Assembly: GCF_031624635.1 (NCBI RefSeq) | Contig: NZ_JAMQOQ010000006.1 | Coordinates: 186,001-250,000 of the forward strand | Reading direction: 5' to 3' | Source: Halogeometricum sp. S3BR5-2 | Lineage (GTDB): Archaea; Halobacteriota; Halobacteria; Halobacteriales; Haloferacaceae | DNA length: 64,000 nucleotides | Part shown: one piece after another, positions 1 to 64,000 of the stretch | Layout of the letters: each line of letters starts with the position of its first letter | How positions within the stretch are numbered: the stretch's first letter is position 1 | Notes under the pieces: generated by a model | The model's input: only the letters and a program-made list of their open reading frames with translations | Told to the model about the DNA's origin: nothing | Databases searched by the model: none | Position numbers and translations under genes: made by a program

Positions 1-72
1 GGGAATCCGGACGTCGAGGTCTTTGAGGTTGTGTTCTTCGGCGCCTCGAACCTCGATGAAGTCCTTGCTCAT
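1..72 (-). CDS. uvrA: UvrA excinuclease ABC subunit A, N-terminal 24 codons only
   Basis: The reverse strand starts with ATG at 72 and reads MSKDFIEVRGAEEHNLKDLD and on to the left window edge. This is the highly conserved N-terminus of UvrA, the DNA-damage recognition ATPase of nucleotide excision repair. The rest of the gene lies outside the window. In haloarchaea sepF commonly lies next to uvrA, as here. A short inverted repeat (75-81 with 89-95) lies in the presumed leader. Confidence 0.85.
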   Translation of the reverse strand, partial: MSKDFIEVRGAEEHNLKDLDVRIP

Positions 73-180
73 CTACGCTCGGCTAAGGCGAGCGTACGGC
101 TAAACCCATCGGTTGTGGTAGGATAGCACACCTCAGCGCGGCGGTTCGTGGTCGCGGCGAGGCGGGGTGCGGAAGGCGGA

Positions 181-534
181 CTACGACAGTTTCTCGCGGG
201 CGATGGTGACGCCGGTGGGAGCGATGATTATCTGGTCGTCGCCCTTCTGGACGATGTCGCCGTCCACCTCGTCGGCCACCTGTCGCAGGTCGTCGACGAT
301 GTGTTCCATCGTGCTGTCGGAGGTGGTGTGCCGCGTGATGTCCGCGATGACGAGGTTGCCGTCGTAGACGGCGTCCTTGATGGCGACGACGTCCTGCTTG
401 CCGCCGATAGTCGCGATGCGGACGCTCATCCCCGCTTCGCCGCGAGCGGTGTCGAAGTCGTCCAAGTCGAGTTCGACGTAGTCCTCGGTGGTGTGGCTCT
501 CGCCGCCACTGAGGATTTTGCTCATGATTCCCAT
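181..534 (-). CDS. sepF: SepF-like cell division protein
   Basis: This 117-residue protein matches archaeal SepF (DUF552) in length and pattern. It has a short amphipathic N-terminus (MGIMSKIL) of the type that binds the membrane, a linker, and then a compact alpha/beta core (EDYVELDLDDFD through IIIAPTGVTIAREKL). In archaea SepF is the membrane anchor that recruits FtsZ to the division site. The start at 534 is kept because it preserves the membrane-binding helix. The gene lies downstream of no obvious partner and reads towards uvrA. The assignment rests on recognition of the family pattern. Confidence 0.85.
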   Translation of the reverse strand: MGIMSKILSGGESHTTEDYVELDLDDFDTARGEAGMSVRIATIGGKQDVVAIKDAVYDGNLVIADITRHTTSDSTMEHIVDDLRQVADEVDGDIVQKGDDQIIIAPTGVTIAREKLS

Positions 535-655
535 GTCGGCTACAACCGCTACGGCCGGGTTAGTTCTTACGTCAGACGCTCGTCAGACGCCCGACAGAAC
601 GGGCGCCACGCGCCGGGATACCGGGGTTTTTGCGCCGGGCGTCCGACCCGCGAAC

Positions 656-1330
656 GTGACTTTCAGCATCTGCGTCCGCGAGCGATACGAGGGCGAACTG
701 GGCGAGGAGCAGACGCGGTTCGGCGTCGCCGTCACGACGCGCCTCCCCGGCGTCGGGACGCTCTGCCCGTTCGCCTCCGAGAGCGGCGCCGTGGCGACGC
801 AGAGCCTCGTGAACGTCGAGTTGGGGCGGAAGGGCGTCGCGTACCTCGACGACGGACTCGCCGTCGAAGACGCCCTGGAAGCCCTCCTGAACGCCGACGA
901 GGGGCGCGAGCAGCGACAGTTGCACGGCGTCGGCTCGGAGGGAGAGTTCGCCTTCTCCGGCGAGGAGTGTCAGGGCTGGTTCGGCCACCGGACGGGAGGG
1001 AACTACACCGTCGCCGGCAACCTCCTCACCGGCGAGTCCGTCGTCGACGCCACCGCGGCGGCGTACGAGGGGGGCGACCGGTCGGAACCGCTGGCGAAGC
1101 GACTGGTGGACGCCCTCGACGCGGGTTACGAGGAGGGCGGCGACAAGCGCGAGGACTTGGAGGTTCAGAGCGCCGCGCTGGTGGTGGAGACGACGGAGGA
1201 GGAGTCCCCCCGACCGTACTACGACGACCTGCGGGTGGACGCGACGCGGACGCCGATTTCGGACCTCCGGGAGACGTACGAGACGGCCAGAGAGGGGTAC
1301 GAGGCGGCCGTCGAGAAGTATCAGGAGTAG
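656..1330 (+). CDS. DUF1028 family protein (Ntn-hydrolase-like, function unknown)
   Basis: I place the start at the GTG at 656, which gives 224 residues beginning VTFSICVRERYEGE. The first Thr/Ser after the start, followed by a stretch such as FGVAVTTRLPGVGTLCPF and GAVATQSLVN, is typical of DUF1028, a family with an Ntn-hydrolase-like fold and no settled function. An in-frame extension back to 488 is possible but would run into the promoter region of sepF, and family members start at this point. The acidic C-terminal half includes a long helical tail. Confidence 0.75.
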   Translation: MTFSICVRERYEGELGEEQTRFGVAVTTRLPGVGTLCPFASESGAVATQSLVNVELGRKGVAYLDDGLAVEDALEALLNADEGREQRQLHGVGSEGEFAFSGEECQGWFGHRTGGNYTVAGNLLTGESVVDATAAAYEGGDRSEPLAKRLVDALDAGYEEGGDKREDLEVQSAALVVETTEEESPRPYYDDLRVDATRTPISDLRETYETAREGYEAAVEKYQE

Positions 1331-1350
1331 TCCGGTCCGAAGCTCGAAGC

Positions 1351-1833
1351 TCAGACGGAGAACTGGAACAGGTCGTCGCCGACGTGGTGGAGCGACTCGA
1401 CGACTTTCCCCGAGTCGCCGACCATCTCGGAACCCGGTTCGAGGGCGCGGCCGACGGCGAGCACCTTGCCGTGCGTCTCCTCGGCTATCAGGACCAGGTC
1501 GCCCGCCTCGATGCCGTCGTCGGCGTCGACGATGCCGGGGCGCATCACGTCGGCGCCGTCGCTGACGAACGAGACGGCGCCCGCGTCGACGGTGACGACG
1601 TTCGACGTCGGTTCGTAGCCGTTGGCGCCCGCGACGGTGAGGAACGGGCGTTCGCCGTCCATGTAGACGACCACCGGGTCGCCGTCGACGAGGACCACGT
1701 CGAAGTCGGCGTCGGCGAGTTCGACCATCTCGTAGGCGTCGCCGTCCAACTCCACGCCGGTCTGTTCGGCGATGGCGTCCTCCAACTCCGAAATCTCGTC
1801 CGAGCGAAGGTGGTGGCGGGACTTGACCTTCAT
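1351..1833 (-). CDS. PUA-domain RNA-binding protein
   Basis: From the ATG at 1833 the product is 160 residues starting MKVKSRHHLRSDEISELEDA. The C-terminal half (FVSDGADVMRPGIVDADDGI and KVLAVGRALEPGSEM) is a PUA domain, an RNA-binding fold found in RNA-modifying enzymes and translation factors. The N-terminal part resembles the pre-PUA region of archaeal homologues of human MCT-1/Tma20, which act at the ribosome; that role is inferred. The longer open frame to 1932 is rejected because residues before MKVKSRHH are low-complexity and unlike the family. Confidence 0.75.
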   Translation of the reverse strand: MKVKSRHHLRSDEISELEDAIAEQTGVELDGDAYEMVELADADFDVVLVDGDPVVVYMDGERPFLTVAGANGYEPTSNVVTVDAGAVSFVSDGADVMRPGIVDADDGIEAGDLVLIAEETHGKVLAVGRALEPGSEMVGDSGKVVESLHHVGDDLFQFSV

Positions 1834-1964
1834 ACCCCCGTCCACGGAACCGGCGTGAATAAATCGACCGCTATCCGGGGCGGCGTCGGGCGTCCGCGGA
1901 CGACGACGCTCCCGGATGCGAGCGCGGAACAAACGCTAAGTAACGCGGGTTCTTGCTGGCTTCT

Positions 1965-2273
1965 ATGTGGCGTTCCCGGACCAACCGGGGTCAGAAGACG
2001 GTCGTCTGCATCGCCTGCGGGACGTCGATCCTTCGGGGAGAGGCGCGAGAGTACGACAAGGAGGGAGACCGCTGGAACCGACACGGCAAGGAGTTCGAAC
2101 ACCTCTGCAAGGAGTGTTATCGCGGACTGTGCCACCAACCGCGCGCGGAACTGGAGTCGCTCCTCGTGGACATCGAGGCGGACGGCCTCCGCCGGACCGA
2201 GTTCCTGACGCGGTACGTCGAGGCGGTCGAAGAGCGGTACGGTTCGACGGAGGAGACGGAACGGGAGCGCTGA
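1965..2273 (+). CDS. Small zinc-ribbon protein, haloarchaeal conserved
   Basis: This 102-residue product starts MWRSRTNRGQKT at 1965. It contains two CxxC pairs (VVCIACG and HLCKECYRG), which is the arrangement of a treble-clef or zinc-ribbon domain, followed by an acidic helical tail. I recognise it as a haloarchaeal conserved small protein but do not know its function. It could bind nucleic acid or a protein partner. An upstream in-frame ATG at 1953 is possible. Confidence 0.6.
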   Translation: MWRSRTNRGQKTVVCIACGTSILRGEAREYDKEGDRWNRHGKEFEHLCKECYRGLCHQPRAELESLLVDIEADGLRRTEFLTRYVEAVEERYGSTEETERER

Positions 2274-2304
2274 CCGAGGCGAGTTCCGAACGGGGCCCGT
2301 CGGC

Positions 2305-2733
2305 TCAGCGGACGACGGTCACCGGAACCGTCGACTCGCGCATCACACGTTCCGCGACGCTCCCGAGGACGAGGCGCGGAACCCCCGAGCGACCGTGACT
2401 CCCCATCACGACGTGGTCGACGTCGTGGTCGTCCACGTAGGCGAGAACGACGCGACCCGGACGGCCGCTCTCGACGACGACGGTCACCGTCCGACCGCGT
2501 TCGGCCGCCCGTTCCTCCGCGTCGGCGCGAATCGCGTCCGTCCGGGCGGTCATCCACTCGGACCACGACTCCCCGGCCCCGAGACCTTTCGTCTCCCCTT
2601 CGTACACCGCCAAAAGCGGGTCCACGACGTAGAGGACCGTGACATCGTCCTCCGGGTGTCTCGTGAGGACGCGGTCGAGCGCCCGTTCGGAGAGCGGCGA
2701 GCCGTCGAACGGGACGAGAACGTGTTCTCCCAT
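2305..2733 (-). CDS. Universal stress protein (UspA family)
   Basis: From the ATG at 2733 the product is 142 residues beginning MGEHVLVPFDGSPLSERAL. The C-terminal ATP-binding pattern G-x2-G-x9-G-S is present (GSHGRSGVPRLVLGSVAERV), so it is probably an ATP-binding UspA-type protein. Haloarchaea carry many such single-domain Usp genes, and the individual role cannot be told. The frame continues upstream to 2811, but the core beta strand HVLVPFDGS lies directly after the 2733 start. Confidence 0.85.
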   Translation of the reverse strand: MGEHVLVPFDGSPLSERALDRVLTRHPEDDVTVLYVVDPLLAVYEGETKGLGAGESWSEWMTARTDAIRADAEERAAERGRTVTVVVESGRPGRVVLAYVDDHDVDHVVMGSHGRSGVPRLVLGSVAERVMRESTVPVTVVR

Positions 2734-2813
2734 GCAGCGGCGTACGACCCCGAACCGCAAATGGTTCACTGGCCCGGAGAGGATTTTTCTCTTCCGCGCG
2801 TCATCCGACACCG

Positions 2814-3398
2814 ATGTTAGAGACGCTCCTGCGCGACGAAGTCGAGTCGTCGGGCCGCTACCTCGCCGAGGTCATCTACGGCGCCAACGACGGTATCGTG
2901 ACGACGTTCGCGGTGGTGTCGGGGGTCACCGGCGCCGCGCTGAACCCCTCTATCGTCGTCGTTCTCGGGCTGGCGAACCTGTTCGCCGACGGCTTCTCGA
3001 TGGGGATGAGTAACTACCTCAGTCGCCGCTCGGAACTCGACTACCAGCGCGCGGTGCGCGCGGAGGCGGCGGGCGAGAGCGGCGACTCGGCGTCGACAGC
3101 GGAGGGAACGGCGGCCGAGGCGGCCGACGGGAAGTCGCCCGGACTGACGGCGGCGGTGACGTTCGGCGCGTTCGTCGTCGCCGGGTGGGCGCCGCTGATT
3201 CCGTACCTCGCGGACCTCTCACCGGCGTTCGGGTTCTCCGTCGCGTTCACCGGCGTCGCCTTCTTCGCCGTCGGCGCGAGTCGCAGTCTGGTGACGGCGC
3301 GGCGGTGGTACGTCAACGGCGCCGAGATGTTCGTCGTCGGGATGGTCGCCGCGGCCGTCGCGTACGCCGTCGGCGACCTGCTGCGCGGCGTGGCGTGA
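2814..3398 (+). CDS. VIT1/CCC1-family divalent metal (Fe/Mn) transporter
   Basis: The 194-residue protein opens with RYLAEVIYGANDGIVTTFAV and GVTGAALNPSIVVVLGLANLFADG, then FSMGMSNYLSRRSE. This is the signature of the VIT1/CCC1 family, which exports or compartmentalises iron and manganese. About five membrane segments are visible: two before the SxGMSxYL signature and three after an acidic, Ala/Gly-rich cytoplasmic loop (about residues 85-110). Family members use that loop for metal binding. The start at 2814 lies 80 bases from the divergent universal stress gene. Confidence 0.8.
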   Translation: MLETLLRDEVESSGRYLAEVIYGANDGIVTTFAVVSGVTGAALNPSIVVVLGLANLFADGFSMGMSNYLSRRSELDYQRAVRAEAAGESGDSASTAEGTAAEAADGKSPGLTAAVTFGAFVVAGWAPLIPYLADLSPAFGFSVAFTGVAFFAVGASRSLVTARRWYVNGAEMFVVGMVAAAVAYAVGDLLRGVA

Positions 3399-3450
3399 GC
3401 GAATCCACCAGTGCGACACGCCTAACTACCTCTCGCGTTTAGTCGATGGC

Positions 3451-4776
3451 ATGTCGAACGACGCGCAGGCGCAGGCCGGGACGGCCGAGGGGCAAGGCCC
3501 CGTCGAAATCAGTCCCGACGTCGCCCGGCAACTGCAGGAGAAGCGCGAGGAACTCTTCGAGGAGTTCGAGATACGCGACGCGTTCCCCGGCCCCGTCCTC
3601 ACGGAGGCCAGAGAGCGCACGAAAGACGTACAGGCGGAGATTCGAGAGGAGGTCGACGAACGGCAGGACCTCCGCGAGTTGACGACGTGGACGACCGACC
3701 CCATCGACGCGCAGGACTTCGACGACGCCATCTCCATCGCGGAGGACGAGGAGACGTACACCCTGTGGGTCCACATCGCCGACGTGACCCACTACGTCCA
3801 CCCCGGGTCGGAGATGTGGGACGAGGCGGTCAAGCGGGGTAACACCGTCTACCTCCCCGCCTACACCATCCACATGCTACCGCCGACGCTGGCGGAGACG
3901 GTGTGTTCGTTGGTCCCCAACGAGGACCGCCTGGCGCACACCGTCGAGATGGAGATAGACAAGGAGAACCTCTCCTTCGAGACCATCGATATCTACAAGT
4001 CCGTCATCGAGTCGGACGAGCGTCTCACCTACTCGCAGGCCGAGAAGCGCCTCGACGACGAGGACGCCGCCCTCCACGAGGAGTGCACGCTCGTCTACGA
4101 ACTCGCCGACCGGATGCACGAACAGCGCAAGGAGGACGGCTCTCTCGTGCTGAATCCGAGTCGGGACCGCGCGCACACCATCATCGAGGAGTGCATGCTG
4201 AAGGCGAACAAGGCCGTCACGCACGAACTGATGTGGGGCCGCGGCGTCGAGGCGATGTACCGCGTCCACCCGCAACCGACGCCCGACCAGTGGGACAAGG
4301 CGCTGCGCGAAATCATGGAGCTCGACGGCGTCTCCATCCCGAGCGCGTCGTTCGACGACCCGCGGAAGGCCGTCAACGCCGCCCTGGAGGACTCGCCGGG
4401 CCGCGCGCTGAACAAGATTCAGCGCGCCGTGCTGAAGGTGATGCCCCGCGCGAAGTACATGAACGACCCCTTCGGCGGGCACCACGCCCTGAACTTCGAC
4501 ATCTACGGGCACTTCACCTCGCCCATCCGACGGCTGTCGGACCTCATCAACCACTGGATCGTCCACGAGAACGACGTTCCCGAGGACCTCATCGAACTCT
4601 GCGACCGGGCCTCCGACCGACAGAAGGACGCCGAGACGGCCGAGCGACTGTACAAGCAGTTCCTCGAGGAGGTCGGACTCGACCCCTACGCGGTGAACAA
4701 CCGCGGTATCGTCACCGTCGACGACGACGGCGACGTGGTCGACGAGAACGGTCTGCCGCCGGAAGAAGAGGCGTAA
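3451..4776 (+). CDS. rnr: RNase R/II family exoribonuclease (RNB domain)
   Basis: The 441-residue protein is essentially an RNB catalytic domain without cold-shock or S1 domains, which is the usual short architecture of haloarchaeal RNase R. The catalytic acidic cluster is visible at residues 83-92 (DPIDAQDFDD), followed by LWVHIADVTHYV and the late signature YGHFTSPIRRLSDLINHW. The enzyme degrades RNA 3' to 5' and takes part in RNA turnover or maturation. The C-terminus is acidic. It is probably transcribed alone. Confidence 0.85.
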   Translation: MSNDAQAQAGTAEGQGPVEISPDVARQLQEKREELFEEFEIRDAFPGPVLTEARERTKDVQAEIREEVDERQDLRELTTWTTDPIDAQDFDDAISIAEDEETYTLWVHIADVTHYVHPGSEMWDEAVKRGNTVYLPAYTIHMLPPTLAETVCSLVPNEDRLAHTVEMEIDKENLSFETIDIYKSVIESDERLTYSQAEKRLDDEDAALHEECTLVYELADRMHEQRKEDGSLVLNPSRDRAHTIIEECMLKANKAVTHELMWGRGVEAMYRVHPQPTPDQWDKALREIMELDGVSIPSASFDDPRKAVNAALEDSPGRALNKIQRAVLKVMPRAKYMNDPFGGHHALNFDIYGHFTSPIRRLSDLINHWIVHENDVPEDLIELCDRASDRQKDAETAERLYKQFLEEVGLDPYAVNNRGIVTVDDDGDVVDENGLPPEEEA

Positions 4777-4815
4777 GCGTAGGCGCAGGCGGACGGTTCG
4801 CCGCCGGTTTTTCAG

Positions 4816-5049
4816 TTACTGTTTGTGCGTGAACAGCACCACTTCGTCCTCGTGTGTCGACACGCAGAGGTCGAGCATGCGGCTGAGTTCGAGACTGCTG
4901 TACTCGCCCTCGCAGACGACCAAGTCGTCGAACGGGTCCCCGCAGGCGGGACAGGCGATGCTCACGGTGTTTCGATACGTCGTGACCCCGTCGACGGCCT
5001 CGTTCGGCGTCAACGAGGAGGTGAGTTCGTCGTACTCCGCGTCGTCCAT
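4816..5049 (-). CDS. Small acidic haloarchaeal protein with CPxCG motif
   Basis: This 77-residue product contains a single IACPACGDPFDDLVVCE stretch, a half zinc ribbon with a third cysteine, and ends ...EVVLFTHKQ. The pattern is one I recognise as a conserved haloarchaeal family (DUF7385-like), but its function is unknown. It converges with the RNase R gene and its start faces a short intergenic region before the CBS gene. Confidence 0.6.
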   Translation of the reverse strand: MDDAEYDELTSSLTPNEAVDGVTTYRNTVSIACPACGDPFDDLVVCEGEYSSLELSRMLDLCVSTHEDEVVLFTHKQ

Positions 5050-5147
5050 ACCCTCCGTGCGCGGAGCGGACGCTTAGTGGTACCGATGAGCACGTCGGAA
5101 GCGGCGGGCGAAGAAGAGCGGTCGGTCGTGCGGTTCGGCGTCCGTCC

Positions 5148-5552
5148 TCAGGAGGGACTGGGCGCCTCGGCCGTCGAGAGGTAGGCGGCGAGGTCCGTCG
5201 TCGTTATGATGCCGATGACGCCCTCCTCGTCGTCGACGACGGGCACGTGGTGGAAGCCGTGGTTCATCATCGTGTCGGCCACGTCGCGGATGGGCACCTG
5301 CGCCGTCGTCGTCACCACGTCCTCGGTCATGTACTCGGAGACGGGCGTGCGGTCCTTCGGCTTGCGTTCGGCGACGATTCTCACGAAGTCGGTGTTGGTG
5401 AGGATGCCGACCACCTGATTGTCGTCGTCGACGACCATCACCGAACCGATGCCCTCGTCCATCATCACCTGTGCGGCGTCCTCGACGAGCGTGTCGGGCG
5501 AGACGGTGTGCGTGGACGTCGACATCAGGCGCGCGACGAAAATATCCTCCAT
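5148..5552 (-). CDS. Two-CBS-domain protein
   Basis: The 134 residues hold two tandem CBS modules: residues about 8-62 (LMSTSTHTVSPDTLVEDAAQ through GILTNTDFVRIV) and about 73-128 (YMTEDVVTTTAQVPIRDVAD through GIITTTDLAAYL). CBS pairs form a Bateman module that binds adenosine nucleotides and senses energy state or a cofactor. There is no attached effector domain, so its target is unknown. Confidence 0.85.
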   Translation of the reverse strand: MEDIFVARLMSTSTHTVSPDTLVEDAAQVMMDEGIGSVMVVDDDNQVVGILTNTDFVRIVAERKPKDRTPVSEYMTEDVVTTTAQVPIRDVADTMMNHGFHHVPVVDDEEGVIGIITTTDLAAYLSTAEAPSPS

Positions 5553-5631
5553 GGACGTACGTCGAGGGGTCGGTCCATAAGGGTAGCGCCGGCGGGCCGG
5601 AGAATCCTCGGGCGCGCGGCGGCGCGAGCGT

Positions 5632-6069
5632 CTACCGCCGGGACCGGCGACCGAACAGCAGCGGCGTCGCGAACAGCGTCAGCGGCACGAGAATCCACAC
5701 CTGCCCCGCGAGCACGTCGTACTGCCCGAGCGTCGTCGACACGGGCGTCCCCTCGACGTAGCCGACGAGGAACTCGAAGCCGACGGTCAGGACGGTCCAC
5801 CCGGTGCCGACCGCCAGCAGTTCGCCGCGCGCGTACTCGGCGTCGGTGGTCGCGAAGAAGGCGTACGAGAACGCCGCGATGGCCCCCGCGAGGAGTCCGG
5901 TGCTGAGGACGTGGGCGGTGTATTCGCCGATGCGCGGGACGAGCACCGTCTCGCGGAAGACGCCGTTGGCGACGGCGACGACGGCCATCAGCGCCCACGC
6001 GGCGAGCGGACCGAGCAGTCGCGGTATCCCGGCGGTTCTCCGGGTCGGGGAAGTCGGCGTAGCGGACAT
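5632..6069 (-). CDS. Four-helix integral membrane protein, unknown function
   Basis: From the ATG at 6069 the product is 145 residues beginning MSATPTSPTRR. Four hydrophobic segments are visible: LLGPLAAWALMAVVAVANGV, VLSTGLLAGAIAAFSYAFF, LLAVGTGWTVLTVGFEFLVG and VLAGQVWILVPLTLFATPLL. A basic C-terminus (GRRSRR) suggests a cytoplasmic tail. I do not recognise a named family. The longer frame reaching 6222 adds Arg-rich sequence and is rejected. Confidence 0.6.
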   Translation of the reverse strand: MSATPTSPTRRTAGIPRLLGPLAAWALMAVVAVANGVFRETVLVPRIGEYTAHVLSTGLLAGAIAAFSYAFFATTDAEYARGELLAVGTGWTVLTVGFEFLVGYVEGTPVSTTLGQYDVLAGQVWILVPLTLFATPLLFGRRSRR

Positions 6070-6178
6070 GATTCCGAGCGAAGAGAGGCACTCGAAGGGA
6101 GTATACGCGGCGGCTGATTCCCGCGTAGAGAGATGACGGGCGGCCGTGGGGCGCCTCCCCCGGAACGCCACCACACTC

Positions 6179-6367
6179 ATGCGCGCGGGCGCCCTCGCTG
6201 TCCACGTGACCGACTGTCCCAACTGCGGCGAGACGCTGACCGACCCCGACCCGCACAGCGCCGACGGCGCCGACTACGTCTGCGAGAACTGCGGTCGGAA
6301 GTGGCAGGACGGCATCGGCGACGAACTCCAGCGCGTCTTCGAGAAACCGACCGACGAGCGGCGGTAA
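6179..6367 (+). CDS. Small CxxC zinc-ribbon protein
   Basis: The short product (about 62 residues) contains DCPNCGE and YVCENCGRKW, two CxxC pairs about 25 residues apart, a rubredoxin-like or zinc-ribbon arrangement. The start is uncertain: ATG at 6179 is used, but GTG at 6206 would give VTDCPNCGETL, which is a common type of start for such haloarchaeal micro-proteins. The function is unknown. Confidence 0.55.
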   Translation: MRAGALAVHVTDCPNCGETLTDPDPHSADGADYVCENCGRKWQDGIGDELQRVFEKPTDERR

Positions 6368-6398
6368 GTTACTGGTAGCGCGCGACCGACTCGGGGCG

Positions 6399-6671
6399 CT
6401 ACGCCTCCGAAATCTCGAACTTGACTTCCTGGTTGTCCACGCGGACGACGCCGCCCTCGTACTCGAAGGCTATCGAGAGACCCGTGTTCGGATGTTCCAG
6501 TATCCTGTCGGCCGCTTCGGGGTCCATCACCTGAGAGACCGGACGCAGCGTCGTGGGGTCGCAGCCCTTCGCCTCGGCGACGACGCCGACGATTTCGTTC
6601 GCCAGTTCGTCGTAGGAGAGGTCTGGTATCGAGCGTCCGTCCGGTCCGTCGGAGATGGTCTGTTTCGTCAT
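6399..6671 (-). CDS. HalOD1 output-domain protein
   Basis: This 90-residue protein is a stand-alone HalOD1 domain. The pattern SYDELANEIVGVVAEAKGCD, then ILEHPNTGLSIAFEYEGGVV and RVDNQEVKFEI, matches the haloarchaeal output domain that in other proteins sits at the end of signalling chains. Its biochemical role is unsettled. The gene is the last core gene before the island; its upstream region (6672-6780) is the original chromosomal side of the insertion. Confidence 0.75.
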   Translation of the reverse strand: MTKQTISDGPDGRSIPDLSYDELANEIVGVVAEAKGCDPTTLRPVSQVMDPEAADRILEHPNTGLSIAFEYEGGVVRVDNQEVKFEISEA

Positions 6672-6830
6672 CTGTTGTTTCCCGCCGCGAGCGTCGTCCG
6701 ATTCGCGGCGTTCCTGTTCGTGTCACCGTCGTCGGGTTAGAAAAGTCTGCGGTCGCGGCGGCTTAGGCGATGGGACGTAGATTTGACGCGACTGCTTGCG
6801 TCGCTCGCCGATTATGTCGAGAGGAATTAG

Positions 6831-6889
6831 TGGACTCGCGGGGTCCCCGCGAACGAGCGAAGCGAGTGAGCGGGGGCAAGCGAGTCCAT
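6831..6889. repeat. Palindromic element built from tRNA-Ala 3'-end sequence
   Basis: The 13 bases at 6831-6843 equal the end of tRNA-Ala (bases 38,979-38,991). The reverse complement of the first nine recurs at 6880-6888. A nested pair (CCCCGC 6845-6850 with GCGGGG 6870-6875) lies inside, around a core GAACGAGCGAAGCGAGTGAG. It may be an older attachment scar or a structured att region of the integrase. Confidence 0.5.
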
Positions 6890-6918
6890 CGACTGACGGA
6901 GCGTAGCGACGGAAGGAG

Positions 6919-6932
6919 ATGGACTCGCGGGG
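6919..6932. repeat. Left attachment site (copy of tRNA-Ala 3' end)
   Basis: The 14 bases ATGGACTCGCGGGG here are identical and in the same orientation to 38,978-38,991, which spans the discriminator base, acceptor 3' strand and start of the T stem of tRNA-Ala. The integrase gene ends only 26 bases away. The two copies bound a roughly 32-kb region rich in defence and recombination genes, as expected for integration into a tRNA 3' end. The match is short, so the exact crossover point is uncertain. Confidence 0.6.
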
Positions 6933-6958
6933 GAGGAGATGGTCCACTTGGCATAGAT

Positions 6959-7969
6959 CTACTCCGGGAGGTTCCCCTTTCGAACGTCCATCTTCTCCTG
7001 TGGTGTCCGCGCATCGTAATGCTCGTATAGCACTTCGAGCGAGACGTCCATCCGTTCGGATACCGTCTCCGGCGACACTTCCTCGTTCAGGTGATACGTG
7101 ATAGCGCCCCGACGGAGCGCGTGCGGTGACCGACTCGATGGACATCGCGCCGGGTACTGATTCGAGCCAACACGGGCTTCACACGTCGCCGGATCTCGGT
7201 CGTGCGGACACGGACCGATTTCGCAAGGTTGCGTGACTCGGTTTATCCATTTATTGAACGTGTCTCCGGTCGGTCGACCATACTTCGAGGTAACTAACGG
7301 CTGCCGCCCGTAGCGGTCCTGAACGTCGTACCGATCCGGGTGGTCAAGGTACTCATCGATGATAGAGTACCACTTCGGGCCGAGGTAGACCCAGCGCTCA
7401 CCTGATTCACCGTTTTTCAGCGGCGTGTCGGTCTCCGGACGATGTTTCAAATTTATCGCGTGGTGATCCGGACGGAGATCTTCTACGTCGATGGCTCGCA
7501 CCTCAGAGCGTCGCATCCCAGTTCGCCAGAACAACGAGACGATGGTATGGTTCCGGCTGGCGAATTGATAACGGTCCAAAGAAGCGAGGATCTCGTTTGC
7601 ACGCTCTCCTGATAGATGAACGGACCGGGCGCCCGCGCCATCTGGAAGTTCAGGCGCGTGGACCTTCTCAGCAAGACCGTCCTCAACTGCCTCAATGTCT
7701 GCCCACCAGCGAAGCGCCTGCCGAATCGTTGAGAGCTGTTTCTGGAGCGTAATCGGCTTGATCGCGTTGCGACGCCACGCGACAAAGTCCGCGAGGTCAC
7801 GCCCCGAGAGATCGTTCAAATTGTTGACATCGCGAAGCTCGCACCAGTTGAGGAAGAACCCGAGACGAGTCGTCTCGTTCTGATAGGTGGACTCGACAAT
7901 ACTCGGTTCGCGATAGTTTAGGAAGCGCTCAACGCCCTCCTCTGGGAGTAGAGGATCAAGATCAGTCAT
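6959..7969 (-). CDS. int: Tyrosine recombinase / island integrase
   Basis: The 336-residue protein has an N-terminal core-binding domain (about residues 1-110) and a C-terminal catalytic domain. The catalytic residues can be seen: R153 in TGMRRSEVR, H283-x-x-R286 in SPHALRRGA, and tyrosine Y318 in YEHYDARTPQEKM. Between them is an insert with four cysteines (C249, C254, C263, C276), a likely zinc-binding loop. Its stop codon lies 26 bases from the left att repeat, so it is the probable integrase of the tRNA-Ala island. GC is lower than in the core genes. Confidence 0.9.
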   Translation of the reverse strand: MTDLDPLLPEEGVERFLNYREPSIVESTYQNETTRLGFFLNWCELRDVNNLNDLSGRDLADFVAWRRNAIKPITLQKQLSTIRQALRWWADIEAVEDGLAEKVHAPELPDGAGARSVHLSGERANEILASLDRYQFASRNHTIVSLFWRTGMRRSEVRAIDVEDLRPDHHAINLKHRPETDTPLKNGESGERWVYLGPKWYSIIDEYLDHPDRYDVQDRYGRQPLVTSKYGRPTGDTFNKWINRVTQPCEIGPCPHDRDPATCEARVGSNQYPARCPSSRSPHALRRGAITYHLNEEVSPETVSERMDVSLEVLYEHYDARTPQEKMDVRKGNLPE

Positions 7970-8301
7970 TTGTCTGAACTCGCTGATTCTGGCAGATCTT
8001 TGTCGCGCGGCTATCGAGGTCTCGCTGACTCGATTCGCCTTCTCTATCTTTTTGTGTGGAATGTCTGTATGGTGTTAACTTCATTTGTGTCTTGAGATGC
8101 CACTGATCGTGGCTTAATGGACACATCACAAAGGAGCCGTCAGGCAACGAAATGCCTTTGCTCAGGGAGATAGTAATCCCCAATTGCAGGGTGCTGTCTG
8201 TGATGTATCCTGCTGCAGCGACGGGCGTCCTGTGATCTTAGCCAATGACCGGACGTCCGTCGCCAATTGGTGCGAGCAACTTCCTACATCGTTATGCCGC
8301 G
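7970..8301. other. Gene-poor stretch upstream of the integrase
   Basis: No convincing gene is seen here. An open frame of 73 codons on the reverse strand (7962-8183) overlaps the integrase start, has no recognisable domain and ordinary composition bias, and is not called. The stretch lies downstream of the antitoxin-like remnant and could hold the decayed partner toxin gene, but no PIN-domain motif can be read. Confidence 0.4.
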
Positions 8302-8442
8302 TTACCGGTTCCTGTCTGGGTCGTACTGCTCCAGCATCTTCCGGAGGAGTTCATCATACGTCTGGCCGCCGCGCTTCGAGCGACGGAGACGATCGCGTGT
8401 CCCCCGTGAACACGGTATGCGGGTTTCTGATGCAGTTCGCAT
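8302..8442 (-). pseudogene. VapB-like antitoxin remnant
   Basis: A 46-codon frame from ATG 8442 ends with RSKRGGQTYDELLRKMLEQY followed by DPDRNR. This closely resembles the C-terminus of haloarchaeal VapB-type antitoxins (DUF7557-like), where LKRGG-[ES]-[ST]-Y-D-[DE]-L-[IL]-R is standard. The N-terminal DNA-binding strand expected before it (usually a VSxETRxRL type segment) appears as ASETRIPCSRGTRDRL, so the front looks rearranged or mutated. No intact PIN toxin follows. It is probably a decayed toxin-antitoxin unit. Confidence 0.45.
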
Positions 8443-8563
8443 GTAGCACTTAACGCGATGATACACGGAATGAAAAGTGTTGTCTGCAAAGGTTTATTTT
8501 AAGATAGTATGAAAGAATCATTTGTTTAGTAGAGGAATGTAATAACTTCTCAAAGTGGTGAAT

Positions 8564-9247
8564 CTACCCATGATCAACCCATGTCCAAAATCTATCATAC
8601 TCGTAAACAACTTCACCACTATTGACGCTTCCACCGTGAGCATCAGCGTGGCAACGTCTACAAAGGGTTGCTAAATTTCCGGGGACTGGTTCACCTGAAC
8701 TAGAGACGGGACGGATGTGATGGACAACTAATCGCTTGTCCGACTCACAGCGGACACACTCTCCTTGATCAGTCCTTTGGATCACCTGCACCAACTGTGG
8801 AGACGCCTGTTGTACTCGTTGTGACTGTGACCACTCTTTCTCCCGCACGAGATTTTCTTTGTCGTCCCAGTAGAACCGTCGTGCGTGTCCAGAACTACAG
8901 CCAACGACGCCAGCAACTATTCGCGTAGGGATTGGATAGCGGAACGTGCGTAACAGTCGTTTGATCCGTAGTTCGTAGGAATCCGTCTTCTCACGACTCA
9001 TGGAATCTAACTCCAGATACAATAGGACGATATCCCTCCAGATTTCAAGTATTCCTCCATTGTATCTCATTCCATCCGACTCAGAGAAACCAACCGCGGG
9101 ATCCTTAAGGAAGCTCACCTCCAGTCGTCGTGCGACCCACGACAGTATTTCTCCTCTTGGAGCGCTCCCATTGTGATAGTCATCACGTTTCGAGAGCAAA
9201 GCCTCGTGGCGGACTCGAAGTTGCTCTCTATCAGCGCTAGAGTTCAT
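8564..9247 (-). CDS. HNH endonuclease
   Basis: The 227-residue protein has a C-terminal HNH module: GECVRCESDKRLVVHHIRPV, then PGNLATLCRRCHADAHGG. The two CxxC pairs would bind structural zinc and the HH...N...H residues form the beta-beta-alpha-metal active site. The N-terminal 150 residues are helical and not recognised; they may recognise DNA. Its start is 2 bases after the stop of the exonuclease gene, so the two are almost certainly one transcription unit. The pair is AT-rich compared with the core genome. Confidence 0.8.
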   Translation of the reverse strand: MNSSADREQLRVRHEALLSKRDDYHNGSAPRGEILSWVARRLEVSFLKDPAVGFSESDGMRYNGGILEIWRDIVLLYLELDSMSREKTDSYELRIKRLLRTFRYPIPTRIVAGVVGCSSGHARRFYWDDKENLVREKEWSQSQRVQQASPQLVQVIQRTDQGECVRCESDKRLVVHHIRPVSSSGEPVPGNLATLCRRCHADAHGGSVNSGEVVYEYDRFWTWVDHG

Positions 9248-9249
9248 AG

Positions 9250-9984
9250 CTACTTGTACGGTCTCTTGTCTGCCAGTTCGAATAGCGGTATGACATCTGA
9301 GACGGCATACGCTCTCAACAGGTCCTCAAGCGCGTCGTAGCGCCTTCTTGAAATCTCAGGATCGTCGGACCAGTTGAGGTAATGTTCGCCGAACTGAGCA
9401 ACGTCCGAACTCGTGAGGTATGGATCGCCTTGGTTCTGATCAAGCCGGAATTCATCAGCATTCAGTCCATGTTCGTACTTTTGCCAACGTGGCGTTACTT
9501 GTGACACGCCAATCTGTGAGCATACGTCCTCTAGCGAGGTATACTGACCAAACGATGCCCAAGCATCGTGCTTCAGATCGTCACTGTGTACGGATGAGAG
9601 AGCAGAGTCAATTCGCTCTACAATTTCCCGGTCGGTTCCTACGATATCAGCGACAATTTGAGCTCTGCCTCGGAGATGAGGGAAATCAAAGGCTTCACCG
9701 TTGTAAGAGAGATAAGAAGTCGCTGTCGTGGATTCCATCTTGGTTGCGATTTTGTCGAGTAGTTTGAACTCAGCCTTAGGACCACGTCCTTCACGAAACA
9801 GTACTTCAGTGCGAATACGTGATCTTGGTGTTTGTTGGTAAGCGAACGCGACAGAGAGAAGCTCGAAATCGGATGAATCACGGAAATCAGGTTTCTCCGA
9901 GTACTCGTGGTCTGGGCTAATGGTCTCTATATCTATAGCAAGCCTGCTGTTGTTAGCTGACTTGGGTTGATATCTCGCGCACAT
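9250..9984 (-). CDS. DnaQ/PolB-type 3'-5' exonuclease
   Basis: The 244-residue protein shows the three Exo motifs of the RNase H-like exonuclease fold: Exo I at LAIDIET (D18, E20), Exo II at YNGEAFDFPHL, and Exo III at YAVSDV (Y226, D230). A conserved DLKHDAW segment lies between Exo II and III, as in stand-alone PolB-like exonucleases. It would degrade single-stranded DNA ends 3' to 5'. It is the first gene of a pair with the HNH nuclease. Whether the pair acts in defence, repair or element maintenance is unknown. Confidence 0.7.
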   Translation of the reverse strand: MCARYQPKSANNSRLAIDIETISPDHEYSEKPDFRDSSDFELLSVAFAYQQTPRSRIRTEVLFREGRGPKAEFKLLDKIATKMESTTATSYLSYNGEAFDFPHLRGRAQIVADIVGTDREIVERIDSALSSVHSDDLKHDAWASFGQYTSLEDVCSQIGVSQVTPRWQKYEHGLNADEFRLDQNQGDPYLTSSDVAQFGEHYLNWSDDPEISRRRYDALEDLLRAYAVSDVIPLFELADKRPYK

Positions 9985-10092
9985 CTCTGTGGAAAGTTCC
10001 TATGGACTTCTCTTAGATAATTCTAGTTAACTCTAAGGTATCCTAAATTACCCAATCGTTGATGGTATGAATCGGTTAGATAACAGTAGAAC
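9985..10092. promoter_or_regulatory. Divergent promoter region between nuclease pair and repressor
   Basis: This AT-rich 108-base spacer separates the leftward exonuclease/HNH genes from the rightward phiH1-like repressor gene. It has several TATA-like tracts, such as GAATTATCT on the reverse strand at about 10,014-10,024. A winged-helix regulator encoded next to its divergent targets often binds such a spacer; that is inference. Confidence 0.4.
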
Positions 10093-10353
10093 GTGCGACT
10101 CTCTGCAGATTGGATGACCATCGCTGACGAGCGCATACTGGAATTTCTTAGGGAAGAGGGACCACACACTCCATCAAAGATGCACGGAGACGACCGGATT
10201 TACTTTAGCCGAACACACATCAACCAACGATGTAAGTTGTTGACAGAGCATAAATTGTTAGAGAATCTTGGAAATGGGGTATATCGCATAACTGAATGGG
10301 GTGAAAGTTATCTTGAGGGAGAAGTCAATCTAAGAACAGAGTTCGGTCATTAG
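10093..10353 (+). CDS. PhiH1-repressor-like winged-helix regulator
   Basis: The 86-residue protein begins at GTG 10,093 with MRLSADWMTIADERILEFL, the start typical of haloarchaeal phiH1-repressor homologues. It continues with a helix-turn-helix (THINQRCKLLTEHKLLENLG) and wing (NGVYRITEWGESYLEGE). It is probably a DNA-binding transcriptional regulator of the element. It lies divergent from the HNH/exonuclease pair and before the second integrase, so either could be its target. Confidence 0.8.
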   Translation: MRLSADWMTIADERILEFLREEGPHTPSKMHGDDRIYFSRTHINQRCKLLTEHKLLENLGNGVYRITEWGESYLEGEVNLRTEFGH

Positions 10354-10488
10354 TTCTAGTGATACTTTGCTACGGTGTAATCGACTTATTTAACAACCCG
10401 ATCACGAGCAGCCGGATGTCCGCAGCTGAAGCCGATATTTGGTCCTGTTGACCGAAAGAACTAGACGCATTCTCTGTGATATCCGATT

Positions 10489-11082
10489 ATGGTTCGCGTC
10501 GACGACTCAGGAGACGTCACAAAGTGCTGGCTCTCCCCAGATGAGCTATCGGCTCTCGAACGGGCCGCTGGGAAAGACGGCTGGGAGCGAGAGATCGCAG
10601 TGCAACTGATGGGCCGCTGTGGTCTTCGAGCGTCCGAAGTGAGCTACCCCGGTGATGACTATCTTCGCTACTCCGAAGACGGCAGTGTGTGGCTGTTCGA
10701 GGTCCGCGGGAAAAACACGAAGGGAGGCGACCGCAAGGTACGAGATGCCTGGATGCCCGACGACGTCGCTGACGATGTCCACAAATACAGCCGTGAGCGG
10801 CAGCTGGATCCATCGGAGGCGTGGGTCGATGTGAGTACACCATCGGTTCGTCGATGGGTGAAAGAAGCAGCACACGCGATTGCTGACGACCTCGACTCGC
10901 CACGTTGGCGGTCTGTCTCCTCACACGACCTCAGACGCTCGTGGGCGACGTACCATCTCGTTGAGCGCCAGGTCGACGTTCGGACGATGATGAGCATCGG
11001 TGGCTGGTCCGGCTACTCCGCGATCGAGCCGTACCTCGCAGAGCCAACGGAGGCTCGGATTGGAGATGCAATGAGTACATAG
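10489..11082 (+). CDS. Tyrosine recombinase, catalytic domain only
   Basis: The 197-residue product consists of a catalytic domain alone. All key residues are present: R47 in CGLRASEV, K75 in RGKNTKGGDR, H146-x-x-R149 in SSHDLRRSWA, W173 in GGWSGYS and nucleophile Y182 in EPYLAEPT. The N-terminal core-binding domain of full-length integrases is missing, and no upstream remnant of one is seen. It ends 64 bases before brxA and reads in the same direction. It could be a resolvase/invertase of the defence locus or a second mobility gene. Confidence 0.8.
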   Translation: MVRVDDSGDVTKCWLSPDELSALERAAGKDGWEREIAVQLMGRCGLRASEVSYPGDDYLRYSEDGSVWLFEVRGKNTKGGDRKVRDAWMPDDVADDVHKYSRERQLDPSEAWVDVSTPSVRRWVKEAAHAIADDLDSPRWRSVSSHDLRRSWATYHLVERQVDVRTMMSIGGWSGYSAIEPYLAEPTEARIGDAMST

Positions 11083-11110
11083 ACTCAACCACTTCGTCCC
11101 CCGAGGTAAA

Positions 11111-11121
11111 CGAAATATAAA
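11111..11121 (+). promoter_or_regulatory. BRE/TATA promoter of the BREX operon
   Basis: The sequence CGAAATATAAA matches a haloarchaeal BRE (CGAAA) plus TATA box. Its centre lies about 27-29 bases before the ATG at 11,147, so the mRNA would start at or within a few bases of that ATG. This predicts a leaderless brxA transcript and decides in favour of the 11,147 start. Confidence 0.65.
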
Positions 11122-11146
11122 GTGCATCGGTTCAGTCGACTAACGT

Positions 11147-11986
11147 ATGAACCTCGCATCTGACGGAGGCGTCTCTCCTCTTCCGTCACTGTCTCGCCAG
11201 CTGTCTCCAGGGGACGTGAATATGGATCTGACTATGTGTGGTCTGCTTGTTGAGCGAGCCGAGGAACTCGCACGACTCTACGCCGAGTACGGAAACTGGA
11301 ACGAAGTCAAAGAGATCTGGTTCGACGAACGACTATCGAACCGAAGCACACGGGACAGCTCTCAAAAAATATACCGTGTGCTGACGTCGCGGTTCAAGAA
11401 CGCTCCCACGGCGCTCCCGAATCCGAGTATTCTGCCAGCGATATTCGACGAGTGCCAGACGACTCGCGACAAAGCACAGATCCTCTATCTCTACCTGATT
11501 TCAGACGATTCGCTCGTTCGGTACGTCGTTCACGGATACATCGCCCGCTTCGCAGAAGGCAAGCTGGATCCGCTTGACTTCTCGAACGAGACGCTTGTCG
11601 ATATTCTCACTCGGCTCGAGTACTCTGACGGAGATTCCTTCAACTACGCGGAGTCGACCATCGAACGGTGGTGCGAGGGCTTCCGATCCGTAATGCGCAA
11701 GATCGGTGTGCTCGATGGGCAGCAATCAGTCGTTGGTGTACCCCCGTCGATAGGCGATATCTCGTTGCTCGTCGCGATGGACTATTCATACGAGAGCGAC
11801 GACGATGAGTGGCTCACTGCGCCGCGCGGGTTACTCTATCTCTTCCAGCCTGAGAACCGTTGGGAAGAGCTCTTCGACCGAGTTGCGAGCACCGACGCAT
11901 GGGAGTATCTCGAACTGCACGGCGACCTCAACGTACGTCCCAGTGATGAGCCCTACTTGTGGGCACACGATGGAGGTGACAGCTAA
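11147..11986 (+). CDS. brxA: BrxA (DUF1819) BREX protein
   Basis: The 279-residue protein has the BrxA pattern: LLVERAEELARLYAEYGNW near the start, KIYRVLTSRFKNAPTALP, a helical middle (AQILYLYLISDDSLVRYVVH) and TIERWCEGFRSVMRKIGVLD. BrxA has a NusB-like fold and binds DNA; it is a standard BREX component with an unclear mechanistic role. An internal ATG at 11,222 would give the shorter form seen in some relatives, but the promoter position favours 11,147. The stop codon overlaps the next ATG (TAATG), so it is translationally coupled to brxC1. Confidence 0.8.
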   Translation: MNLASDGGVSPLPSLSRQLSPGDVNMDLTMCGLLVERAEELARLYAEYGNWNEVKEIWFDERLSNRSTRDSSQKIYRVLTSRFKNAPTALPNPSILPAIFDECQTTRDKAQILYLYLISDDSLVRYVVHGYIARFAEGKLDPLDFSNETLVDILTRLEYSDGDSFNYAESTIERWCEGFRSVMRKIGVLDGQQSVVGVPPSIGDISLLVAMDYSYESDDDEWLTAPRGLLYLFQPENRWEELFDRVASTDAWEYLELHGDLNVRPSDEPYLWAHDGGDS

Positions 11987-14900
11987 TGGTCGACGCGAAC
12001 TGGTTTGACGACCTCCCAGACGACTTCGAGGAGTCTGTTCGTATCGACCGGGACGAGCAAGACCACCGCCAGCGGGCGATCCGATCGTATCATATGACTG
12101 CCGACTCCCGTCGGTTTATCGAGGACTTCGTCGACCGAATGCTCGGACAGGCAGACGACATGCGAACGGGATCGAACTACTGGCTCTACGGCTACTACGG
12201 AAGTGGGAAGAGCCACCTGCTGACCGTCCTCGATGGGCTGCTGGACACCGATTGGCTCGGTGGACAACAGGATGCAGTCTGGTCAAATCTCGTCCAGGCG
12301 TCCGGTGACGAGGAGTTCGAGCAACTCAGCGACCATTGGCAAGCGATTCACGACGAGTACTATGTCATTCCAGTCTCGGTCAACCTGTTGAAGTACCAGG
12401 GACAAAAGCAGCGGAGCTTCAGTGAGATCGTTCTCAGGCACGCCCACCAGGACGCAGATCTGACGGGCGTTGATGACGGCATCTCAGAAGGGCTGTCCTC
12501 GCAACTCGACGTCGCCTACTTCGAGAAGTGGTTCCGAACGACAGACGCGTGGTCCGATCGGCAGACTCGCGCTGAAGCTGCGCTCGATGATGTGACAACT
12601 GCGGCCAGCGATTACAACTGGCAATCGGACAGCCTCTGGAAGGACGTCCAGAGCTATGGTGTACTGGCAGACGTCGTGCTGCCCAAGCTCTTCGAGGAAG
12701 TCAACGAGACACGCGACGGGTATACAGACCTGCAACCGTCCGACATCGACCCAGAGGAAGTCGTAAGCAGGCTGGAAGAGCTACGGGCCGAGCGGCAGGC
12801 AGAGCTGGGGAAACCAGTTAAGCTCGTGTTGCTGCTCGACGAGGTCAGCCTCTTCATCGGGACCGACTTCGAGCGACTGACCGAACTCCAGACACTCGCC
12901 GAGAACGTCGACGACATCGGCGACGGCGACATCCAGTTAGTCGCGACCGCACAGGCGAAGATCGAGGACGTCCAGCCGAAGTTCGCTGCACACGGTGCGG
13001 ACTTCAGTATCGTCAAGGACCGATTCCCCCACCGCTATCAGCTCCCCAGCAAGCACGTCGGCGATATCGCGAAGCGCCGTCTATTCGAGAAGTCCGACGT
13101 TGGGGAAGCAGCAGTTCGGGAGGTGCTCGACAACGCGTCGGTGAAGCCGACTGAGTCGCTGGTCTACAACGAGATCAAGCAGAACACGAAACCACCACTC
13201 GACAGCATCGACGACGGGGAACTCGTTGAGTTCTATCCGTTCCTCCCGTACCACGCTCCACTGTTCCTCGAGATTCTGTTTAATCTCCGCCAGGAGGCCA
13301 GTGACCCGGCGAAGTCAATATTCTCGGGCACGGCCCGAGCCATTCTCGCGCTCATGCACAGCCTCCTACAGAAATGGGTCGACGAGGGGGAGGGCGACCA
13401 GGTTATCACGCTCGTCGATTTCTACGAGTTGGTGAAGCCGGAGCTCAGGGAGATACTCAAATCGGACATGCGCGTCATCGAGGGCTCCGAGGCGAGCCGA
13501 GGAATCAAAGACGAGGTGGATGACGGGAATCTGGAGGAGTTCGATCTCGACGTTGCGAAAGCCGTTCTCTTACTCCAACACGTGCACGATATCGTCCCGC
13601 TCAACGAGGGGAACATCGCAGTCTCCGTGATGTCGGACCTCAACGGCCGGTCCTGGATCAGTACCCAGAACCGAGTCGAGGAGTCGCTCGGACGCCTCCA
13701 GAAATTCATTCGACCGACCGAAGACGAAACGGGAGCTCGGTACCGCTTCGCGACCCAGGAAGAGCGGATTATCTACGACGACACCGAAGCCAACGAGGAC
13801 GACCCCGACTGGGAGGCGATACTGCAAGCACTGGACGAGCATCTCTGGCACCGGATTACACAGGATCTCTCACTGCCAGAGTCGGTCCCATACGGGGACT
13901 CCGGTGACGAGTATCCCGTTGCATATGGATTCCGTCTCGATGGAACCGACTTCGAGACCACTGTCGACGCTGACGGTGGACTGGACGTCTCCATCGAAGT
14001 GCAGGGCGTTCGCCCAGATCACACCCCCGAAAACGGTGACGAGGAGACTCTCTACTGGACAATAGATACGGACGGACTGGACGACCTCCGGAAGCATCTC
14101 GGTAAATGGTGGGCACTCCGTGACGCGATTTCGACACACAATGCACCGCCAGCTGTGGAACGAGACCTCGAGCAGCGTGCCAGTGCTGTTCGGAGTAAGC
14201 TCGTCAGTGCGATGCAGAGCGGTTCGTACACGGTGAAAGACCGAACGGATATCAGCGGTATCTCCAAGGCTGTCCAGACCGCCGTCGACGTCGGATACCC
14301 CGACGACTTCCATCCGATGATGCTGCAGGTGACCGACGATCGCTTGCAGGAACTGGCGGAGTTCTCGACTGGCGACCCACTTCCTGCGTGGGCGCACACG
14401 ATTCAGGTACCATCGTCCGATCCGTCTGCAAGCCAAGGGAAGAAGTCGATTCAGCGTAACGTGATGTCACTCACGGGCCGACAGCTGAAAGGCCGCGATG
14501 ACGGCCTCAATATGAATACCGTCCTCGACGGAATCACTGGGAAGAAGCCGTTCTACGATGACGCTCGTCCGGCACTCTGTGCGATCATCTGGGGGTTCTG
14601 TCAAGAGGGCCGATTGGTCCCTGTCGACGAAGACGGGAATACACTGGAGAACTCGGCTGTTCTCGATCAAGAGCAGCTCTCGACGACGAGACTGAAGCTG
14701 CTCCCGCGTGAGCCAATCGGGAAGCTCCTCGAAGAAGGTGGCTTCAAGCAGACGACGGAGACGGTCGCAAATGGACTCATCCACCTGCAGGAAGCGAACC
14801 AGCAGTTACGATCGTCGCTCATTGGACTCCAAGAGGATGTCCAGTTAGTCGTCGATACTGACGTTCACTCGGGAGCTGTCGCTGGACTCCTGAACGCACT

Positions 14901-15705
14901 TATCGAGGAATTGTCCGATCGTATCACCGCCACTGCTGATCGGTTGTCCGTCGTGAGGTCACAGGGCGACGGGCTCGGAGACGCGATCGAACAGACGAAC
15001 AACGTACAGGAGTGGTTCGACGAAGTGAAAGACGTCTGGAACCGTCGGATCAGGTCTCTGTACCGGTTCGACGCGCACCTCACGGTGGGCGACGATCGGT
15101 TCGAGTGGGTTGACGAGGAAGCGCTATCGGCCGTCACTGCACAACGCGATGCGCTCGAAACCTTCGATGGGAGCTGGTGGACGACAGACGGATGGAAGGC
15201 GCTCGTCGCAGAGACCACGACTGGGCTGAGCAAGGAGTTCCAGCGCTCGTGGAACGCCTACGTCGACCAGCAAGGGCTCACTGACCTCGTCGAGCGTATC
15301 GATGGTCATCCGTGGGTCATCCCAGCAACGGAGCTTCCGACAGGTGTGCAGGTCGCGATGGAACGCGAGTACATCACGCCGCTGCGAGAGATACAGCGAT
15401 GGTACGAGACGATCGATCAAGTTGTCGCATCGCTCGCTTCAGACGGCGAGGATACACTGGTCTCGGCTGCTGATGATGTCTCCGACGTAGATCCGCTATC
15501 CACAGCGACAGAGTATGATATGGACGAGTTAGCGTCCAGGCTCGACCGACTCACCGCAATCGTCGGTGACCGGACGCCCGATGAAGTCGAGCAGATCGGC
15601 GTACTTCCGGATGACCGTCAGAGCATCGACCGACACCTCGAACGTCTCGTCGAGCGTCGAGAACTGGACATCGATGTGACGGAGTCGGGGGTGATCATCC
15701 GATGA
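11986..15705 (+). CDS. brxC: BrxC/PglY-type P-loop ATPase, first copy
   Basis: The 1,239-residue protein has a Walker A motif at residues 69-76 (GYYGSGKS) and a Walker B near residues 280-290 (LVLLLDEVSLFIG). A long helical region follows, as in the BrxC/PglY (DUF6079) family of BREX ATPases. BrxC forms the large ATP-driven core that works with BrxB and PglZ in blocking phage DNA replication. This copy differs clearly from the second one in its N-terminal region and motifs, so the two are old paralogues and not a recent duplication. It overlaps brxB by four bases (ATGA). Confidence 0.8.
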   Translation: MVDANWFDDLPDDFEESVRIDRDEQDHRQRAIRSYHMTADSRRFIEDFVDRMLGQADDMRTGSNYWLYGYYGSGKSHLLTVLDGLLDTDWLGGQQDAVWSNLVQASGDEEFEQLSDHWQAIHDEYYVIPVSVNLLKYQGQKQRSFSEIVLRHAHQDADLTGVDDGISEGLSSQLDVAYFEKWFRTTDAWSDRQTRAEAALDDVTTAASDYNWQSDSLWKDVQSYGVLADVVLPKLFEEVNETRDGYTDLQPSDIDPEEVVSRLEELRAERQAELGKPVKLVLLLDEVSLFIGTDFERLTELQTLAENVDDIGDGDIQLVATAQAKIEDVQPKFAAHGADFSIVKDRFPHRYQLPSKHVGDIAKRRLFEKSDVGEAAVREVLDNASVKPTESLVYNEIKQNTKPPLDSIDDGELVEFYPFLPYHAPLFLEILFNLRQEASDPAKSIFSGTARAILALMHSLLQKWVDEGEGDQVITLVDFYELVKPELREILKSDMRVIEGSEASRGIKDEVDDGNLEEFDLDVAKAVLLLQHVHDIVPLNEGNIAVSVMSDLNGRSWISTQNRVEESLGRLQKFIRPTEDETGARYRFATQEERIIYDDTEANEDDPDWEAILQALDEHLWHRITQDLSLPESVPYGDSGDEYPVAYGFRLDGTDFETTVDADGGLDVSIEVQGVRPDHTPENGDEETLYWTIDTDGLDDLRKHLGKWWALRDAISTHNAPPAVERDLEQRASAVRSKLVSAMQSGSYTVKDRTDISGISKAVQTAVDVGYPDDFHPMMLQVTDDRLQELAEFSTGDPLPAWAHTIQVPSSDPSASQGKKSIQRNVMSLTGRQLKGRDDGLNMNTVLDGITGKKPFYDDARPALCAIIWGFCQEGRLVPVDEDGNTLENSAVLDQEQLSTTRLKLLPREPIGKLLEEGGFKQTTETVANGLIHLQEANQQLRSSLIGLQEDVQLVVDTDVHSGAVAGLLNALIEELSDRITATADRLSVVRSQGDGLGDAIEQTNNVQEWFDEVKDVWNRRIRSLYRFDAHLTVGDDRFEWVDEEALSAVTAQRDALETFDGSWWTTDGWKALVAETTTGLSKEFQRSWNAYVDQQGLTDLVERIDGHPWVIPATELPTGVQVAMEREYITPLREIQRWYETIDQVVASLASDGEDTLVSAADDVSDVDPLSTATEYDMDELASRLDRLTAIVGDRTPDEVEQIGVLPDDRQSIDRHLERLVERRELDIDVTESGVIIR

Positions 15706-16292
15706 CCGGCACACCGTACCGTGCGTTCAAGGAGAAGCTCTGTACGTTCGCTGAAGGCCAGGCGGGTATCCGAAACCCGTTCGTTATTGTGGCCGTCGAA
15801 CCCGAAATCGAACATCAAACTGTTGACCGACTCAGTGGTTGGGCGACAGGGTCTGACGAGCCACCAAGCATTGATGAAGACATCTCTATCCAACCGATCT
15901 GGCTCGACGAACTGCTTCCGCAGACCAAGGTGTATAATCTGTGCGTTGCACTCGGGAGCGAGACGAGCCCGGAACGCATCGAGGACACGATGCAGGATCG
16001 GCTCGCCGAAGAGCTCGTCCAAGAGATGGTCGAGAACGAGATCGACGAAGAGCATCTGAAACAACAGAACCACGTCGTCCTGCTCCTCAATATCGGGAGT
16101 CTCTACCCGTTTACACGTGCCTCTGAACTCTTCGACGAACTCGACCGTCGGAACGTCAGATCGACCATCGGGATTCCGTACCCTGGCGATGACGTCGGCG
16201 GGAAGTTGAGCTTCTTCGACGGAGATTCACGACATTACTACCCGGCGCACCAGATCCCGGGTCCGATTACAGAGAAACACCTCCAACAATGA
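15702..16292 (+). CDS. brxB: BrxB (DUF1788) BREX protein
   Basis: This 196-residue protein fits BrxB in size and pattern: NPFVIVAVEPEIEHQTVDRL near the start, then VVLLLNIGSLYPFTRASELF and STIGIPYPGDDVGGKLSFFD, with YYPAHQIPG at the end. BrxB is a small core component of BREX found beside BrxC. Four-base ATGA overlaps on both sides (with brxC1 and brxC2) show tight translational coupling. The position between two BrxC paralogues suggests it works with one or both; this is inference. Confidence 0.8.
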   Translation: MTGTPYRAFKEKLCTFAEGQAGIRNPFVIVAVEPEIEHQTVDRLSGWATGSDEPPSIDEDISIQPIWLDELLPQTKVYNLCVALGSETSPERIEDTMQDRLAEELVQEMVENEIDEEHLKQQNHVVLLLNIGSLYPFTRASELFDELDRRNVRSTIGIPYPGDDVGGKLSFFDGDSRHYYPAHQIPGPITEKHLQQ

Positions 16293-19200
16293 GTATCAGC
16301 AATCTATTCCGCAGCGACCCGACCCGACAGCTCGAAGAAGTCCAGAAGGTCAACGCCCGTGAACGGGCAGAAACCGACGTCGTTGAGTTCCACGAGACGG
16401 AGAGCGCAAAGCGCGTCCTCACTGAACTGGGGAAAATCATAGAAAATCCAGGAACTCAAGAACGTTTCTTGTATGTTAACGCAACCTTCGGCTCAGGGAA
16501 GACTCACCTGCTGAAACTTATCGGTCTCGTCGTCGATACCGAGTCCGAGTTCGCTCATCTGGGAACCGAACTCGCTGAGCAGTGGCCTGGGTTCGACAAC
16601 CTCACCCAGTCGATCGACGCCTCACACGTCGAGCGTCTCAAACCGGTTTTCCTGAATCTCCTCGACCGGGACGCGTCGAAGGAACCACCGCTCCCGTTCC
16701 TCATCTTCGAGGCGATTGGACGCGAACTCGGCTATCCGACCGATCCCAACTGGCTGCTCGAGTGGGCCTGGACCGTCGATATGGAGTACGACGGCGTCTG
16801 GGATGCGCTCCAGACCACCGAGTATGATGGGCAGACGTTTGAGGGTGTGCTCGAAGAGCGTGCCTCGCTGCGGCGATGGCTCTACGAGGCACTCCCAGCA
16901 CTGTCGGAGACGACAGGGACCGAGCTCGAAACTAGTGATGGCGCGAAGGCATCCATCGAGCGGGCCGAAGACGAGGTCGATCCTGGGTCGTTCAATCCTA
17001 AGGAACTGGTTGAACGTGTGGAGACGGTAACCGACGCCCTGAACGAGGAGGGGCCGAACACCGAGCTCTTCCTCGGGCTAGACGAGGTCGCGCTGTTCGT
17101 CGGCGACAGCAGGCACCGATATCGTGAATTCGAGGAGACGATGGAAGCGCTCCAAAATGGTCCGAATCCAGTCGTCATGACGACCGGTCAGTACCCGCTG
17201 CCAGACACGCGTGAAAAACTCATCGGTGAGGTGAACGATGACCACTGGACCCACCAGCAGGTGCGGCTAGAAGGCACAGACACGGAGATTATCGTCCGGA
17301 AACGCTGGCTGCAGAAAGACGGTGCAGGCAGTTCTCGAGTCTCCTCGCTCATCTCATCGATGCCGGACCTCTCGCTGAAGGCGTATTCACCAGTCGGGAG
17401 TGCTGATCCTGATGCGGTCGAGTCCTACCCGTTCCGCGAGTACGACTTGACGCTGTTGCGGAAGGTGATGCAGGAGCTGATCACGCAAGGCCGAGCGACC
17501 GAGCGTGACTACATCCAGGGCCGTGCGTTGCTCGTCCTGGTGCGGTCGCTGTTCACGAAGTTCGGCTGGGCTGATGCGGAGGAGGGAGCCCTCGTCACGT
17601 GGAACGAACTGTTCGACCTGCTCGTTGAGGAGACGACCTATGTGCCGCTGTGGGTTCAGGAGATGCTCGAGAACACGCTAATTCCGACCTTCGATGGGAA
17701 CGAGGATGCGTGGGAAGTCCACGTCTCGAAGGCGCTGTACCTGCTGAACCAGACGCCTGCAGTCCCGGCGACGCCGGAGAACCTCGGGCGGCTGATGCTC
17801 GACGACGTGAACGCCTCGGTTGACCAGCGCGTCGAGGAAACCAAATCGGCACTCAACACGCTCGTCGATAAGCGGAAGGTGCTCACGGAGACCAACGACA
17901 AGGGCGACGAGGTGTACACACTCGTCTCGGAGGAACAGGAGAGTATCCTCAGTCGGGCACAGACGAAAGCCGAGCAGATATCGCCACACCAGCTCTCTGC
18001 CTGGCTGGAGACACGACTCCGGGAGAGCGACGACTTCTTCAGGAGCGACAACAGCCTGCACGAGGCCGACGTTGGCGACGAGCGGCTCGTTCCGCTCCGG
18101 TACGAGTACTCCATCCTCGATCCAGTGGGCAGAGCGCCGACCACGGAGTACGATGCCGTCCGAATTCGCGTCCTCGCCGATGACGCCGATACGGTCTCGG
18201 ACCAAGTGGAGACGTGGCAGGACGTGAACGACGGACGCGACGGTGGTGAACACATCCTCATCGCAATCGACGTTCCGGAGACGACACTCGACAGGATTCG
18301 CAACGTTATCGGGATGGGGCAGGTACTGGAAGAAGAGACCGAGAGTCACGAGGAACTCGAACGGGAACACCGGACCGATAAACGGCGGCTCGAGTCGTCC
18401 GTGAGCGATCTCCTCGAAAACGCGTCTGTCCACACAGTCCACGACTACCGAGGTGAGCGACCAAACGTCCTCGACGATGTCGTCGAAGACCAGGTGCAGG
18501 CAGTGTTCGGCTCGACTCGGAGAGTCCTCTCCCGGCCGCTCGTCGAGGTGGACGACGCGAAGGAGCTGGCGAAATTCTTTCGGGGAAGTGGCGACTGGCC
18601 ACTCGCCGATAGAGACGCCGTGATGCTCGGCGTCGATACGTCCAGCACGGAGATTGCGGACACTGGCTGGTGTCGGGAGTTCATCGACGAGTACGAGTCA
18701 CAGACTGCAGTGGACGTCGAAACGCTGCTCCAGCAAACGCGGACGGCGAACGGCGACTACCGAGGGACGCCACAGGAGTCGATTGCGGCGCTGCTCATCA
18801 CGCTCGCAATGTCGAACGAGAAGGTCGCACTCAAGCAGGATACGGACTACGTGACCGATCCAACGGCGATCGGTCGACAGGTCCGGACGAAGGGTGGGCT
18901 CACGTCAATGCAGGTGCGGTTCGGCGTCGACGATGGAATCACTAACCCTAAAGAGGTTCGCAAGATCGTGTCGACGGTCCTTGGCCACGATCCCGAAGGC
19001 AACGACCCAGACATATGGGTTGCCGGGCTCGCCTTGTGGGCCGAAACCAACAGCATCCTCGTCAAGCGGACGTTCAAGGGTGTCACCAGAGAGTTTGATA
19101 TGGATCTTGACGGGCTGGAGTCCATTCTAAAACCGGCCTACAGTGGCGGCGATATCGCCACGTCCGAGTTGGCCGACGACGACGTTCAGTCTGAGGCCGA

Positions 19201-20104
19201 AACCTTCGCAGACGCACGCGACCTCTTCGCTACAGCGGACGGAGGGAAAACGCTCTGGGCGCAGTTTACCGAGACGCTCGAGTTACTGGAGGATCTCTAC
19301 CCCAGTGCGGCGATTACATCGCGGATGCAGACGACAGCTGTCAGTGGGTCTGTTCCGACGAAATCGACGGTCACCTCGCGGCTTGCGAAGGCAATCGAGC
19401 ACCGGGTCGACGAACTATCCAAGCAGTACCGTCGAGTGACAGGTAACGCCACAGACACGACAGACCCCGACGAGATTCGGGAAGAGTTGACGGAGTGGCT
19501 TCGTGAGAACGAGCCGGACGTCAAAGCGCTCCTCGACGACGCTACAGCAACGTTCGATAGCGTCTCGTTTGACGACCTCGAGTTGGTGTTCGGGAGCGCC
19601 TGGAACGGGGATCAGGTCGCCGAGGGTGATCTGGTTGATTCGTCTGTGCGCCAGCAGACCGAGGATTACAAGAAAACTCGAGAACTACTTGAGGGAGAGC
19701 CGAGCCCGTGGTCGAAGCTACAGTCTGCACATGAAGATCTTCGAGCAGAGAACCCAGATTCGCCAACGACCGAGTCGGTTTCTACGGTGCTGGACGCCTC
19801 GCGACCACCGTCGATCCAGCGAGTTCGACGGCTCATTGAGGAAGCGAAGGACCCCAAGCCGCCAGGAGCTGACGACAATTCATGGGCGGAGCTCCAACGT
19901 GTCGCAGAGGATCTCCGACAGGAGCTTCCGAACGCTGCCGTTACCGACGAGGTGACGGGGTTAATCGACGCGGACGACCGACCGACTGATGAACGAGCGA
20001 CGGAACTCCTCGATGAGTCCAAGAAATTGTTGACCCGAATCCGCGAAGTCAGAGAGGCACTGGATGACGTCGAGGACGGCGGTATCGTATTGATCGAAGA
20101 GTAG
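16289..20104 (+). CDS. brxC: BrxC/PglY-type P-loop ATPase, second copy
   Basis: The 1,271-residue protein begins MSISNLFRSDPTRQLEEVQK and has a Walker A at residues 64-72 (NATFGSGKT) and a Walker B at TELFLGLDEVALFVGDS (about residues 256-272). The rest is long, acidic and mostly helical, as in BrxC. Two BrxC/PglY genes in one locus is the hallmark I associate with the haloarchaeal type 5 BREX. Near the C-terminus two similar helical units occur (WSKLQSAHEDLRAENPDSPT and WAELQRVAEDLRQELPNAAV), an internal repeat of about 70 residues. It ends the first operon segment. Confidence 0.85.
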   Translation: MSISNLFRSDPTRQLEEVQKVNARERAETDVVEFHETESAKRVLTELGKIIENPGTQERFLYVNATFGSGKTHLLKLIGLVVDTESEFAHLGTELAEQWPGFDNLTQSIDASHVERLKPVFLNLLDRDASKEPPLPFLIFEAIGRELGYPTDPNWLLEWAWTVDMEYDGVWDALQTTEYDGQTFEGVLEERASLRRWLYEALPALSETTGTELETSDGAKASIERAEDEVDPGSFNPKELVERVETVTDALNEEGPNTELFLGLDEVALFVGDSRHRYREFEETMEALQNGPNPVVMTTGQYPLPDTREKLIGEVNDDHWTHQQVRLEGTDTEIIVRKRWLQKDGAGSSRVSSLISSMPDLSLKAYSPVGSADPDAVESYPFREYDLTLLRKVMQELITQGRATERDYIQGRALLVLVRSLFTKFGWADAEEGALVTWNELFDLLVEETTYVPLWVQEMLENTLIPTFDGNEDAWEVHVSKALYLLNQTPAVPATPENLGRLMLDDVNASVDQRVEETKSALNTLVDKRKVLTETNDKGDEVYTLVSEEQESILSRAQTKAEQISPHQLSAWLETRLRESDDFFRSDNSLHEADVGDERLVPLRYEYSILDPVGRAPTTEYDAVRIRVLADDADTVSDQVETWQDVNDGRDGGEHILIAIDVPETTLDRIRNVIGMGQVLEEETESHEELEREHRTDKRRLESSVSDLLENASVHTVHDYRGERPNVLDDVVEDQVQAVFGSTRRVLSRPLVEVDDAKELAKFFRGSGDWPLADRDAVMLGVDTSSTEIADTGWCREFIDEYESQTAVDVETLLQQTRTANGDYRGTPQESIAALLITLAMSNEKVALKQDTDYVTDPTAIGRQVRTKGGLTSMQVRFGVDDGITNPKEVRKIVSTVLGHDPEGNDPDIWVAGLALWAETNSILVKRTFKGVTREFDMDLDGLESILKPAYSGGDIATSELADDDVQSEAETFADARDLFATADGGKTLWAQFTETLELLEDLYPSAAITSRMQTTAVSGSVPTKSTVTSRLAKAIEHRVDELSKQYRRVTGNATDTTDPDEIREELTEWLRENEPDVKALLDDATATFDSVSFDDLELVFGSAWNGDQVAEGDLVDSSVRQQTEDYKKTRELLEGEPSPWSKLQSAHEDLRAENPDSPTTESVSTVLDASRPPSIQRVRRLIEEAKDPKPPGADDNSWAELQRVAEDLRQELPNAAVTDEVTGLIDADDRPTDERATELLDESKKLLTRIREVREALDDVEDGGIVLIEE

Positions 20105-20181
20105 ACTCACAAGCAGACTCTTGCTGGAGTCTCATTCGTTCTTTCCTAATGCAGGGGTACTGTACAGTCATAGAACAAGTA

Positions 20182-20190
20182 GAATAAAAT
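20182..20190 (+). promoter_or_regulatory. TATA box of the RFC-like gene
   Basis: GAATAAAAT lies about 27-29 bases before the ATG at 20,215. This is the spacing of a leaderless haloarchaeal transcript. Together with a 110-base gap after brxC2 it suggests that the RFC-like gene has its own promoter and is not expressed only by read-through. Confidence 0.5.
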
Positions 20191-20214
20191 GGTTACCCAA
20201 CGCTTCGTCACTTT

Positions 20215-21180
20215 ATGCCGAAGTGGAAACAGACTGAAACTTGGACGGAGAAGTATCGTCCCGATTCGTTCGGGGAGATTGACGGAAACGAGAGTATCAT
20301 ATCTACTTTCCAGAACTATTCCCGAACGGGTGAATTCCCAAACCTGTTGCTCGTAGGTCCTCCTGGGACTGGAAAATCCACAGTCATGAGAATATTATCT
20401 AAGGAGATCCACGGTGCGGAATGGCGCACGCATACGCATATCTTAGATGGAATGGACGTTCGAGGAGTAGACCAAGTTCGTTCGAGAATCTTACCGTTCA
20501 TTAAAACAGACTACAAAGGAGAGGCTCCACGACTACTAGTCATAGAACAGTCAGAGAGTCTAGTAAGAGACGCCCAAATGATGCTTAGACCACTAATGGA
20601 GAGACACACAGACCGGGTTCGAGTCATTCTCACATGTAACGACGTTTCACTAGTCAGTTCTAGCGTTCAGTCGCTCTGCGCAGTCTATCGGTTTTCTCCT
20701 GTGGATCGTGAGATGATCCGCAATCGACTCACAAAGATTGCTCGTAGTGAAGGTGTTTCAGTTACTGATGAGGCTATCGATGCACTCAGCAGAATCGCAG
20801 ATGGGGATCTCCGAAGGGCAATCAACGCGTTACAAGCGGTTGGAACCGCGGACGACGATCGAATCACCGAGTCGGACGTTGACGACACCCTGACCTCTGT
20901 TCGCCCAGATACTGTGAAGAACATGGTATATGCAGCGTTAGCTGGTGATTATGAGGAAGCGGTATCGAAGTTACACGAGTTGCTCTCCGAGGGCGTATCT
21001 GGCAAGGATATTCTCTTTGAAGCCCACAATGTCGCACACAACCTCGAGAACTTCGACGAATCGACTCTCCGTCTAATCAATCAAATCGGCGAGGCAGCAT
21101 ACCGGCTTGATGCAGGAGGTGATGCATCTGTTCAAATTTCGTCGGTGCTTGCAGACGTTGCTCAACAACAAAGTGATTAA
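20215..21180 (+). CDS. Degenerate replication factor C small-subunit paralogue inside BREX
   Basis: The 321-residue protein has the length and order of an archaeal RFC small subunit: WTEKYRPDSFGEIDGNE, Walker A GPPGTGKST (48-56), the RFC box VI-like DVRGVDQVRSRI, sensor 1 TCND (140-143), GDLRRAINALQ and a C-terminal collar domain. Two catalytic features are altered. The Walker B DEAD box reads LLVIEQSE (107-114), losing the metal- and water-activating acids. The SRC arginine finger reads QSLC (152-155). It may therefore bind ATP but should hydrolyse it poorly and not act in trans on a neighbour. GC is near 48 percent in its middle, below the brx genes. It is probably a scaffold, decoy or sliding-clamp contact for BREX; this is inference. 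Confidence 0.8.
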   Translation: MPKWKQTETWTEKYRPDSFGEIDGNESIISTFQNYSRTGEFPNLLLVGPPGTGKSTVMRILSKEIHGAEWRTHTHILDGMDVRGVDQVRSRILPFIKTDYKGEAPRLLVIEQSESLVRDAQMMLRPLMERHTDRVRVILTCNDVSLVSSSVQSLCAVYRFSPVDREMIRNRLTKIARSEGVSVTDEAIDALSRIADGDLRRAINALQAVGTADDDRITESDVDDTLTSVRPDTVKNMVYAALAGDYEEAVSKLHELLSEGVSGKDILFEAHNVAHNLENFDESTLRLINQIGEAAYRLDAGGDASVQISSVLADVAQQQSD

Positions 21181-21209
21181 CCGAAATCGTGATCTTCGTT
21201 CCTGGTAGC

Positions 21210-21219
21210 AATATTAAAG
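21210..21219 (+). promoter_or_regulatory. Possible TATA box for pglX-pglZ
   Basis: CAATATTAAAG lies about 45 bases before the pglX ATG at 21,261, which would leave a short leader of roughly 18 bases. It sits in an 80-base AT-rich gap after the RFC-like gene, so pglX-pglZ may be a separate transcription unit. The evidence is sequence resemblance only. Confidence 0.4.
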
Positions 21220-21260
21220 ACACTCCTGTCAGTTCGTGTTAGCATACTGGATTACATTCT

Positions 21261-24200
21261 ATGGAAGGCGATTCACTCTCTCAGCGAAAGGCGCAACTGG
21301 ACAAGGCCGAACGTGAACATCTCGAAGACATCGTCGAAGATCTCCGTGAACGCGTCGAGGGCAACGTCCGGTTCCAACTGACGCAGAAGGGTCTCGATGA
21401 CGAGCCGGAGGATCTTGAATCGGTGAACGAGGATATGGAGCGGCTCGTCGAAGCAATCGAACTCGAAGTTGTGGACGGTCATACGTGGGACGAGGCGTTC
21501 GAACAGTACGTCACAGGTGTCGGGTATACCATCGTCAATCGCCTTGCAGCGCTGCGCTGTATGGAGGTACGTGACTTCGTCGGCGAGGAGGTCACCGTCT
21601 TCAAAGAGAATGGTCTGACGCCGGCTGCAGAGACGCTCGTCCACGAGGAATTCCTACTGGAAGATGAGGCCATCCTCGAAGCGTATCACAACGCCTGTGA
21701 CGAGTTTGCCGAGGAAATCGAGATTCTCTTCGACCGTTCATCCGCTTACAGTCTTATCGATCCAGATGACGATACCTTCGAGGAACTCTGCGAGAAGCTC
21801 GACTCGGTCCCTGACGAGGTCTGGCGGGCCGACGACGTGCTCGGCTGGGTCTACGAATACTACAACGTCAAACTGCTCGACGACCTCCGGAGGAAAGGCG
21901 ACCGCAAAGGCCTCGACCCTGAGGACGTTCCACCAGCGAACCAGTTCTATACACCTCACTGGGTTGTGCGGATGCTCACTGACAACTCGCTCGGTAAGCT
22001 CTACCTCGAACACACCGGCGAATTGCAAGGTGTCGTCAAGTCCCAGGAAGCGTTCTCTTCGGATGAGCGAAAGAATCGACCACTCTCTCCCGACAAGTCA
22101 CCTGATGTCGCCGATTTTTGCACCTATCTCGTTCCCTCGGAGGAAGAAGGAGAATCGACCGACTTCGAGCACCCGGAGGAGCTTCGCGTCATCGACCCTG
22201 CCTGTGGGAGCGGGCACTTCCTGCTGTATGCGTTCGACGTGCTGGAGCGTATCTGGCGTGCCGAGACGGACCTCTCTGCGGAGGAGATTCCGCGGAAGAT
22301 TCTCCAGCAAAATCTCTACGGCGTCGATCTGGATATGCGGGCCTGCCAGCTCGCGGCGTTCAATCTGTATCTGAAGGGCCGGACCCGCACAGAGGCGGAA
22401 GGTACTGAGGGTTTCGACATGCCTGAAGTTGGTATCGTCTGTGCGGACGCGAAGGTGGCCGATGTCGACGGTGTCGAGGCAGTGTTCGACGAGGTGGCCG
22501 GCGACAACCCGAAGGTTGAGGGCGCCCTCCGCCGAATCCTCGACGCTTTCGAGGAAGTCCACGGGCTCGGGAGCCTGCTTGACGTTCGCGGGACGCTCGG
22601 TGACCTATTTGAGGACGACAGCGATACGGAAGGCGTTCAGATCACGCTCGACGACGATCCGACAGTAGACCACACGCTCGGACAGGTGCTCCACAGTCTG
22701 CGGGAGGCCGTCGAAGAACACCGAGACTCGGACTCGTTCCTAGCACAGGATCTTCGGAGCTTCGTCCGGCTACTGGATATCCTGGCACAGGACTACGACG
22801 TGGCACTGATGAACCCGCCGTATGGTGCACAGAACCGTATGCCGGACGTCGTGCAGTCCTACGTCCGGTCAAAGTTCGACTACCCACCCGAGTTCTACGT
22901 CAACTTCTTCGAAGTCGGGAGCCGGATCGTTCACGACTCCGGTCGCGTCGGGATGCTCATCCCGCACAGTTTCATGTTCAAGAATACCTTCCAGGAGTTC
23001 CGGGAGGACTTCGTCGGAGAACAGGGAGGCTTCGACTTCTTGGCGGAGTTCGGGTACGGTATACTGGACAATGCAATGGTAGGAACCGTGGGGACCGTCG
23101 TGCGAGTCGGTGACAACGAGAGCACCCAGGGGTCCTTCATTCGGTTGCACGATGTCGATAGCTACCAGAAGGAACGAGTGTTCCGAGAGACGGTGTTCGA
23201 ACAGAGCTCGGAAAACGACGTGAAGCGGGTGTTCCACGTTCCCTACGACGAGTTCAAGCACATCCCTCGGACGCCGCTGTGTTACTCCACGCCAGAAGCA
23301 ATACGACGGCTACACGATACGGAAACGAAGCTGGATCCGGACGCTGCCCGAGTGGAGGGTACCAGTCTGGGGACGGCTGCGAAGGGGATGGATACGAACG
23401 ATAATGATCGGTTTATCCGGTACCATTGGGAGGTCGATGGTGACGACCGGTACATCCCGTACGCGAAAGGTGGAACCGACGCCTGGGTGCTTCCGCGTAT
23501 CTCCACGAGCCTGAATTGGGCCTTCGATGGTGACGAACTTCGTCGTGCAGGAGCTGCCCTGAAGAACGAGGAACAGTTCGGAAAAGCGGGGTTGACGTGG
23601 ACGTACGTTAAACGAACGGGCCGTCGGTTCGGCTACTTCCCACCGGGTGGATCGTTCGACGGCACGGGCTGTATGTTCTTCACCGATGCTGTCTCGGACT
23701 GGGTACTCATGGCGATTCTCAACTCAAACCTGTACCACGCGTTATTCCTGTCCCTCACCGTCGAACGTCATTGGCAAGTGGGGGATGTTGGGCGGATGCC
23801 CTGGGTGGAAGACCTCGCCGAACAAGATCAGCTCGCAGAACTAGCCCAGGAGCAGTTCAGGCTGCAATTGGAGAACGAATCCCGAAAGCCGACGAGTCCT
23901 CACTACATTGGGCCAAGACTTCTCCCGAAAACGTATCCGGCTGACTCGGTGTACGAGCATGCTCATGTCGACCATATAACCGAAATCGTGGAGACAGAGA
24001 TGACCGGCGATGCAGCAAATATGAGTATCACGAGCAGGGTTGCGCAGGTGGAGCGGGAGCGGCTTCGTCGTCGGTCCCGGCTGGAGGAACTCTCCGGGGC
24101 GATCGACGAGCACGTGTTCGAAACAGTCGGTGTCTCGCCGGAAACGGAAGCACGGGTTCGCCAAGAGATATTCCTCCGGACGTCGGAATCCCCGGAGGAT

Positions 24201-25580
24201 CGTGAGATCCCAGACCCAGAATCAGTCCCAGAAGTCCCGGACAACGTCGATCGACACGTCAAAGACCTCGTCCATCACTTCGCGATGGAAGTCGTCCGTG
24301 CAGAACCAGACGGCATCATCCCACTCCATTCCACCGGCGGCAAAGCCGATATACTCGACCGAATTATCGACCGCTTCCAGGAGGCTTACGGCAAGCACGC
24401 ATCAGACCGGCTCGCCGAAGTCGACGAGTGTCTCGGTGCAACGGCCGCCGCCGAGGAGGCCTATCCCAATCTCCGGGCGTTCGTCGAGGAGCATCTCTTT
24501 GACTATCACGTCGACAAGATGGAGAGTACGCCGATTCTCTGGAAGCTCACCAGTGAACGCCTCATCGCCGACTCGGCGGGCGAGGGGTTCGCGTGCTTCG
24601 TTGACTACCATAGCCTCGATTCGGGACTCCTAGACCGGCTCGCCACTCAGTACCTCGAACCCAGAAAGGCCGAACTCCGAGAACGCCGGAGCGCCGCGAA
24701 CCGCCGTCGGAGTGACCAGTCCCTCTCAACGAGTGAACAGGCGGAAGCCGCCGAGCAGTACGAGCGCTGTGCGAGCGGACTCAACCAGATCAGCGTCTTC
24801 GAGGACGTGCTTCAGGATCTGGGCAGCACCACCGAACGTGACTTCGGCGACGAGGACCGACAACTCGTTGAGGAACTTGCTCCGAAGGTCGCCACCTTCC
24901 GCGAGGAAACCCGAGAGCGCGTGGAGACGCTGGCGGACCTACGCGAGCGTAACAGTGAAGAGTGGTTTCAGGACACCTTCTCGGACAACTTCTGGAATGC
25001 CGTCGACGAGTGGCGATATGAGTGGAACGACGCCCTCAGCGAACTCGAACGCGCTTGTGAGGAGTACGTCAATCCGTCTGATGAGTCAGTCGAGGCACAC
25101 CTAGCGGACCTGTTCGAGTATTTTAATGACCGACTCAAGGGATCGGACCACTACTCCAGCACGGGCATCCTGTTCATGACCTACTACTTCGAGCGGGAAG
25201 GAGCCGAACTGCTTGACGATGACGGGCAACCGTTCGAGAATCTGAAAGACGAAGAGCGCTTGCTTGCCTCGCTCGCGACCAGTCTTGATGACCCCTCAGT
25301 CGTCGACATGGAGTTCCTCGAAGCGATAGCCGACGAAGAGGGCGTCGAGAACGTCGACAATCTCCTTCCACTGGCAGAGTTCAAAGCATTGGCAGAGGAA
25401 ATCGGCGACCGCTGCCAGACCATCGACAAACGAATTCCCTCCAATTGGACCGACCGCGCACTCTCAGAAATAACGACTGAAGGGTACCAACCGAACCACA
25501 AGCACGGTGTCGAAATCAATATCGCACCCCTCGCAGAGGCCGATATCGTCCCGAAGACGGTGGAGGATGACGTTCTCTAA
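21261..25580 (+). CDS. pglX: PglX BREX adenine-specific DNA methyltransferase
   Basis: This 1,439-residue protein carries an N6-adenine methyltransferase core. Motif I is VIDPACGSGHFLLYAF (about residues 309-325) and the catalytic motif IV is MNPPYGAQN (NPPY at about 518-521). The front has an N-terminal helical domain including ANQFYTPHWVVRMLTDNSLG, and the long C-terminal part probably reads the target site. In BREX, PglX marks host DNA at a non-palindromic site so that unmarked phage DNA is restricted. It is full length, with no frameshift seen. The stop lies two bases before the pglZ start. Confidence 0.9.
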   Translation: MEGDSLSQRKAQLDKAEREHLEDIVEDLRERVEGNVRFQLTQKGLDDEPEDLESVNEDMERLVEAIELEVVDGHTWDEAFEQYVTGVGYTIVNRLAALRCMEVRDFVGEEVTVFKENGLTPAAETLVHEEFLLEDEAILEAYHNACDEFAEEIEILFDRSSAYSLIDPDDDTFEELCEKLDSVPDEVWRADDVLGWVYEYYNVKLLDDLRRKGDRKGLDPEDVPPANQFYTPHWVVRMLTDNSLGKLYLEHTGELQGVVKSQEAFSSDERKNRPLSPDKSPDVADFCTYLVPSEEEGESTDFEHPEELRVIDPACGSGHFLLYAFDVLERIWRAETDLSAEEIPRKILQQNLYGVDLDMRACQLAAFNLYLKGRTRTEAEGTEGFDMPEVGIVCADAKVADVDGVEAVFDEVAGDNPKVEGALRRILDAFEEVHGLGSLLDVRGTLGDLFEDDSDTEGVQITLDDDPTVDHTLGQVLHSLREAVEEHRDSDSFLAQDLRSFVRLLDILAQDYDVALMNPPYGAQNRMPDVVQSYVRSKFDYPPEFYVNFFEVGSRIVHDSGRVGMLIPHSFMFKNTFQEFREDFVGEQGGFDFLAEFGYGILDNAMVGTVGTVVRVGDNESTQGSFIRLHDVDSYQKERVFRETVFEQSSENDVKRVFHVPYDEFKHIPRTPLCYSTPEAIRRLHDTETKLDPDAARVEGTSLGTAAKGMDTNDNDRFIRYHWEVDGDDRYIPYAKGGTDAWVLPRISTSLNWAFDGDELRRAGAALKNEEQFGKAGLTWTYVKRTGRRFGYFPPGGSFDGTGCMFFTDAVSDWVLMAILNSNLYHALFLSLTVERHWQVGDVGRMPWVEDLAEQDQLAELAQEQFRLQLENESRKPTSPHYIGPRLLPKTYPADSVYEHAHVDHITEIVETEMTGDAANMSITSRVAQVERERLRRRSRLEELSGAIDEHVFETVGVSPETEARVRQEIFLRTSESPEDREIPDPESVPEVPDNVDRHVKDLVHHFAMEVVRAEPDGIIPLHSTGGKADILDRIIDRFQEAYGKHASDRLAEVDECLGATAAAEEAYPNLRAFVEEHLFDYHVDKMESTPILWKLTSERLIADSAGEGFACFVDYHSLDSGLLDRLATQYLEPRKAELRERRSAANRRRSDQSLSTSEQAEAAEQYERCASGLNQISVFEDVLQDLGSTTERDFGDEDRQLVEELAPKVATFREETRERVETLADLRERNSEEWFQDTFSDNFWNAVDEWRYEWNDALSELERACEEYVNPSDESVEAHLADLFEYFNDRLKGSDHYSSTGILFMTYYFEREGAELLDDDGQPFENLKDEERLLASLATSLDDPSVVDMEFLEAIADEEGVENVDNLLPLAEFKALAEEIGDRCQTIDKRIPSNWTDRALSEITTEGYQPNHKHGVEINIAPLAEADIVPKTVEDDVL

Positions 25581-25582
25581 GT

Positions 25583-27733
25583 ATGCCAGCGACGAACACC
25601 CTCCCACAGTGCGCCCACGAGGCGATCGAGAGCGCTATCGACGATGCGGCCGACGAGGACCCAGTCATCCTCTGGTGGGACGACGGCGGCTACCTCCGAG
25701 ACATCGTTGAACATGCGAGCACCCAACTCCGCTGTGAGTTCCGTGCCGCCGAGCAGACGCCGTTAGAGCTCCGTGCGGACGCACCACGCAACCGAACCGT
25801 CTGGTACGTACCCCAGCCCAGCAGCGGCGACGTCGACTGGTTCAAGGACGTCGAACACACCGGTGGTGTCGTCGAGCAACACATCGGTAAGCTAGCTGCA
25901 CGCTGCTTCGAAAACGAACGCCTCCAAGCGGCAACGATTCGTACCGCATACAAGGATGCTGAGGACCGCGAGAAGGTAGCCCAAACGCTCTACAAGGAAC
26001 TCAACGGCGAGGGTGGTCTCCCGTCACTCCAGGGTCTCCAGACAAAGATCGTGCTGGACGGCCACGACGATCCCGTGCAGTTCGTCCTCGAACACGGGAC
26101 GCGAAACCTCCCGGATGGCGACGAACTCCTGAAGATTCGTGACTTACTGGTCGACAATGGCGTCAAGGCCGTCGAGGGCGAGTCCGACGTACGAACCATC
26201 GTCGAACGAACACGCCGCTGGGCAGTCGCTGAGTGGCTCGTCGACGAAGGACTGGAGAAGTCGCTGCTTCCGCGGGAGTACCAGCCCGAACCAAGCACGG
26301 GATTCGGTGTGTCCAGACCCGAACTTCGGTCGATGCTGAGCAAGACCGCACAGAAGCGTGAACTGGCGAACGTCTACCTCGATCCGGACCAGCGGTTCTG
26401 GCACGACGTCCTCCGCACCTACGACGAGCCGTGGAAGCTCGTCGATTGTCCGGTCGACGCCTCTCTCGAACACCGACTCTGGGACGAGTGGACCCAGTCG
26501 TTCAACAGCGGAGAGTACGAGACGTGTGTCACCCAGGCGAAGCAGCGTCACGACCGCCTCGAGTCAACCTACGGCGACGTTCCGTGGACGAACGTCTGGG
26601 AGCAGGCCATCGACGTGGCCACCCTCGCGAACGAACTCGCGACCTGGGAAGAGCGTGGCGACACCAGTGACGTCGTCGATCTCTACGGCGATGTCGATGG
26701 GGGGACCTGGCAGATCGACAACGCCGTCTTCAATCTCATCGTCTCTGGCCAACCGGAGACCGGGCTCCCCGAGGAGCATCCGGCGACGGCGACGCTCGAC
26801 GGCCTTCGTTCCTCGTTGACCAAATCGCGGTACCTCGAGTACCTCACTGACCTCGGTGACCTTGTCGTCGACCAGATCAAAGCTGGCTCACCCTTCGTCG
26901 GTGAGAAGCACGCTCACCAGTTCTTCGCCGAGGAGCAGGAGCACCTCCAGAGCGGCCAGAGTGTCGCACTGTTCATCGTCGACGCGCTGCGGTTCGACCT
27001 CGCCCACGAACTCGCCGACTCGATCCGTCGCGAACTTCCCCAGCTCGAAGTCGACGAGAGCACGTGGGTTGGCACGCTCCCATCCGATACCGAATTCGGA
27101 AAGGCCGCGCTCACGCCCGGCAGTAAGTTCAGTTTCAACATCGAACTCCAGGACGGCGAGCTCGTTCCCGAGCGCAACGACCGCAAGATCACGAACCACC
27201 GTCGCCAGACCCTCCTCGAGAACGACGGCTGGAGCTACATCATGCAGGACGCCGAGGACGAGGTGGGCTGGAGCAACACCCGCGTCGCCTACTACTGGAA
27301 CGACATCGACGAGACGGGTGAGAAGGAGCTGACGAATTTCGAGGAGCTGTTTAGCGACCGCATCGAAGCGATCTCAAGCATCATCTGTGAGAAGCTGGAC
27401 AAGGGTGAGTGGGACCGTGCGTACATCCTCTCGGACCACGGCTTCGTCTCATTGCCGAAGCACGTCGATATCGACGATCTCCACCCGCCGGACAACGCCG
27501 AACAGGTGACCCGACGATGGGTTGCTGGAACAGATCTCGATGATGACGCACCAGGCGTCTTGCTCGACGAGGACACCCACCTGGGGTACCTCGACGACGA
27601 TGCGAAAGTCAGTATCCTCGCCGATCCGATCCAGCGCTTCCGCAACCAGGGCCTCCCTGACGCGCGGTTCTACCACGGAGGCGTTCTCCCGCAGGAGTTC
27701 GTGCTGAACTTCGTCACTATCACGCAGGAGTAG
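25583..27733 (+). CDS. pglZ: PglZ BREX alkaline-phosphatase-superfamily protein
   Basis: The 716-residue protein has the PglZ domain of the alkaline phosphatase superfamily. FIVDALRFDLAHELADSI (metal-binding aspartate about residue 467), WVGTLPSDTEFGKAALTPG, and YILSDHGFVSLP (DHG, about residue 618) are present. PglZ is the signature component of all BREX types and has metal-dependent phosphodiesterase or nuclease activity in studied systems. An N-terminal domain of about 450 residues is mostly helical. It is cotranscribed with pglX (2-base gap). A 134-base gap then separates it from the nuclease-brxHII pair. Confidence 0.9.
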   Translation: MPATNTLPQCAHEAIESAIDDAADEDPVILWWDDGGYLRDIVEHASTQLRCEFRAAEQTPLELRADAPRNRTVWYVPQPSSGDVDWFKDVEHTGGVVEQHIGKLAARCFENERLQAATIRTAYKDAEDREKVAQTLYKELNGEGGLPSLQGLQTKIVLDGHDDPVQFVLEHGTRNLPDGDELLKIRDLLVDNGVKAVEGESDVRTIVERTRRWAVAEWLVDEGLEKSLLPREYQPEPSTGFGVSRPELRSMLSKTAQKRELANVYLDPDQRFWHDVLRTYDEPWKLVDCPVDASLEHRLWDEWTQSFNSGEYETCVTQAKQRHDRLESTYGDVPWTNVWEQAIDVATLANELATWEERGDTSDVVDLYGDVDGGTWQIDNAVFNLIVSGQPETGLPEEHPATATLDGLRSSLTKSRYLEYLTDLGDLVVDQIKAGSPFVGEKHAHQFFAEEQEHLQSGQSVALFIVDALRFDLAHELADSIRRELPQLEVDESTWVGTLPSDTEFGKAALTPGSKFSFNIELQDGELVPERNDRKITNHRRQTLLENDGWSYIMQDAEDEVGWSNTRVAYYWNDIDETGEKELTNFEELFSDRIEAISSIICEKLDKGEWDRAYILSDHGFVSLPKHVDIDDLHPPDNAEQVTRRWVAGTDLDDDAPGVLLDEDTHLGYLDDDAKVSILADPIQRFRNQGLPDARFYHGGVLPQEFVLNFVTITQE

Positions 27734-27867
27734 CGGTCTCACCCTTTCTTCGCGAAGATTGATAAGACCAGATTCGGTCATAATAGGTATCCATCGTCCT
27801 ATGTCAGTCGGCATTCACGCACACCAGAAGCGCAGCATAGTCACGTCCAAACCATCGCTTCCAGATT

Positions 27868-28335
27868 ATGAGTCGGAACACCGGTCACGTTGATGGCGAA
27901 TTGGCTGAATTCGCAGTTGCTGCAGATCTCGTTAGGAACGATTGTCGAGTCTCGTACACCCACGGCCAGTACAAATACGACTTGGTCGCAGACAAAGACG
28001 ACGAACTCCTGCGAGTGCAGGTCAAGAAGGCCAACCAGATGAACAAGAAATCCTGGAAATACCGGATATTCACAGACCGATACGAGGCGGGTCAAGTCGA
28101 CATATTTGCTGGCTACGTCGTTCAGGAGGACAAAGTATTCTATGCAACCTTCGATGAGGTCGGCCAAAACGAGTTCAGAGTGAATGCGAAAGGTAGAGAC
28201 GAAATGACGGAGCACAATGCGAGTATCGCGAACATCCTTGACGACTATACTTTCGCTCAAGCACTTTCGAACCTGCATGACCACACTGTGACCCCGGACG
28301 CAGAAGACACGGGACAGAATCCAGACTCGACCTAA
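27868..28335 (+). CDS. PD-(D/E)XK endonuclease of the BREX locus
   Basis: The 155-residue protein has a PD-(D/E)XK-type core: GELAEFAVAADLVRND (E11 or E14), then YKYDLVAD (D38) and LLRVQVKKANQM (Q51-V-K53). The D-x12-QxK form resembles the family of homing-type and intron-associated endonucleases (PF11645-like), in which Gln replaces the usual Glu. The core is followed by a strand-rich segment (DIFAGYVVQEDKVFYATFDE) and a polar tail. Its stop lies 4 bases before brxHII, so the two are one transcript. It could be a BREX effector nuclease or a DNA-end processing factor. I know of no standard BREX gene of this kind. Confidence 0.7.
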   Translation: MSRNTGHVDGELAEFAVAADLVRNDCRVSYTHGQYKYDLVADKDDELLRVQVKKANQMNKKSWKYRIFTDRYEAGQVDIFAGYVVQEDKVFYATFDEVGQNEFRVNAKGRDEMTEHNASIANILDDYTFAQALSNLHDHTVTPDAEDTGQNPDST

Positions 28336-28339
28336 CGAT

Positions 28340-31249
28340 ATGGACTCACTCAACCCAGGAGACACGATTCTGCTCAACGACAACCCCGCCGAGGTCATCA
28401 AGACGTACTCTGTTGGCGACCTTGAGTACCTGCGAGCCTACGTCGAGGATGTCGGCGTTAAAACCGTCTGTATCGACGACGTGGAGATCGAGCGGAAGCA
28501 AGACCAGCTCGGGGCGCTCGAACCGGCGACAGCCACCCAGCTACATCCAGACCACGAATCAGTCTCTGCAGAGTGGTTCGACCTCCGGTCACAGGCGCTC
28601 CAGCTCCAGATCGCCCACGAGCAAGGACAACTACTGAGCATCTCGAACTCTCTGGTCCGCCTCGAACCGTACCAGCTCGCCTGCGTGAACTGGGTGATGC
28701 AGAAGCTCCGACAGCGAGCGCTCATCGCCGACGACGTCGGGCTGGGGAAAACCATCGAGGCGGGGCTCATCCTCAAAGAGCTCACAGCACGCAACCGCGC
28801 CGACCGCGTCCTGTTTGTCGTCCCCGCCCATCTCCAGAAGAAGTGGATCCGCGATATGGACCGCTTCTTCGACATCAGCCTCACACCAGCGGATCGGCAG
28901 TGGGTCGAAGGTGAACGCCGTCGTCTCGGCGAGGAGGCGAACATCTGGGACCAAGACCACCAGCAGCTGGTCACGAGTATGGCGTTCCTCCGTCAGGAAG
29001 AGTTCCGCGAGGAACTCGACGACGCGTTCTGGGACGTCGTGGTCGTCGACGAGGCACACAAGGCAGCCAAGCGTGGCGAGTCTCCGAGCAAGACGTCGAA
29101 GATGGTCGAGCGTGTCGCCGACAATTCCGACTCGCTGCTCCTGCTGAGTGCGACGCCACACGACGGGAAGGGCGAGGCGTTCCGCTCGCTCATCGAGTAC
29201 ATCGACCCCTTCCTCGTCGCCGAGGACCAAGACCTCTCAAAAGAGGCGGTCGACCGCGTGATGATGCGCCGCGGGAAGCAGACCATCTACGACGACGATG
29301 GCGAGCGCATCTTCCCGAATCGAGAGGTCGGAACCGTCCCGGTCGAGATGACTCACGAAGAGCGCCAGTTCTACCGTGCGGTCACGGATTACGTCAAGAA
29401 CGTCTACAACCGATCTGAGCAGCTCAACGAGCCTGCTGTGGGCTTCGCGATGGCGCTGATGCAGAAGCGCCTCGTCAGCAGTATCGGAGCGATCAAGGCG
29501 ACGCTCAGCCGCCGACTCGCGAACCTCGTGGACCAGCAGACGACGGCGACATCCTTGTCCGAAGAGGCCTCCGCCTATCTCGAGGGAGAGGACCTTGACG
29601 AGCAGGACCAGCAGAAGGCCGAAGAAGAGCTCGCAGGGCTCACGATCACCGAGAGCGACGCCCAACTCGAAGAGGAAATCGAGACGCTCAGAGACCTCGT
29701 CTCGCTCGCAGAGGGCATCCCTGTCGACTCGAAGGCCCAGAAGGTTCGACGGTACATCCAGCAACTGCTCGAAGAACAGCCCAACGAGAAGGTGCTGCTG
29801 TTCACGGAGTACCGCGACACGCTCGACTACATCCTCGAACTGGTGAAGGACGAGCCATGGGCCGACGAGATCCTCGTCATCCACGGTGGCGTCGACAAGG
29901 AAGACCGTGCTCGCATCGAGGACGAGTTCAACCACGGCCAGTCCCGGTTGCTCTTCGCGACCGACGCAGCGAGCGAGGGGATCGACCTCCAGCATAGCTG
30001 CCATATCATGGTAAACTACGAGCTGCCGTGGAACCCAAACCGCCTCGAACAGCGCATCGGTCGCCTCCACCGCTACGGCCAGGAGAAAGAGGTCAAAGTG
30101 TGGAACTTCTCGTTCGAGGACACCCGCGAGAGCGAGGTGTTCGAGATGCTCCAGGAGAAGGTCGAGAACATCCGCGGCCAGCTGGGGAATACTGCCGACG
30201 TGCTAGGGATGCTCGACGACATTAACGTCGACTCGCTCATCATGGAGTCCATCCGGAACGACGAGCCAGCGAGTGCGACCAAGGAGGAACTCGAAGAGCT
30301 CATCAACGAGCGACAGAGGACGCTCGCGGAGTGGTACGAACGCAGTCTCATCGACACCAGCACGTTCGACGAGGAGAGCCGCCGGAAGATCCAGGAGGTG
30401 ATGGACCAGTCCGAGGACGTCTATGGGAGTGAAGCCGACATTCGACAGTTCTTCGAGTTGGGAATCTCCGCGCTCGGTGGAAACGTCGAAAAGGCCGGAA
30501 ACAACCTGTTCCGTGCAGAACTGCCCGACTCGCTTCGACGCTCGCGTGACGGTGAGCCGTACGGACCGTTCACGTTCAACCGTGAGTTCGCGATGGACCA
30601 CGACGGGATCGAGTACATCTCTCCCGATGCAGACCTCGTCCAAGAGCTGATGCAGCGAGTGCTCGACAGCGATCAGGGTGCGGTGGGCCTTAAGCTGCTC
30701 CCGTTCGTCGACGAGCCGGGAATCACCTACAACTACCGCGTCAGATTCGAGGACGGGACGGGCGAGGTCATCCGTGAAGAGATACTCCCCGTATTCGTCG
30801 ATGCAACGCATCGTGACCCTCAGCAGCGCCTGGGCCAACGAATCATCGAGGGAGACACGATCAAGGGCTCCCCGGATGGCGACCGTGTGCGAACGCTCCT
30901 TGAGCACCAGCGCGAGATGCGTTCGTCTGCCGACCGGTACGTGAGTCAGCGTGTCGAATCACGACGCGACAAACTCCAGCAACGTCGTAGAGAGGAGACA
31001 CAGCAAGAACTTGACGATCTCGAGACCTACGCGGAAGCCGAACGTGAGAGGATCGAGACGTTCATCGCGGATTACGAGCGGAAAGCAGAAGCTGGATCTG
31101 ATATGGACATCGCGATCCGGAGGCAACGGGATCGGCTCTCCAAGCTTGAGGAACGGATCGAGAAACGTCAAAATGAACTGCAGCGGAAGGCGCAGGTGAT
31201 TTCATTAGCTCCCGACGTCGAGAACATCTGTCTTGCCCTCCCGATATAG
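28340..31249 (+). CDS. brxHII: BrxHII superfamily 2 helicase (SNF2-like)
   Basis: The 969-residue protein has the full SNF2/SF2 set: motif I DDVGLGKTIEAGL (Lys about residue 137), motif II VVDEAHKAAK (DEAH about 237-240), motif III LLLSATPHDG, motif V FATDAASEGIDLQ and motif VI EQRIGRLHRYGQ (about 568-579). A long coiled-coil-like C-terminal region (about residues 860-955, RRDKLQQRRREETQQELDDL and on) follows. In BREX types that lack BrxL, a BrxHII helicase is found; it probably translocates on DNA. It closes the BREX locus. Confidence 0.85.
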   Translation: MDSLNPGDTILLNDNPAEVIKTYSVGDLEYLRAYVEDVGVKTVCIDDVEIERKQDQLGALEPATATQLHPDHESVSAEWFDLRSQALQLQIAHEQGQLLSISNSLVRLEPYQLACVNWVMQKLRQRALIADDVGLGKTIEAGLILKELTARNRADRVLFVVPAHLQKKWIRDMDRFFDISLTPADRQWVEGERRRLGEEANIWDQDHQQLVTSMAFLRQEEFREELDDAFWDVVVVDEAHKAAKRGESPSKTSKMVERVADNSDSLLLLSATPHDGKGEAFRSLIEYIDPFLVAEDQDLSKEAVDRVMMRRGKQTIYDDDGERIFPNREVGTVPVEMTHEERQFYRAVTDYVKNVYNRSEQLNEPAVGFAMALMQKRLVSSIGAIKATLSRRLANLVDQQTTATSLSEEASAYLEGEDLDEQDQQKAEEELAGLTITESDAQLEEEIETLRDLVSLAEGIPVDSKAQKVRRYIQQLLEEQPNEKVLLFTEYRDTLDYILELVKDEPWADEILVIHGGVDKEDRARIEDEFNHGQSRLLFATDAASEGIDLQHSCHIMVNYELPWNPNRLEQRIGRLHRYGQEKEVKVWNFSFEDTRESEVFEMLQEKVENIRGQLGNTADVLGMLDDINVDSLIMESIRNDEPASATKEELEELINERQRTLAEWYERSLIDTSTFDEESRRKIQEVMDQSEDVYGSEADIRQFFELGISALGGNVEKAGNNLFRAELPDSLRRSRDGEPYGPFTFNREFAMDHDGIEYISPDADLVQELMQRVLDSDQGAVGLKLLPFVDEPGITYNYRVRFEDGTGEVIREEILPVFVDATHRDPQQRLGQRIIEGDTIKGSPDGDRVRTLLEHQREMRSSADRYVSQRVESRRDKLQQRRREETQQELDDLETYAEAERERIETFIADYERKAEAGSDMDIAIRRQRDRLSKLEERIEKRQNELQRKAQVISLAPDVENICLALPI

Positions 31250-31266
31250 GAGATAAAGAAGCGTAC

Positions 31267-31295
31267 AGATATTCGGCGTTAGCCGCCGAATATCT
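31267..31295. terminator. Perfect 12-bp hairpin after brxHII
   Basis: The arms AGATATTCGGCG (31,267-31,278) and CGCCGAATATCT (31,284-31,295) pair perfectly around a 5-base loop. The hairpin starts 18 bases after the brxHII stop. No T-run follows directly, so it may be a processing or mRNA-stabilising element or a protein-binding site and not a classical archaeal terminator. Confidence 0.45.
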
Positions 31296-31390
31296 AGCGC
31301 ATGCTCCGTATTGCCAATTCTCTAATTCTCAGCAAAGAATACCAGCACGGAGGAGTTATCAACTTTGAATAAATAATCTATATTAAGTAT

Positions 31391-32758
31391 ATGTCAAGGT
31401 CTGATGACAAGTCGAACGATAGTCTGGGTTTAGCCCGCCGAAAATTGCTCACTACAGTCGGTACAGGGTCCCTTCTCGGTCTCGCAGGGTGCATTGGTGG
31501 TGCTAGTATTGAAGACACTGATGGTGATGGAGTTATTGACAGCAAAGACTACGCTCCACGTGACAAGAGCGTACAGGAACGCGCTGATGTAAAGGGTACG
31601 GCGAAGATGACTCCAAAGACTGATACTCCAACCCAAACTCCGGTACAGACTCCAACAAAGACGCTAACACCGACGCCAAGTTCAACATCTACTCCGGTTC
31701 CAAAGCCAGAGACTGATTACGGAACAATAACTGCAAAAAACCCACAGGTCTACGAGGGTCGGAACTATATTTCTTCATACTCTTCAACGAAGGCTACTAT
31801 TCAAGTTGTCAGCGAAGACATGGACGGCATTACTGCTAATGGAAATGATCTGCTTCTCCTTCTCGCAAATTTTCCCAGAGAACAAGACCATGAATATTAC
31901 CGTACGTCGTTTTCGGCTAATGATAGTGGTTACACCCCTATTGAACTTGATCTCGAATTTCCGGAATCGGCCAAGGATGAGTTAGTTCATTTTCTAATAT
32001 TCTTCATTGATGAGGACGTGACATATGAGAGTGCATCTCTTAGTGACTTCACTTTCCTTGGGGAGTCAGATCCATTTGTCGTCGATACAGATACTCAGAA
32101 TATTCGACGGGACCAACCGGACGTTCTTGCACGAATCAATACTGAAGAAACAGACTATTATACTCGTGAAGACGCCGAAGGAGCGTTTGCTCTTTCGGTA
32201 AGCGGTCGAACAAAAGGAAGGGAGTGGTCTGCATCGTATTTCGTATTTAAGAGTGCTTATGCGCTTGCTGTTGAACGTGACCACGGGAGAAGTCGCGAGG
32301 AATTTGTATCTTTCGAGATGCAGAATGGGTTTGCTGGGGAATTCGCTGCGATTATTTCAGATATCGCTTTAGACAATGATTTCAGTGAAAAAGTAGAGCA
32401 AGTAGAATTTATTATCGACTTTGTACAACGTCTTCCATATGTGCCTGACGACGTTTCGACGGGATACAACGACTATACTAAGTATACCCTCGAGACACTT
32501 ACTGAACTGGGTGGCGACTGTGAGGATACCTCAATCTTACTAGCTGGAATCCTTCAGTGTGAACCATTTGGATATGACATGGTTCTTATTCAGCCCCCAG
32601 GACACATGGGAACCGGAATATATGGTACTGATCTTCAAGGCTCCTACTGGGAGTATGATGAACGGGACTACTACTATATCGAGACCACAGGAGAGGGATG
32701 GGGAATTGGGGACTACCCCGAATCTCTCGAAGATGACGCATATGTCTATCAGGTATAA
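31391..32758 (+). CDS. Tat lipoprotein with transglutaminase-like domain
   Basis: The 455-residue protein starts with a twin-arginine signal (ARRKLLTTVGTG) and a lipobox LAGC (Cys34), so it is exported folded and lipid-anchored outside the cell. Next come a DTDGDGVIDSKD calcium-binding (thrombospondin-3-like) repeat and a Thr/Pro-rich linker (about residues 75-115). The C-terminal third has a transglutaminase-like triad: Cys377 in GGDCEDTS, His about 405 in GHMGTG, and Glu about 431 in YYIETTGEGW. It may be a protease or crosslinker, or a non-catalytic surface protein. It is much more AT-rich than the BREX genes and seems unrelated to them in origin. Confidence 0.75.
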   Translation: MSRSDDKSNDSLGLARRKLLTTVGTGSLLGLAGCIGGASIEDTDGDGVIDSKDYAPRDKSVQERADVKGTAKMTPKTDTPTQTPVQTPTKTLTPTPSSTSTPVPKPETDYGTITAKNPQVYEGRNYISSYSSTKATIQVVSEDMDGITANGNDLLLLLANFPREQDHEYYRTSFSANDSGYTPIELDLEFPESAKDELVHFLIFFIDEDVTYESASLSDFTFLGESDPFVVDTDTQNIRRDQPDVLARINTEETDYYTREDAEGAFALSVSGRTKGREWSASYFVFKSAYALAVERDHGRSREEFVSFEMQNGFAGEFAAIISDIALDNDFSEKVEQVEFIIDFVQRLPYVPDDVSTGYNDYTKYTLETLTELGGDCEDTSILLAGILQCEPFGYDMVLIQPPGHMGTGIYGTDLQGSYWEYDERDYYYIETTGEGWGIGDYPESLEDDAYVYQV

Positions 32759-33387
32759 ACTAGGAGACATAGTTTCGCTGCCAATCTAGCGAACATTCTC
32801 GCTCACAGACAACAAGAACGATCACTGGGTGACAACAATGAAGATGGAAATGTGAAATCACCACAAAAACAGTTGGACAAGTCCAAACGTTCTACGTCAG
32901 GGCAATAGAGACCATCTACAATGATCTCTCCAGTATCATTGACACAGCACCTCAGAGTCGCGAAAAGCGATCTCGCCGCTGAGTATGGCGGTCGCCCCAT
33001 CGGCTAAGTCGTTTGGACGATCTATTCAATGTGTGTAGTTGGAGTTTTGTGACCCATATATAAACCGGGGTTCCGCTGAGGCTAGTTGCGGTATTTAGAA
33101 CTGCGTCTTTTCTAGCGCATAACGGCCTCGCTGCTAACGTTTGAACCACGGTTTCAACTCCCGGTTTTTCGTCGAGAACATCCGATCCGCCTCGTTGCAC
33201 ATCACTCTGCACAAGGGTTGTGCAACGAGCACCACTTCAGCGGAAACAGAGGGGTCCGAATCAGTTCCCTCACCAAGCTTCCGAGGAGTTCTTTATATAC
33301 TGTCGCTGGTTGAGATACTCGACAGAGCTAGGTATCTCGAGGGGTTGTGCAACGAGCACGTGATTGTACAGTAGAATTCTAGAGACA
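32759..33387. other. Gene-poor stretch with repeats
   Basis: No convincing gene is seen across about 630 bases. It contains a 14-bp palindrome TTGGACAAGTCCAA at 32,873-32,886 and the 18-bp direct repeats described separately. Two reverse frames (32,803-33,000 and 32,952-33,212) and one forward frame (33,141-33,374) are open but show no domain pattern. The mixed composition fits decayed mobile or defence DNA. Confidence 0.5.
33215..33359. repeat. 145-bp segment bounded by 18-bp direct repeats
   Basis: GGGTTGTGCAACGAGCAC occurs at 33,215-33,232 and again at 33,342-33,359, identical over 18 bases. The reverse complement of ten of these bases lies at 33,191-33,200. Inside the segment GAGATAC (33,312-33,318) pairs with GTATCTC (33,332-33,338). 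It may be the remnant of a small transposable element or a recombination scar. No transposase is encoded. Confidence 0.55.
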
Positions 33388-33630
33388 TCAGCGACGAATA
33401 GCCACGAGATAGAAAAAGAGACTGGCAAAGCCAACTATCAGCAGTTGGTTTCCACTAGGTGCCATCATTGAAAGGGATACTCCAAGTTTACCGGACAAAG
33501 TTTGGTATGCGTGGAAGAATGGACTATTGGGATCAACAGAATAGGAAGAGGCGAAGTAAGATAGGAAGGGCACAAACACAAATAGTAAAATGAACGCTGA
33601 AATTTTTGAATCCAGATCAATCCGTAACAT
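33388..33630 (-). CDS. Small membrane protein, unknown
   Basis: The 80-residue product has two hydrophobic segments: SAFILLFVFVPFLSYFASSY near the N-terminus and LLIVGFASLFFYLVAIRR at the C-terminus, with a basic end. A TATA-like GATAAAAG tract at 33,651-33,658 (read as CTTTTATC on the coding strand) lies about 25 bases before the ATG, consistent with a leaderless transcript. No family is recognised. The gene is AT-rich. It could be a small element-encoded membrane protein, for example a toxin or exclusion factor, but nothing proves this. Confidence 0.45.
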   Translation of the reverse strand: MLRIDLDSKISAFILLFVFVPFLSYFASSYSVDPNSPFFHAYQTLSGKLGVSLSMMAPSGNQLLIVGFASLFFYLVAIRR

Positions 33631-33769
33631 ACTGTGAACCAGACGTGATAAGATAAAAGATCTTCACACTAAGCATTTTGTATTGTGTCTCTGCAATCTA
33701 AAACCAAGCAGACATCTATGTTATCACTTAGTCCAACAGTACCAAGACCGAGGGATCGATGATAAAAAG

Positions 33770-34045
33770 ATGAGAATCGAGAAAACGGAACAGCGAGCGC
33801 GCATGTGGGAGCATCTAAAAGAAGCGACGGGAAAGGGACACACATCGAAGGCGCTCGACCAGGCCGTCCGGTACTACCTTCGGATGCACGGGTCGAATCA
33901 CGCCTACCCATCCGGAGTGATCGACGACGTCCTTGATGCCGCTGAAGAAAGTGGGTCACTGACGCCACCAGAAATTGCGCGTCTTCTGGATGTTGAAGAG
34001 TTGAACGTCGATTATCAGGTTAGCCGGTCCATCGGACAACCGTAG
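33770..34045 (+). CDS. Haloarchaeal small DNA-binding-like protein (DUF7386 type)
   Basis: From the ATG at 33,770 the product is 91 residues beginning MRIEKTEQRARMWEHLKEAT. The stretch GKGHTSKALDQAVRYYLRMH is characteristic of a small haloarchaeal family often found on plasmids and islands, which I take to be a ribbon- or helix-turn-helix DNA-binding protein. The C-terminal part (LTPPEIARLLDVEELNVDYQ) adds a HTH-like helix pair. It is convergent with the SIR2 gene (38-base gap). The earlier in-frame start at 33,683 adds sequence unlike the family. Confidence 0.6.
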   Translation: MRIEKTEQRARMWEHLKEATGKGHTSKALDQAVRYYLRMHGSNHAYPSGVIDDVLDAAEESGSLTPPEIARLLDVEELNVDYQVSRSIGQP

Positions 34046-34083
34046 AGTGTAGTCTGTTAGTTGATTGGGGCAAATAGACTAAA

Positions 34084-35817
34084 CTAAAACCGTAGCTTTT
34101 CTATCCTGCTTACAAGCTGTAGAGCTGATTCCGGGGACTCAAACAACCCCACACGAATTGGCCCCCAGCTCGTGCCTTTCGACTCAATCTTCTCATCTAT
34201 CGACACAGCACTACCAGTCGCAGGTTCGGCAAAACTCATACTCTTGTCTACTATATCGGGATCTTGGTCACCGGTCCGCCGTTGTAGCAGGATCATGTCA
34301 GAGACGGTTTCAAACAGCTCAAAATTGATTCGGAACTGTTCAGGATTAGCAAGAGGTTCACTAATGGGGTCACGCAGAAATTCTTCTAGCCGAGTTCGTA
34401 ATTTGGTTTTACCGCCGTGTGGGCGTGGGTAACCCATTGCGACTTCGTGTGGATGAAGTACATTCACGGCTGGTGGTTCAGTTATACGTCCGTACTGTGT
34501 TCGAGATTGGATACGCGTGTCGAGCAACGCATGTTTAACCAGTTCCCAATCATCAGATGCTACCGCAGCAACTCCGATACCATACAAGAGTGCCGTAGCG
34601 GGATATAGCCTCAGAGTATTCAACAATTTGCTTGGACGTATAGATGGATTCGGGAGTGACGCGATTCGCTGAATAACCGACGAAATTGGCTGATGTGCCG
34701 AGTTAGCGGCTTCGCTGCTCCAAAATGCACACGTGATAGACGCTGTCAGGAGGGTCCCGATGATAGACTCGTACTCGTCCAGTCGAGAGTCATCCTCCCC
34801 CTTGGCTACTGAACCACCGAGCGGGAAGCGTTCTTCATCGAATATTCGGCTATAGACCTCCTTCGCCTCGTCGTTCAACAAGTCTGCGAGATCGATCTTG
34901 TGCTCTTCGCGAGTGAGGTAGCGCTTCGTTCGCTCGCGCGCGATCTCTCGACTCAACGGGGCACCAGATTCTGCTCCTTCAAGCGCCTGCACGCGTTCTT
35001 TGAGTTCGGTAAAGAAAACATCTGCTTCCCCTGCCCGAAAGTCAATAGCGTCCCGATGAGCGGTTAGAGATCTCGCGGCCTCTTTGAGTGTGCTGTAGTA
35101 GGCCCAGAAAGTAGAATACCGGTGAACTTCGCATTCTTTTAATGTATCTCGAAGTGCGGTATCCCACTCCCCAGACCACCCACACACGATGAGGCCATAC
35201 TCTCGGAACACTTGACTAATGAGTTCCTGAATCGGCTCATCGTACGCTTCGAGCTCAGAACCGATGTTCTTGATATTTCTCTCCTTGTAGTCGCCATTGA
35301 TCTTCAAAATAACCGCGTCTTGGTGAGTCAGTGGTTCTGCTCCTTTCGCATCATCTGAATTAGTAATCACAACTGGAGACACCTCACGCCTGCTGAGAGC
35401 TTTCTCCAACAATCGGTCGAAATTCGTAGTGACGATAACGTTCACGTAGCCCTTGTCCACTAACCAAGCAATGCTCTCATGCGCACTAGTTGGAACCTTC
35501 TGTTCACGTTCCTTTTCTTCTTCTGTGGGTTCGATATACCTCTCTAAAATTGACCGGCGGTCTTCCATTGATGGACCGACTTTTTCCAAAACATCGTCAT
35601 AGGTTGCTTTTTCGCCGTACGTCTCTTTGTACCACTCCTCCGGCTTGCCATCAATCTCTTCTCCTTCTAGAGCTGCGAGCTGACTGATTAGATCACGGAC
35701 AATTGACCAGCCAGTTGGGATACCAGCACCGGTAGAGACACCAGAACCGATTAATAGCGCCATCCGACCGGGATTGTTTCTCACCGAAAACGTAAGCGAG
35801 ATCTCAGGGTCAACCAT
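34084..35817 (-). CDS. SIR2-domain protein, probable anti-phage effector
   Basis: The 577-residue protein has an N-terminal SIR2 fold: GSGVSTGAGIPTGW (24-37) for NAD binding, VIVTTNFDRLLEKAL (about 127-141) and VILKINGDYKE (169-179). Sirtuins normally have a catalytic His in an HGD triplet; here it reads NGD with Asn174. The C-terminal 300 residues are helical and unrecognised, and would be the sensor part. Prokaryotic SIR2-domain proteins of this layout are often NAD-depleting abortive-infection effectors. The AT-rich gene lies in a defence island, which supports such a role. With His missing, altered activity is possible. Confidence 0.7.
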   Translation of the reverse strand: MVDPEISLTFSVRNNPGRMALLIGSGVSTGAGIPTGWSIVRDLISQLAALEGEEIDGKPEEWYKETYGEKATYDDVLEKVGPSMEDRRSILERYIEPTEEEKEREQKVPTSAHESIAWLVDKGYVNVIVTTNFDRLLEKALSRREVSPVVITNSDDAKGAEPLTHQDAVILKINGDYKERNIKNIGSELEAYDEPIQELISQVFREYGLIVCGWSGEWDTALRDTLKECEVHRYSTFWAYYSTLKEAARSLTAHRDAIDFRAGEADVFFTELKERVQALEGAESGAPLSREIARERTKRYLTREEHKIDLADLLNDEAKEVYSRIFDEERFPLGGSVAKGEDDSRLDEYESIIGTLLTASITCAFWSSEAANSAHQPISSVIQRIASLPNPSIRPSKLLNTLRLYPATALLYGIGVAAVASDDWELVKHALLDTRIQSRTQYGRITEPPAVNVLHPHEVAMGYPRPHGGKTKLRTRLEEFLRDPISEPLANPEQFRINFELFETVSDMILLQRRTGDQDPDIVDKSMSFAEPATGSAVSIDEKIESKGTSWGPIRVGLFESPESALQLVSRIEKLRF

Positions 35818-35913
35818 GCGTTATCGACTCCCTCTTAGTCAAGATCATACTTCGACTTTGATTGGCCCAGTGGTAAGTATTAGCAAAACAACAGAGTCAA
35901 ACACTGGCAAGAT

Positions 35914-35953
35914 CATCGTCCACGCTATCAATCAGATGCCGTAGTGGACGATG
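35914..35953. terminator. Hairpin after the large winged-helix gene
   Basis: CATCGTCCAC (35,914-35,923) and GTGGACGATG (35,944-35,953) form a perfect 10-bp stem with a 20-base loop. It lies between the stop of the leftward 934-residue gene (35,986) and the start of the leftward SIR2 gene (35,817), so it could end transcription of the former. It might equally be an operator. Confidence 0.35.
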
Positions 35954-35985
35954 CTGGCAGTTGGGGTTCCGCCAGCTCATTATGT

Positions 35986-38790
35986 TCAGTCGGCTGCCGC
36001 AGCGGACGATATCGACAGTTGATAGTCTGGTGGACTCTCGCCGAGCGTCGTCGACGACGTCCTTGGTCCGACCGGACTCCTCGATGAACGCTCATCCAGC
36101 AGCCGAGTAATCACCTCTGGCCAGCCTTGGAGTCGCGGCCACCTCTCTTCGAGGACGTCAACGCGGACCTCGCCGTCGACGATGGACATCCATAGCTCGG
36201 AGTGCTCGAGCACCAGGTCGATGCCGAACCCTCGTAACGCCTCGGCGATGACGTCGTGCACCTCCCACCCGCCGGGTATCGTCTCGCCGCCCTCGGCGTA
36301 CCGCGGCATCGGCGCGTCCTCCTCATCCCGCTCCGACCGGAACGGAAGCGAGAATCTGTAGAAGTTCGCTTTCCCAGGTCTGCCCTCCTCGACGATGATG
36401 AAGCCGGCGCCCTCCAACTCCTTGCGACGGTTGCTCACCGTCTTCTCGGTGACGCCAGCCCGGTCTGCAAGTTCTCTAGTTGTAAGCGGTTCTTCGGTGT
36501 TGAGCAGGCTGTGGACGATTCTCGATGTTGCCGAGTATCCGACGTTCGGGAGGATATCTTCGGCGTCGAGTGCGGTCACCGCCAGCCGAAGTTCGTCGGG
36601 CTGTACCTTCCGGCGCCGTCCCTTGTCCTGCCCACCGAGGCCACGTCCGAAGGCTTTCGCCGCCGCGAACACCGAGCCGGTGAGAGCGTGGAGGAAGTTC
36701 GTCGAGAATGGCGTCGGGTCGAGGCGCTTCTTCGAACCGAGCCGTGCCAGCGCCGTTGCGACCGCCTCTCGTCGGTGAGCGTCGACGACCTCGATATCCG
36801 TCTCGAACGGGGTGAAGTTCCGAGAGTTCGCGTCGACGAGATCGAGACAGTCGCCGAGGTTCTCGAACTCCTCGAATAGTTGCCCAACGCCCGGTCCCCG
36901 AATGAGCACCGATGCGAGTGCTTCCCCGTCGCCGCCGGTCGGTGCGCCGAGCATCTGTTCGCGCTTCTTCTGCCGAGCATCGAACATCACTCGCTGAGCG
37001 ACGTAGTGGCCGGACCGCGTCGTTATCGAGAAGAGCTTCGCCACGAACGTGGCGAAAGACCGGTTGAACCGCTCACTCGCGAAGTTTCGGCTGAACTCGG
37101 GACATCGGAACGAGAACGCGACCGACCAGCCGAGGAGGTCGAGGATGTGCGTCATCGTCCCGATGAATCCGAACGACTTCGAGAGGAGTGCTGAAGCGGC
37201 CTCCTTATCGATGTCGCCGTTCTCTGCATCAGCCGGTCGGACATCGCCCATCATCCACGAGATGGACCTCGCGGCGTCCGACAGCCGTTCTCGGTAGTCC
37301 GTCGGCGCCGCGTCCTCGTTCTTCAACCAGCCGAGGTTCCGCGCCAGTCTGAGGACGGCGAGGTTCCCGTTCGCCAGATCGGCGAGCTTCTCGCCGAGTG
37401 CTGCGTCGGTCAGGACGTCGTGTAGGATCTGGTTGTCGGCGAGGGCCATCGCGAATCGTCCCGCGGTGATGCCGTGGACGTGGTCAACTTCGACCTCGAC
37501 GCCGATCTCGCGTTTCTCCGAGTTGATCGAGCGGTCGTAGCTGCGGCGGTCCCGGTCGTCATCCTCGTCGAGGCGTTCGTCGGAGAGGGCCGCGGTGCCG
37601 GGCGGAGCAGCGGCGAACATCGCGTGGTGGTCCCACGAGGAGAGCCACCCATCCTGCGGTGCGTCTTCGCGAGGATCGGACTCGCCAGCGGTGTCCGTCG
37701 CGACGCCTTCCTCCCCAACCGGCCGGCAGTCCTCCGGGGGGGCCTCCCGTGCATGCGGGGAGTACACGGAGCCAGCGGAACAATTTCGGGGGTCAGATTC
37801 GGGACTCCAGTGTTCCTCAGAACCGGCGCCGTCGAGATTTGGATGGTGGGCCACTGCGTGGACGCCGGTGGCCGTCGCGACAACCACAGTCTTCCCCGCG
37901 ACGGTGAGACGCTCGGCGAGACCGGCGTCGCAGAGCGCCGTGACGCGCTTCGAGTTCGTCGACGCACCCACACCGGAGAACCGGAGATCCTCGTTGATAG
38001 CGGCCAGCGTGCGCTCTCTCTCGTTTCTCTCGACGATAGAGTCGAGCACCTTCCACGCCGGGTGCCCGCGTGCGAGCGTCGCGAGGGCTCGCTCCGCCGC
38101 CTCGCGCGCGGGGGCGCGGTCGCGACTATAGCTTTGTCCGGTCTCGTTCACGAACTCGGCGTCATCAGCGTGCTCTTGACGGAGCCACGAACGCGTTGCC
38201 GGCGTGCATCGGAGGACGACTTCGAGTCCCTCCGCGAGGTCGTCAACGAACGCCAGCCATCGTCGACGCATTTTCCGCGGCGCGTCGAACCAGATCGGGT
38301 TGACGTCGAGCACGACTGTTCGCTCGGTATCGTCGGCGTCGAGCAGCGCGACCGGTCCTCGGCGGACGTCTTCGATGCCTCCCGTCGCAGGGAGTCGACG
38401 CGTGTCTGCGATGACCGAGTCCCACGGGTCCGTGAGGTCGTCGCGACGCGCGAGTTCACGGGCGAGATACGCGTCGCCGTCGAGAGCGTCAGACTCCTCG
38501 AAGAACTCGGAGAAGTATCTCATCCGGTTGGTACGGGCTCGTTCGAGTGCGGCCCACCATCCTGCGGTGACCCACCCCTCATTCAGAACGCCGAGGTCGT
38601 CGAGAACCTCATCGAATCGGCCGACTTCGGACAGTGAAATTGTCGCTCTCCAGAGGACGCTATCAAGCCCTTCATCGACGATGGCTTTCCAGAGCGCACG
38701 GCGACCGACCGGGACCTCGTCGACGACAACGGCGCCGTCGGGAACGTCGAACTCCTCGTCGAGGAGGAGTTGCGGCCTACGGTCGGCCAC
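35986..38790 (-). CDS. Large element protein with two winged-helix regions, unknown function
   Basis: The 934-residue protein is not assigned to a named family. A winged-helix segment lies at about residues 755-830 (SLLNTEEPLTTRELADRAGV, TEKTVSNRRKELEGAGFIIV). A second HTH-like region is seen at about 265-325 (LAAINEDLRFSGVGASTNSK, RVTALCDAGLAERLTV). The N-terminal 220 residues include VVLDVNPIWFDAPRKMRRRW, resembling a nuclease- or TOPRIM-like alpha/beta unit only weakly. It lies next to the tRNA-Ala att site, the usual place for replication or control genes of integrated haloarchaeal plasmids and viruses. A replication-initiator or transcription-control role is plausible but unproven. GC is higher than in the SIR2 gene. 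Confidence 0.6.
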   Translation of the reverse strand: MADRRPQLLLDEEFDVPDGAVVVDEVPVGRRALWKAIVDEGLDSVLWRATISLSEVGRFDEVLDDLGVLNEGWVTAGWWAALERARTNRMRYFSEFFEESDALDGDAYLARELARRDDLTDPWDSVIADTRRLPATGGIEDVRRGPVALLDADDTERTVVLDVNPIWFDAPRKMRRRWLAFVDDLAEGLEVVLRCTPATRSWLRQEHADDAEFVNETGQSYSRDRAPAREAAERALATLARGHPAWKVLDSIVERNERERTLAAINEDLRFSGVGASTNSKRVTALCDAGLAERLTVAGKTVVVATATGVHAVAHHPNLDGAGSEEHWSPESDPRNCSAGSVYSPHAREAPPEDCRPVGEEGVATDTAGESDPREDAPQDGWLSSWDHHAMFAAAPPGTAALSDERLDEDDDRDRRSYDRSINSEKREIGVEVEVDHVHGITAGRFAMALADNQILHDVLTDAALGEKLADLANGNLAVLRLARNLGWLKNEDAAPTDYRERLSDAARSISWMMGDVRPADAENGDIDKEAASALLSKSFGFIGTMTHILDLLGWSVAFSFRCPEFSRNFASERFNRSFATFVAKLFSITTRSGHYVAQRVMFDARQKKREQMLGAPTGGDGEALASVLIRGPGVGQLFEEFENLGDCLDLVDANSRNFTPFETDIEVVDAHRREAVATALARLGSKKRLDPTPFSTNFLHALTGSVFAAAKAFGRGLGGQDKGRRRKVQPDELRLAVTALDAEDILPNVGYSATSRIVHSLLNTEEPLTTRELADRAGVTEKTVSNRRKELEGAGFIIVEEGRPGKANFYRFSLPFRSERDEEDAPMPRYAEGGETIPGGWEVHDVIAEALRGFGIDLVLEHSELWMSIVDGEVRVDVLEERWPRLQGWPEVITRLLDERSSRSPVGPRTSSTTLGESPPDYQLSISSAAAAD

Positions 38791-38977
38791 GGCTCACCTC
38801 TGAGGACGAACCCCCGATTTCCTTCGTCGGACCGCCGGACGGCGACTCGGTGGATTCGACGCAGGAATCCACTCGGCGAGACCGCCGGTTTGTGAGGGGT
38901 AACTCGCGGGTGCATGATGGCGGGAGAGAACCGCGAGCCGTCGCTAAGAGGTGAGTTCGACAAGAGAACGAACTCCT

Positions 38978-38991
38978 ATGGACTCGCGGGG
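38978..38991. repeat. Right attachment site within tRNA-Ala 3' end
   Basis: ATGGACTCGCGGGG here, covering the discriminator base, acceptor 3' strand and first T-stem bases of tRNA-Ala plus one flanking base, equals 6,919-6,932 in the same orientation. The tRNA reads leftwards, so its 3' end faces the island and it remains intact, as expected after integration into a tRNA 3' end. Confidence 0.6.
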
Positions 38992-39050
38992 ATTTGAACC
39001 CCGGGCCTCTTCCTTGCGAAGGAAGCGATCTGCCACTGATCTACGAGCCC
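38979..39050 (-). tRNA. tRNA-Ala (anticodon CGC)
   Basis: The reverse strand folds into a full cloverleaf of 72 bases: acceptor GGGCTCG with CGAGTCC, D stem GATC/GATC, anticodon arm CTTCC-TTCGCAA-GGAAG with anticodon CGC (reads Ala codon GCG), T arm CGGGG-TTCAAAT-CCCCG, and discriminator A. There is no intron and CCA is not encoded. It is the integration target of the island. Confidence 0.95.
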
Positions 39051-39072
39051 GCACTCTGTTCGAAGGCGTCCG

Positions 39073-39082
39073 TTCATTTGTA
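39073..39082 (-). promoter_or_regulatory. TATA-like element of tRNA-Ala
   Basis: On the coding (reverse) strand the bases read TACAAATGAA, about 23-32 bases before the tRNA 5' end at 39,050. The position fits an archaeal TATA box for a stable RNA gene. Confidence 0.45.
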
Positions 39083-39318
39083 CCTTCTGTTTCGCACCCG
39101 GCGCGACAGGCACTCGCACAGGAAGACGACCGCGGTCGTGCGGTCTCTGCGGGCCGACGAACGGATACCACAGTCAGTGCTACCGCTCACCGAAACGAGA
39201 AACGTGAAAGAGAGAACGGCGCGTGCGCCTTAGCGTCGTGGCTTCGAGTCGAGCGGCCAGACGCGCGCCGGTTCGTCGCCCTCGCGGGCGACGCGAATCG
39301 ATGCGGCAGGGGAGCGAT

Positions 39319-39627
39319 TCAGTCTTCGAGGACGATCTCGATGCTGACGTCGCTCGGCACCTGAATCCGCATCAGCTGACGCAGGGCGCGTTCGTCGGCG
39401 TCGATGTCGATGAGACGCTTGTGGACGCGCATCTCCCAGTGCTCCCACGTCGCCGTCCCCTCACCGTCGGGGGACTTGCGGGTGGGAACCTCCAGGGTCT
39501 TCGTCGGCAGCGGAATCGGCCCGCTGAGGTTGACGCCCGTCTTGTTCGCGATTTCGCGGACGTCGTCGCAGATGTCGTCGAGGTCATCCGGGCTGGTCCC
39601 GGCGAGACGAACGCGTGCCTGCTGCAT
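39319..39627 (-). CDS. rpsJ: Ribosomal protein S10 (uS10)
   Basis: The 102-residue protein shows the S10 pattern: [40 protein letters not shown], the loop [10 protein letters not shown] and ending [15 protein letters not shown]. It is part of the 30S head. The gene begins directly at the end of the EF-1A gene with no gap, the usual tuf-rpsJ order in archaea, and ends the operon before tRNA-Ala. Confidence 0.95.
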
Positions 39628-40893
39628 CTATCGCTCGTTGACCTCGAGGACCTTCCCGGCCGCGATGGTCTGACCCATGTCGCGGACTGCGAAGGAACCG
39701 AGCTCCGGAATCTCGCCGGACGGTTCGATGCTAAGCGGCTTCTGCGGGCGGACGGTGACGACCGCCGCGTCGCCGGACTTGATGAAGTCGGGGTTCTCCT
39801 CTGCGACCTCGCCCGACGCGGGGTCGAGCTTCTGGTCGATGGCCTCGATGGTACACGCGACCTGCGCGGTGTGCGCGTGGAAGACCGGCGTGTACCCCGC
39901 GGTGATGACCGACGGGTGCTGCATCACGACGATCTGGGCCTTGAACGTCTCGGCGACCGACGGCGGGTCGTCCGCGGGACCGCAGACGTCGCCGCGGCGG
40001 ATGTCGTCCTTGCCGACGCCGCGGACGTTGAAGCCGACGTTGTCGCCGGGCCCGGCGCTGTCGACTTCCTCGTGGTGCATCTCGACCGTCTTCACTTCGC
40101 CGCCCACGTCGGACGGCTGGAAGGAGACGTTGTTACCGGGGTTGAGCGTACCGGTCTCGATACGTCCCACGGGGACGGTACCGATGCCCGAGATGGTGTA
40201 GACGTCCTGGATGGGGAGGCGAAGCGGCGCGTCCGTCGGCGGCTCCGTCTCCGGCAGGTCGTTGAGCGCCTCGAGGAGGATGGCGCCGTCGTACCAGTCG
40301 GTGTTGTCCGAGCGCTCGGCGATGTTGTCGCCCTCGAACGCCGAGATGGGGATGTAGGTCGCGTCGTCCGAGCGGAAGCGGACCTGCTTGAGGAGCTGCT
40401 GGACCTCCTCTTTGACCTCGTTGTAGGTGTCCTCGCTGTAGTCGACGACGTCCATCTTGTTGACCGCGATGATGAGCTCGTTGATACCCAGCGTGCGGGC
40501 CAGGAAGACGTGCTCTCGGGTCTGGGGTGCGACGCCGTCGTCGGCGGCGACCACGAGGACGGCGTTGTCGGCCTGCGAAGCCCCCGTGATCATGTTCTTC
40601 ACGAAGTCGCGGTGACCGGGACAGTCGACGATGGTGAAGTAGTACTCGTCGGTGTCGAACTCCTGATGGGCGATGTCGATGGTGACACCGCGCTCTCGCT
40701 CTTCTGCGAGGTTGTCCATGACGTAGGCGAACTCGAAGCCGCCCTTGCCCTTCTCCTCTGCTTCTTCTCGGTGCTGCTCGATTACGTGTTCCGGAACGGA
40801 CCCTGTCTCGAACAGGAGTCGTCCGACCAGCGTACTCTTTCCGTGGTCAACGTGGCCGATGATGGCCAAGTTCTGGTGCGGTTTGTCACTCAT
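39628..40893 (-). CDS. tuf: Translation elongation factor EF-1 alpha (aEF1A)
   Basis: The 421-residue GTPase delivers aminoacyl-tRNA to the ribosome. It starts [20 protein letters not shown], carrying the G1 P-loop GHVDHGKST, then the switch and G3 sequence [12 protein letters not shown], and G4 AVNKMD. Domains 2 and 3 follow ([15 protein letters not shown] and onwards) and are full length. It is the first gene of a two-gene operon with rpsJ and has a good promoter upstream. Confidence 0.95.
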
Positions 40894-40945
40894 GGGTAGG
40901 TCACGCGCTAAGGCGCTCTGTGTTGGCGTGTTTAGCCAGATAGAC

Positions 40946-40960
40946 CTAAAACCATTTCGA
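40946..40960 (-). promoter_or_regulatory. BRE/TATA promoter of tuf-rpsJ
   Basis: The coding strand reads TCGAAATGGTTTTAG, a BRE (CGAAA) followed by a TTTTAG TATA-like box. It lies about 53-67 bases before the ATG, giving a leader of about 30 bases. A second, longer spacing cannot be excluded. Confidence 0.5.
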
Positions 40961-41082
40961 TACGTATACGCCCCGAGACGCCCGCGTACCGCGTTTTGTG
41001 CGAGCGCATCTCACGCCCGAGAGAGCGTGTCACGCCCCCGCCGTTTCAGCGTCGAGAGCGCGCGAGTCGACGGTCTCTCCCG

Positions 41083-42042
41083 TCAGTCGAGACGGCCCAC
41101 GTCCGCCAGCACCGCCGAGGCCGTCTCCGGGCCGCCCGCGCCGCGGCCGCTGATGTTCAACTGACCGGCGTGTTCGGTCTCCAACTGGACGATGTTGCGC
41201 GTGCCGGTGACGGCCAGCGCCGCGTTCTGCGGGACGAGACGCGGGCTGACCCGCACCGCCTCGGGCGTGCACTCGCCGATGAGGCGTATCGTCTGCCCGT
41301 CCTCCGCGGCGAGTTCCAATGCGCTCCCGGGGACGTTCTGGATGCCCTCCACGTCGGCGTCCGCGAGGGTGTACTCCCGGTCGCCCTCCGCGAGGACGTT
41401 CGCGAGGATGACGCACTTCAGCGCCGCGTCCGTCCCCTCGACGTCGAAGGCGGGGTCGGCCTCCGCGACGCCGAGGTCCTGCGCCTCCGCGAGGACGTGT
41501 TCGTAGCCGAGACCCTCCGCGGCCATCCGCGAGAGGATGAAGTTCGCCGTCCCGTTGAGGACGCCGCGCGCGGCGGTGACGTGACCGGGCGAGAGGTCCT
41601 CGACGGTCGACAGCACCGGGATGGCGCCGCCGACGGTGGCCTCGAAGCGCACCTCGCCCGCGCTCTCGCGTTCGAGCGCCGTCAGGTCCGCGTACCGCTC
41701 GGCGACCGGTCCCTTGTTCGCCAGGACGACGTGTCGGTCCCGTTCGAGGGCGCCGCGCACGTGCGAGAAGCCGGGTTCGGCGTCGCCGAGCGTCGTCGGC
41801 GTCGCCTCCACGAGCACGTCGTACTCGGCGTCCAGCGCCGCCTCCGGGTCGGCCGACCCGACGCGGCCCTCCGACTCCTTGCGCGCGAGCGCCGAGTCGG
41901 CGTCGATGCCGTCGGCGTCGACGACGGCCGAAGACGAGTCCGCGAACGCCGTGACGGTGTGACCGTACTCCCGGGCGAGTTCGACCACCGACCCGCCGAC
42001 GGCGCCGGCGCCGACGACGGCGAGGCGCTTGCCGCCGCTCAT
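41083..42042 (-). CDS. hom: Homoserine dehydrogenase
   Basis: From the ATG at 42,042 the product is 319 residues. It has an N-terminal NAD(P)-binding fold (LAVVGAGAVGGSVVELAREY) and the homoserine dehydrogenase signatures VLANKGPVAERY, FEATVGGAIPVLSTVED, RGVLNGTANFILSRMAAEG and AEADPAFDVEGTDAALKCVI. It reduces aspartate semialdehyde to homoserine for threonine and methionine synthesis. It overlaps the upstream ACT gene by four bases. The open frame extends upstream to 42,642 but that part is out-of-frame shadow of the ACT gene. Confidence 0.92.
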   Translation of the reverse strand: MSGGKRLAVVGAGAVGGSVVELAREYGHTVTAFADSSSAVVDADGIDADSALARKESEGRVGSADPEAALDAEYDVLVEATPTTLGDAEPGFSHVRGALERDRHVVLANKGPVAERYADLTALERESAGEVRFEATVGGAIPVLSTVEDLSPGHVTAARGVLNGTANFILSRMAAEGLGYEHVLAEAQDLGVAEADPAFDVEGTDAALKCVILANVLAEGDREYTLADADVEGIQNVPGSALELAAEDGQTIRLIGECTPEAVRVSPRLVPQNAALAVTGTRNIVQLETEHAGQLNISGRGAGGPETASAVLADVGRLD

Positions 42043-42623
42043 TGGCCCGCCTCCGTCAGCGGTTCGACGACGTGCAGGTCCTTCTCGGCGGCCACCTCGC
42101 GGAGGACTTCGAGCGCGTCCTCGGTCCGCCCGGTGTGCGTCGCCAACCGGAGGCTGGCGCTCGACACGTCGTCGCGGCCCTCGGGCGCGCTCAGGGAGAC
42201 GTTCGTCAGCGACGCCGAGGAGCACTGCTCGATGCGCCGGAGGGTGTCCGAGAGGTCGGTGTCGACGAGGTGGCCGACTAGAACGACCGTCAGCGTCTCG
42301 CCGTAGTGTTCGGCGCCCGCCTGGATGACGTTCACCCCCTCCGAACGGAGGGCGTCGACGATGCTCTCGAACCGCTCGGGTAGACACTCCAGGTCGACTT
42401 CGACCGGGATGCGACCGCGGGGCGTGAGGTTCCCGCGCTCGTGGAAGATGGAGAGGAGGTTGCCGCCGTTCTCGGCGATGGGGCGGAGCGCGTCCAGGAG
42501 TTGACCCGGTTCGTCGGCGAGTTCCAGCCGTATCGTGTGCGGTTTCGGCTGCTCGCCGCCGTCCGTCTCGGGAACGGCCTCGGTCTCGACCTCGGGTTCG
42601 ACCCCGGCTTCGGCGCCCGTCAT
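42039..42623 (-). CDS. ACT-domain amino-acid-sensing regulator of homoserine dehydrogenase
   Basis: The 194-residue protein holds two ACT-like domains after an acidic N-terminus. The first runs from IRLELADEPGQLLDALRPIA to VNVIQAGAEHYG and the second from VVLVGHLVDTDLSDTLRRIE to the end. Bacterial homoserine dehydrogenases often carry a C-terminal ACT domain for threonine feedback. Here the regulatory part is a separate gene translated just before and overlapping hom (4 bases), so it is probably the trans-acting allosteric subunit; this is inferred from context. Confidence 0.8.
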   Translation of the reverse strand: MTGAEAGVEPEVETEAVPETDGGEQPKPHTIRLELADEPGQLLDALRPIAENGGNLLSIFHERGNLTPRGRIPVEVDLECLPERFESIVDALRSEGVNVIQAGAEHYGETLTVVLVGHLVDTDLSDTLRRIEQCSSASLTNVSLSAPEGRDDVSSASLRLATHTGRTEDALEVLREVAAEKDLHVVEPLTEAGQ

Positions 42624-42748
42624 CGCGCCACCCCCGCGACACCCGGCGCCGGTGTCGTCGGCAGGGAGGAATCGCGCTGTGGCTCCGTACCGATGCGTGC
42701 CGGGCGGTGTGACCCCGTCAGCATACTACCGTGCACTCGGTGCGCGCG

Positions 42749-42755
42749 TTATAAG
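42749..42755 (-). promoter_or_regulatory. TATA box upstream of ACT-hom
   Basis: The palindromic-looking TTATAAG lies about 125-135 bases before the ACT gene start, so the transcript would have a leader of about 100 bases. The 313-base spacer 42,624-42,936 between the histidine kinase and this gene contains no other gene. A leader this long is unusual for haloarchaea and may hold control sequence. Confidence 0.4.
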
Positions 42756-42936
42756 CCTTCGTCGGTTGCAAATCTGTCCGCCGTCCGCGGCTCCGAGGCG
42801 TGGCCTGCGTTACCGATGAGAGAACGACTGCATCCCGGAACCGGTAACCTGCGGTCGTGAACCGCACGAACCGCTCGGTGTCGAGGAGCGAACCGCATCG
42901 GGGCAGCCGGCGGAGAGGAAAAGCGTCGAGAGGCGT

Positions 42937-44070
42937 CTACGCGCGCGGGAACGTCAGCGAGACGACGGCGCCGCCGCCCTCCCGGTCCGCGAACGCCAGC
43001 GTCGCCCCGTGCGAGGAGGCGACGGCCTCGACGACCCACAGACCGAGGCCGCTGCCGTGCGTGAGCGACGTTATCTCGGCGTCGCCGGTGACCACGTCGC
43101 GCTCGTGGGTCGGGATGCCCGGCCCGTCGTCGCTCACGCGGAGTTCGACGGCGTCGGGCGAGACGTAGACGCTCACCTCGACGGCCGAACCGCCGTGCTC
43201 TAAGGAGTTCTTCACGAGTTCGTCCAGCGCGGTGCGGACGCCCTTGCTGCCGAGCACCGTCGCGTCGAGGCCCGTCTCGGCGTCGAGGCGGACGGTCGCC
43301 TCCGGGTTGCGCTCGCGGGCGTCCTCGACGGCCGCGCGCGCGACGGCCGAGAGGTCCGTCTCGACGTACTCCGACGCCTCGCGCTCCTGCGCCTGCGTGA
43401 TGGCTTTCGCGCCGTCGGCGAGGCTGCTGACCGCGGCGGAACTCCGCTGGAGCGCCGCCGCGGACCGCGCGAGCGTCCCGTCGTCGCCGGCGGCGCCGGC
43501 CACGATGTCCGCGTGGCCGGTGAGCACCTGCGCCTCGTTGCGGAGGTTGTGCCGGAGGACGCGGTTCAGCACCGCCGTCTGTCGCCGCTGTCGCGCGAGT
43601 TGCTCCGCGCGGACCCGGCGGGCGTCGTAGACGCCGATGATGACGTGCGCCGCCGCGCCGATGGCGAGGAGGTTACCGACGGTGAACGCCGAGGCGTCGA
43701 CGCCGCCCGCGAACGCGCCCTGCGCGGCGGCGTGCGCCGCCATGACGCCGCCGAGGACGACGACGCCGAGCAGGTTCCAGACGGCGATTCTGGCGGCGTT
43801 GCGGTCGGTGAAGCGGCTCCAGTACAGCAGTCCGCCGGCGGCGACGAGACCCACCGAGACGACCGACCCGAGCAGCGAGAGGACGACGACGACGCCGTCG
43901 TCCGCGCCGCGGAGCAGCGGTGCGAGGTTCGGGACGAGCAGGACGAGTCCGGTCAGCGCGACGAGTCCGCTGGCGGCGACGCGGACCGCGGACGTCGACT
44001 GCCGCGCGGCGGACTCGGGGGGCGACCCGAACCCGACGCGCTCCGCGAGCGTGAGAACTCTCGTGAGCAT
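42937..44070 (-). CDS. Membrane sensor histidine kinase
   Basis: The 377-residue protein has four membrane segments in its first 150 residues (ALTGLVLLVPNLAPLL, VVVVLSLLGSVVSVGLVAAG, IAVWNLLGVVVLGGVMAAHA and FTVGNLLAIGAAAHVIIGV). They are followed by a dimerisation helix with the phospho-His (VLNRVLRHNLRNEAQVL). The ATPase part has N-box ELVKNSLEHGG, G1 VSDDGPGIPTHE and G2 GSGLGLWVVEAV, so all catalytic boxes are there. There is no adjacent response regulator, as is common in haloarchaea. The stimulus is unknown. Confidence 0.85.
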   Translation of the reverse strand: MLTRVLTLAERVGFGSPPESAARQSTSAVRVAASGLVALTGLVLLVPNLAPLLRGADDGVVVVLSLLGSVVSVGLVAAGGLLYWSRFTDRNAARIAVWNLLGVVVLGGVMAAHAAAQGAFAGGVDASAFTVGNLLAIGAAAHVIIGVYDARRVRAEQLARQRRQTAVLNRVLRHNLRNEAQVLTGHADIVAGAAGDDGTLARSAAALQRSSAAVSSLADGAKAITQAQEREASEYVETDLSAVARAAVEDARERNPEATVRLDAETGLDATVLGSKGVRTALDELVKNSLEHGGSAVEVSVYVSPDAVELRVSDDGPGIPTHERDVVTGDAEITSLTHGSGLGLWVVEAVASSHGATLAFADREGGGAVVSLTFPRA

Positions 44071-44203
44071 ACGCCCGGACGGAGGGAGCGCGAGAAGATG
44101 TATTCTCGGTGTTAATTCTCAAAAAGGATAACGAAACGGGGCGGGCCGACGGCGCGGGACGCGGTGAGGCGGCGACGGACGCGCCGCCGTCGCGTCTCTC
44201 AGC

Positions 44204-46393
44204 TCAGAACTGGTCGATGGACTGCGGCAGTTCGAGCTTCATGCCCTTGCGCTCTCGAATCTCCATGATGATGTCGCGCTGGAGATTGTCCGCGAGCACG
44301 CGGAAGCCGGCGTTCTCCGTGTTCCACGACGCGCGGCCCTCGGTGGCCGAGCGGATGTCCGAGGAGAACCCGATCATCTCTTCGACGGGCGCGATGCCCT
44401 CGATGACCATGAGGTCACCCTCCTGGAACATGTCGTCGACGCGGCCGCGGCGACCCTGAATCTCGCCGGAGGCCGAGCCCATGTGTTCGGAGGGAACGTC
44501 GATGCGGACGTTCTGGATGGGTTCGAGCATCTTGATGTCGGCGTCGATGAGCGCGCGGTGGACGGCCTCGCGGACCGCGGGGATGACCTGCGCGGGACCG
44601 CGGTGGATGGTGTCCTCGTGGAGGCGCGCGTCGTGCAGGCGCAGCAGCGCACCCTGCACGGGTTCGGCGGCCAGCGGACCGTCGTCGAGCGCCTCGTCGA
44701 GACCCTCGATGACGAGTTCCATCGTCTCGTTCAGGTGCTGGATACCCTTCGTGTCGTCGAGGAGGATGTTCGTCCCGTGGATGTGCTCGACGTTCTGCGA
44801 GGAGTCCTTGTCCATGCCGGCCTCCTGCAGCGCCTCGCGGCGCTCCAGTTCGGGCATGTCCATGGAGACTTCGCCGAGTTTGATCTGCTCGACGATGTCC
44901 TCCGAGAGGGGTTCGACGGTGATGTAGAACTTGTTGTGGCGGTTCGGGGAGACGCCCTCCACCTCGCGGGAGGCGCCCTGCGGCGCCTCGCGGTAGACCA
45001 CGATGGGCTCACCGGTCTGGACCGGGATGCCCTGGTTCTTCTGGATGCGCTGGGTGATGACTTCGAGGTGGAGTTCGCCCTGTCCGCTGATGAGGTGCTC
45101 GCCGGTGTCCTCGTTAATCTCGACGCGGATGGTGGGGTCCTCCTTGGCGACCTGCTGGAGCGTCTCGATGAGTTTCGGCAGGTCGTCCATGCTCTTGGCC
45201 TCGACGGACTTCGTGATGACCGGCTCGGAGATGTGCTCGATGGACTCGAACGGCGTCATCTCGATGGAGGAGACGGTGGAACCGGCGATGGCGTCACGGA
45301 GACCCGTGACGGCCGCGATGTTCCCCGCGGGGACGCCGCGGTCCAACTCCTCCCGTTCGCCGCCCATGAAGATACCGACGGACTGTACACGGTTCTTGCC
45401 CGCGGTGCCCGAGACGTACAGCTCTTGACCCTTCTTGATGGTCCCCGAGAACAGGCGACCGGTCGCGATTTCGCCCGCGTGGGGGTCCATCGAGATGTCG
45501 GTCACCATGAAGACGACGTCGCCGTCGTCGTCGACTTCGCGCATCTGCCGCGCGAGTTCCGTCTCGTCGTCGCCGCGCCAGACGCGCGGAATACGACGGG
45601 GCTGGGCGTCGAGCGGGTTCGGGAAGTGCTCGGCGACCATGTCGAGGACGACGTCCGACAGGGGCGTCCGCTCGTGGAGTTCCTGCCGCTGGCCGTCCTG
45701 TTCGAGTTCGATGATGTCGCCGAACGACATACCCGTCTCCTGCATCGACGGGAGCGAGACGCCCCACTTGTAGAGGGCCGACCCGAAGGCGACGGTGCCG
45801 TCCTCGACGGAGACGGTCCAGTCCTCGACGTCGTCCATGTCCTCGGTCATCCCGCGGATGAGTTCGTTGACGTCGCCGATGACGTCGGTGAGACGCTGTT
45901 GCATCTCCTCGGGACCCTCCTGCAGTTCCGAGATGAGGCGGTCGACCTTGTTGATGAACAGCGCCGGCTTGACGCCCTCGCGGAGCGCCTGCCGGACGAC
46001 CGTCTCGGTCTGCGGCATCGCGCCCTCGACGGCGTCGACGACGACCAGTGCGCCGTCGACGGCGCGCATCGCGCGCGTCACGTCGCCGCCGAAGTCGACG
46101 TGCCCCGGCGTGTCAATGAGGTTGATGAGGTGGTTCTTCTCCTGGTACTCGTGCGTCATCGACACGTTCGCCGCGTCGATGGTGATACCGCGTTCCTGTT
46201 CGTCCTCCTCGGTGTCCATCATGAGGCGCGTCGCCTCGCCCTCGTCGGCGATCATACCCGCGCCGGCGAGGAGGTTGTCTGTCAGGGTGGTTTTCCCGTG
46301 GTCGACGTGAGCCGCGATGGCGATGTTCCGGATCTGCTCCGGCTTGTCCATCAGCTTCTCACATTCTTGGACGATTTTCTTTCGTCGGCCCAT
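44204..46393 (-). CDS. fusA: Translation elongation factor EF-2
   Basis: From the ATG at 46,393 the product is 729 residues starting [15 protein letters not shown]. The GTPase motifs are [13 protein letters not shown] (G1), [10 protein letters not shown] (G3) and INKVD (G4). The site of diphthamide modification lies at [13 protein letters not shown] (about residue 597). EF-2 drives translocation. The short upstream extension to 46,423 has no family support. Promoter-like TTTTG on the coding strand lies about 36 bases before the start. It is transcribed alone, divergent from the DUF5781-like gene. Confidence 0.95.
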
Positions 46394-46605
46394 TATACCG
46401 GTTCGTACTGGTAGGAGGGTCAAAAGGGTAGTGTTTTGCCGGTGGCGAAACGGCCGCTACGCGGCGCTCTCGCCGCGGTATGACTCCTTTTGCCACGATT
46501 CCGGAGACCGGAGCGTCACGGCCCGAGTGCCGTCGCGCGGCCGGCGGCGCGGACCCGTCGGCCGGCACAAGAGTCTTTGTTGCAGACGCCGTGATACTGA
46601 TACGC

Positions 46606-47376
46606 ATGGATATACGAGTGCTCGGGTCCGCGCCGCCGGATCCGTTTCTCAGCGCCGTCGACCTCTTCGAGACGGAGTACGACCTGGAGAAACCCGTCCA
46701 CGTCTCCGTCCGCGACGACCCCGACGAACGGACGTGGGCGGCCCACTACGACGACAGACACGAACTGAACATCTCCCGACAGGCAGCCACGAGCGCCATG
46801 GCCCGAGAACTCGTCCTCCACGAACTCTCCCACATGGCGCGCAACGAGGAGCGCCACGCCTCGCACGTCCAATCGACCGAGGAGGCCCTCTACCTCGCGC
46901 TCTCCGGGAACTCCGTCGAGCGCAGGAAGCTCGCGCACTGCTACCAGATAGCGAACCACATGAAGGACATCTACGCCGACGACATCACCCTCTCGCTGGC
47001 GCCGGCGGAGAAACTCGTCCACTTCCTCGAGTCCGAACTCGCGCGCGCCGTCGCCGCCAACCCCGGCCCGTCGCCGTGGCCGGACTCCCGCCTCGTCACC
47101 GCGGACGCCGACCCCGAGATAACCGCCGTCAACGCCGCGTTCGCCCTCGCGCTGGTGGAGCGACACGACCTGATAGACGACGACCACCGCATCTACGACT
47201 TAGCGCACGCCGCCGCCGACGACGCGCCGAGCGTCGAACTCCCCGCGTTCAAGCGGCGGTTCCGCTCGCTGGCGGCCGACCCCACCGAGAGCGACTACCG
47301 GAAGGCACTCGTGGACGTGACGCGGGCGTACGCCGTCGGGACGAAGACCAACGGCGGGTCGGCGGCGGCCGACTGA
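46606..47376 (+). CDS. DUF5781-type protein with HExxH motif
   Basis: From the ATG at 46,606 the product is 256 residues starting MDIRVLGSAPPDPFLSAVDL. ELVLHELSHMARNEERHASH contains HELSHM (HExxH) plus a downstream Glu/His, a zinc-metalloprotease-like site. This small haloarchaeal and archaeal family (DUF5781) is conserved between EF-2 and ribosomal genes, but its function is not known to me. A GTG or ATG earlier in the frame (46,480) would start before a likely promoter and is rejected. Confidence 0.7.
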   Translation: MDIRVLGSAPPDPFLSAVDLFETEYDLEKPVHVSVRDDPDERTWAAHYDDRHELNISRQAATSAMARELVLHELSHMARNEERHASHVQSTEEALYLALSGNSVERRKLAHCYQIANHMKDIYADDITLSLAPAEKLVHFLESELARAVAANPGPSPWPDSRLVTADADPEITAVNAAFALALVERHDLIDDDHRIYDLAHAAADDAPSVELPAFKRRFRSLAADPTESDYRKALVDVTRAYAVGTKTNGGSAAAD

Positions 47377-47461
47377 GCGAGCGCCGCCGCTCGGCGGACA
47401 GAGAACGGAGACGAAGAGAACGAAAGCGGATAGGGAAGAGAGAAAGAACCGCGTCGCGCGC

Positions 47462-48076
47462 TTACCGGGCCGCTTCCGCGACGCGTTCGCGCTCTTCTTT
47501 CTGGTTGATGGCGTACGTCTGCACGTCGTAGTTCGACGCGCCGACGAGTTGCTGGGCGAGCGCCTCGGCGGCGCTCGTCGTGGACTTGTAGGAGCCGCTC
47601 TGGGTGCCGTCCGCGATGAACTTCAGCGCCTGGTCGACGCGGCGCTGGGGCGCGACGTCGACGGCCTGCGGGACGGAGATGCCGCCGTACTTGAGACGAA
47701 CCGTCTCCTCGCGGGGCGCGGCGTTCTCGACGGCGGTGACGAGCACCTGAATCGGGTTCTCCTCGGTGCGCTCGTGGACGAGTTCGAACGCCTCCTTGAC
47801 TATCTTCATCGTCTTCTGCTTGTGGCCCGTGTTGTCCTCCGACTGCATGAGTCGGTTGACGAGCCGTTCGACGATGCTGATCTCGCTCTTCTTGAACTGC
47901 TTGGAGGCGTGGCGGCCCATCGTGTGCGCGATGGGCGTGACGTTGATGTAGCGCTGAGTCGAGGGGTCGGAGTACTCCATCTCGACGATGTCCCAGACGC
48001 CGAACAGCTGCGCGTTCGCCGTCGCTTCCTCGGAGTCCGCGGGCGCGTCCGGCTCGGGTTGGTCGCTCTCGGACAT
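47462..48076 (-). CDS. rpsG: Ribosomal protein S7 (uS7)
   Basis: The 204-residue protein has the archaeal S7 pattern, with KKSEISIVERLVNRLMQSED, PIQVLVTAVENAAPREETVR, GGISVPQAVDVAPQRRVDQA and YKSTTSAAEALAQQLVGASN. The acidic N-terminal extension (about 25 residues) is typical of halophiles. S7 nucleates the 30S head. Its start shares one base with the rpsL stop, so the genes are coupled. Confidence 0.95.
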   Translation of the reverse strand: MSESDQPEPDAPADSEEATANAQLFGVWDIVEMEYSDPSTQRYINVTPIAHTMGRHASKQFKKSEISIVERLVNRLMQSEDNTGHKQKTMKIVKEAFELVHERTEENPIQVLVTAVENAAPREETVRLKYGGISVPQAVDVAPQRRVDQALKFIADGTQSGSYKSTTSAAEALAQQLVGASNYDVQTYAINQKEERERVAEAAR

Positions 48077-48504
48077 TATCGGACGGGTTTCTCCGCGTTA
48101 CCGCGAACCAGTTCGATCATCGATACGCCGTTGACCTTCTCGACTTTGTAGTTGACGCCCGAGAGGTCGCCCATCGCGCGGCCCTTCGCCCCGCCGATGC
48201 CGGCGATGGTGACCTCGTCGTGCTCGTCGATGAAGGAGATAGCGCCGTCACCGGGACAGAACGCGGTGACCTGCTTTCCGTTCTTGATGAGCTGAACTCG
48301 GACGCACTTTCGGATGGCCGAGTTAGGCTGCTTTGCCTCGATGCCGACCTTCTCGAGGACGATACCCCGAGCCTGCGGGGCGCCTTCGAGGGGGTCGGAC
48401 TTCTTGCGGAGACCGCGTTCGCGGCGCGCGTACTCGGAGTCGGACCAGCGTCGCTTCTGCCGGTCCTGTTTGAGTTTGCGCGCGGCGTATTTGCCGTTCG
48501 CCAT
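48076..48504 (-). CDS. rpsL: Ribosomal protein S12 (uS12)
   Basis: The 142-residue protein begins [20 protein letters not shown] and contains [20 protein letters not shown], the decoding-centre loop with the conserved PNSA, and [19 protein letters not shown]12 lies at the decoding site. It is the first gene of the rpsL-rpsG pair. A BRE/TATA box is positioned for a leaderless or nearly leaderless transcript. Confidence 0.95.
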
Positions 48505-48530
48505 AGTAACACGGACTTCCCGACGGAGCT

Positions 48531-48550
48531 ACTTAAGCCTCCCTTTTCGA
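48531..48550 (-). promoter_or_regulatory. BRE/TATA promoter of rpsL-rpsG
   Basis: The coding strand has CGAAAAG (BRE) then GGGAGGCTTAAGT with the TATA-like CTTAAG about 29-33 bases from the ATG at 48,504. This places the transcript start within a few bases of the start codon. The spacing shows that S12-S7 are not only read through from the RNA polymerase genes. Confidence 0.55.
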
Positions 48551-48687
48551 ATCCGGCGAGACGGCCGGAGGTCGGATTAGCGACCCCTAAGGACGTTTCT
48601 GAGGCCGTTTCTCGTCGAGAGTTACGCCTTCTGCGGACGGCGCAGGTCGGGAACGGTTCTGAGAGGCCGTCTCGTCGCCTCGGGCGG

Positions 48688-49548
48688 TCACTCCGACGGG
48701 TCGTCGACCGAGACGCCGCCGGAGAGATGCTGGTAGGCGGGCGGGCCGAGCGAGAATCCCTCCTCCTCGCAGACCGCGTGTATCCGCCCCTTCGCCTCCG
48801 AATTCACCGTCGCCACGTCGGTTTCCATCGGGTTCGCCACCCAGTAGACGACGCTCACCCACACGGCGGAGGCGTCGAACTCCTCGACGGTAGCCGACGG
48901 CTCCGGGTCCTCGCGGACGTCGTCTATCGCCGTGAGCGCCGGCGCTAACGACGCGTCCACCCGGTCGATGTCCACGCCGTAGTCGAACGGGAGTCTGACC
49001 TCCTCGCGGACGCGGCTCCGGCTGTACGGTCTGTCGACGGCGTTGGCAGCCAGTTCCGTGTTCGGAACGGTCACCTCCCGGTGGTCGACGGTGCGGACGC
49101 GCGTCGTTCGGAAGCCGATGGCCTCGACGGTCCCCTCCCGTTCGTTCCACGCGATGTAGTCGTCGACGTTGAAGTTGGGGTCGGTGACGAGGAACATCCC
49201 GCTGACGAGGTTGCCGACCACCTCCTGCCCGGCGACGCCGATGACGAGCGTCGCCGCGGCGACGACGAGCGCGGAGCGCGTCAACACCCGTCCGTACCCC
49301 GCCGCGAGGACGGCGGCGACGACGGCGACGGCGAACACGGCGATTCGCAGGTAGAGGTCGGCCGCCTCCTGGACCGTCGGGTTCTCGCGGTTCCGGCGAC
49401 GCACGACGCGGACGGCGGCCGGGACGGCGAGGAAGCGACCGACGAGCGAGACGACGAGGAACGCGACGACGGCGGCGGCGGCCCGCCTTACGGCGGGGTC
49501 GAGTTCCGAGGCGAACGGCGCGAGTTGGTCGAACGGAGCGGCGAACAT
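48688..49548 (-). CDS. MscS-family mechanosensitive channel
   Basis: The 286-residue protein has three membrane segments in its first 110 residues (AAAAVVAFLVVSLVGRFLAV, IAVFAVAVVAAVLAAGYGRV and ALVVAAATLVIGVAGQEVVG). The last is the pore helix, followed by the MscS beta domain (FNVDDYIAWNEREGTVEAIG, VTVPNTELAANAVDRPYSR). Such channels release solutes on hypo-osmotic shock. It sits between nusA and rpsL, reads the same way and could be cotranscribed with the upstream genes. Confidence 0.85.
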   Translation of the reverse strand: MFAAPFDQLAPFASELDPAVRRAAAAVVAFLVVSLVGRFLAVPAAVRVVRRRNRENPTVQEAADLYLRIAVFAVAVVAAVLAAGYGRVLTRSALVVAAATLVIGVAGQEVVGNLVSGMFLVTDPNFNVDDYIAWNEREGTVEAIGFRTTRVRTVDHREVTVPNTELAANAVDRPYSRSRVREEVRLPFDYGVDIDRVDASLAPALTAIDDVREDPEPSATVEEFDASAVWVSVVYWVANPMETDVATVNSEAKGRIHAVCEEEGFSLGPPAYQHLSGGVSVDDPSE

Positions 49549-49618
49549 GGCTGACGCTCTCGGGTTCGGCGTCCGTGCGGAAGTGCGTCGGGGCCGCGGC
49601 GTCGGCGGCCGCGTCCCC

Positions 49619-50038
49619 TCACGTCAACTGGATGTCGTCGACGTCGTGGTGTCGTTCGGCGAGCGTCCGGGCCGTCTCGATGTTCTTTCCGTCCTTACCG
49701 ATGGCGACGCCGCGGTCCTCGTCGGCGACTTCGACGTACGCCACGCGGTCGTTCTGCTCGGAGACGGTCACGTGCCGGACGGCGGCGGGCGCGAGCGTGC
49801 TCGCGACGAACGCCTCCGTCGTGTCGGCGTCCTCGATGAGTTCGACCGAGCGACCGAGTTTCTCCTCGACGGCGTGGACGTGTTGTCCCCGCGGACCGAT
49901 GGCCTGTCCCATCTGCCCCGCGGCGACGAGGATGACCACGCGGTCGTCGAGCACGAGACAGTCGCGCGCGACCGCGTCCGTCTCGTCCTCGAAGAGGGCG
50001 ATGAACTGCCGCGCCGTATCCGACAGCGTGACCGTCAT
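49619..50038 (-). CDS. nusA: NusA-like KH-domain transcription factor
   Basis: The 139-residue protein is the short archaeal NusA, consisting of two KH domains only. GQAIGPRGQHVHAVEEKLGR and GVAIGKDGKNIETARTLAER are the two GxxG loops. It binds RNA and RNA polymerase. It lies 3 bases after the rpoA2 stop, the standard archaeal position. Confidence 0.9.
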   Translation of the reverse strand: MTVTLSDTARQFIALFEDETDAVARDCLVLDDRVVILVAAGQMGQAIGPRGQHVHAVEEKLGRSVELIEDADTTEAFVASTLAPAAVRHVTVSEQNDRVAYVEVADEDRGVAIGKDGKNIETARTLAERHHDVDDIQLT

Positions 50039-50041
50039 CCG

Positions 50042-51283
50042 TCAGTCGTCCGAGGGCTCCGGCGCGGGCGCGTCCGTCTCGGTCGGCGCTTCGATGGACC
50101 CCATGCGCAGGTCCACGTCGCCGGTGCCGGTTGCGATTGGTTTCCCGACGATGACGTTCTCGATGATGCCGTCGAGGTCGTCCTCCTCGCCGTGGACGGC
50201 GGCGTCGAGCAGGTGGTTCACCGTCACCTCGAACGCCGCGCGGGCGAGCACGGAGTCCTTCGACCCCGAGATGCCGTGCCGGCCGATGGACTCTATCTCG
50301 CCGCGGTTCGTCATGATGTCCGCGACGAGCATCAGGTGCCGGACGTTCACGTCGTCGAGACCCTGCTCGCGCAGCGTGTTCATCGTCTCGTCGATGATGG
50401 CCTCGCGGGCCGCCTCGACGCCGAGGTTGCGGTATATCTCGTGGATGTTGTTACTCGTCGTGCGCGAGGCGTCGACGCCCTCGATAGCGAGGACGTCGCC
50501 GAACGCCGACCCCTCCGTGTAGAGGACGAACTCCTCGCCGTCGGTCTCCTCGTTGTCCTCCTTGCGGATGACGACGCGGGTGACCTCCTCGATTCCCTTG
50601 AAGACGATGTCGCGCAGTTCCTCGACCAACTGGAGGAGGCGCCGGTAACTCGGCGACTCGGGGCCGAACTCCACGACGGTGCCCGAGCGCTGCGTGGCGA
50701 CGCCGAGGGCGTCCTCGATGGTCTCGGATATCTCCTGTGCGATGGTGTCGACGTTGTCCACCGTCGGCCACCGCTCCAACAGCGTCTCCTCGTTCAGGTC
50801 GATTTGGACGACCATGTCGGCGACGTTCGTCGACACGTCGCCGAGGGCGAGTATCTTCGTCGCCTCCATCGACCAGACGACCTCGTGGGCGCGTTCGCGT
50901 TCGGTCGCGTACTCGCCCTCGAGGAAGACGGTCATCATCGGCGTGTCGGGCGTCTTCCGCGCGTCCACCAGTTCGATGAGGCGCGGCAGCCCCTGCGTCA
51001 CGTCGATTTCGGCGACGCCCGCGTAGTGGAACGTGTTCATCGTCATCTGCGTCCCCGGTTCCCCGATGGACTGCGCGGAGACGGTGCCGACGGGGTCCAG
51101 CGGGTCGACGCGGGTGTCGAGGTAGCGCGCCTCGACGGCCTGCGCTATCTCGTCGGCGCGGGCGGGCGAGACGCCCTCCCGGCCCTCGATGGTGTCGTAG
51201 ATGCGCGTCTTCAGTCGGCGCGGGAGGTCGCGGTCCTCCACGAGCGCTTCGACGTCCTCGCTGATGTGTTCGTACTCAGTCAT
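50042..51283 (-). CDS. rpoA2: DNA-directed RNA polymerase subunit A''
   Basis: The 413-residue subunit is the C-terminal part of the beta'-type largest subunit. It includes [20 protein letters not shown] (the bridge-helix and trigger-loop region), [20 protein letters not shown] and [20 protein letters not shown]. In archaea the largest subunit is encoded as A' plus A''. It overlaps the rpoA1 stop by 8 bases. No intein is seen. Confidence 0.95.
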
Positions 51284-54212
51284 CCGACTGCACCTCCGGG
51301 CTCTGGGCCTTGTCGAGGCCCGGACCGGCGTACTCCGAGAGGTTCGTCGGCGGTTCGCGGCGGCCGAGGAACCGGTCTTTCTCCTCGTCTGAGGTGAACT
51401 CCGCGTCGAGGACGCGGTCGGCGATGTTCTCGACGTCGATACCGTCCTGCTCGTTCGAGGACACCTTCACCGGCGAGGTGCCGTCCTCGCCGAACTCGAA
51501 CTGCACGATGGTGCCCGAGGTGTCGCGGACGGTGCCGTCGTACTGCGCCTCCAGTTCGGTCAAGGCGTTGATGAGCCGACGCTGGAGGTACCCGGACTTC
51601 GACGTCCGGACGGCCGTGTCGACCAGCCCCTCGCGTCCGCCCATCGCGTGGAAGAAGAACTCCGTCGGCGTCAGCCCACCGCGGTAGGAGTTCTCGACGA
51701 AGCCGTGGGCCTCGGCGGAGAGGTCCTCCGGCTGGTAGTGGCTGAGCGTGCGGCCCTCGTAGCCGCGGTTGATGCGCTCGCCGCGAACGGCCTGCTGGCC
51801 GACGCAGCCGGCCATCTGCGTGAGGTTCAGCATCGACCCACGCGCCCCGGACCGCGCCATGACGACCGCCGGGTTGTCGTCGGTGAAGTGGTCGTCGGCG
51901 ATTTCGCCGGCCGAGTCGCGCGCCTTGCCGAGCTGCTGCATGATCTTCATCTCCAGCGTCTCGTCGACGGTGCGGCCCGGCAGCGACTCCAGTTCGCCGG
52001 CCTCGTAGATGCTGATGAGCTCCTGCACGCGGTCGTAGGCGCTCTGGATGGCCTCGTCGACCTGCTCGTTTGCCTCCCCCGGAATCGACTCGTCGTCGAT
52101 ACCGATGGAGAATCCGAAGTGCATGATGGCGCGCATCGCCAGCGAGGCGACCTCGTTGATGAACACGCGCGCTCGCGTCTTCGAGTACACCTTCGCCAGC
52201 GTGTCGACGACTTCCCCGCCGAACGCGCCGACGGCGTCCTCGTCGATGGTCCCCTCGACGAGTTGGCCGTCCTCGATGACGACGGCGTCGCCCGTCGAGG
52301 AGGTGAACTCGAGGTTCAGGTCGTCGGGCAGGAGTTCGCTGAACAGCTGTCGGCCGGTCCAGTACGGCCGGCCGTCCTCCTCCTCGCCCGCCGGTTCGGG
52401 GAGCGTGTCGATGCTCGTCGCGCGGAGCAGGTCCAGCGCCTGCGTCTCCGAGAAGTGCGGGTTGCCGTTCGTCAGCAGGTACGTCCCGGAGATGTGGTCC
52501 TGAATCGCGCCGATGATGTTCTGCCCGAAGCGCGGGCTGAGAATCTGCTCCTGCACGCGCATGAGGACGCGCGCCTCGGCGCGGGCCTCCTCCGTCTGGA
52601 GGGCGTGCATGTTCATCTCGTCCCCGTCGAAGTCGGCGTTGTACGGGGGACAGACGACGGTGTTCAGCCGGAACGTCTTGTACGGCATCACGACCACTTC
52701 GTGGGCCATGATGGACATCCGGTGCAGCGACGGCTGCCGGTTGAAGATGATGATGTCGCCGTCGATGAGGTGGCGGTTGACCTCCCACCCGGCCTCGACC
52801 TTCTCGGCGAGTTCCTCGCAGTTCTTCTCGGTCACCTTCAGGCGGCGGCCGTCGGGTCGCTTGACGTAGTTGGCGCCGGGGTGACCCTCGGGGCCGTTGC
52901 GGACGAACTGCTGGGCGTTGTCGAGGTTCCGCTGGGTGACGTTCATCGTCTGTGTCATCTCGCGGGCGACGCGTTCGGGAACGCCCACCTCGTTCAAGGA
53001 GAGGGTCGGGTCCGGCGAGATGACGGTCCGCGCGGAGAAGTTCACGCGCTTACCGGACAGGGAGCCGCGGAAGCGGCCCTCCTTACCCTTCAGCCGCTGG
53101 CTGAGCGTCTTCAGCGGGCGGCCCGAGCGGTGCCGCGCGGGCGGCGTGCCCGAAATCTCGTTGTCGATGAACGTGGTGACGTGGTACTGCAGCAGTTCCC
53201 AGAGGTCCTCGATAATCAGTTGCGGGGCGCCGGCCTCGCGGTTCTCCATGAACCGCTGGTTGATGCGGATGATGTCGACCAGCTTGTGGGTCAGGTCGTC
53301 CTCGGAGCGCTGGCCGTTGTCCAGCGTGATGGAGGGACGGGCGGTCACCGGCGGGACGGGGAGCACGGTCAGAATCATCCACTCGGGGCGCGCCCGCGAG
53401 GGGTCGATGCCGAGCGTGACGATGTCCTCGTCCGGGATGTCCTCGAACCAGTCGCGGATGTCCGAGGGCATCAGCTTGTTCATGTCCTCCTCGGTGAGGT
53501 CCACGTCCAGCGCCTTCTCCAGTTTCTTGCGGTCGTCGCCGACCGGTCGGAACTCGCCCGAGAGAATCTGGTTGACGCGCTGGAGCGCGATGCCCGTCTC
53601 GTCGGCGAGCGTCGCGGGCGCGATGCCGGCGTCGTCCTCGTCCTCCTCGTCGGGCTGCATCGCCGAGGCGATGCGCTCGGAGAAGTCGCCCGCGAGCACG
53701 TCCTGCACCTCGTAGTACGTGGTCGGCTTCTCGTGCTTGATGTCGTGCTGGGGGGCGCCGCAGTGCGGGCAGCGCTTGGCCTTCCGCGCCTGCCGGACCG
53801 CCGACTTCAGCACGTCCGTCCAGTCGTCGCCGAGTTCTTCCGTTCGGGTGAGACCGCTGCGGAACTCCTCGGACTCCTCGTCGGTCAAGGAGAGGCGACC
53901 GCACTCCCGGCACGTCGAACGCAGGAGCCGGCGGATGAGCTTCGTGAAGCCGACGTGGATGACGGGCGCGGCCAGTTCGATGTGGCCGAAGTGGCCGTTA
54001 CAGGACCCCGAGTGCGACCCGCAGGTCCGACACTCCAGCCCGGGGTCGATGACGCCGAGGCGGGGGTCCATCAGGCCCATGTCGATTGGGTAGCCGTCGT
54101 CGTCGTAGGTGTCCGCGGTGATGACCTTCGTCGCGGACATGTCTCGGTACGTCTCCGGGTCCATCAGCCCGAACTGGATGGATCCGATCTCCTTCGGTGT
54201 CTGCATTGACAT
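51276..54212 (-). CDS. rpoA1: DNA-directed RNA polymerase subunit A'
   Basis: The 978-residue subunit has the N-terminal zinc-binding part ([20 protein letters not shown] and CRECG...CPHCG). It carries the catalytic magnesium loop [20 protein letters not shown] at about residues 524-540 and the rudder and bridge-helix start ([20 protein letters not shown]). The length is the normal haloarchaeal value and there is no intein. It is the central subunit of RNA polymerase. Confidence 0.95.
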
Positions 54213-54224
54213 TGTTGTGGGGGG

Positions 54225-56057
54225 TTAGACTGCGTCCTCGAGGTCCAGGCGCGGTCGGATGCCGAGCGCTATCATCTCGTCCAGCAGTAGCTTGAACGCG
54301 TAGCTGATCTCTATCTCGTGGATGTTGTCCTCGTCGCCGCTGACGGGGTCGTAGATACGGCGCTGGTCGCGGTCCTCGACGGCGACCATCCCGGTGTCCG
54401 CGGAGACGTACACCGTCTCCTTGTCGGAGGAGTCGAGCAGGCGCTCCTGGAGGACCATCGCGGCGCCGTGCCCGATGACGGTGTCGCGCTCCATCTCTCC
54501 GAGTCGGAGGCCACCCTCGCGGGCGCGCCCCTCGGTGGGCTGACGGGTGAGCACCTGCACCGGCCCGCGCGAACGGGCGTGCAGCTTGTTGCTCACCATG
54601 TGGTACAGCTTGTGGTAGAAGATGATGCCGACGAATATCTCGGCCTCGATCTTCTCGCCGGTGACGCCGGAGTACATGACCTCCTTGCCGGAGGACTCGA
54701 ACCCGTGGTCTTCGAGCGCACCGCGGAGTTCCTCCTCGTCCTCGCCCTGGAAGGCGGTGCCGTCGACGCGGCGGCCCTCGAGGGCGCCGACCTTCCCGCC
54801 GAGCATCTCCAGCACGTGGCCGACCGTCATGCGCGACGGCAGGGCGTGCGGGTTGAGCACCAGGTCGGGGACGACGCCGTCGGCGGTGAACGGCATGTCC
54901 TCCTGCGGCGCGAGGTGGCCGACGACGCCCTTCTGGCCGTGACGGGACGCGAACTTGTCGCCGAGTTCGGGGACGCGCTGGTCCCGGACGGAGACCTTCG
55001 CCAGCTTGGAGCCGTCCTCGCCCTCCATCAGGGTGACGGTGTCGACGACGCCCGACTCGCCCGAACGCATCGTCACGGACGTCTCGCGGCGCTTCTGCGG
55101 CGAGAGGCCGCCCATGTCGTCCGGCTCTTCGAGGAACCGGGGGGGAGAGGTCTTCCCGAGGAGGACGCTGTTCTCGTCGACGACCGTCTCGGGGTTGACC
55201 AGACCGTCCTCGTCGAGGTGGTTGTACGCGTCCTCACCGCGGGCGCCGCGCACGTCCTGGCTGGGGACCTCGAAGCGGTCCTCCTGTCCGCCGGGGTAGC
55301 GCCGCTCCTCGCCCTCGTACGTCCGGAAGAAGTGCGAACGGGCCATCGCGCGGTCGACCGAGCCCTTGTTCATGACGAGGGCGTCCTCGATGTTGAACCC
55401 CTCGTAGCTCATCACCGCGACGGTGAAGTTCTGCGCGGCGGGCCGTTCGTCGAACCCGATCTGCTCCGTGGTCTGGGTCTTCACCATCGAGAGCTGCGGG
55501 TAGTGCAGCAGGTGTTGACGCGTGTCCGGACGGATGCGGTAGTTCGCCGACGGCAGCCCGAGCGACTGCTTCATCATCCCCGCGCCCATGGTGATGCGCG
55601 GGCTGGCGTTGTGCTCGGGGTACGGAATCATCCCGGCGCCGATGCCGAAGATGAGCTGCGGGTCGATTTCGAGGTGCGTGTGCTCGTCGTTGAGGTCGTC
55701 CTCGTCGACGGCGACGTAGATGTCTTCCTCCTCCTCGGCGTCGATGAACTCGACGTAGCCGCGTTCGACGAGGTCCTCGAAGGACACCTCGTCGTTTCTG
55801 ACGGCCTCTATCTCCTCGTCGGAGAGGAGCGGTTCGCCGTCCTCGACGACGATGAGGGGACGCCGGGCGCGGCCGGCGTCGGCGTTGATGATGACCTCGC
55901 GGGTGCGCCCCTTCACGGAGACGTTCACCATCTCGCTCACGTCGCCGCGGCGGCGGGCTTCTCGGATCTGGTCTGCGAGCTGTTCGGGGTCGGGGTGCGT
56001 CCCGACCAGGCTTCCGTTGACGTACACCTTCGCTTCGCGTTGCTGTGTCTGAGCCAT
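54225..56057 (-). CDS. rpoB1: DNA-directed RNA polymerase subunit B'
   Basis: The 610-residue subunit is the C-terminal half of the beta-type subunit. It includes [40 protein letters not shown] (a hybrid-binding region) and [20 protein letters not shown] near the clamp. In haloarchaea the B subunit is split as B'' and B', so the two genes here are normal and not a frameshift. A 3-base gap follows rpoB2 and a 12-base gap precedes rpoA1. Confidence 0.95.
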
Positions 56058-56060
56058 GTA

Positions 56061-57635
56061 TTAGTCGTCCGCGGGCGTGTTCGTGGGGTTCGTCGGTCCC
56101 TCGATGCCGGGGATGCCCTCGACCCCCATCGACGCCAGTTCGCGTTTGAGTCCCTGTTCGTCCTCGATGTTCTGCGAGAGCTCCATCGCCTGCGCGAAGT
56201 TCTTCACGAGCCCGCAGTTCGGTCCCTCCGGGGTCTCGGAGGGACAGATGCGACCCCACTGGGTCGCGTGCAGGTCGCGGGCCTCGAAGTGCGGCTGACT
56301 CCGCGAGAGCGGACTGCGGAGGCGGCGCAGGTGCGAGAGAACCCCCATGTAGTCGGTCCGGTCGACCAACTGCGAGACGCCCGAGCGACCGCCCACCCAG
56401 TTGCCCGTGGCGATGGGGTGTTCGAGCCGTTCGGTCAGCACGTCCGAGCGGACGACGGTGTTGACCGTGAGCTGACGGTTCCGCATGTTCGCGCGTTCGA
56501 GCTGGTACTTCACGTCGCGCGCCAGCTTGTTCAGCGCCGTCCGGAACAGGTCCTTCATCAGGTCGCCCGACACCTTGAGGCGCTTGTTGGCGTAGTGGTC
56601 CTTGTCGTCCGAGTCGCGGCGCTGGAGGGCGAGTTCGAAGCAGGCCTCGGCCATGCGGCAGAGGTAGAACGCCTTGTTGATGCGGACCTCCTCCTCCTCG
56701 ACGCCGTCCTCGTGGAGGTGCGGCAGGAGGTAGCGGTCGATGACGTAGTTGGCGCGTTTGAGCTGGTAGTTCTTACCCTGCCCGCCGGCGACGCGCTTGC
56801 CGAGCGTCTCGATTGCCTCGGCCTCCGTCTGGACTTCGGCCTCCTCCAAGTTCTCCAGCATGAACTTGACAATCTCCGGGTCGTCGGAGACGCGGTGGAC
56901 GATCTCCTCGTCGGATTCGAGCCCGAGCGCTCGGACGAGCGTGACGAACTCGACGCTCCCCGAGACGGAGGGGAACGACACTTCGAGGATGCCCTCGCGG
57001 TTGCGCTCGCAGAGGACGAGCGCGCGGTAACCGCGCCGTTGGGAGAACGTCTTCGCCACCTGGATCTCGTCGCCGTACTTCGTGTCGTACTCGGCGAGAA
57101 TCTTGTTGGGGGCGAGGTCCTCCGACGTCATCAGCACCCGCTCGGAGCCGTTGACGATGAAGTAGCCGCCGGGGTCGACGGGGTCCTCGCCGATTTCGAC
57201 GAGGTCCTCGTCGGAGAGGTCGCTGATGTTACACTTCGAGGAGCCGACCATGATGGGCATCCGGCCCACCTTCGTCTCCGTCGTGTCGACGACGACTTCC
57301 TCTTCCTCCTCGCCGCCGCGGACGATGGACATCTCCATGAACACCGGCGCGGCGTAGGTGATGTTGCGGAGGCGCGCCTCCTGCGGGAACAGGAGTTCCT
57401 CCGACCCGTCGGCCTCGCGGACGCGAGGCGTCTCGACGCGGATGTCCCCGAGTTCGACGAAGACGGGTTCCTCGCCCTCCTTGTCGCCGATGTCCGTGTC
57501 GATGGTCTCCTTCTCGGTCACGACTTCCTGCATGCCGCGTTCGAGGAAGTTGTTGAACGACCGGAAGTGGTGCTCTGCGAGGCGTTCCTGCGAGAAGTAC
57601 TGGCGCGATACCGCGCGTCGATCCTGTCGATTCAT
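56061..57635 (-). CDS. rpoB2: DNA-directed RNA polymerase subunit B''
   Basis: The 524-residue subunit is the N-terminal half of the beta-type subunit. It includes [40 protein letters not shown] and the late [20 protein letters not shown], the universal beta signature. It follows rpoH with a 4-base overlap. The start at 57,635 ([19 protein letters not shown]) agrees with family members. Confidence 0.95.
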
Positions 57636-57859
57636 TCGATCACCAGTCGGTATGTGACTGCTTTGTCCGTGGTCCGGGAGTCGCGGACGATCTTCACCAC
57701 GTCACCCGTCTCCACGCCGTCGGGCGCCGCCGGGTCCGTCCGCTTTATTTTCGGAAGGTCCGTACGCTTCACGTCGTACTCTTCCAGCACCTCCTCGACC
57801 TCCTCCTCCTCGAGGAGGGTGTGCTCTGGAACGAGTTTGTGTTGGCTTACGTCTACCAT
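57632..57859 (-). CDS. rpoH: DNA-directed RNA polymerase subunit H
   Basis: The 75-residue protein begins [20 protein letters not shown], followed by [18 protein letters not shown] and [19 protein letters not shown], the whole of subunit H (Rpb5 C-terminal domain). It heads the rpoH-B2-B1-A1-A2-nusA operon. The longer open frame to 58,117 is promoter DNA read in frame. A possible TATA (GTTAAAT on the coding strand near 57,917-57,925) would give a leader of about 35 bases. Confidence 0.93.
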
Positions 57860-58271
57860 GTATGGGTGGGGGAAGAAGTTCTCACGAGATACTACAGGCT
57901 CGTTCGGGAGGCATCCATTTAACCCTTGCCAACTGGGTCCGAGAAGCGCCGCTCTTCGCCACGAGCAGTCCCGTCGCCCCGTCTCCGCCCGCGTGCGGGG
58001 CCGACCATCGCCCGTCGGTCGGCGGGTGTGGGCGTTCGCGGGCGGTGCGACGGCACTCGCGTTGCATCCGACAACGCAAGAAGCCGATAAATGCCTTCCG
58101 GCGACCGCGACACTCACCGGCGCGAGAACGGGAACGGGAGTCGACGCGTTCGGGCGCGCGATGTCGCGCCGCCGTCAGGCGAACAGTACCGCGTGACGCG
58201 GTAGGAGCTACCACGCGGAGTGCATATGATAAGTCTTAATTAGTGAACCGCGCTACGATGGAGTAGAGCAG
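57860..58271. other. Intergenic region between RNAP operon and tRNA-Asp
   Basis: No gene is seen in these about 410 bases. It holds the promoter region of the leftward RNAP operon and the rightward TATA box of the tRNA-Asp genes. Three open frames cross it but have shadow-type Arg-rich translations. Confidence 0.6.
58234..58242 (+). promoter_or_regulatory. TATA box of the tRNA-Asp pair
   Basis: TCTTAATTA lies about 30-38 bases before the first tRNA-Asp. It is the AT-rich element in a GC-rich region and matches archaeal tRNA promoters in position. Confidence 0.5.
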
Positions 58272-58344
58272 GCCCGGATGGTGTAGTGGCCCATCATACG
58301 ACCCTGTCACGGTCGTGACGCGGGTTCAAATCCCGCTCCGGGCG
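58272..58344 (+). tRNA. tRNA-Asp (anticodon GTC), first copy
   Basis: The 73-base cloverleaf has acceptor GCCCGGA with TCCGGGC, anticodon arm CGACC-CTGTCAC-GGTCG with anticodon GTC, T arm GCGGG-TTCAAAT-CCCGC and discriminator G. The gene has no intron. It is followed 20 bases later by an identical copy. Confidence 0.95.
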
Positions 58345-58364
58345 CTGTTTGCTCTAGTACGCCT

Positions 58365-58437
58365 GCCCGGATGGTGTAGTGGCCCATCATACGACCCTGT
58401 CACGGTCGTGACGCGGGTTCAAATCCCGCTCCGGGCG
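58365..58437 (+). tRNA. tRNA-Asp (anticodon GTC), second copy
   Basis: This gene is identical over all 73 bases to the copy at 58,272. The 20-base spacer has no TATA box, so the two are probably cotranscribed from the upstream promoter and separated by RNase P and RNase Z. It is a tandem duplication. Confidence 0.95.
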
Positions 58438-58512
58438 CTTTTGTTCCTTCACTTTTCCAGCGAGGCGTCTCGTCGCCGAGCGACGAAAATGAAGGTTGTA
58501 AGCGCTTACAAA

Positions 58513-58581
58513 GGGATTCGAACCGGGGAGCGATGCGAACGCAGTGAGCGAGCGACCGGGGTTCGAATCCCGCTCCGGGCA
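58513..58581 (+). repeat. tRNA 3'-half remnant with inverted T-arm
   Basis: GGTTCGAATCCC (58,560-58,571) and its reverse complement at 58,513-58,524 form a perfect 12-bp pair around a core containing GCGAACGCAGTGAGCGAGCG. After the second arm GCTCCGGGCA completes a tRNA 3' acceptor end like that of tRNA-Asp, but with A as discriminator. Pairing of the T stem is incomplete, so it is not a working tRNA. It is probably a scar of tRNA-directed integration. Confidence 0.5.
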
Positions 58582-58697
58582 CCCGTTACTGACGACCGCT
58601 TCTCGGCCATCGACCGACCGCGTCGACGCTCGAAACCCGGACTATCCGCGTTTTCGTGAGCGGAGGATTTGCCCTCGGAGGACGTACAAGGACCGTC

Positions 58698-60119
58698 ATG
58701 TCAGAACGGATCGGGTCGGGAAGCGGAGAACCGACGGAGACCGTCGACGCCGAAGCGGTGCGGGAGTTCGCCGAATCGTTCCACGGCACCGTGATCCGAC
58801 CGGCGGACGAGGCGTACGAGGAGGCCCGGAAGATCTGGAACGGGATGATCGACCGGCGGCCGGCGCTCATCGCACGCTGTTCCGGGACGGCGGACGTCGT
58901 CGCGGCGGTCGGGTTCGCCCGCGAGCACGGACTGCCCCTCGCCGTCCGCGGCGGCGGACACAACGTCGCCGGCAGCGCCGTCTGCGACGACGGACTCGTC
59001 GTCGACCTCTCGGAGATGACCGGGGTGTTCGTCGACCCGGCGGCCCGCCGCGCCCGTGCGCAGGGCGGGGCGACCATCGGTGACGTCGACCGCGAGACGC
59101 AACTGTTCGGCCTCGCCGCACCGCTCGGAGTGGTCTCGGCGACCGGAATCGCGGGGCTCACGCTCAACGGGGGCGTCGGACATCTCCGTCGGAAGTACGG
59201 CCTCTCCTTGGACAACCTCGTCTCGGCCGAAGTCGTCACCGCCGACGGGCGCGTCAGGACCGCCAGCGAGGAGGAGAATCCGGACCTCTTCTGGGCGATT
59301 CGCGGCGGCGGCGGCAACTTCGGCGTCGTCACGTCGTTCGAGTACCGACTCCACGAGGTCGGCCCCGAGGTGTTCGGCCTGTTCGTCTGGCACCGCGGCG
59401 ACTCCGAGGAGGCGCTCCGGGCGTTCCGCGGGTACGCGGAGGGCGCCTCGCGAAACGCGAGCGTCCTGCCGTTCTACGCCGTCGTCCCCGAACTCGAGGA
59501 GTTCCCCGAGGCGTCGTGGGGCGACCCGGCTGTCGCCTTCCTCGGCTGTTACGACGGTCCCGTCGCGGAGGCCGAGGCCGAGTTCCGGGCGCTCCGCGAG
59601 TTCGCCGACCCCGTCGTCGACTTCAGCGGCCCGATGGCCTACACGGACCTCCAGTCGATGCTCGACGCGGACTACCCCGACGGACTGCGCTACTACTGGA
59701 AGGCCGTCTACGTGACCGAACTCACCGACGAGGTCCTCGGTCTGGTCCGCAGGCGCGGAGCCGGGAGCCCCTCGCCGTTGTCGACGGTGGACATCTGGCA
59801 CCTCGGCGGCGCCATCGGCGACGTGGCGCCGGACGCGACCGCGTTCAGACACCGGGAACCCGCGTTCATGATCACCTTCGAGGCCAACTGGGAGGACCCC
59901 GCGACGGACGACGAGAACGTGGCGTGGGCCCGCGACGGCATCACCGAACTCGGCGACCTGCCGGTCTCGAAGGGGGCGTACGGGAATTTCCCGGGCCTCG
60001 GAGAAGACCCCGCGCGCCTGCTGTTCGGCGAGAACTACGACCGGGTGGTCGAGGTGAAGGCGACGTACGACCCGGAGAACCTGTTCCGCCTGAACCAGAA
60101 CGTGGCGCCGAGCGCCTGA
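58698..60119 (+). CDS. FAD-linked oxidase (PCMH/berberine-bridge type)
   Basis: From the ATG at 58,698 the product is 473 residues. It contains the FAD-binding PCMH domain (PLAVRGGGHNVAGSAVCDDG), whose His is the usual covalent FAD attachment site. GGVGHLRRKYGLSLDNLVSA follows, where bicovalent relatives have Cys in place of Leu, so attachment is probably through His only. The C-terminal berberine-bridge motif (VVEVKATYDPENLFRLNQNV) is present. It oxidises an unknown alcohol or sugar substrate with oxygen. The upstream frame to 58,656 is not used. Confidence 0.85.
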   Translation: MSERIGSGSGEPTETVDAEAVREFAESFHGTVIRPADEAYEEARKIWNGMIDRRPALIARCSGTADVVAAVGFAREHGLPLAVRGGGHNVAGSAVCDDGLVVDLSEMTGVFVDPAARRARAQGGATIGDVDRETQLFGLAAPLGVVSATGIAGLTLNGGVGHLRRKYGLSLDNLVSAEVVTADGRVRTASEEENPDLFWAIRGGGGNFGVVTSFEYRLHEVGPEVFGLFVWHRGDSEEALRAFRGYAEGASRNASVLPFYAVVPELEEFPEASWGDPAVAFLGCYDGPVAEAEAEFRALREFADPVVDFSGPMAYTDLQSMLDADYPDGLRYYWKAVYVTELTDEVLGLVRRRGAGSPSPLSTVDIWHLGGAIGDVAPDATAFRHREPAFMITFEANWEDPATDDENVAWARDGITELGDLPVSKGAYGNFPGLGEDPARLLFGENYDRVVEVKATYDPENLFRLNQNVAPSA

Positions 60120-60194
60120 GGCGGCCGCAGGTCGCCGGGCGACCCGGCTCTCTCGGAAACTAGCTTCATGCGGTGAGACCGCGACGTTCCGGGC

Positions 60195-60656
60195 GTGTAC
60201 CGCGACATCCTGATACCGACCGACGGGAGCGACGGGGCGCGGCGGGCGATACGCGAGGCCGTCGGACTGGCCGACCTCGCCGGCGCGACGCTTCACGGCC
60301 TCGCCGTCGTCGACACCCGGGAGTACAACACGCTCCCCGAGACGAAGTGGGCGCGACTCCGCGAGGATCTCGAGGCCGAACGCGAGGCGGACGCCGCCGT
60401 CGTCAGGGAGGCGGCGGAGGCGGCGGGCGTCGACGTCGTGACGGCGGTCCGCCGGGGCGTGCCGCACCGAGAGATCCTGTCCTACGTCGACGAGAACGGC
60501 GTGGACCTCGTCGTGATGGGGACGCACGGACGGACCGGGCTGGACCGGATGCTGCTGGGGAGCGTCACGGAGAAGGTCGTCCGCGCCTCGCGCGTGCCCG
60601 TGCACGTCGTCCGGATGGACGGCGACGACGGGAACGGAGACGACGGCGACGGATGA
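60195..60656 (+). CDS. Universal stress protein (UspA family)
   Basis: Starting at GTG 60,195, the 153-residue protein begins MYRDILIPTDGSDGARRAI and contains the ATP-binding signature GTHGRTGLDRMLLGSVTEKV. An acidic tail (DGDDGNGDDGDG) ends it. It is one of many haloarchaeal Usp genes; no specific target is known. No clear operon partner. Confidence 0.85.
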   Translation: MYRDILIPTDGSDGARRAIREAVGLADLAGATLHGLAVVDTREYNTLPETKWARLREDLEAEREADAAVVREAAEAAGVDVVTAVRRGVPHREILSYVDENGVDLVVMGTHGRTGLDRMLLGSVTEKVVRASRVPVHVVRMDGDDGNGDDGDG

Positions 60657-60676
60657 GCGGTTCGCGGAGCGACCGC

Positions 60677-61039
60677 TCAAACGAAGAGCCGGGAGAGCCC
60701 CCACGCCGCCGCCAGCGCGAGACCGGCGCCCGCGAGGTTGCCGACGGCGTTGCCGACGGCGCGCGCCCGTTCGCCCGTCTCCCAGAGGCGGACCGTCTCG
60801 AAGGAAAAGGACGAGAACGTGGTGAACGACCCGCACATCCCGGTGCCGAGGAGGAGCATCCACGTCTCCCCGACGCCGACGAACGTGAACAGGCCGAGCG
60901 CGAAGCTCCCGAGAACGTTGACGGTGAACGTGCCCGCGGGGTACTCCTCGACGTCGACCAGTCCGCCGACGTAGTGTCTGAGCAGGGCGCCGAGGGCGCC
61001 GCCGGTGCCGACGACGTGCGCGGGGTCGAACGCGACCAC
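60677..61039 (-). CDS. crcB: FluC/CrcB fluoride channel, second gene of a pair
   Basis: The protein (about 120 residues from the GTG at 61,039, or 123 from the GTG at 61,048) has four membrane helices. It shows GTGGALGALLRHYVGG, FTVNVLGSFALGLFTF and GMCGSFTTFSSFSFETVRLW, the FluC signature with the conserved Asn and the SFTTFS loop. FluC exports fluoride as a dual-topology dimer. The start lies at the end of the first gene; the TAG/GTG overlap (61,037-61,041) favours the shorter start. Confidence 0.85.
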   Translation of the reverse strand: MVAFDPAHVVGTGGALGALLRHYVGGLVDVEEYPAGTFTVNVLGSFALGLFTFVGVGETWMLLLGTGMCGSFTTFSSFSFETVRLWETGERARAVGNAVGNLAGAGLALAAAWGLSRLFV

Positions 61040-61431
61040 TACGACCACCGCCCGTCGACGCGGCGGGCGACAGAGCGACCGACGAGGACCCCCGCGAAGC
61101 CCAGCGCGTAGTTCGCGACCACGTTGGCGACCAAGACTGGCGGCGGCGACTGCGCCGACTGGAGGGCGAACGTGCTGTAGGTGGTGAACGAGGAGAGAAA
61201 GCCGGTCGACAGCACGGCGCGCGTCTCGCTCGCCAGCACGTCGGAGAACAGCCGTTCGTAGAGAACGAAGCCGAGGAGGAAACTCCCGAGGGCGTTCGCG
61301 ACTAGCGTCCCCCGGAGACCGGGGAGGAGGAGGCTGGCGAAGTACCGGAGGTTCGACCCGGCGAAGCCGCCGACGGCTATCAGCACAAGCGATTCGACTC
61401 GAACGAGCGGGTGCGGTTCGGTCTCTGTCAT
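61039..61431 (-). CDS. crcB: FluC/CrcB fluoride channel, first gene of a pair
   Basis: From the ATG at 61,431 the product is 130 residues starting MTETEPHPLVRVESLV. It has the FluC features GGFAGSNLRYFASLLLPG, TLVANALGSFLLGFVLYERL and TGFLSSFTTYSTFALQSAQS. Paired, differing FluC genes form heterodimers with opposite membrane topology. It overlaps the downstream partner, which supports cotranslation. Longer starts (61,455, 61,530) are Arg-rich and not family-like. Confidence 0.85.
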   Translation of the reverse strand: MTETEPHPLVRVESLVLIAVGGFAGSNLRYFASLLLPGLRGTLVANALGSFLLGFVLYERLFSDVLASETRAVLSTGFLSSFTTYSTFALQSAQSPPPVLVANVVANYALGFAGVLVGRSVARRVDGRWS

Positions 61432-61566
61432 GGGCGTCGCGTCAGAAGGAGTCATCAGCCGACGGCGTCGGCGGTTGGGTCGGGCAGACTCCATTGCCCG
61501 TTCGGTCGTGTGAACCCCCTCGGAGACCAAAGTAGCTCTGGTCCGGTCGCCGGCGCTCCGGGGTCG

Positions 61567-62637
61567 TCACCCGTCGACCGAACCGACGTCGCTCGCCCGC
61601 GGACTGTCCCCGCCGTGCGGCGTGTCTCGCTCGCGGATGCGGACGTCGTAGGCGGTTTCCGCCGCGTCGTCGACGACGAGCGCGTCTCCCGGCCGAGCGG
61701 GCATCCGCGCCTCGACGCCCCCACGGAGGTAGGTGGGTTCGGCGGCGGTCAGCGCCCGCACGTCCGGCCCGGCGGTGAGCCGGTGGACGACCCTGAGGTC
61801 CGACTGCGAGAGCGCCACCGCGGGGAGGGCGCTGGGTCGCTGCGTCGCCGCGACGAGGGAGACGCCCGGTGCGCGCCCGCGAGTCAGTATCGCCCGGAGG
61901 GCCGGCGCGGCGAGGCCGTCGAAGAAGACGTGCGCCTCGTCGAGGAGGAGCCACGGCAGGCGAACGACCGACTCGCGCACCCGTGCGTCGTACAGCGCCC
62001 GCGCGACGGCGTGGACGACGGCGTTCGCCGGCGCGGGGTCGAGGCCGGAGCAGTCCAGCACGGTCGCTTCGGCGCCGCAGAGGGCCGCGGCGTCCAGCCC
62101 CTCGGGGTCGAACACGTCCCACGAGGCCGCCCGTCGGAGGCGGTTCCGCGCGGCGCGAACCGCGTCGGGGGCGACGTTCGAGGAGTCGGCGGGGACTTCG
62201 GCGAACGCGCGCATCTCGGCCAGCGTCTCGGACTCGCTGGCGGCGCGCCACACCATCGACCCGACCGGCGAGTCGGGGGCGACGCTCACGAGGGCGGGCC
62301 ACTCCGACGGCGGAATCGCGTCCGCGCGGACGGTCGGGGCGCGGACGACCCGCGCGTCGAAGTCCTCGCCGGCGGCGAGGCCGTCGAAGACGCCCATCGG
62401 GTCGACGACGACGGGCGCGAGGCCCGGCGCGCGCGCCGCCCCCTCCGCGAGGACGCCGAGCGTGTAGGACTTGCCGTAGCCCCGTTTGCCGACGACGAGT
62501 GCGGCGTGGGGGCGGTCGAGGTCGACGGCGACGGGGGCGCCGTCGCTGCCGTCGCGGGCGCGGTGGCGGCCGAGGCGAGCGAGGGGACCCCCGGCGGGGC
62601 CGTCCCGTCCGCGGCGGCCGAGGACGTCGGTGTTCAC
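61567..62637 (-). CDS. HerA-like DUF87 ATPase
   Basis: The protein (356 residues from the GTG at 62,637) has Walker A VVGKRGYGKSYTLG and Walker B LPWLLLDEAHVFFDG, with an arginine-finger-like ILTRGRAPGVSLVAATQRPS and a final strand region with ERDTPHGGDS. It is a HerA/FtsK-family ATPase of the type involved in DNA translocation or protein remodelling. No NurA gene lies beside it, so it may be a shorter relative of HerA. An earlier start at 62,709 would leave no room for the divergent promoter. Confidence 0.8.
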   Translation of the reverse strand: MNTDVLGRRGRDGPAGGPLARLGRHRARDGSDGAPVAVDLDRPHAALVVGKRGYGKSYTLGVLAEGAARAPGLAPVVVDPMGVFDGLAAGEDFDARVVRAPTVRADAIPPSEWPALVSVAPDSPVGSMVWRAASESETLAEMRAFAEVPADSSNVAPDAVRAARNRLRRAASWDVFDPEGLDAAALCGAEATVLDCSGLDPAPANAVVHAVARALYDARVRESVVRLPWLLLDEAHVFFDGLAAPALRAILTRGRAPGVSLVAATQRPSALPAVALSQSDLRVVHRLTAGPDVRALTAAEPTYLRGGVEARMPARPGDALVVDDAAETAYDVRIRERDTPHGGDSPRASDVGSVDG

Positions 62638-62682
62638 GCGGGGGGCTGGCCGCGTTCTCGCACTTGAACGCTCGCCCGGACG

Positions 62683-62690
62683 TTTATCTA
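62683..62690 (+). promoter_or_regulatory. TATA box of the anchored protein gene
   Basis: TTTATCTA lies 23-30 bases before the GTG at 62,713, the distance for a leaderless transcript, and so supports that start. It also argues that the divergent HerA-like gene starts at 62,637. Confidence 0.55.
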
Positions 62691-62712
62691 CCGAGACGGG
62701 ACCAGCCACCCC

Positions 62713-63180
62713 GTGTTCGACGAACCTCTCCGCACCGAACTCCGACGCTTCGCCGCGGACGACCGCGCCATCGAGGGGCTACCGATCCGACTGGTCGTCG
62801 CCCTCGTGGTCGGCGTGGCGACGATGAGCGTGATGCTGAGTATGCTGTCCGGCGTGCAGGGTCTCGCGGTGACCGAGTTGGACGTGAAGCCGTCGCCCGA
62901 CGTGGTGACGCCCGGCGAATGGGAGCTATCGTTCCTCGTCGTCGACTCCGACGGCGACCCCGTCGAGGGGGCGACGGTGGTCGTGAAGGGCGGGACGGCG
63001 GACCTCGACGGCATCGCTCACGCGAAGACGGACGCCGACGGGAGCGCGGCGGTCACCGTCTCACCGTCGCTCCGGCCGAATCAGGAGGACGGAACGGTCG
63101 AAATCGACGTGAAACCGCCCGCGGGCAGTCAGTTCGTCGACCGGCGGGCGAACACGCGGGTTCTGGTCGTCGCGGAGTGA
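62713..63180 (+). CDS. Membrane-anchored protein with Ig-like/carboxypeptidase-regulatory domain
   Basis: The 155-residue protein starts at GTG 62,713 (MFDEPLRTELRRFAADDRAI). It has one membrane segment (LPIRLVVALVVGVATMSVML) and then a beta-rich extracellular domain: ELDVKPSPDVVTPGEWELSF, SDGDPVEGATVVVKGGTADL and KTDADGSAAVTVSPSLRPNQ. This resembles carboxypeptidase-regulatory-like beta-sandwich domains. I recognise it as a haloarchaeal conserved family of unknown function. Confidence 0.65.
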   Translation: MFDEPLRTELRRFAADDRAIEGLPIRLVVALVVGVATMSVMLSMLSGVQGLAVTELDVKPSPDVVTPGEWELSFLVVDSDGDPVEGATVVVKGGTADLDGIAHAKTDADGSAAVTVSPSLRPNQEDGTVEIDVKPPAGSQFVDRRANTRVLVVAE

Positions 63181-63204
63181 GCCCTCTCGTGCCCCTGTTC
63201 ACCC

Positions 63205-64000
63205 TCACCGCTCGGGGTGGACCGGCGCGTCGAAGCCGCCGCGAATCAGCGGTTTGGCGACGTGCCGGCGGGCGCACGGCGGCACCTCGTACCACCCGCG
63301 TTCGAGTTCGCGGTCCGTCTCGACGTCGACCCGGCCGGGCGCGGACGTCCCGCAGTCGCGGCAGCGGTAGCCCTGATTCCGACCCGCGCTCTCCATCGTC
63401 CGGTCGCAGTCGGGACAGACGGGCGTCCGCGACTCGGTGCGGTTCAGCGACCGCACGGCGAACTTCTCCAGTTTGAGCGTCCCCCCCGAAAGCTCCCCGC
63501 AGACCGTCAGTTCGTCGCCCGGTCGGAGGGCGCGCACCCGGTCGCGGAACCGCTTCGTCGGTTCGAAGGCGGCGCAGGCGACCGTGTCGGCCGCGCCCCC
63601 GTCTGTGTCTCCGTCGGCGTCCGCGTCGCGGCCGGCGTTCGCATCCACGGAACCGAACGCGAAGAAGACGTGCCCGCCGCGCCGCGTCTCCGGGTCGGCG
63701 GCGACGACGCCGTCGACGCGGTAGGCGCCGCCGCCGTCGAGGGTGCCGAGTTCCCCGTCCCGGAGGTGGATGTCGGTTCCCTGATTGGTGAGGAAGGTCG
63801 AACGCCGGTCGACCGGTTCCGAGTCGATAGCGTCCGACAGCGACCGCACCGCGTCGGCGTCGTCGCCGCGGATGCCGTGCAGGATGGGGCCGGGCGCGTT
63901 CGGGACGCAGACGGCCTGTCCCTCGACGGTGTCGACGGTGTCCCACGCGTCCGGGTAGTGCGCCTCGGCCGCGTCGAACACCGAGTCGAGGTCCACGTCG
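63205..64000 (-). CDS. tiaS: TiaS tRNA(Ile2) 2-agmatinylcytidine synthetase, C-terminal part
   Basis: The reverse frame stays open to the right edge; 265 residues are visible. The segment EGQAVCVPNAPGPILHGIRG followed by a nucleic-acid-binding OB fold (FEPTKRFRDRVRALRPGDEL) and a zinc ribbon (VCPDCDRTMESAGRNQGYRC, CRDCG) is the C-terminal half of TiaS. TiaS attaches agmatine to C34 of tRNA-Ile so that AUA is decoded as Ile. The N-terminal kinase-like part with the start lies beyond 64,000. The DADADGDTDGG stretch is a halophile-type linker. Confidence 0.85.
   Translation of the reverse strand, partial: DVDLDSVFDAAEAHYPDAWDTVDTVEGQAVCVPNAPGPILHGIRGDDADAVRSLSDAIDSEPVDRRSTFLTNQGTDIHLRDGELGTLDGGGAYRVDGVVAADPETRRGGHVFFAFGSVDANAGRDADADGDTDGGAADTVACAAFEPTKRFRDRVRALRPGDELTVCGELSGGTLKLEKFAVRSLNRTESRTPVCPDCDRTMESAGRNQGYRCRDCGTSAPGRVDVETDRELERGWYEVPPCARRHVAKPLIRGGFDAPVHPER

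Follow-up and report, generated by a model that had tools for sequence, protein, structure and literature searches.

We found that the junction between brxC2 and pglX in haloarchaeal type-5-like BREX operons is, with good support, an insertion slot for accessory genes, and that in Halogeometricum sp. S3BR5-2 this slot holds a single gene, encoding a diverged RFC (clamp-loader) small-subunit homologue in which the motifs for ATP hydrolysis are lost. We regard this gene as a candidate antiviral gene of a new kind. Our preferred, though tentative, reading is that it is a stand-alone accessory defence gene, the product of which would act in parallel to BREX as a non-productive clamp-loader subunit and thereby hinder clamp loading by the virus. 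No RFC-derived defence gene was found in the defence libraries and literature searched, and in our literature search no publication connected RFC with BREX or with haloarchaeal defence.

In the window, as we call the whole stretch of 64,000 nucleotides that was analyzed, the host BREX operon looks from its sequence like an intact type-5-like system, with the gene order brxA-brxC1-brxB-brxC2-pglX-pglZ-brxHII. The genes, all on the plus strand, are brxA (11147..11986; PADLOC BrxA, 2.6e-147), the PglY-like brxC1 (11986..15705; PDLC02474, E=0, full length), brxB (15702..16292; BrxB, 6.3e-108), brxC2 (16289..20104; PDLC02473, E=0, full length), the methyltransferase gene pglX (21261..25580; PDLC02518, E=0, full length), pglZ (25583..27733; PDLC02562, E=0) and the helicase gene brxHII (28340..31249; BrxHII, E=0). 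The RFC gene lies 110 bp past brxC2 and 80 bp ahead of pglX on the same strand. Thus, the original prediction of an RFC gene between brxC2 and pglX, co-directional and within BREX, is upheld by the full-length PADLOC matches of the BrxC and PglX flanks. By PADLOC models, type 5 BREX of haloarchaea comprises two brxC genes, pglX, pglZ and brxHII; the host operon has all of these, but RFC is not among the recurrent genes of type 5.

The brxC2 family was present in 62 of 391 haloarchaeal genomes, and 60 other loci were retrieved for comparison of the junction. The genes at the junctions brxA-brxC1, brxC1-brxB and brxB-brxC2 are always separated by 18 bp or less (55-58 loci). Between brxC2 and pglX, 45 of 50 loci have a gap of more than 300 bp, and the median gap is ~2.1 kb, the maximum 7.8 kb; this gap holds 0.5-7.8 kb of cargo in 43 of the 50 and is empty (6-82 bp) in 5, and the GC content of the cargo is lower than that of its flanks in every occupied slot (43/43). 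The RFC gene shares these features, as it sits at a fixed junction that is empty or differently filled elsewhere and has a lower GC content than its flanks. Cargo families at other loci include KwaA/KwaB (Kiwa), CBASS (cyclase, TGT and 2TM effector), AriA/OLD-like ATPase and dGTPase, as well as PDC-S11, PDC-S02, nucleotidyltransferase and PIN/HEPN genes. A PADLOC defence family is found in 18 of the 43 occupied slots, as counted by family membership (representatives were scanned, and the remaining members were placed by blastp clusters); many of these 18 loci are related, so they do not amount to 18 independent events, and a single clade of related loci accounts for a large share of the recognized cargo. 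Moreover, since many cargo genes are unrecognized, the cargo is not all proven defence. A gene between brxC and pglX is already known for type I BREX, but in the literature searched we found no description of a systematic slot for cargo in the type-5-like BREX of archaea, nor of an RFC homologue as cargo.

We also noted other features of these loci. Cargo genes without a Pfam or PADLOC match (among loci L065-L124) occur, for example, at L081:10296-12044, L102:10448-12166 and L104:9363-11617, and at L091:9573-10985, which has relatives in L098 and L114; such unmatched cargo genes at this junction are candidates for unknown defence genes. Smaller slots occur after pglX (over 300 bp in 17 of 38 loci) and after pglZ (7 of 20). 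In the window, an accessory gene for a small PD-(D/E)XK_5 nuclease (27868..28335, plus strand; Pfam PF11645, 1e-14) lies between pglZ and brxHII in such a second, smaller cargo slot, with relatives in only 3 of the 60 other loci (L101, L102 and L108). In L096 and L117, pglX matches only over a short part, which suggests that these two genes are broken.

The borders of the insert in the window were defined by alignment with the empty slots L089 and L093 and with slots holding other cargo, L098 (Halalkalirubrum salinum), L082 and L088 (Halobellus salinus). The insert is bounded on the left by the brxC2 stop codon and on the right by a conserved 53-bp leader or promoter region of pglX (21208..21260, plus strand), in which 47-50 of 53 bases are identical in L089, L093 and L098 (42-50 of 53 if L082 and L088 are included), compared to a background mean of 17.5 (sd 2.2). 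All sequence upstream of this leader is unrelated among the compared slots, so the border is sharp. Thus, the insert extends from 20105 to 21207 (plus strand; 1,103 bp, GC 0.48) and contains one gene. The leader is conserved inside each of two BREX sub-clades (AACATTAAAG...CTGTCAGT...TAGCATAC and ATGGACAATCTTCAAGACA...), and its 42-bp core is unique within the window. This conservation goes beyond the needs of a TATA box, and perhaps marks a regulator site or an insertion target.

The RFC ORF has a GC content of 0.488 and a GC3 of 0.469, compared to 0.58-0.60 and ~0.70 for the flanking brx genes. The original proposal that the gene is a later addition was supported. The proposal that it has a promoter of its own is possible, based on a TATA-like AATAAAAT (20183..20190, plus strand) that we read by eye ~28 bp ahead of the ATG.

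Several lines of evidence confirmed that the gene encodes an RFC small-subunit homologue, as had been proposed. The ORF (20215..21180, plus strand) starts with ATG and specifies a protein of 321 aa that is a full-length RFCS homologue, with intact AAA+, lid and collar domains. It matches Pfam Rep_fac_C (1.7e-14) as well as AAA, and its closest PDB relative is the Pyrococcus furiosus RFCS (1iqp, 1.2e-65), with homology over the whole length, spanning all three domains. An AlphaFold2 model built from 25 sequences (mean pLDDT 87) predicts an RFC fold with AAA+, lid and collar domains; RFC small subunits were top-ranked in a Foldseek search with this model, with 1iqp the best PDB match, and the modeled AAA+ and lid domains superpose on 2chg with an rmsd of 2.4 A. 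The full-length TM score of ~0.65 is lower, probably due to the orientation of the domains.

We compared the protein with 62 archaeal RFCS/RfcA sequences, considering as near-invariant those columns with 97% or more identity, and found that its losses are concentrated in the machinery of ATP hydrolysis. The original reading of an intact Walker A, with DEAD replaced by EQSE and SRC by SLC, was confirmed by this alignment: Walker A is GPPGTGKST (residues 48-56; 20356..20382), the Walker B box is EQSE (residues 111-114; 20545..20556), and the arginine-finger motif is SLC (residues 153-155; 20671..20679), all on the plus strand. The Walker B D and E and the finger R are kept in all 62 archaeal sequences. 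Among viral RFC relatives, the arginine is kept in 80 of 80 and the DE in all except one (EEGD). Since these residues are so constant in both groups, their loss here is not due to chance. Altogether, 36 of the 98 near-invariant columns are altered, 27 of 54 in the ATP-hydrolysis core after the P-loop compared to 9 of 44 elsewhere (Fisher p=0.003). The losses are N78D (the glutamate-switch Asn), D111E and E112Q (Walker B), R126P (central helix) and R154L (arginine finger), and the residues kept are K54 (P-loop), R83 (the switch Arg, or DNA-switch Arg), N142 (sensor 1) and R200 (sensor 2); the N78D and R126P losses and the retention of N142 and R200 had been overlooked in the original prediction. 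Thus, the protein resembles archaeal RFCS/RfcA (1iqp of P. furiosus, 2chq of A. fulgidus) in its P-loop, sensor 1 Asn, sensor 2 Arg and collar, but differs from them in Walker B, the switch Asn, SRC and the central-helix Arg. None of the 62 archaeal sequences has its Walker B, switch-Asn or SRC changes, and the loss of Walker B together with SRC in an RfcA-type protein was seen in no other sequence compared. From these residues, the protein probably still binds ATP, and the simplest reading is that it would neither hydrolyze ATP nor complete the ATP site of its neighbor.

Dead clamp-loader subunits are in themselves ordinary. In the host, Walker B is dead in RfcC and SRC is missing from RfcB, as is the case for haloarchaeal RfcC (Walker B DN) and RfcB, although each of these has lost only one function and is 26-28% identical to the protein in the window. 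The SRC and central-helix motifs are missing from the position-A subunits Rfc1 and Rad24 (PMC9010301), and hydrolysis by the A-position subunit of a clamp loader is dispensable (PMC3331839). Thus, the pattern of losses is not in itself proof of a poison subunit. In yeast RFC, a Walker B Glu-to-Gln change reduces PCNA and DNA binding in addition to hydrolysis (PMC3740443), which weakens a model in which the protein is locked on the clamp.

We considered the origin of this gene. The host genome has its own RfcA, RfcC and RfcB, of which RfcA is 37% identical to the protein. Searches of 391 genomes of the class and 170 genomes of the family yielded no orthologue, the next best matches (~40% identity) being cellular RfcA. 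Thus, the homologues without a BREX link that the original prediction had named as evidence against it did not appear. A protein scan of contigs from 84,980 species, the reach of which is limited to close relatives, found no relative. In a tree, the protein is on a very long branch (4.1 changes per column) at the base of RFCS, a placement that is unsure and that we do not trust. A recent duplication of the cellular RfcA, the other outcome named as adverse, is ruled out by the 37% identity and by the branch outside the haloarchaeal RfcA clade. Descent from a known viral RFC is unsupported, since identity to the 80 viral loci retained does not exceed 34%, below the 37-42% of cellular sequences; an unsampled virus is a possible source. 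The GC of 0.488 and the lower acidity point to a foreign or mobile source: the fractions of DE and KR are 0.159 and 0.112, compared to 0.202 and 0.098 in the host RfcA and 0.171 and 0.113 in the RFC of the halovirus HVTV-1. The RFCs of HVTV-1 and HCTV-1 are likewise of the RFCS type and have a comparable amino-acid make-up, but are ~28% identical to the protein, less than cellular RfcA, and retain DEAD and SRC.

Several apparent relatives were discarded. Second RFC paralogues in G007, G021, G134 and G310 proved to be RfcA split by long in-frame, intein-like inserts; an apparent extra RFC was two adjacent pieces in G296 and a repeat of one contig sequence in G264; and a viral match (L064, 39% over 49 residues) was due to chance. 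We also note that a plasmid of Salinibaculum sp. KK48 (L175) carries RFC large and small subunits with RadB, and that this small subunit is 38% identical to the protein in the window.

The original proposal that the RFC is part of a BREX type and connects BREX with replication forks was not sustained. The gene is present in 1 of 61 related loci, and the junction holds unrelated defence genes elsewhere; thus, closeness to BREX is no evidence of joint action. The other role originally suggested, that of an anti-RFC decoy, may still apply. That the protein is a core or type-defining BREX component would fit its strand and its spacing from brxC2 and pglX, but with an RFC in 0 of 60 other loci and with empty slots in existence, we consider this extremely improbable and reject it.

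The mechanism that we propose, in which we have limited confidence, begins with a slot that takes accessory, largely antiviral genes and that here holds one diverged RFC small subunit. This subunit would keep ATP binding, be unable to hydrolyze ATP or complete a neighbor's ATP site, and join or titrate a virus-directed RFC/PCNA loader, such that viral DNA synthesis would be impaired in parallel with BREX. Clamp loading is a conceivable target, since some haloviruses (HVTV-1 and HCTV-1) have RFCS genes of their own, in HVTV-1 close to the DNA polymerase gene. We infer ATP binding, the partner (viral or host RFC/PCNA), the antiviral effect and the independence from BREX from association and from the residue pattern, in a protein found in a single genome and without an orthologue. 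What suggests an antiviral role is the company in the slot and two precedents. BrxU, which like the RFC gene is an extra gene outside the BREX core at a brxC-pglX junction, defends by itself, independently of BREX, but it is an unrelated GmrSD-like nuclease, a type IV enzyme of proven activity in a bacterial type I BREX (PMC8565348). BxaP, likewise a rare single-gene insert within a BREX operon, also defends independently of BREX inside type 3 BREX, but it is a different protein at another junction, with its defence established by experiment (PMC10799925). A poison subunit would also endanger replication of the host, unless it is repressed, weakly expressed or virus-specific. We entertain with considerable doubt a stronger version, in which evolution has made an antiviral weapon of a clamp-loader subunit: a non-hydrolyzing RFC mimic, carried as swappable BREX cargo, would interfere with viral (or shared) clamp loading by poisoning or titrating it.

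The main rival, which we consider rather doubtful but take seriously, is that a diverged RFC gene came into the slot as a passenger, from a donor such as a virus or plasmid, and has no present role, its motif losses being decay. The many altered invariant positions, the long branch, the occurrence in a single genome, and the low GC and reduced acidity, near the make-up of halovirus RFC, would all be expected of a passenger; however, the ORF is complete, the ATP-binding, sensor and collar residues are kept, the losses are focused rather than spread, and recognized defence genes are frequent in the slot. We think it unlikely that the protein is a specialized subunit that occupies the end (A) position, as Rfc1 or Rad24 does, in an alternative complex for clamp loading or unloading, and that it directs the RFC small subunits to a particular clamp or DNA structure, perhaps in the service of BREX. 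Its lack of SRC and of one central-helix Arg (R154L and R126P) with retention of the P-loop K54 is as seen in such subunits, for which hydrolysis is dispensable, and the host RfcB also lacks SRC; but at 321 aa it has no A' extension or extra domain, the model stopping at the collar, and it is absent from all 60 other BREX loci and accompanied in the insert by no gene for a special clamp. Less likely again is a sensor or guard, an ATP-bound RFC-like switch that would recognize a viral clamp or the primer-template DNA of a virus and, in response, activate BREX or some other effector: the P-loop, the sensors and the DNA-switch Arg R83 are kept, but the insert has no effector domain or partner gene, and related BREX loci lack the protein.

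The slot, with its mapped borders, is a precise site of exchange of accessory defence genes in archaeal BREX operons, which places unknown genes found there among the ranked candidates for novel antiviral systems. In particular, the RFC homologue allows a clear test of whether clamp loading is targeted by archaeal immunity.

Two further regions of the window were noted. The left edge of the BREX locus carries genes for two tyrosine integrases (6959-7969, minus strand; 10489-11082, plus strand) and an HNH protein (8564-9247, minus strand), which suggest a mobile island. At 34084-38790, a SIR2_2 protein (PADLOC PDC-S65, 7e-175) is encoded beside a 934-aa helix-turn-helix protein, adjoining a tRNA-Ala gene (38979-39050), and these two genes are a probable further defence pair.
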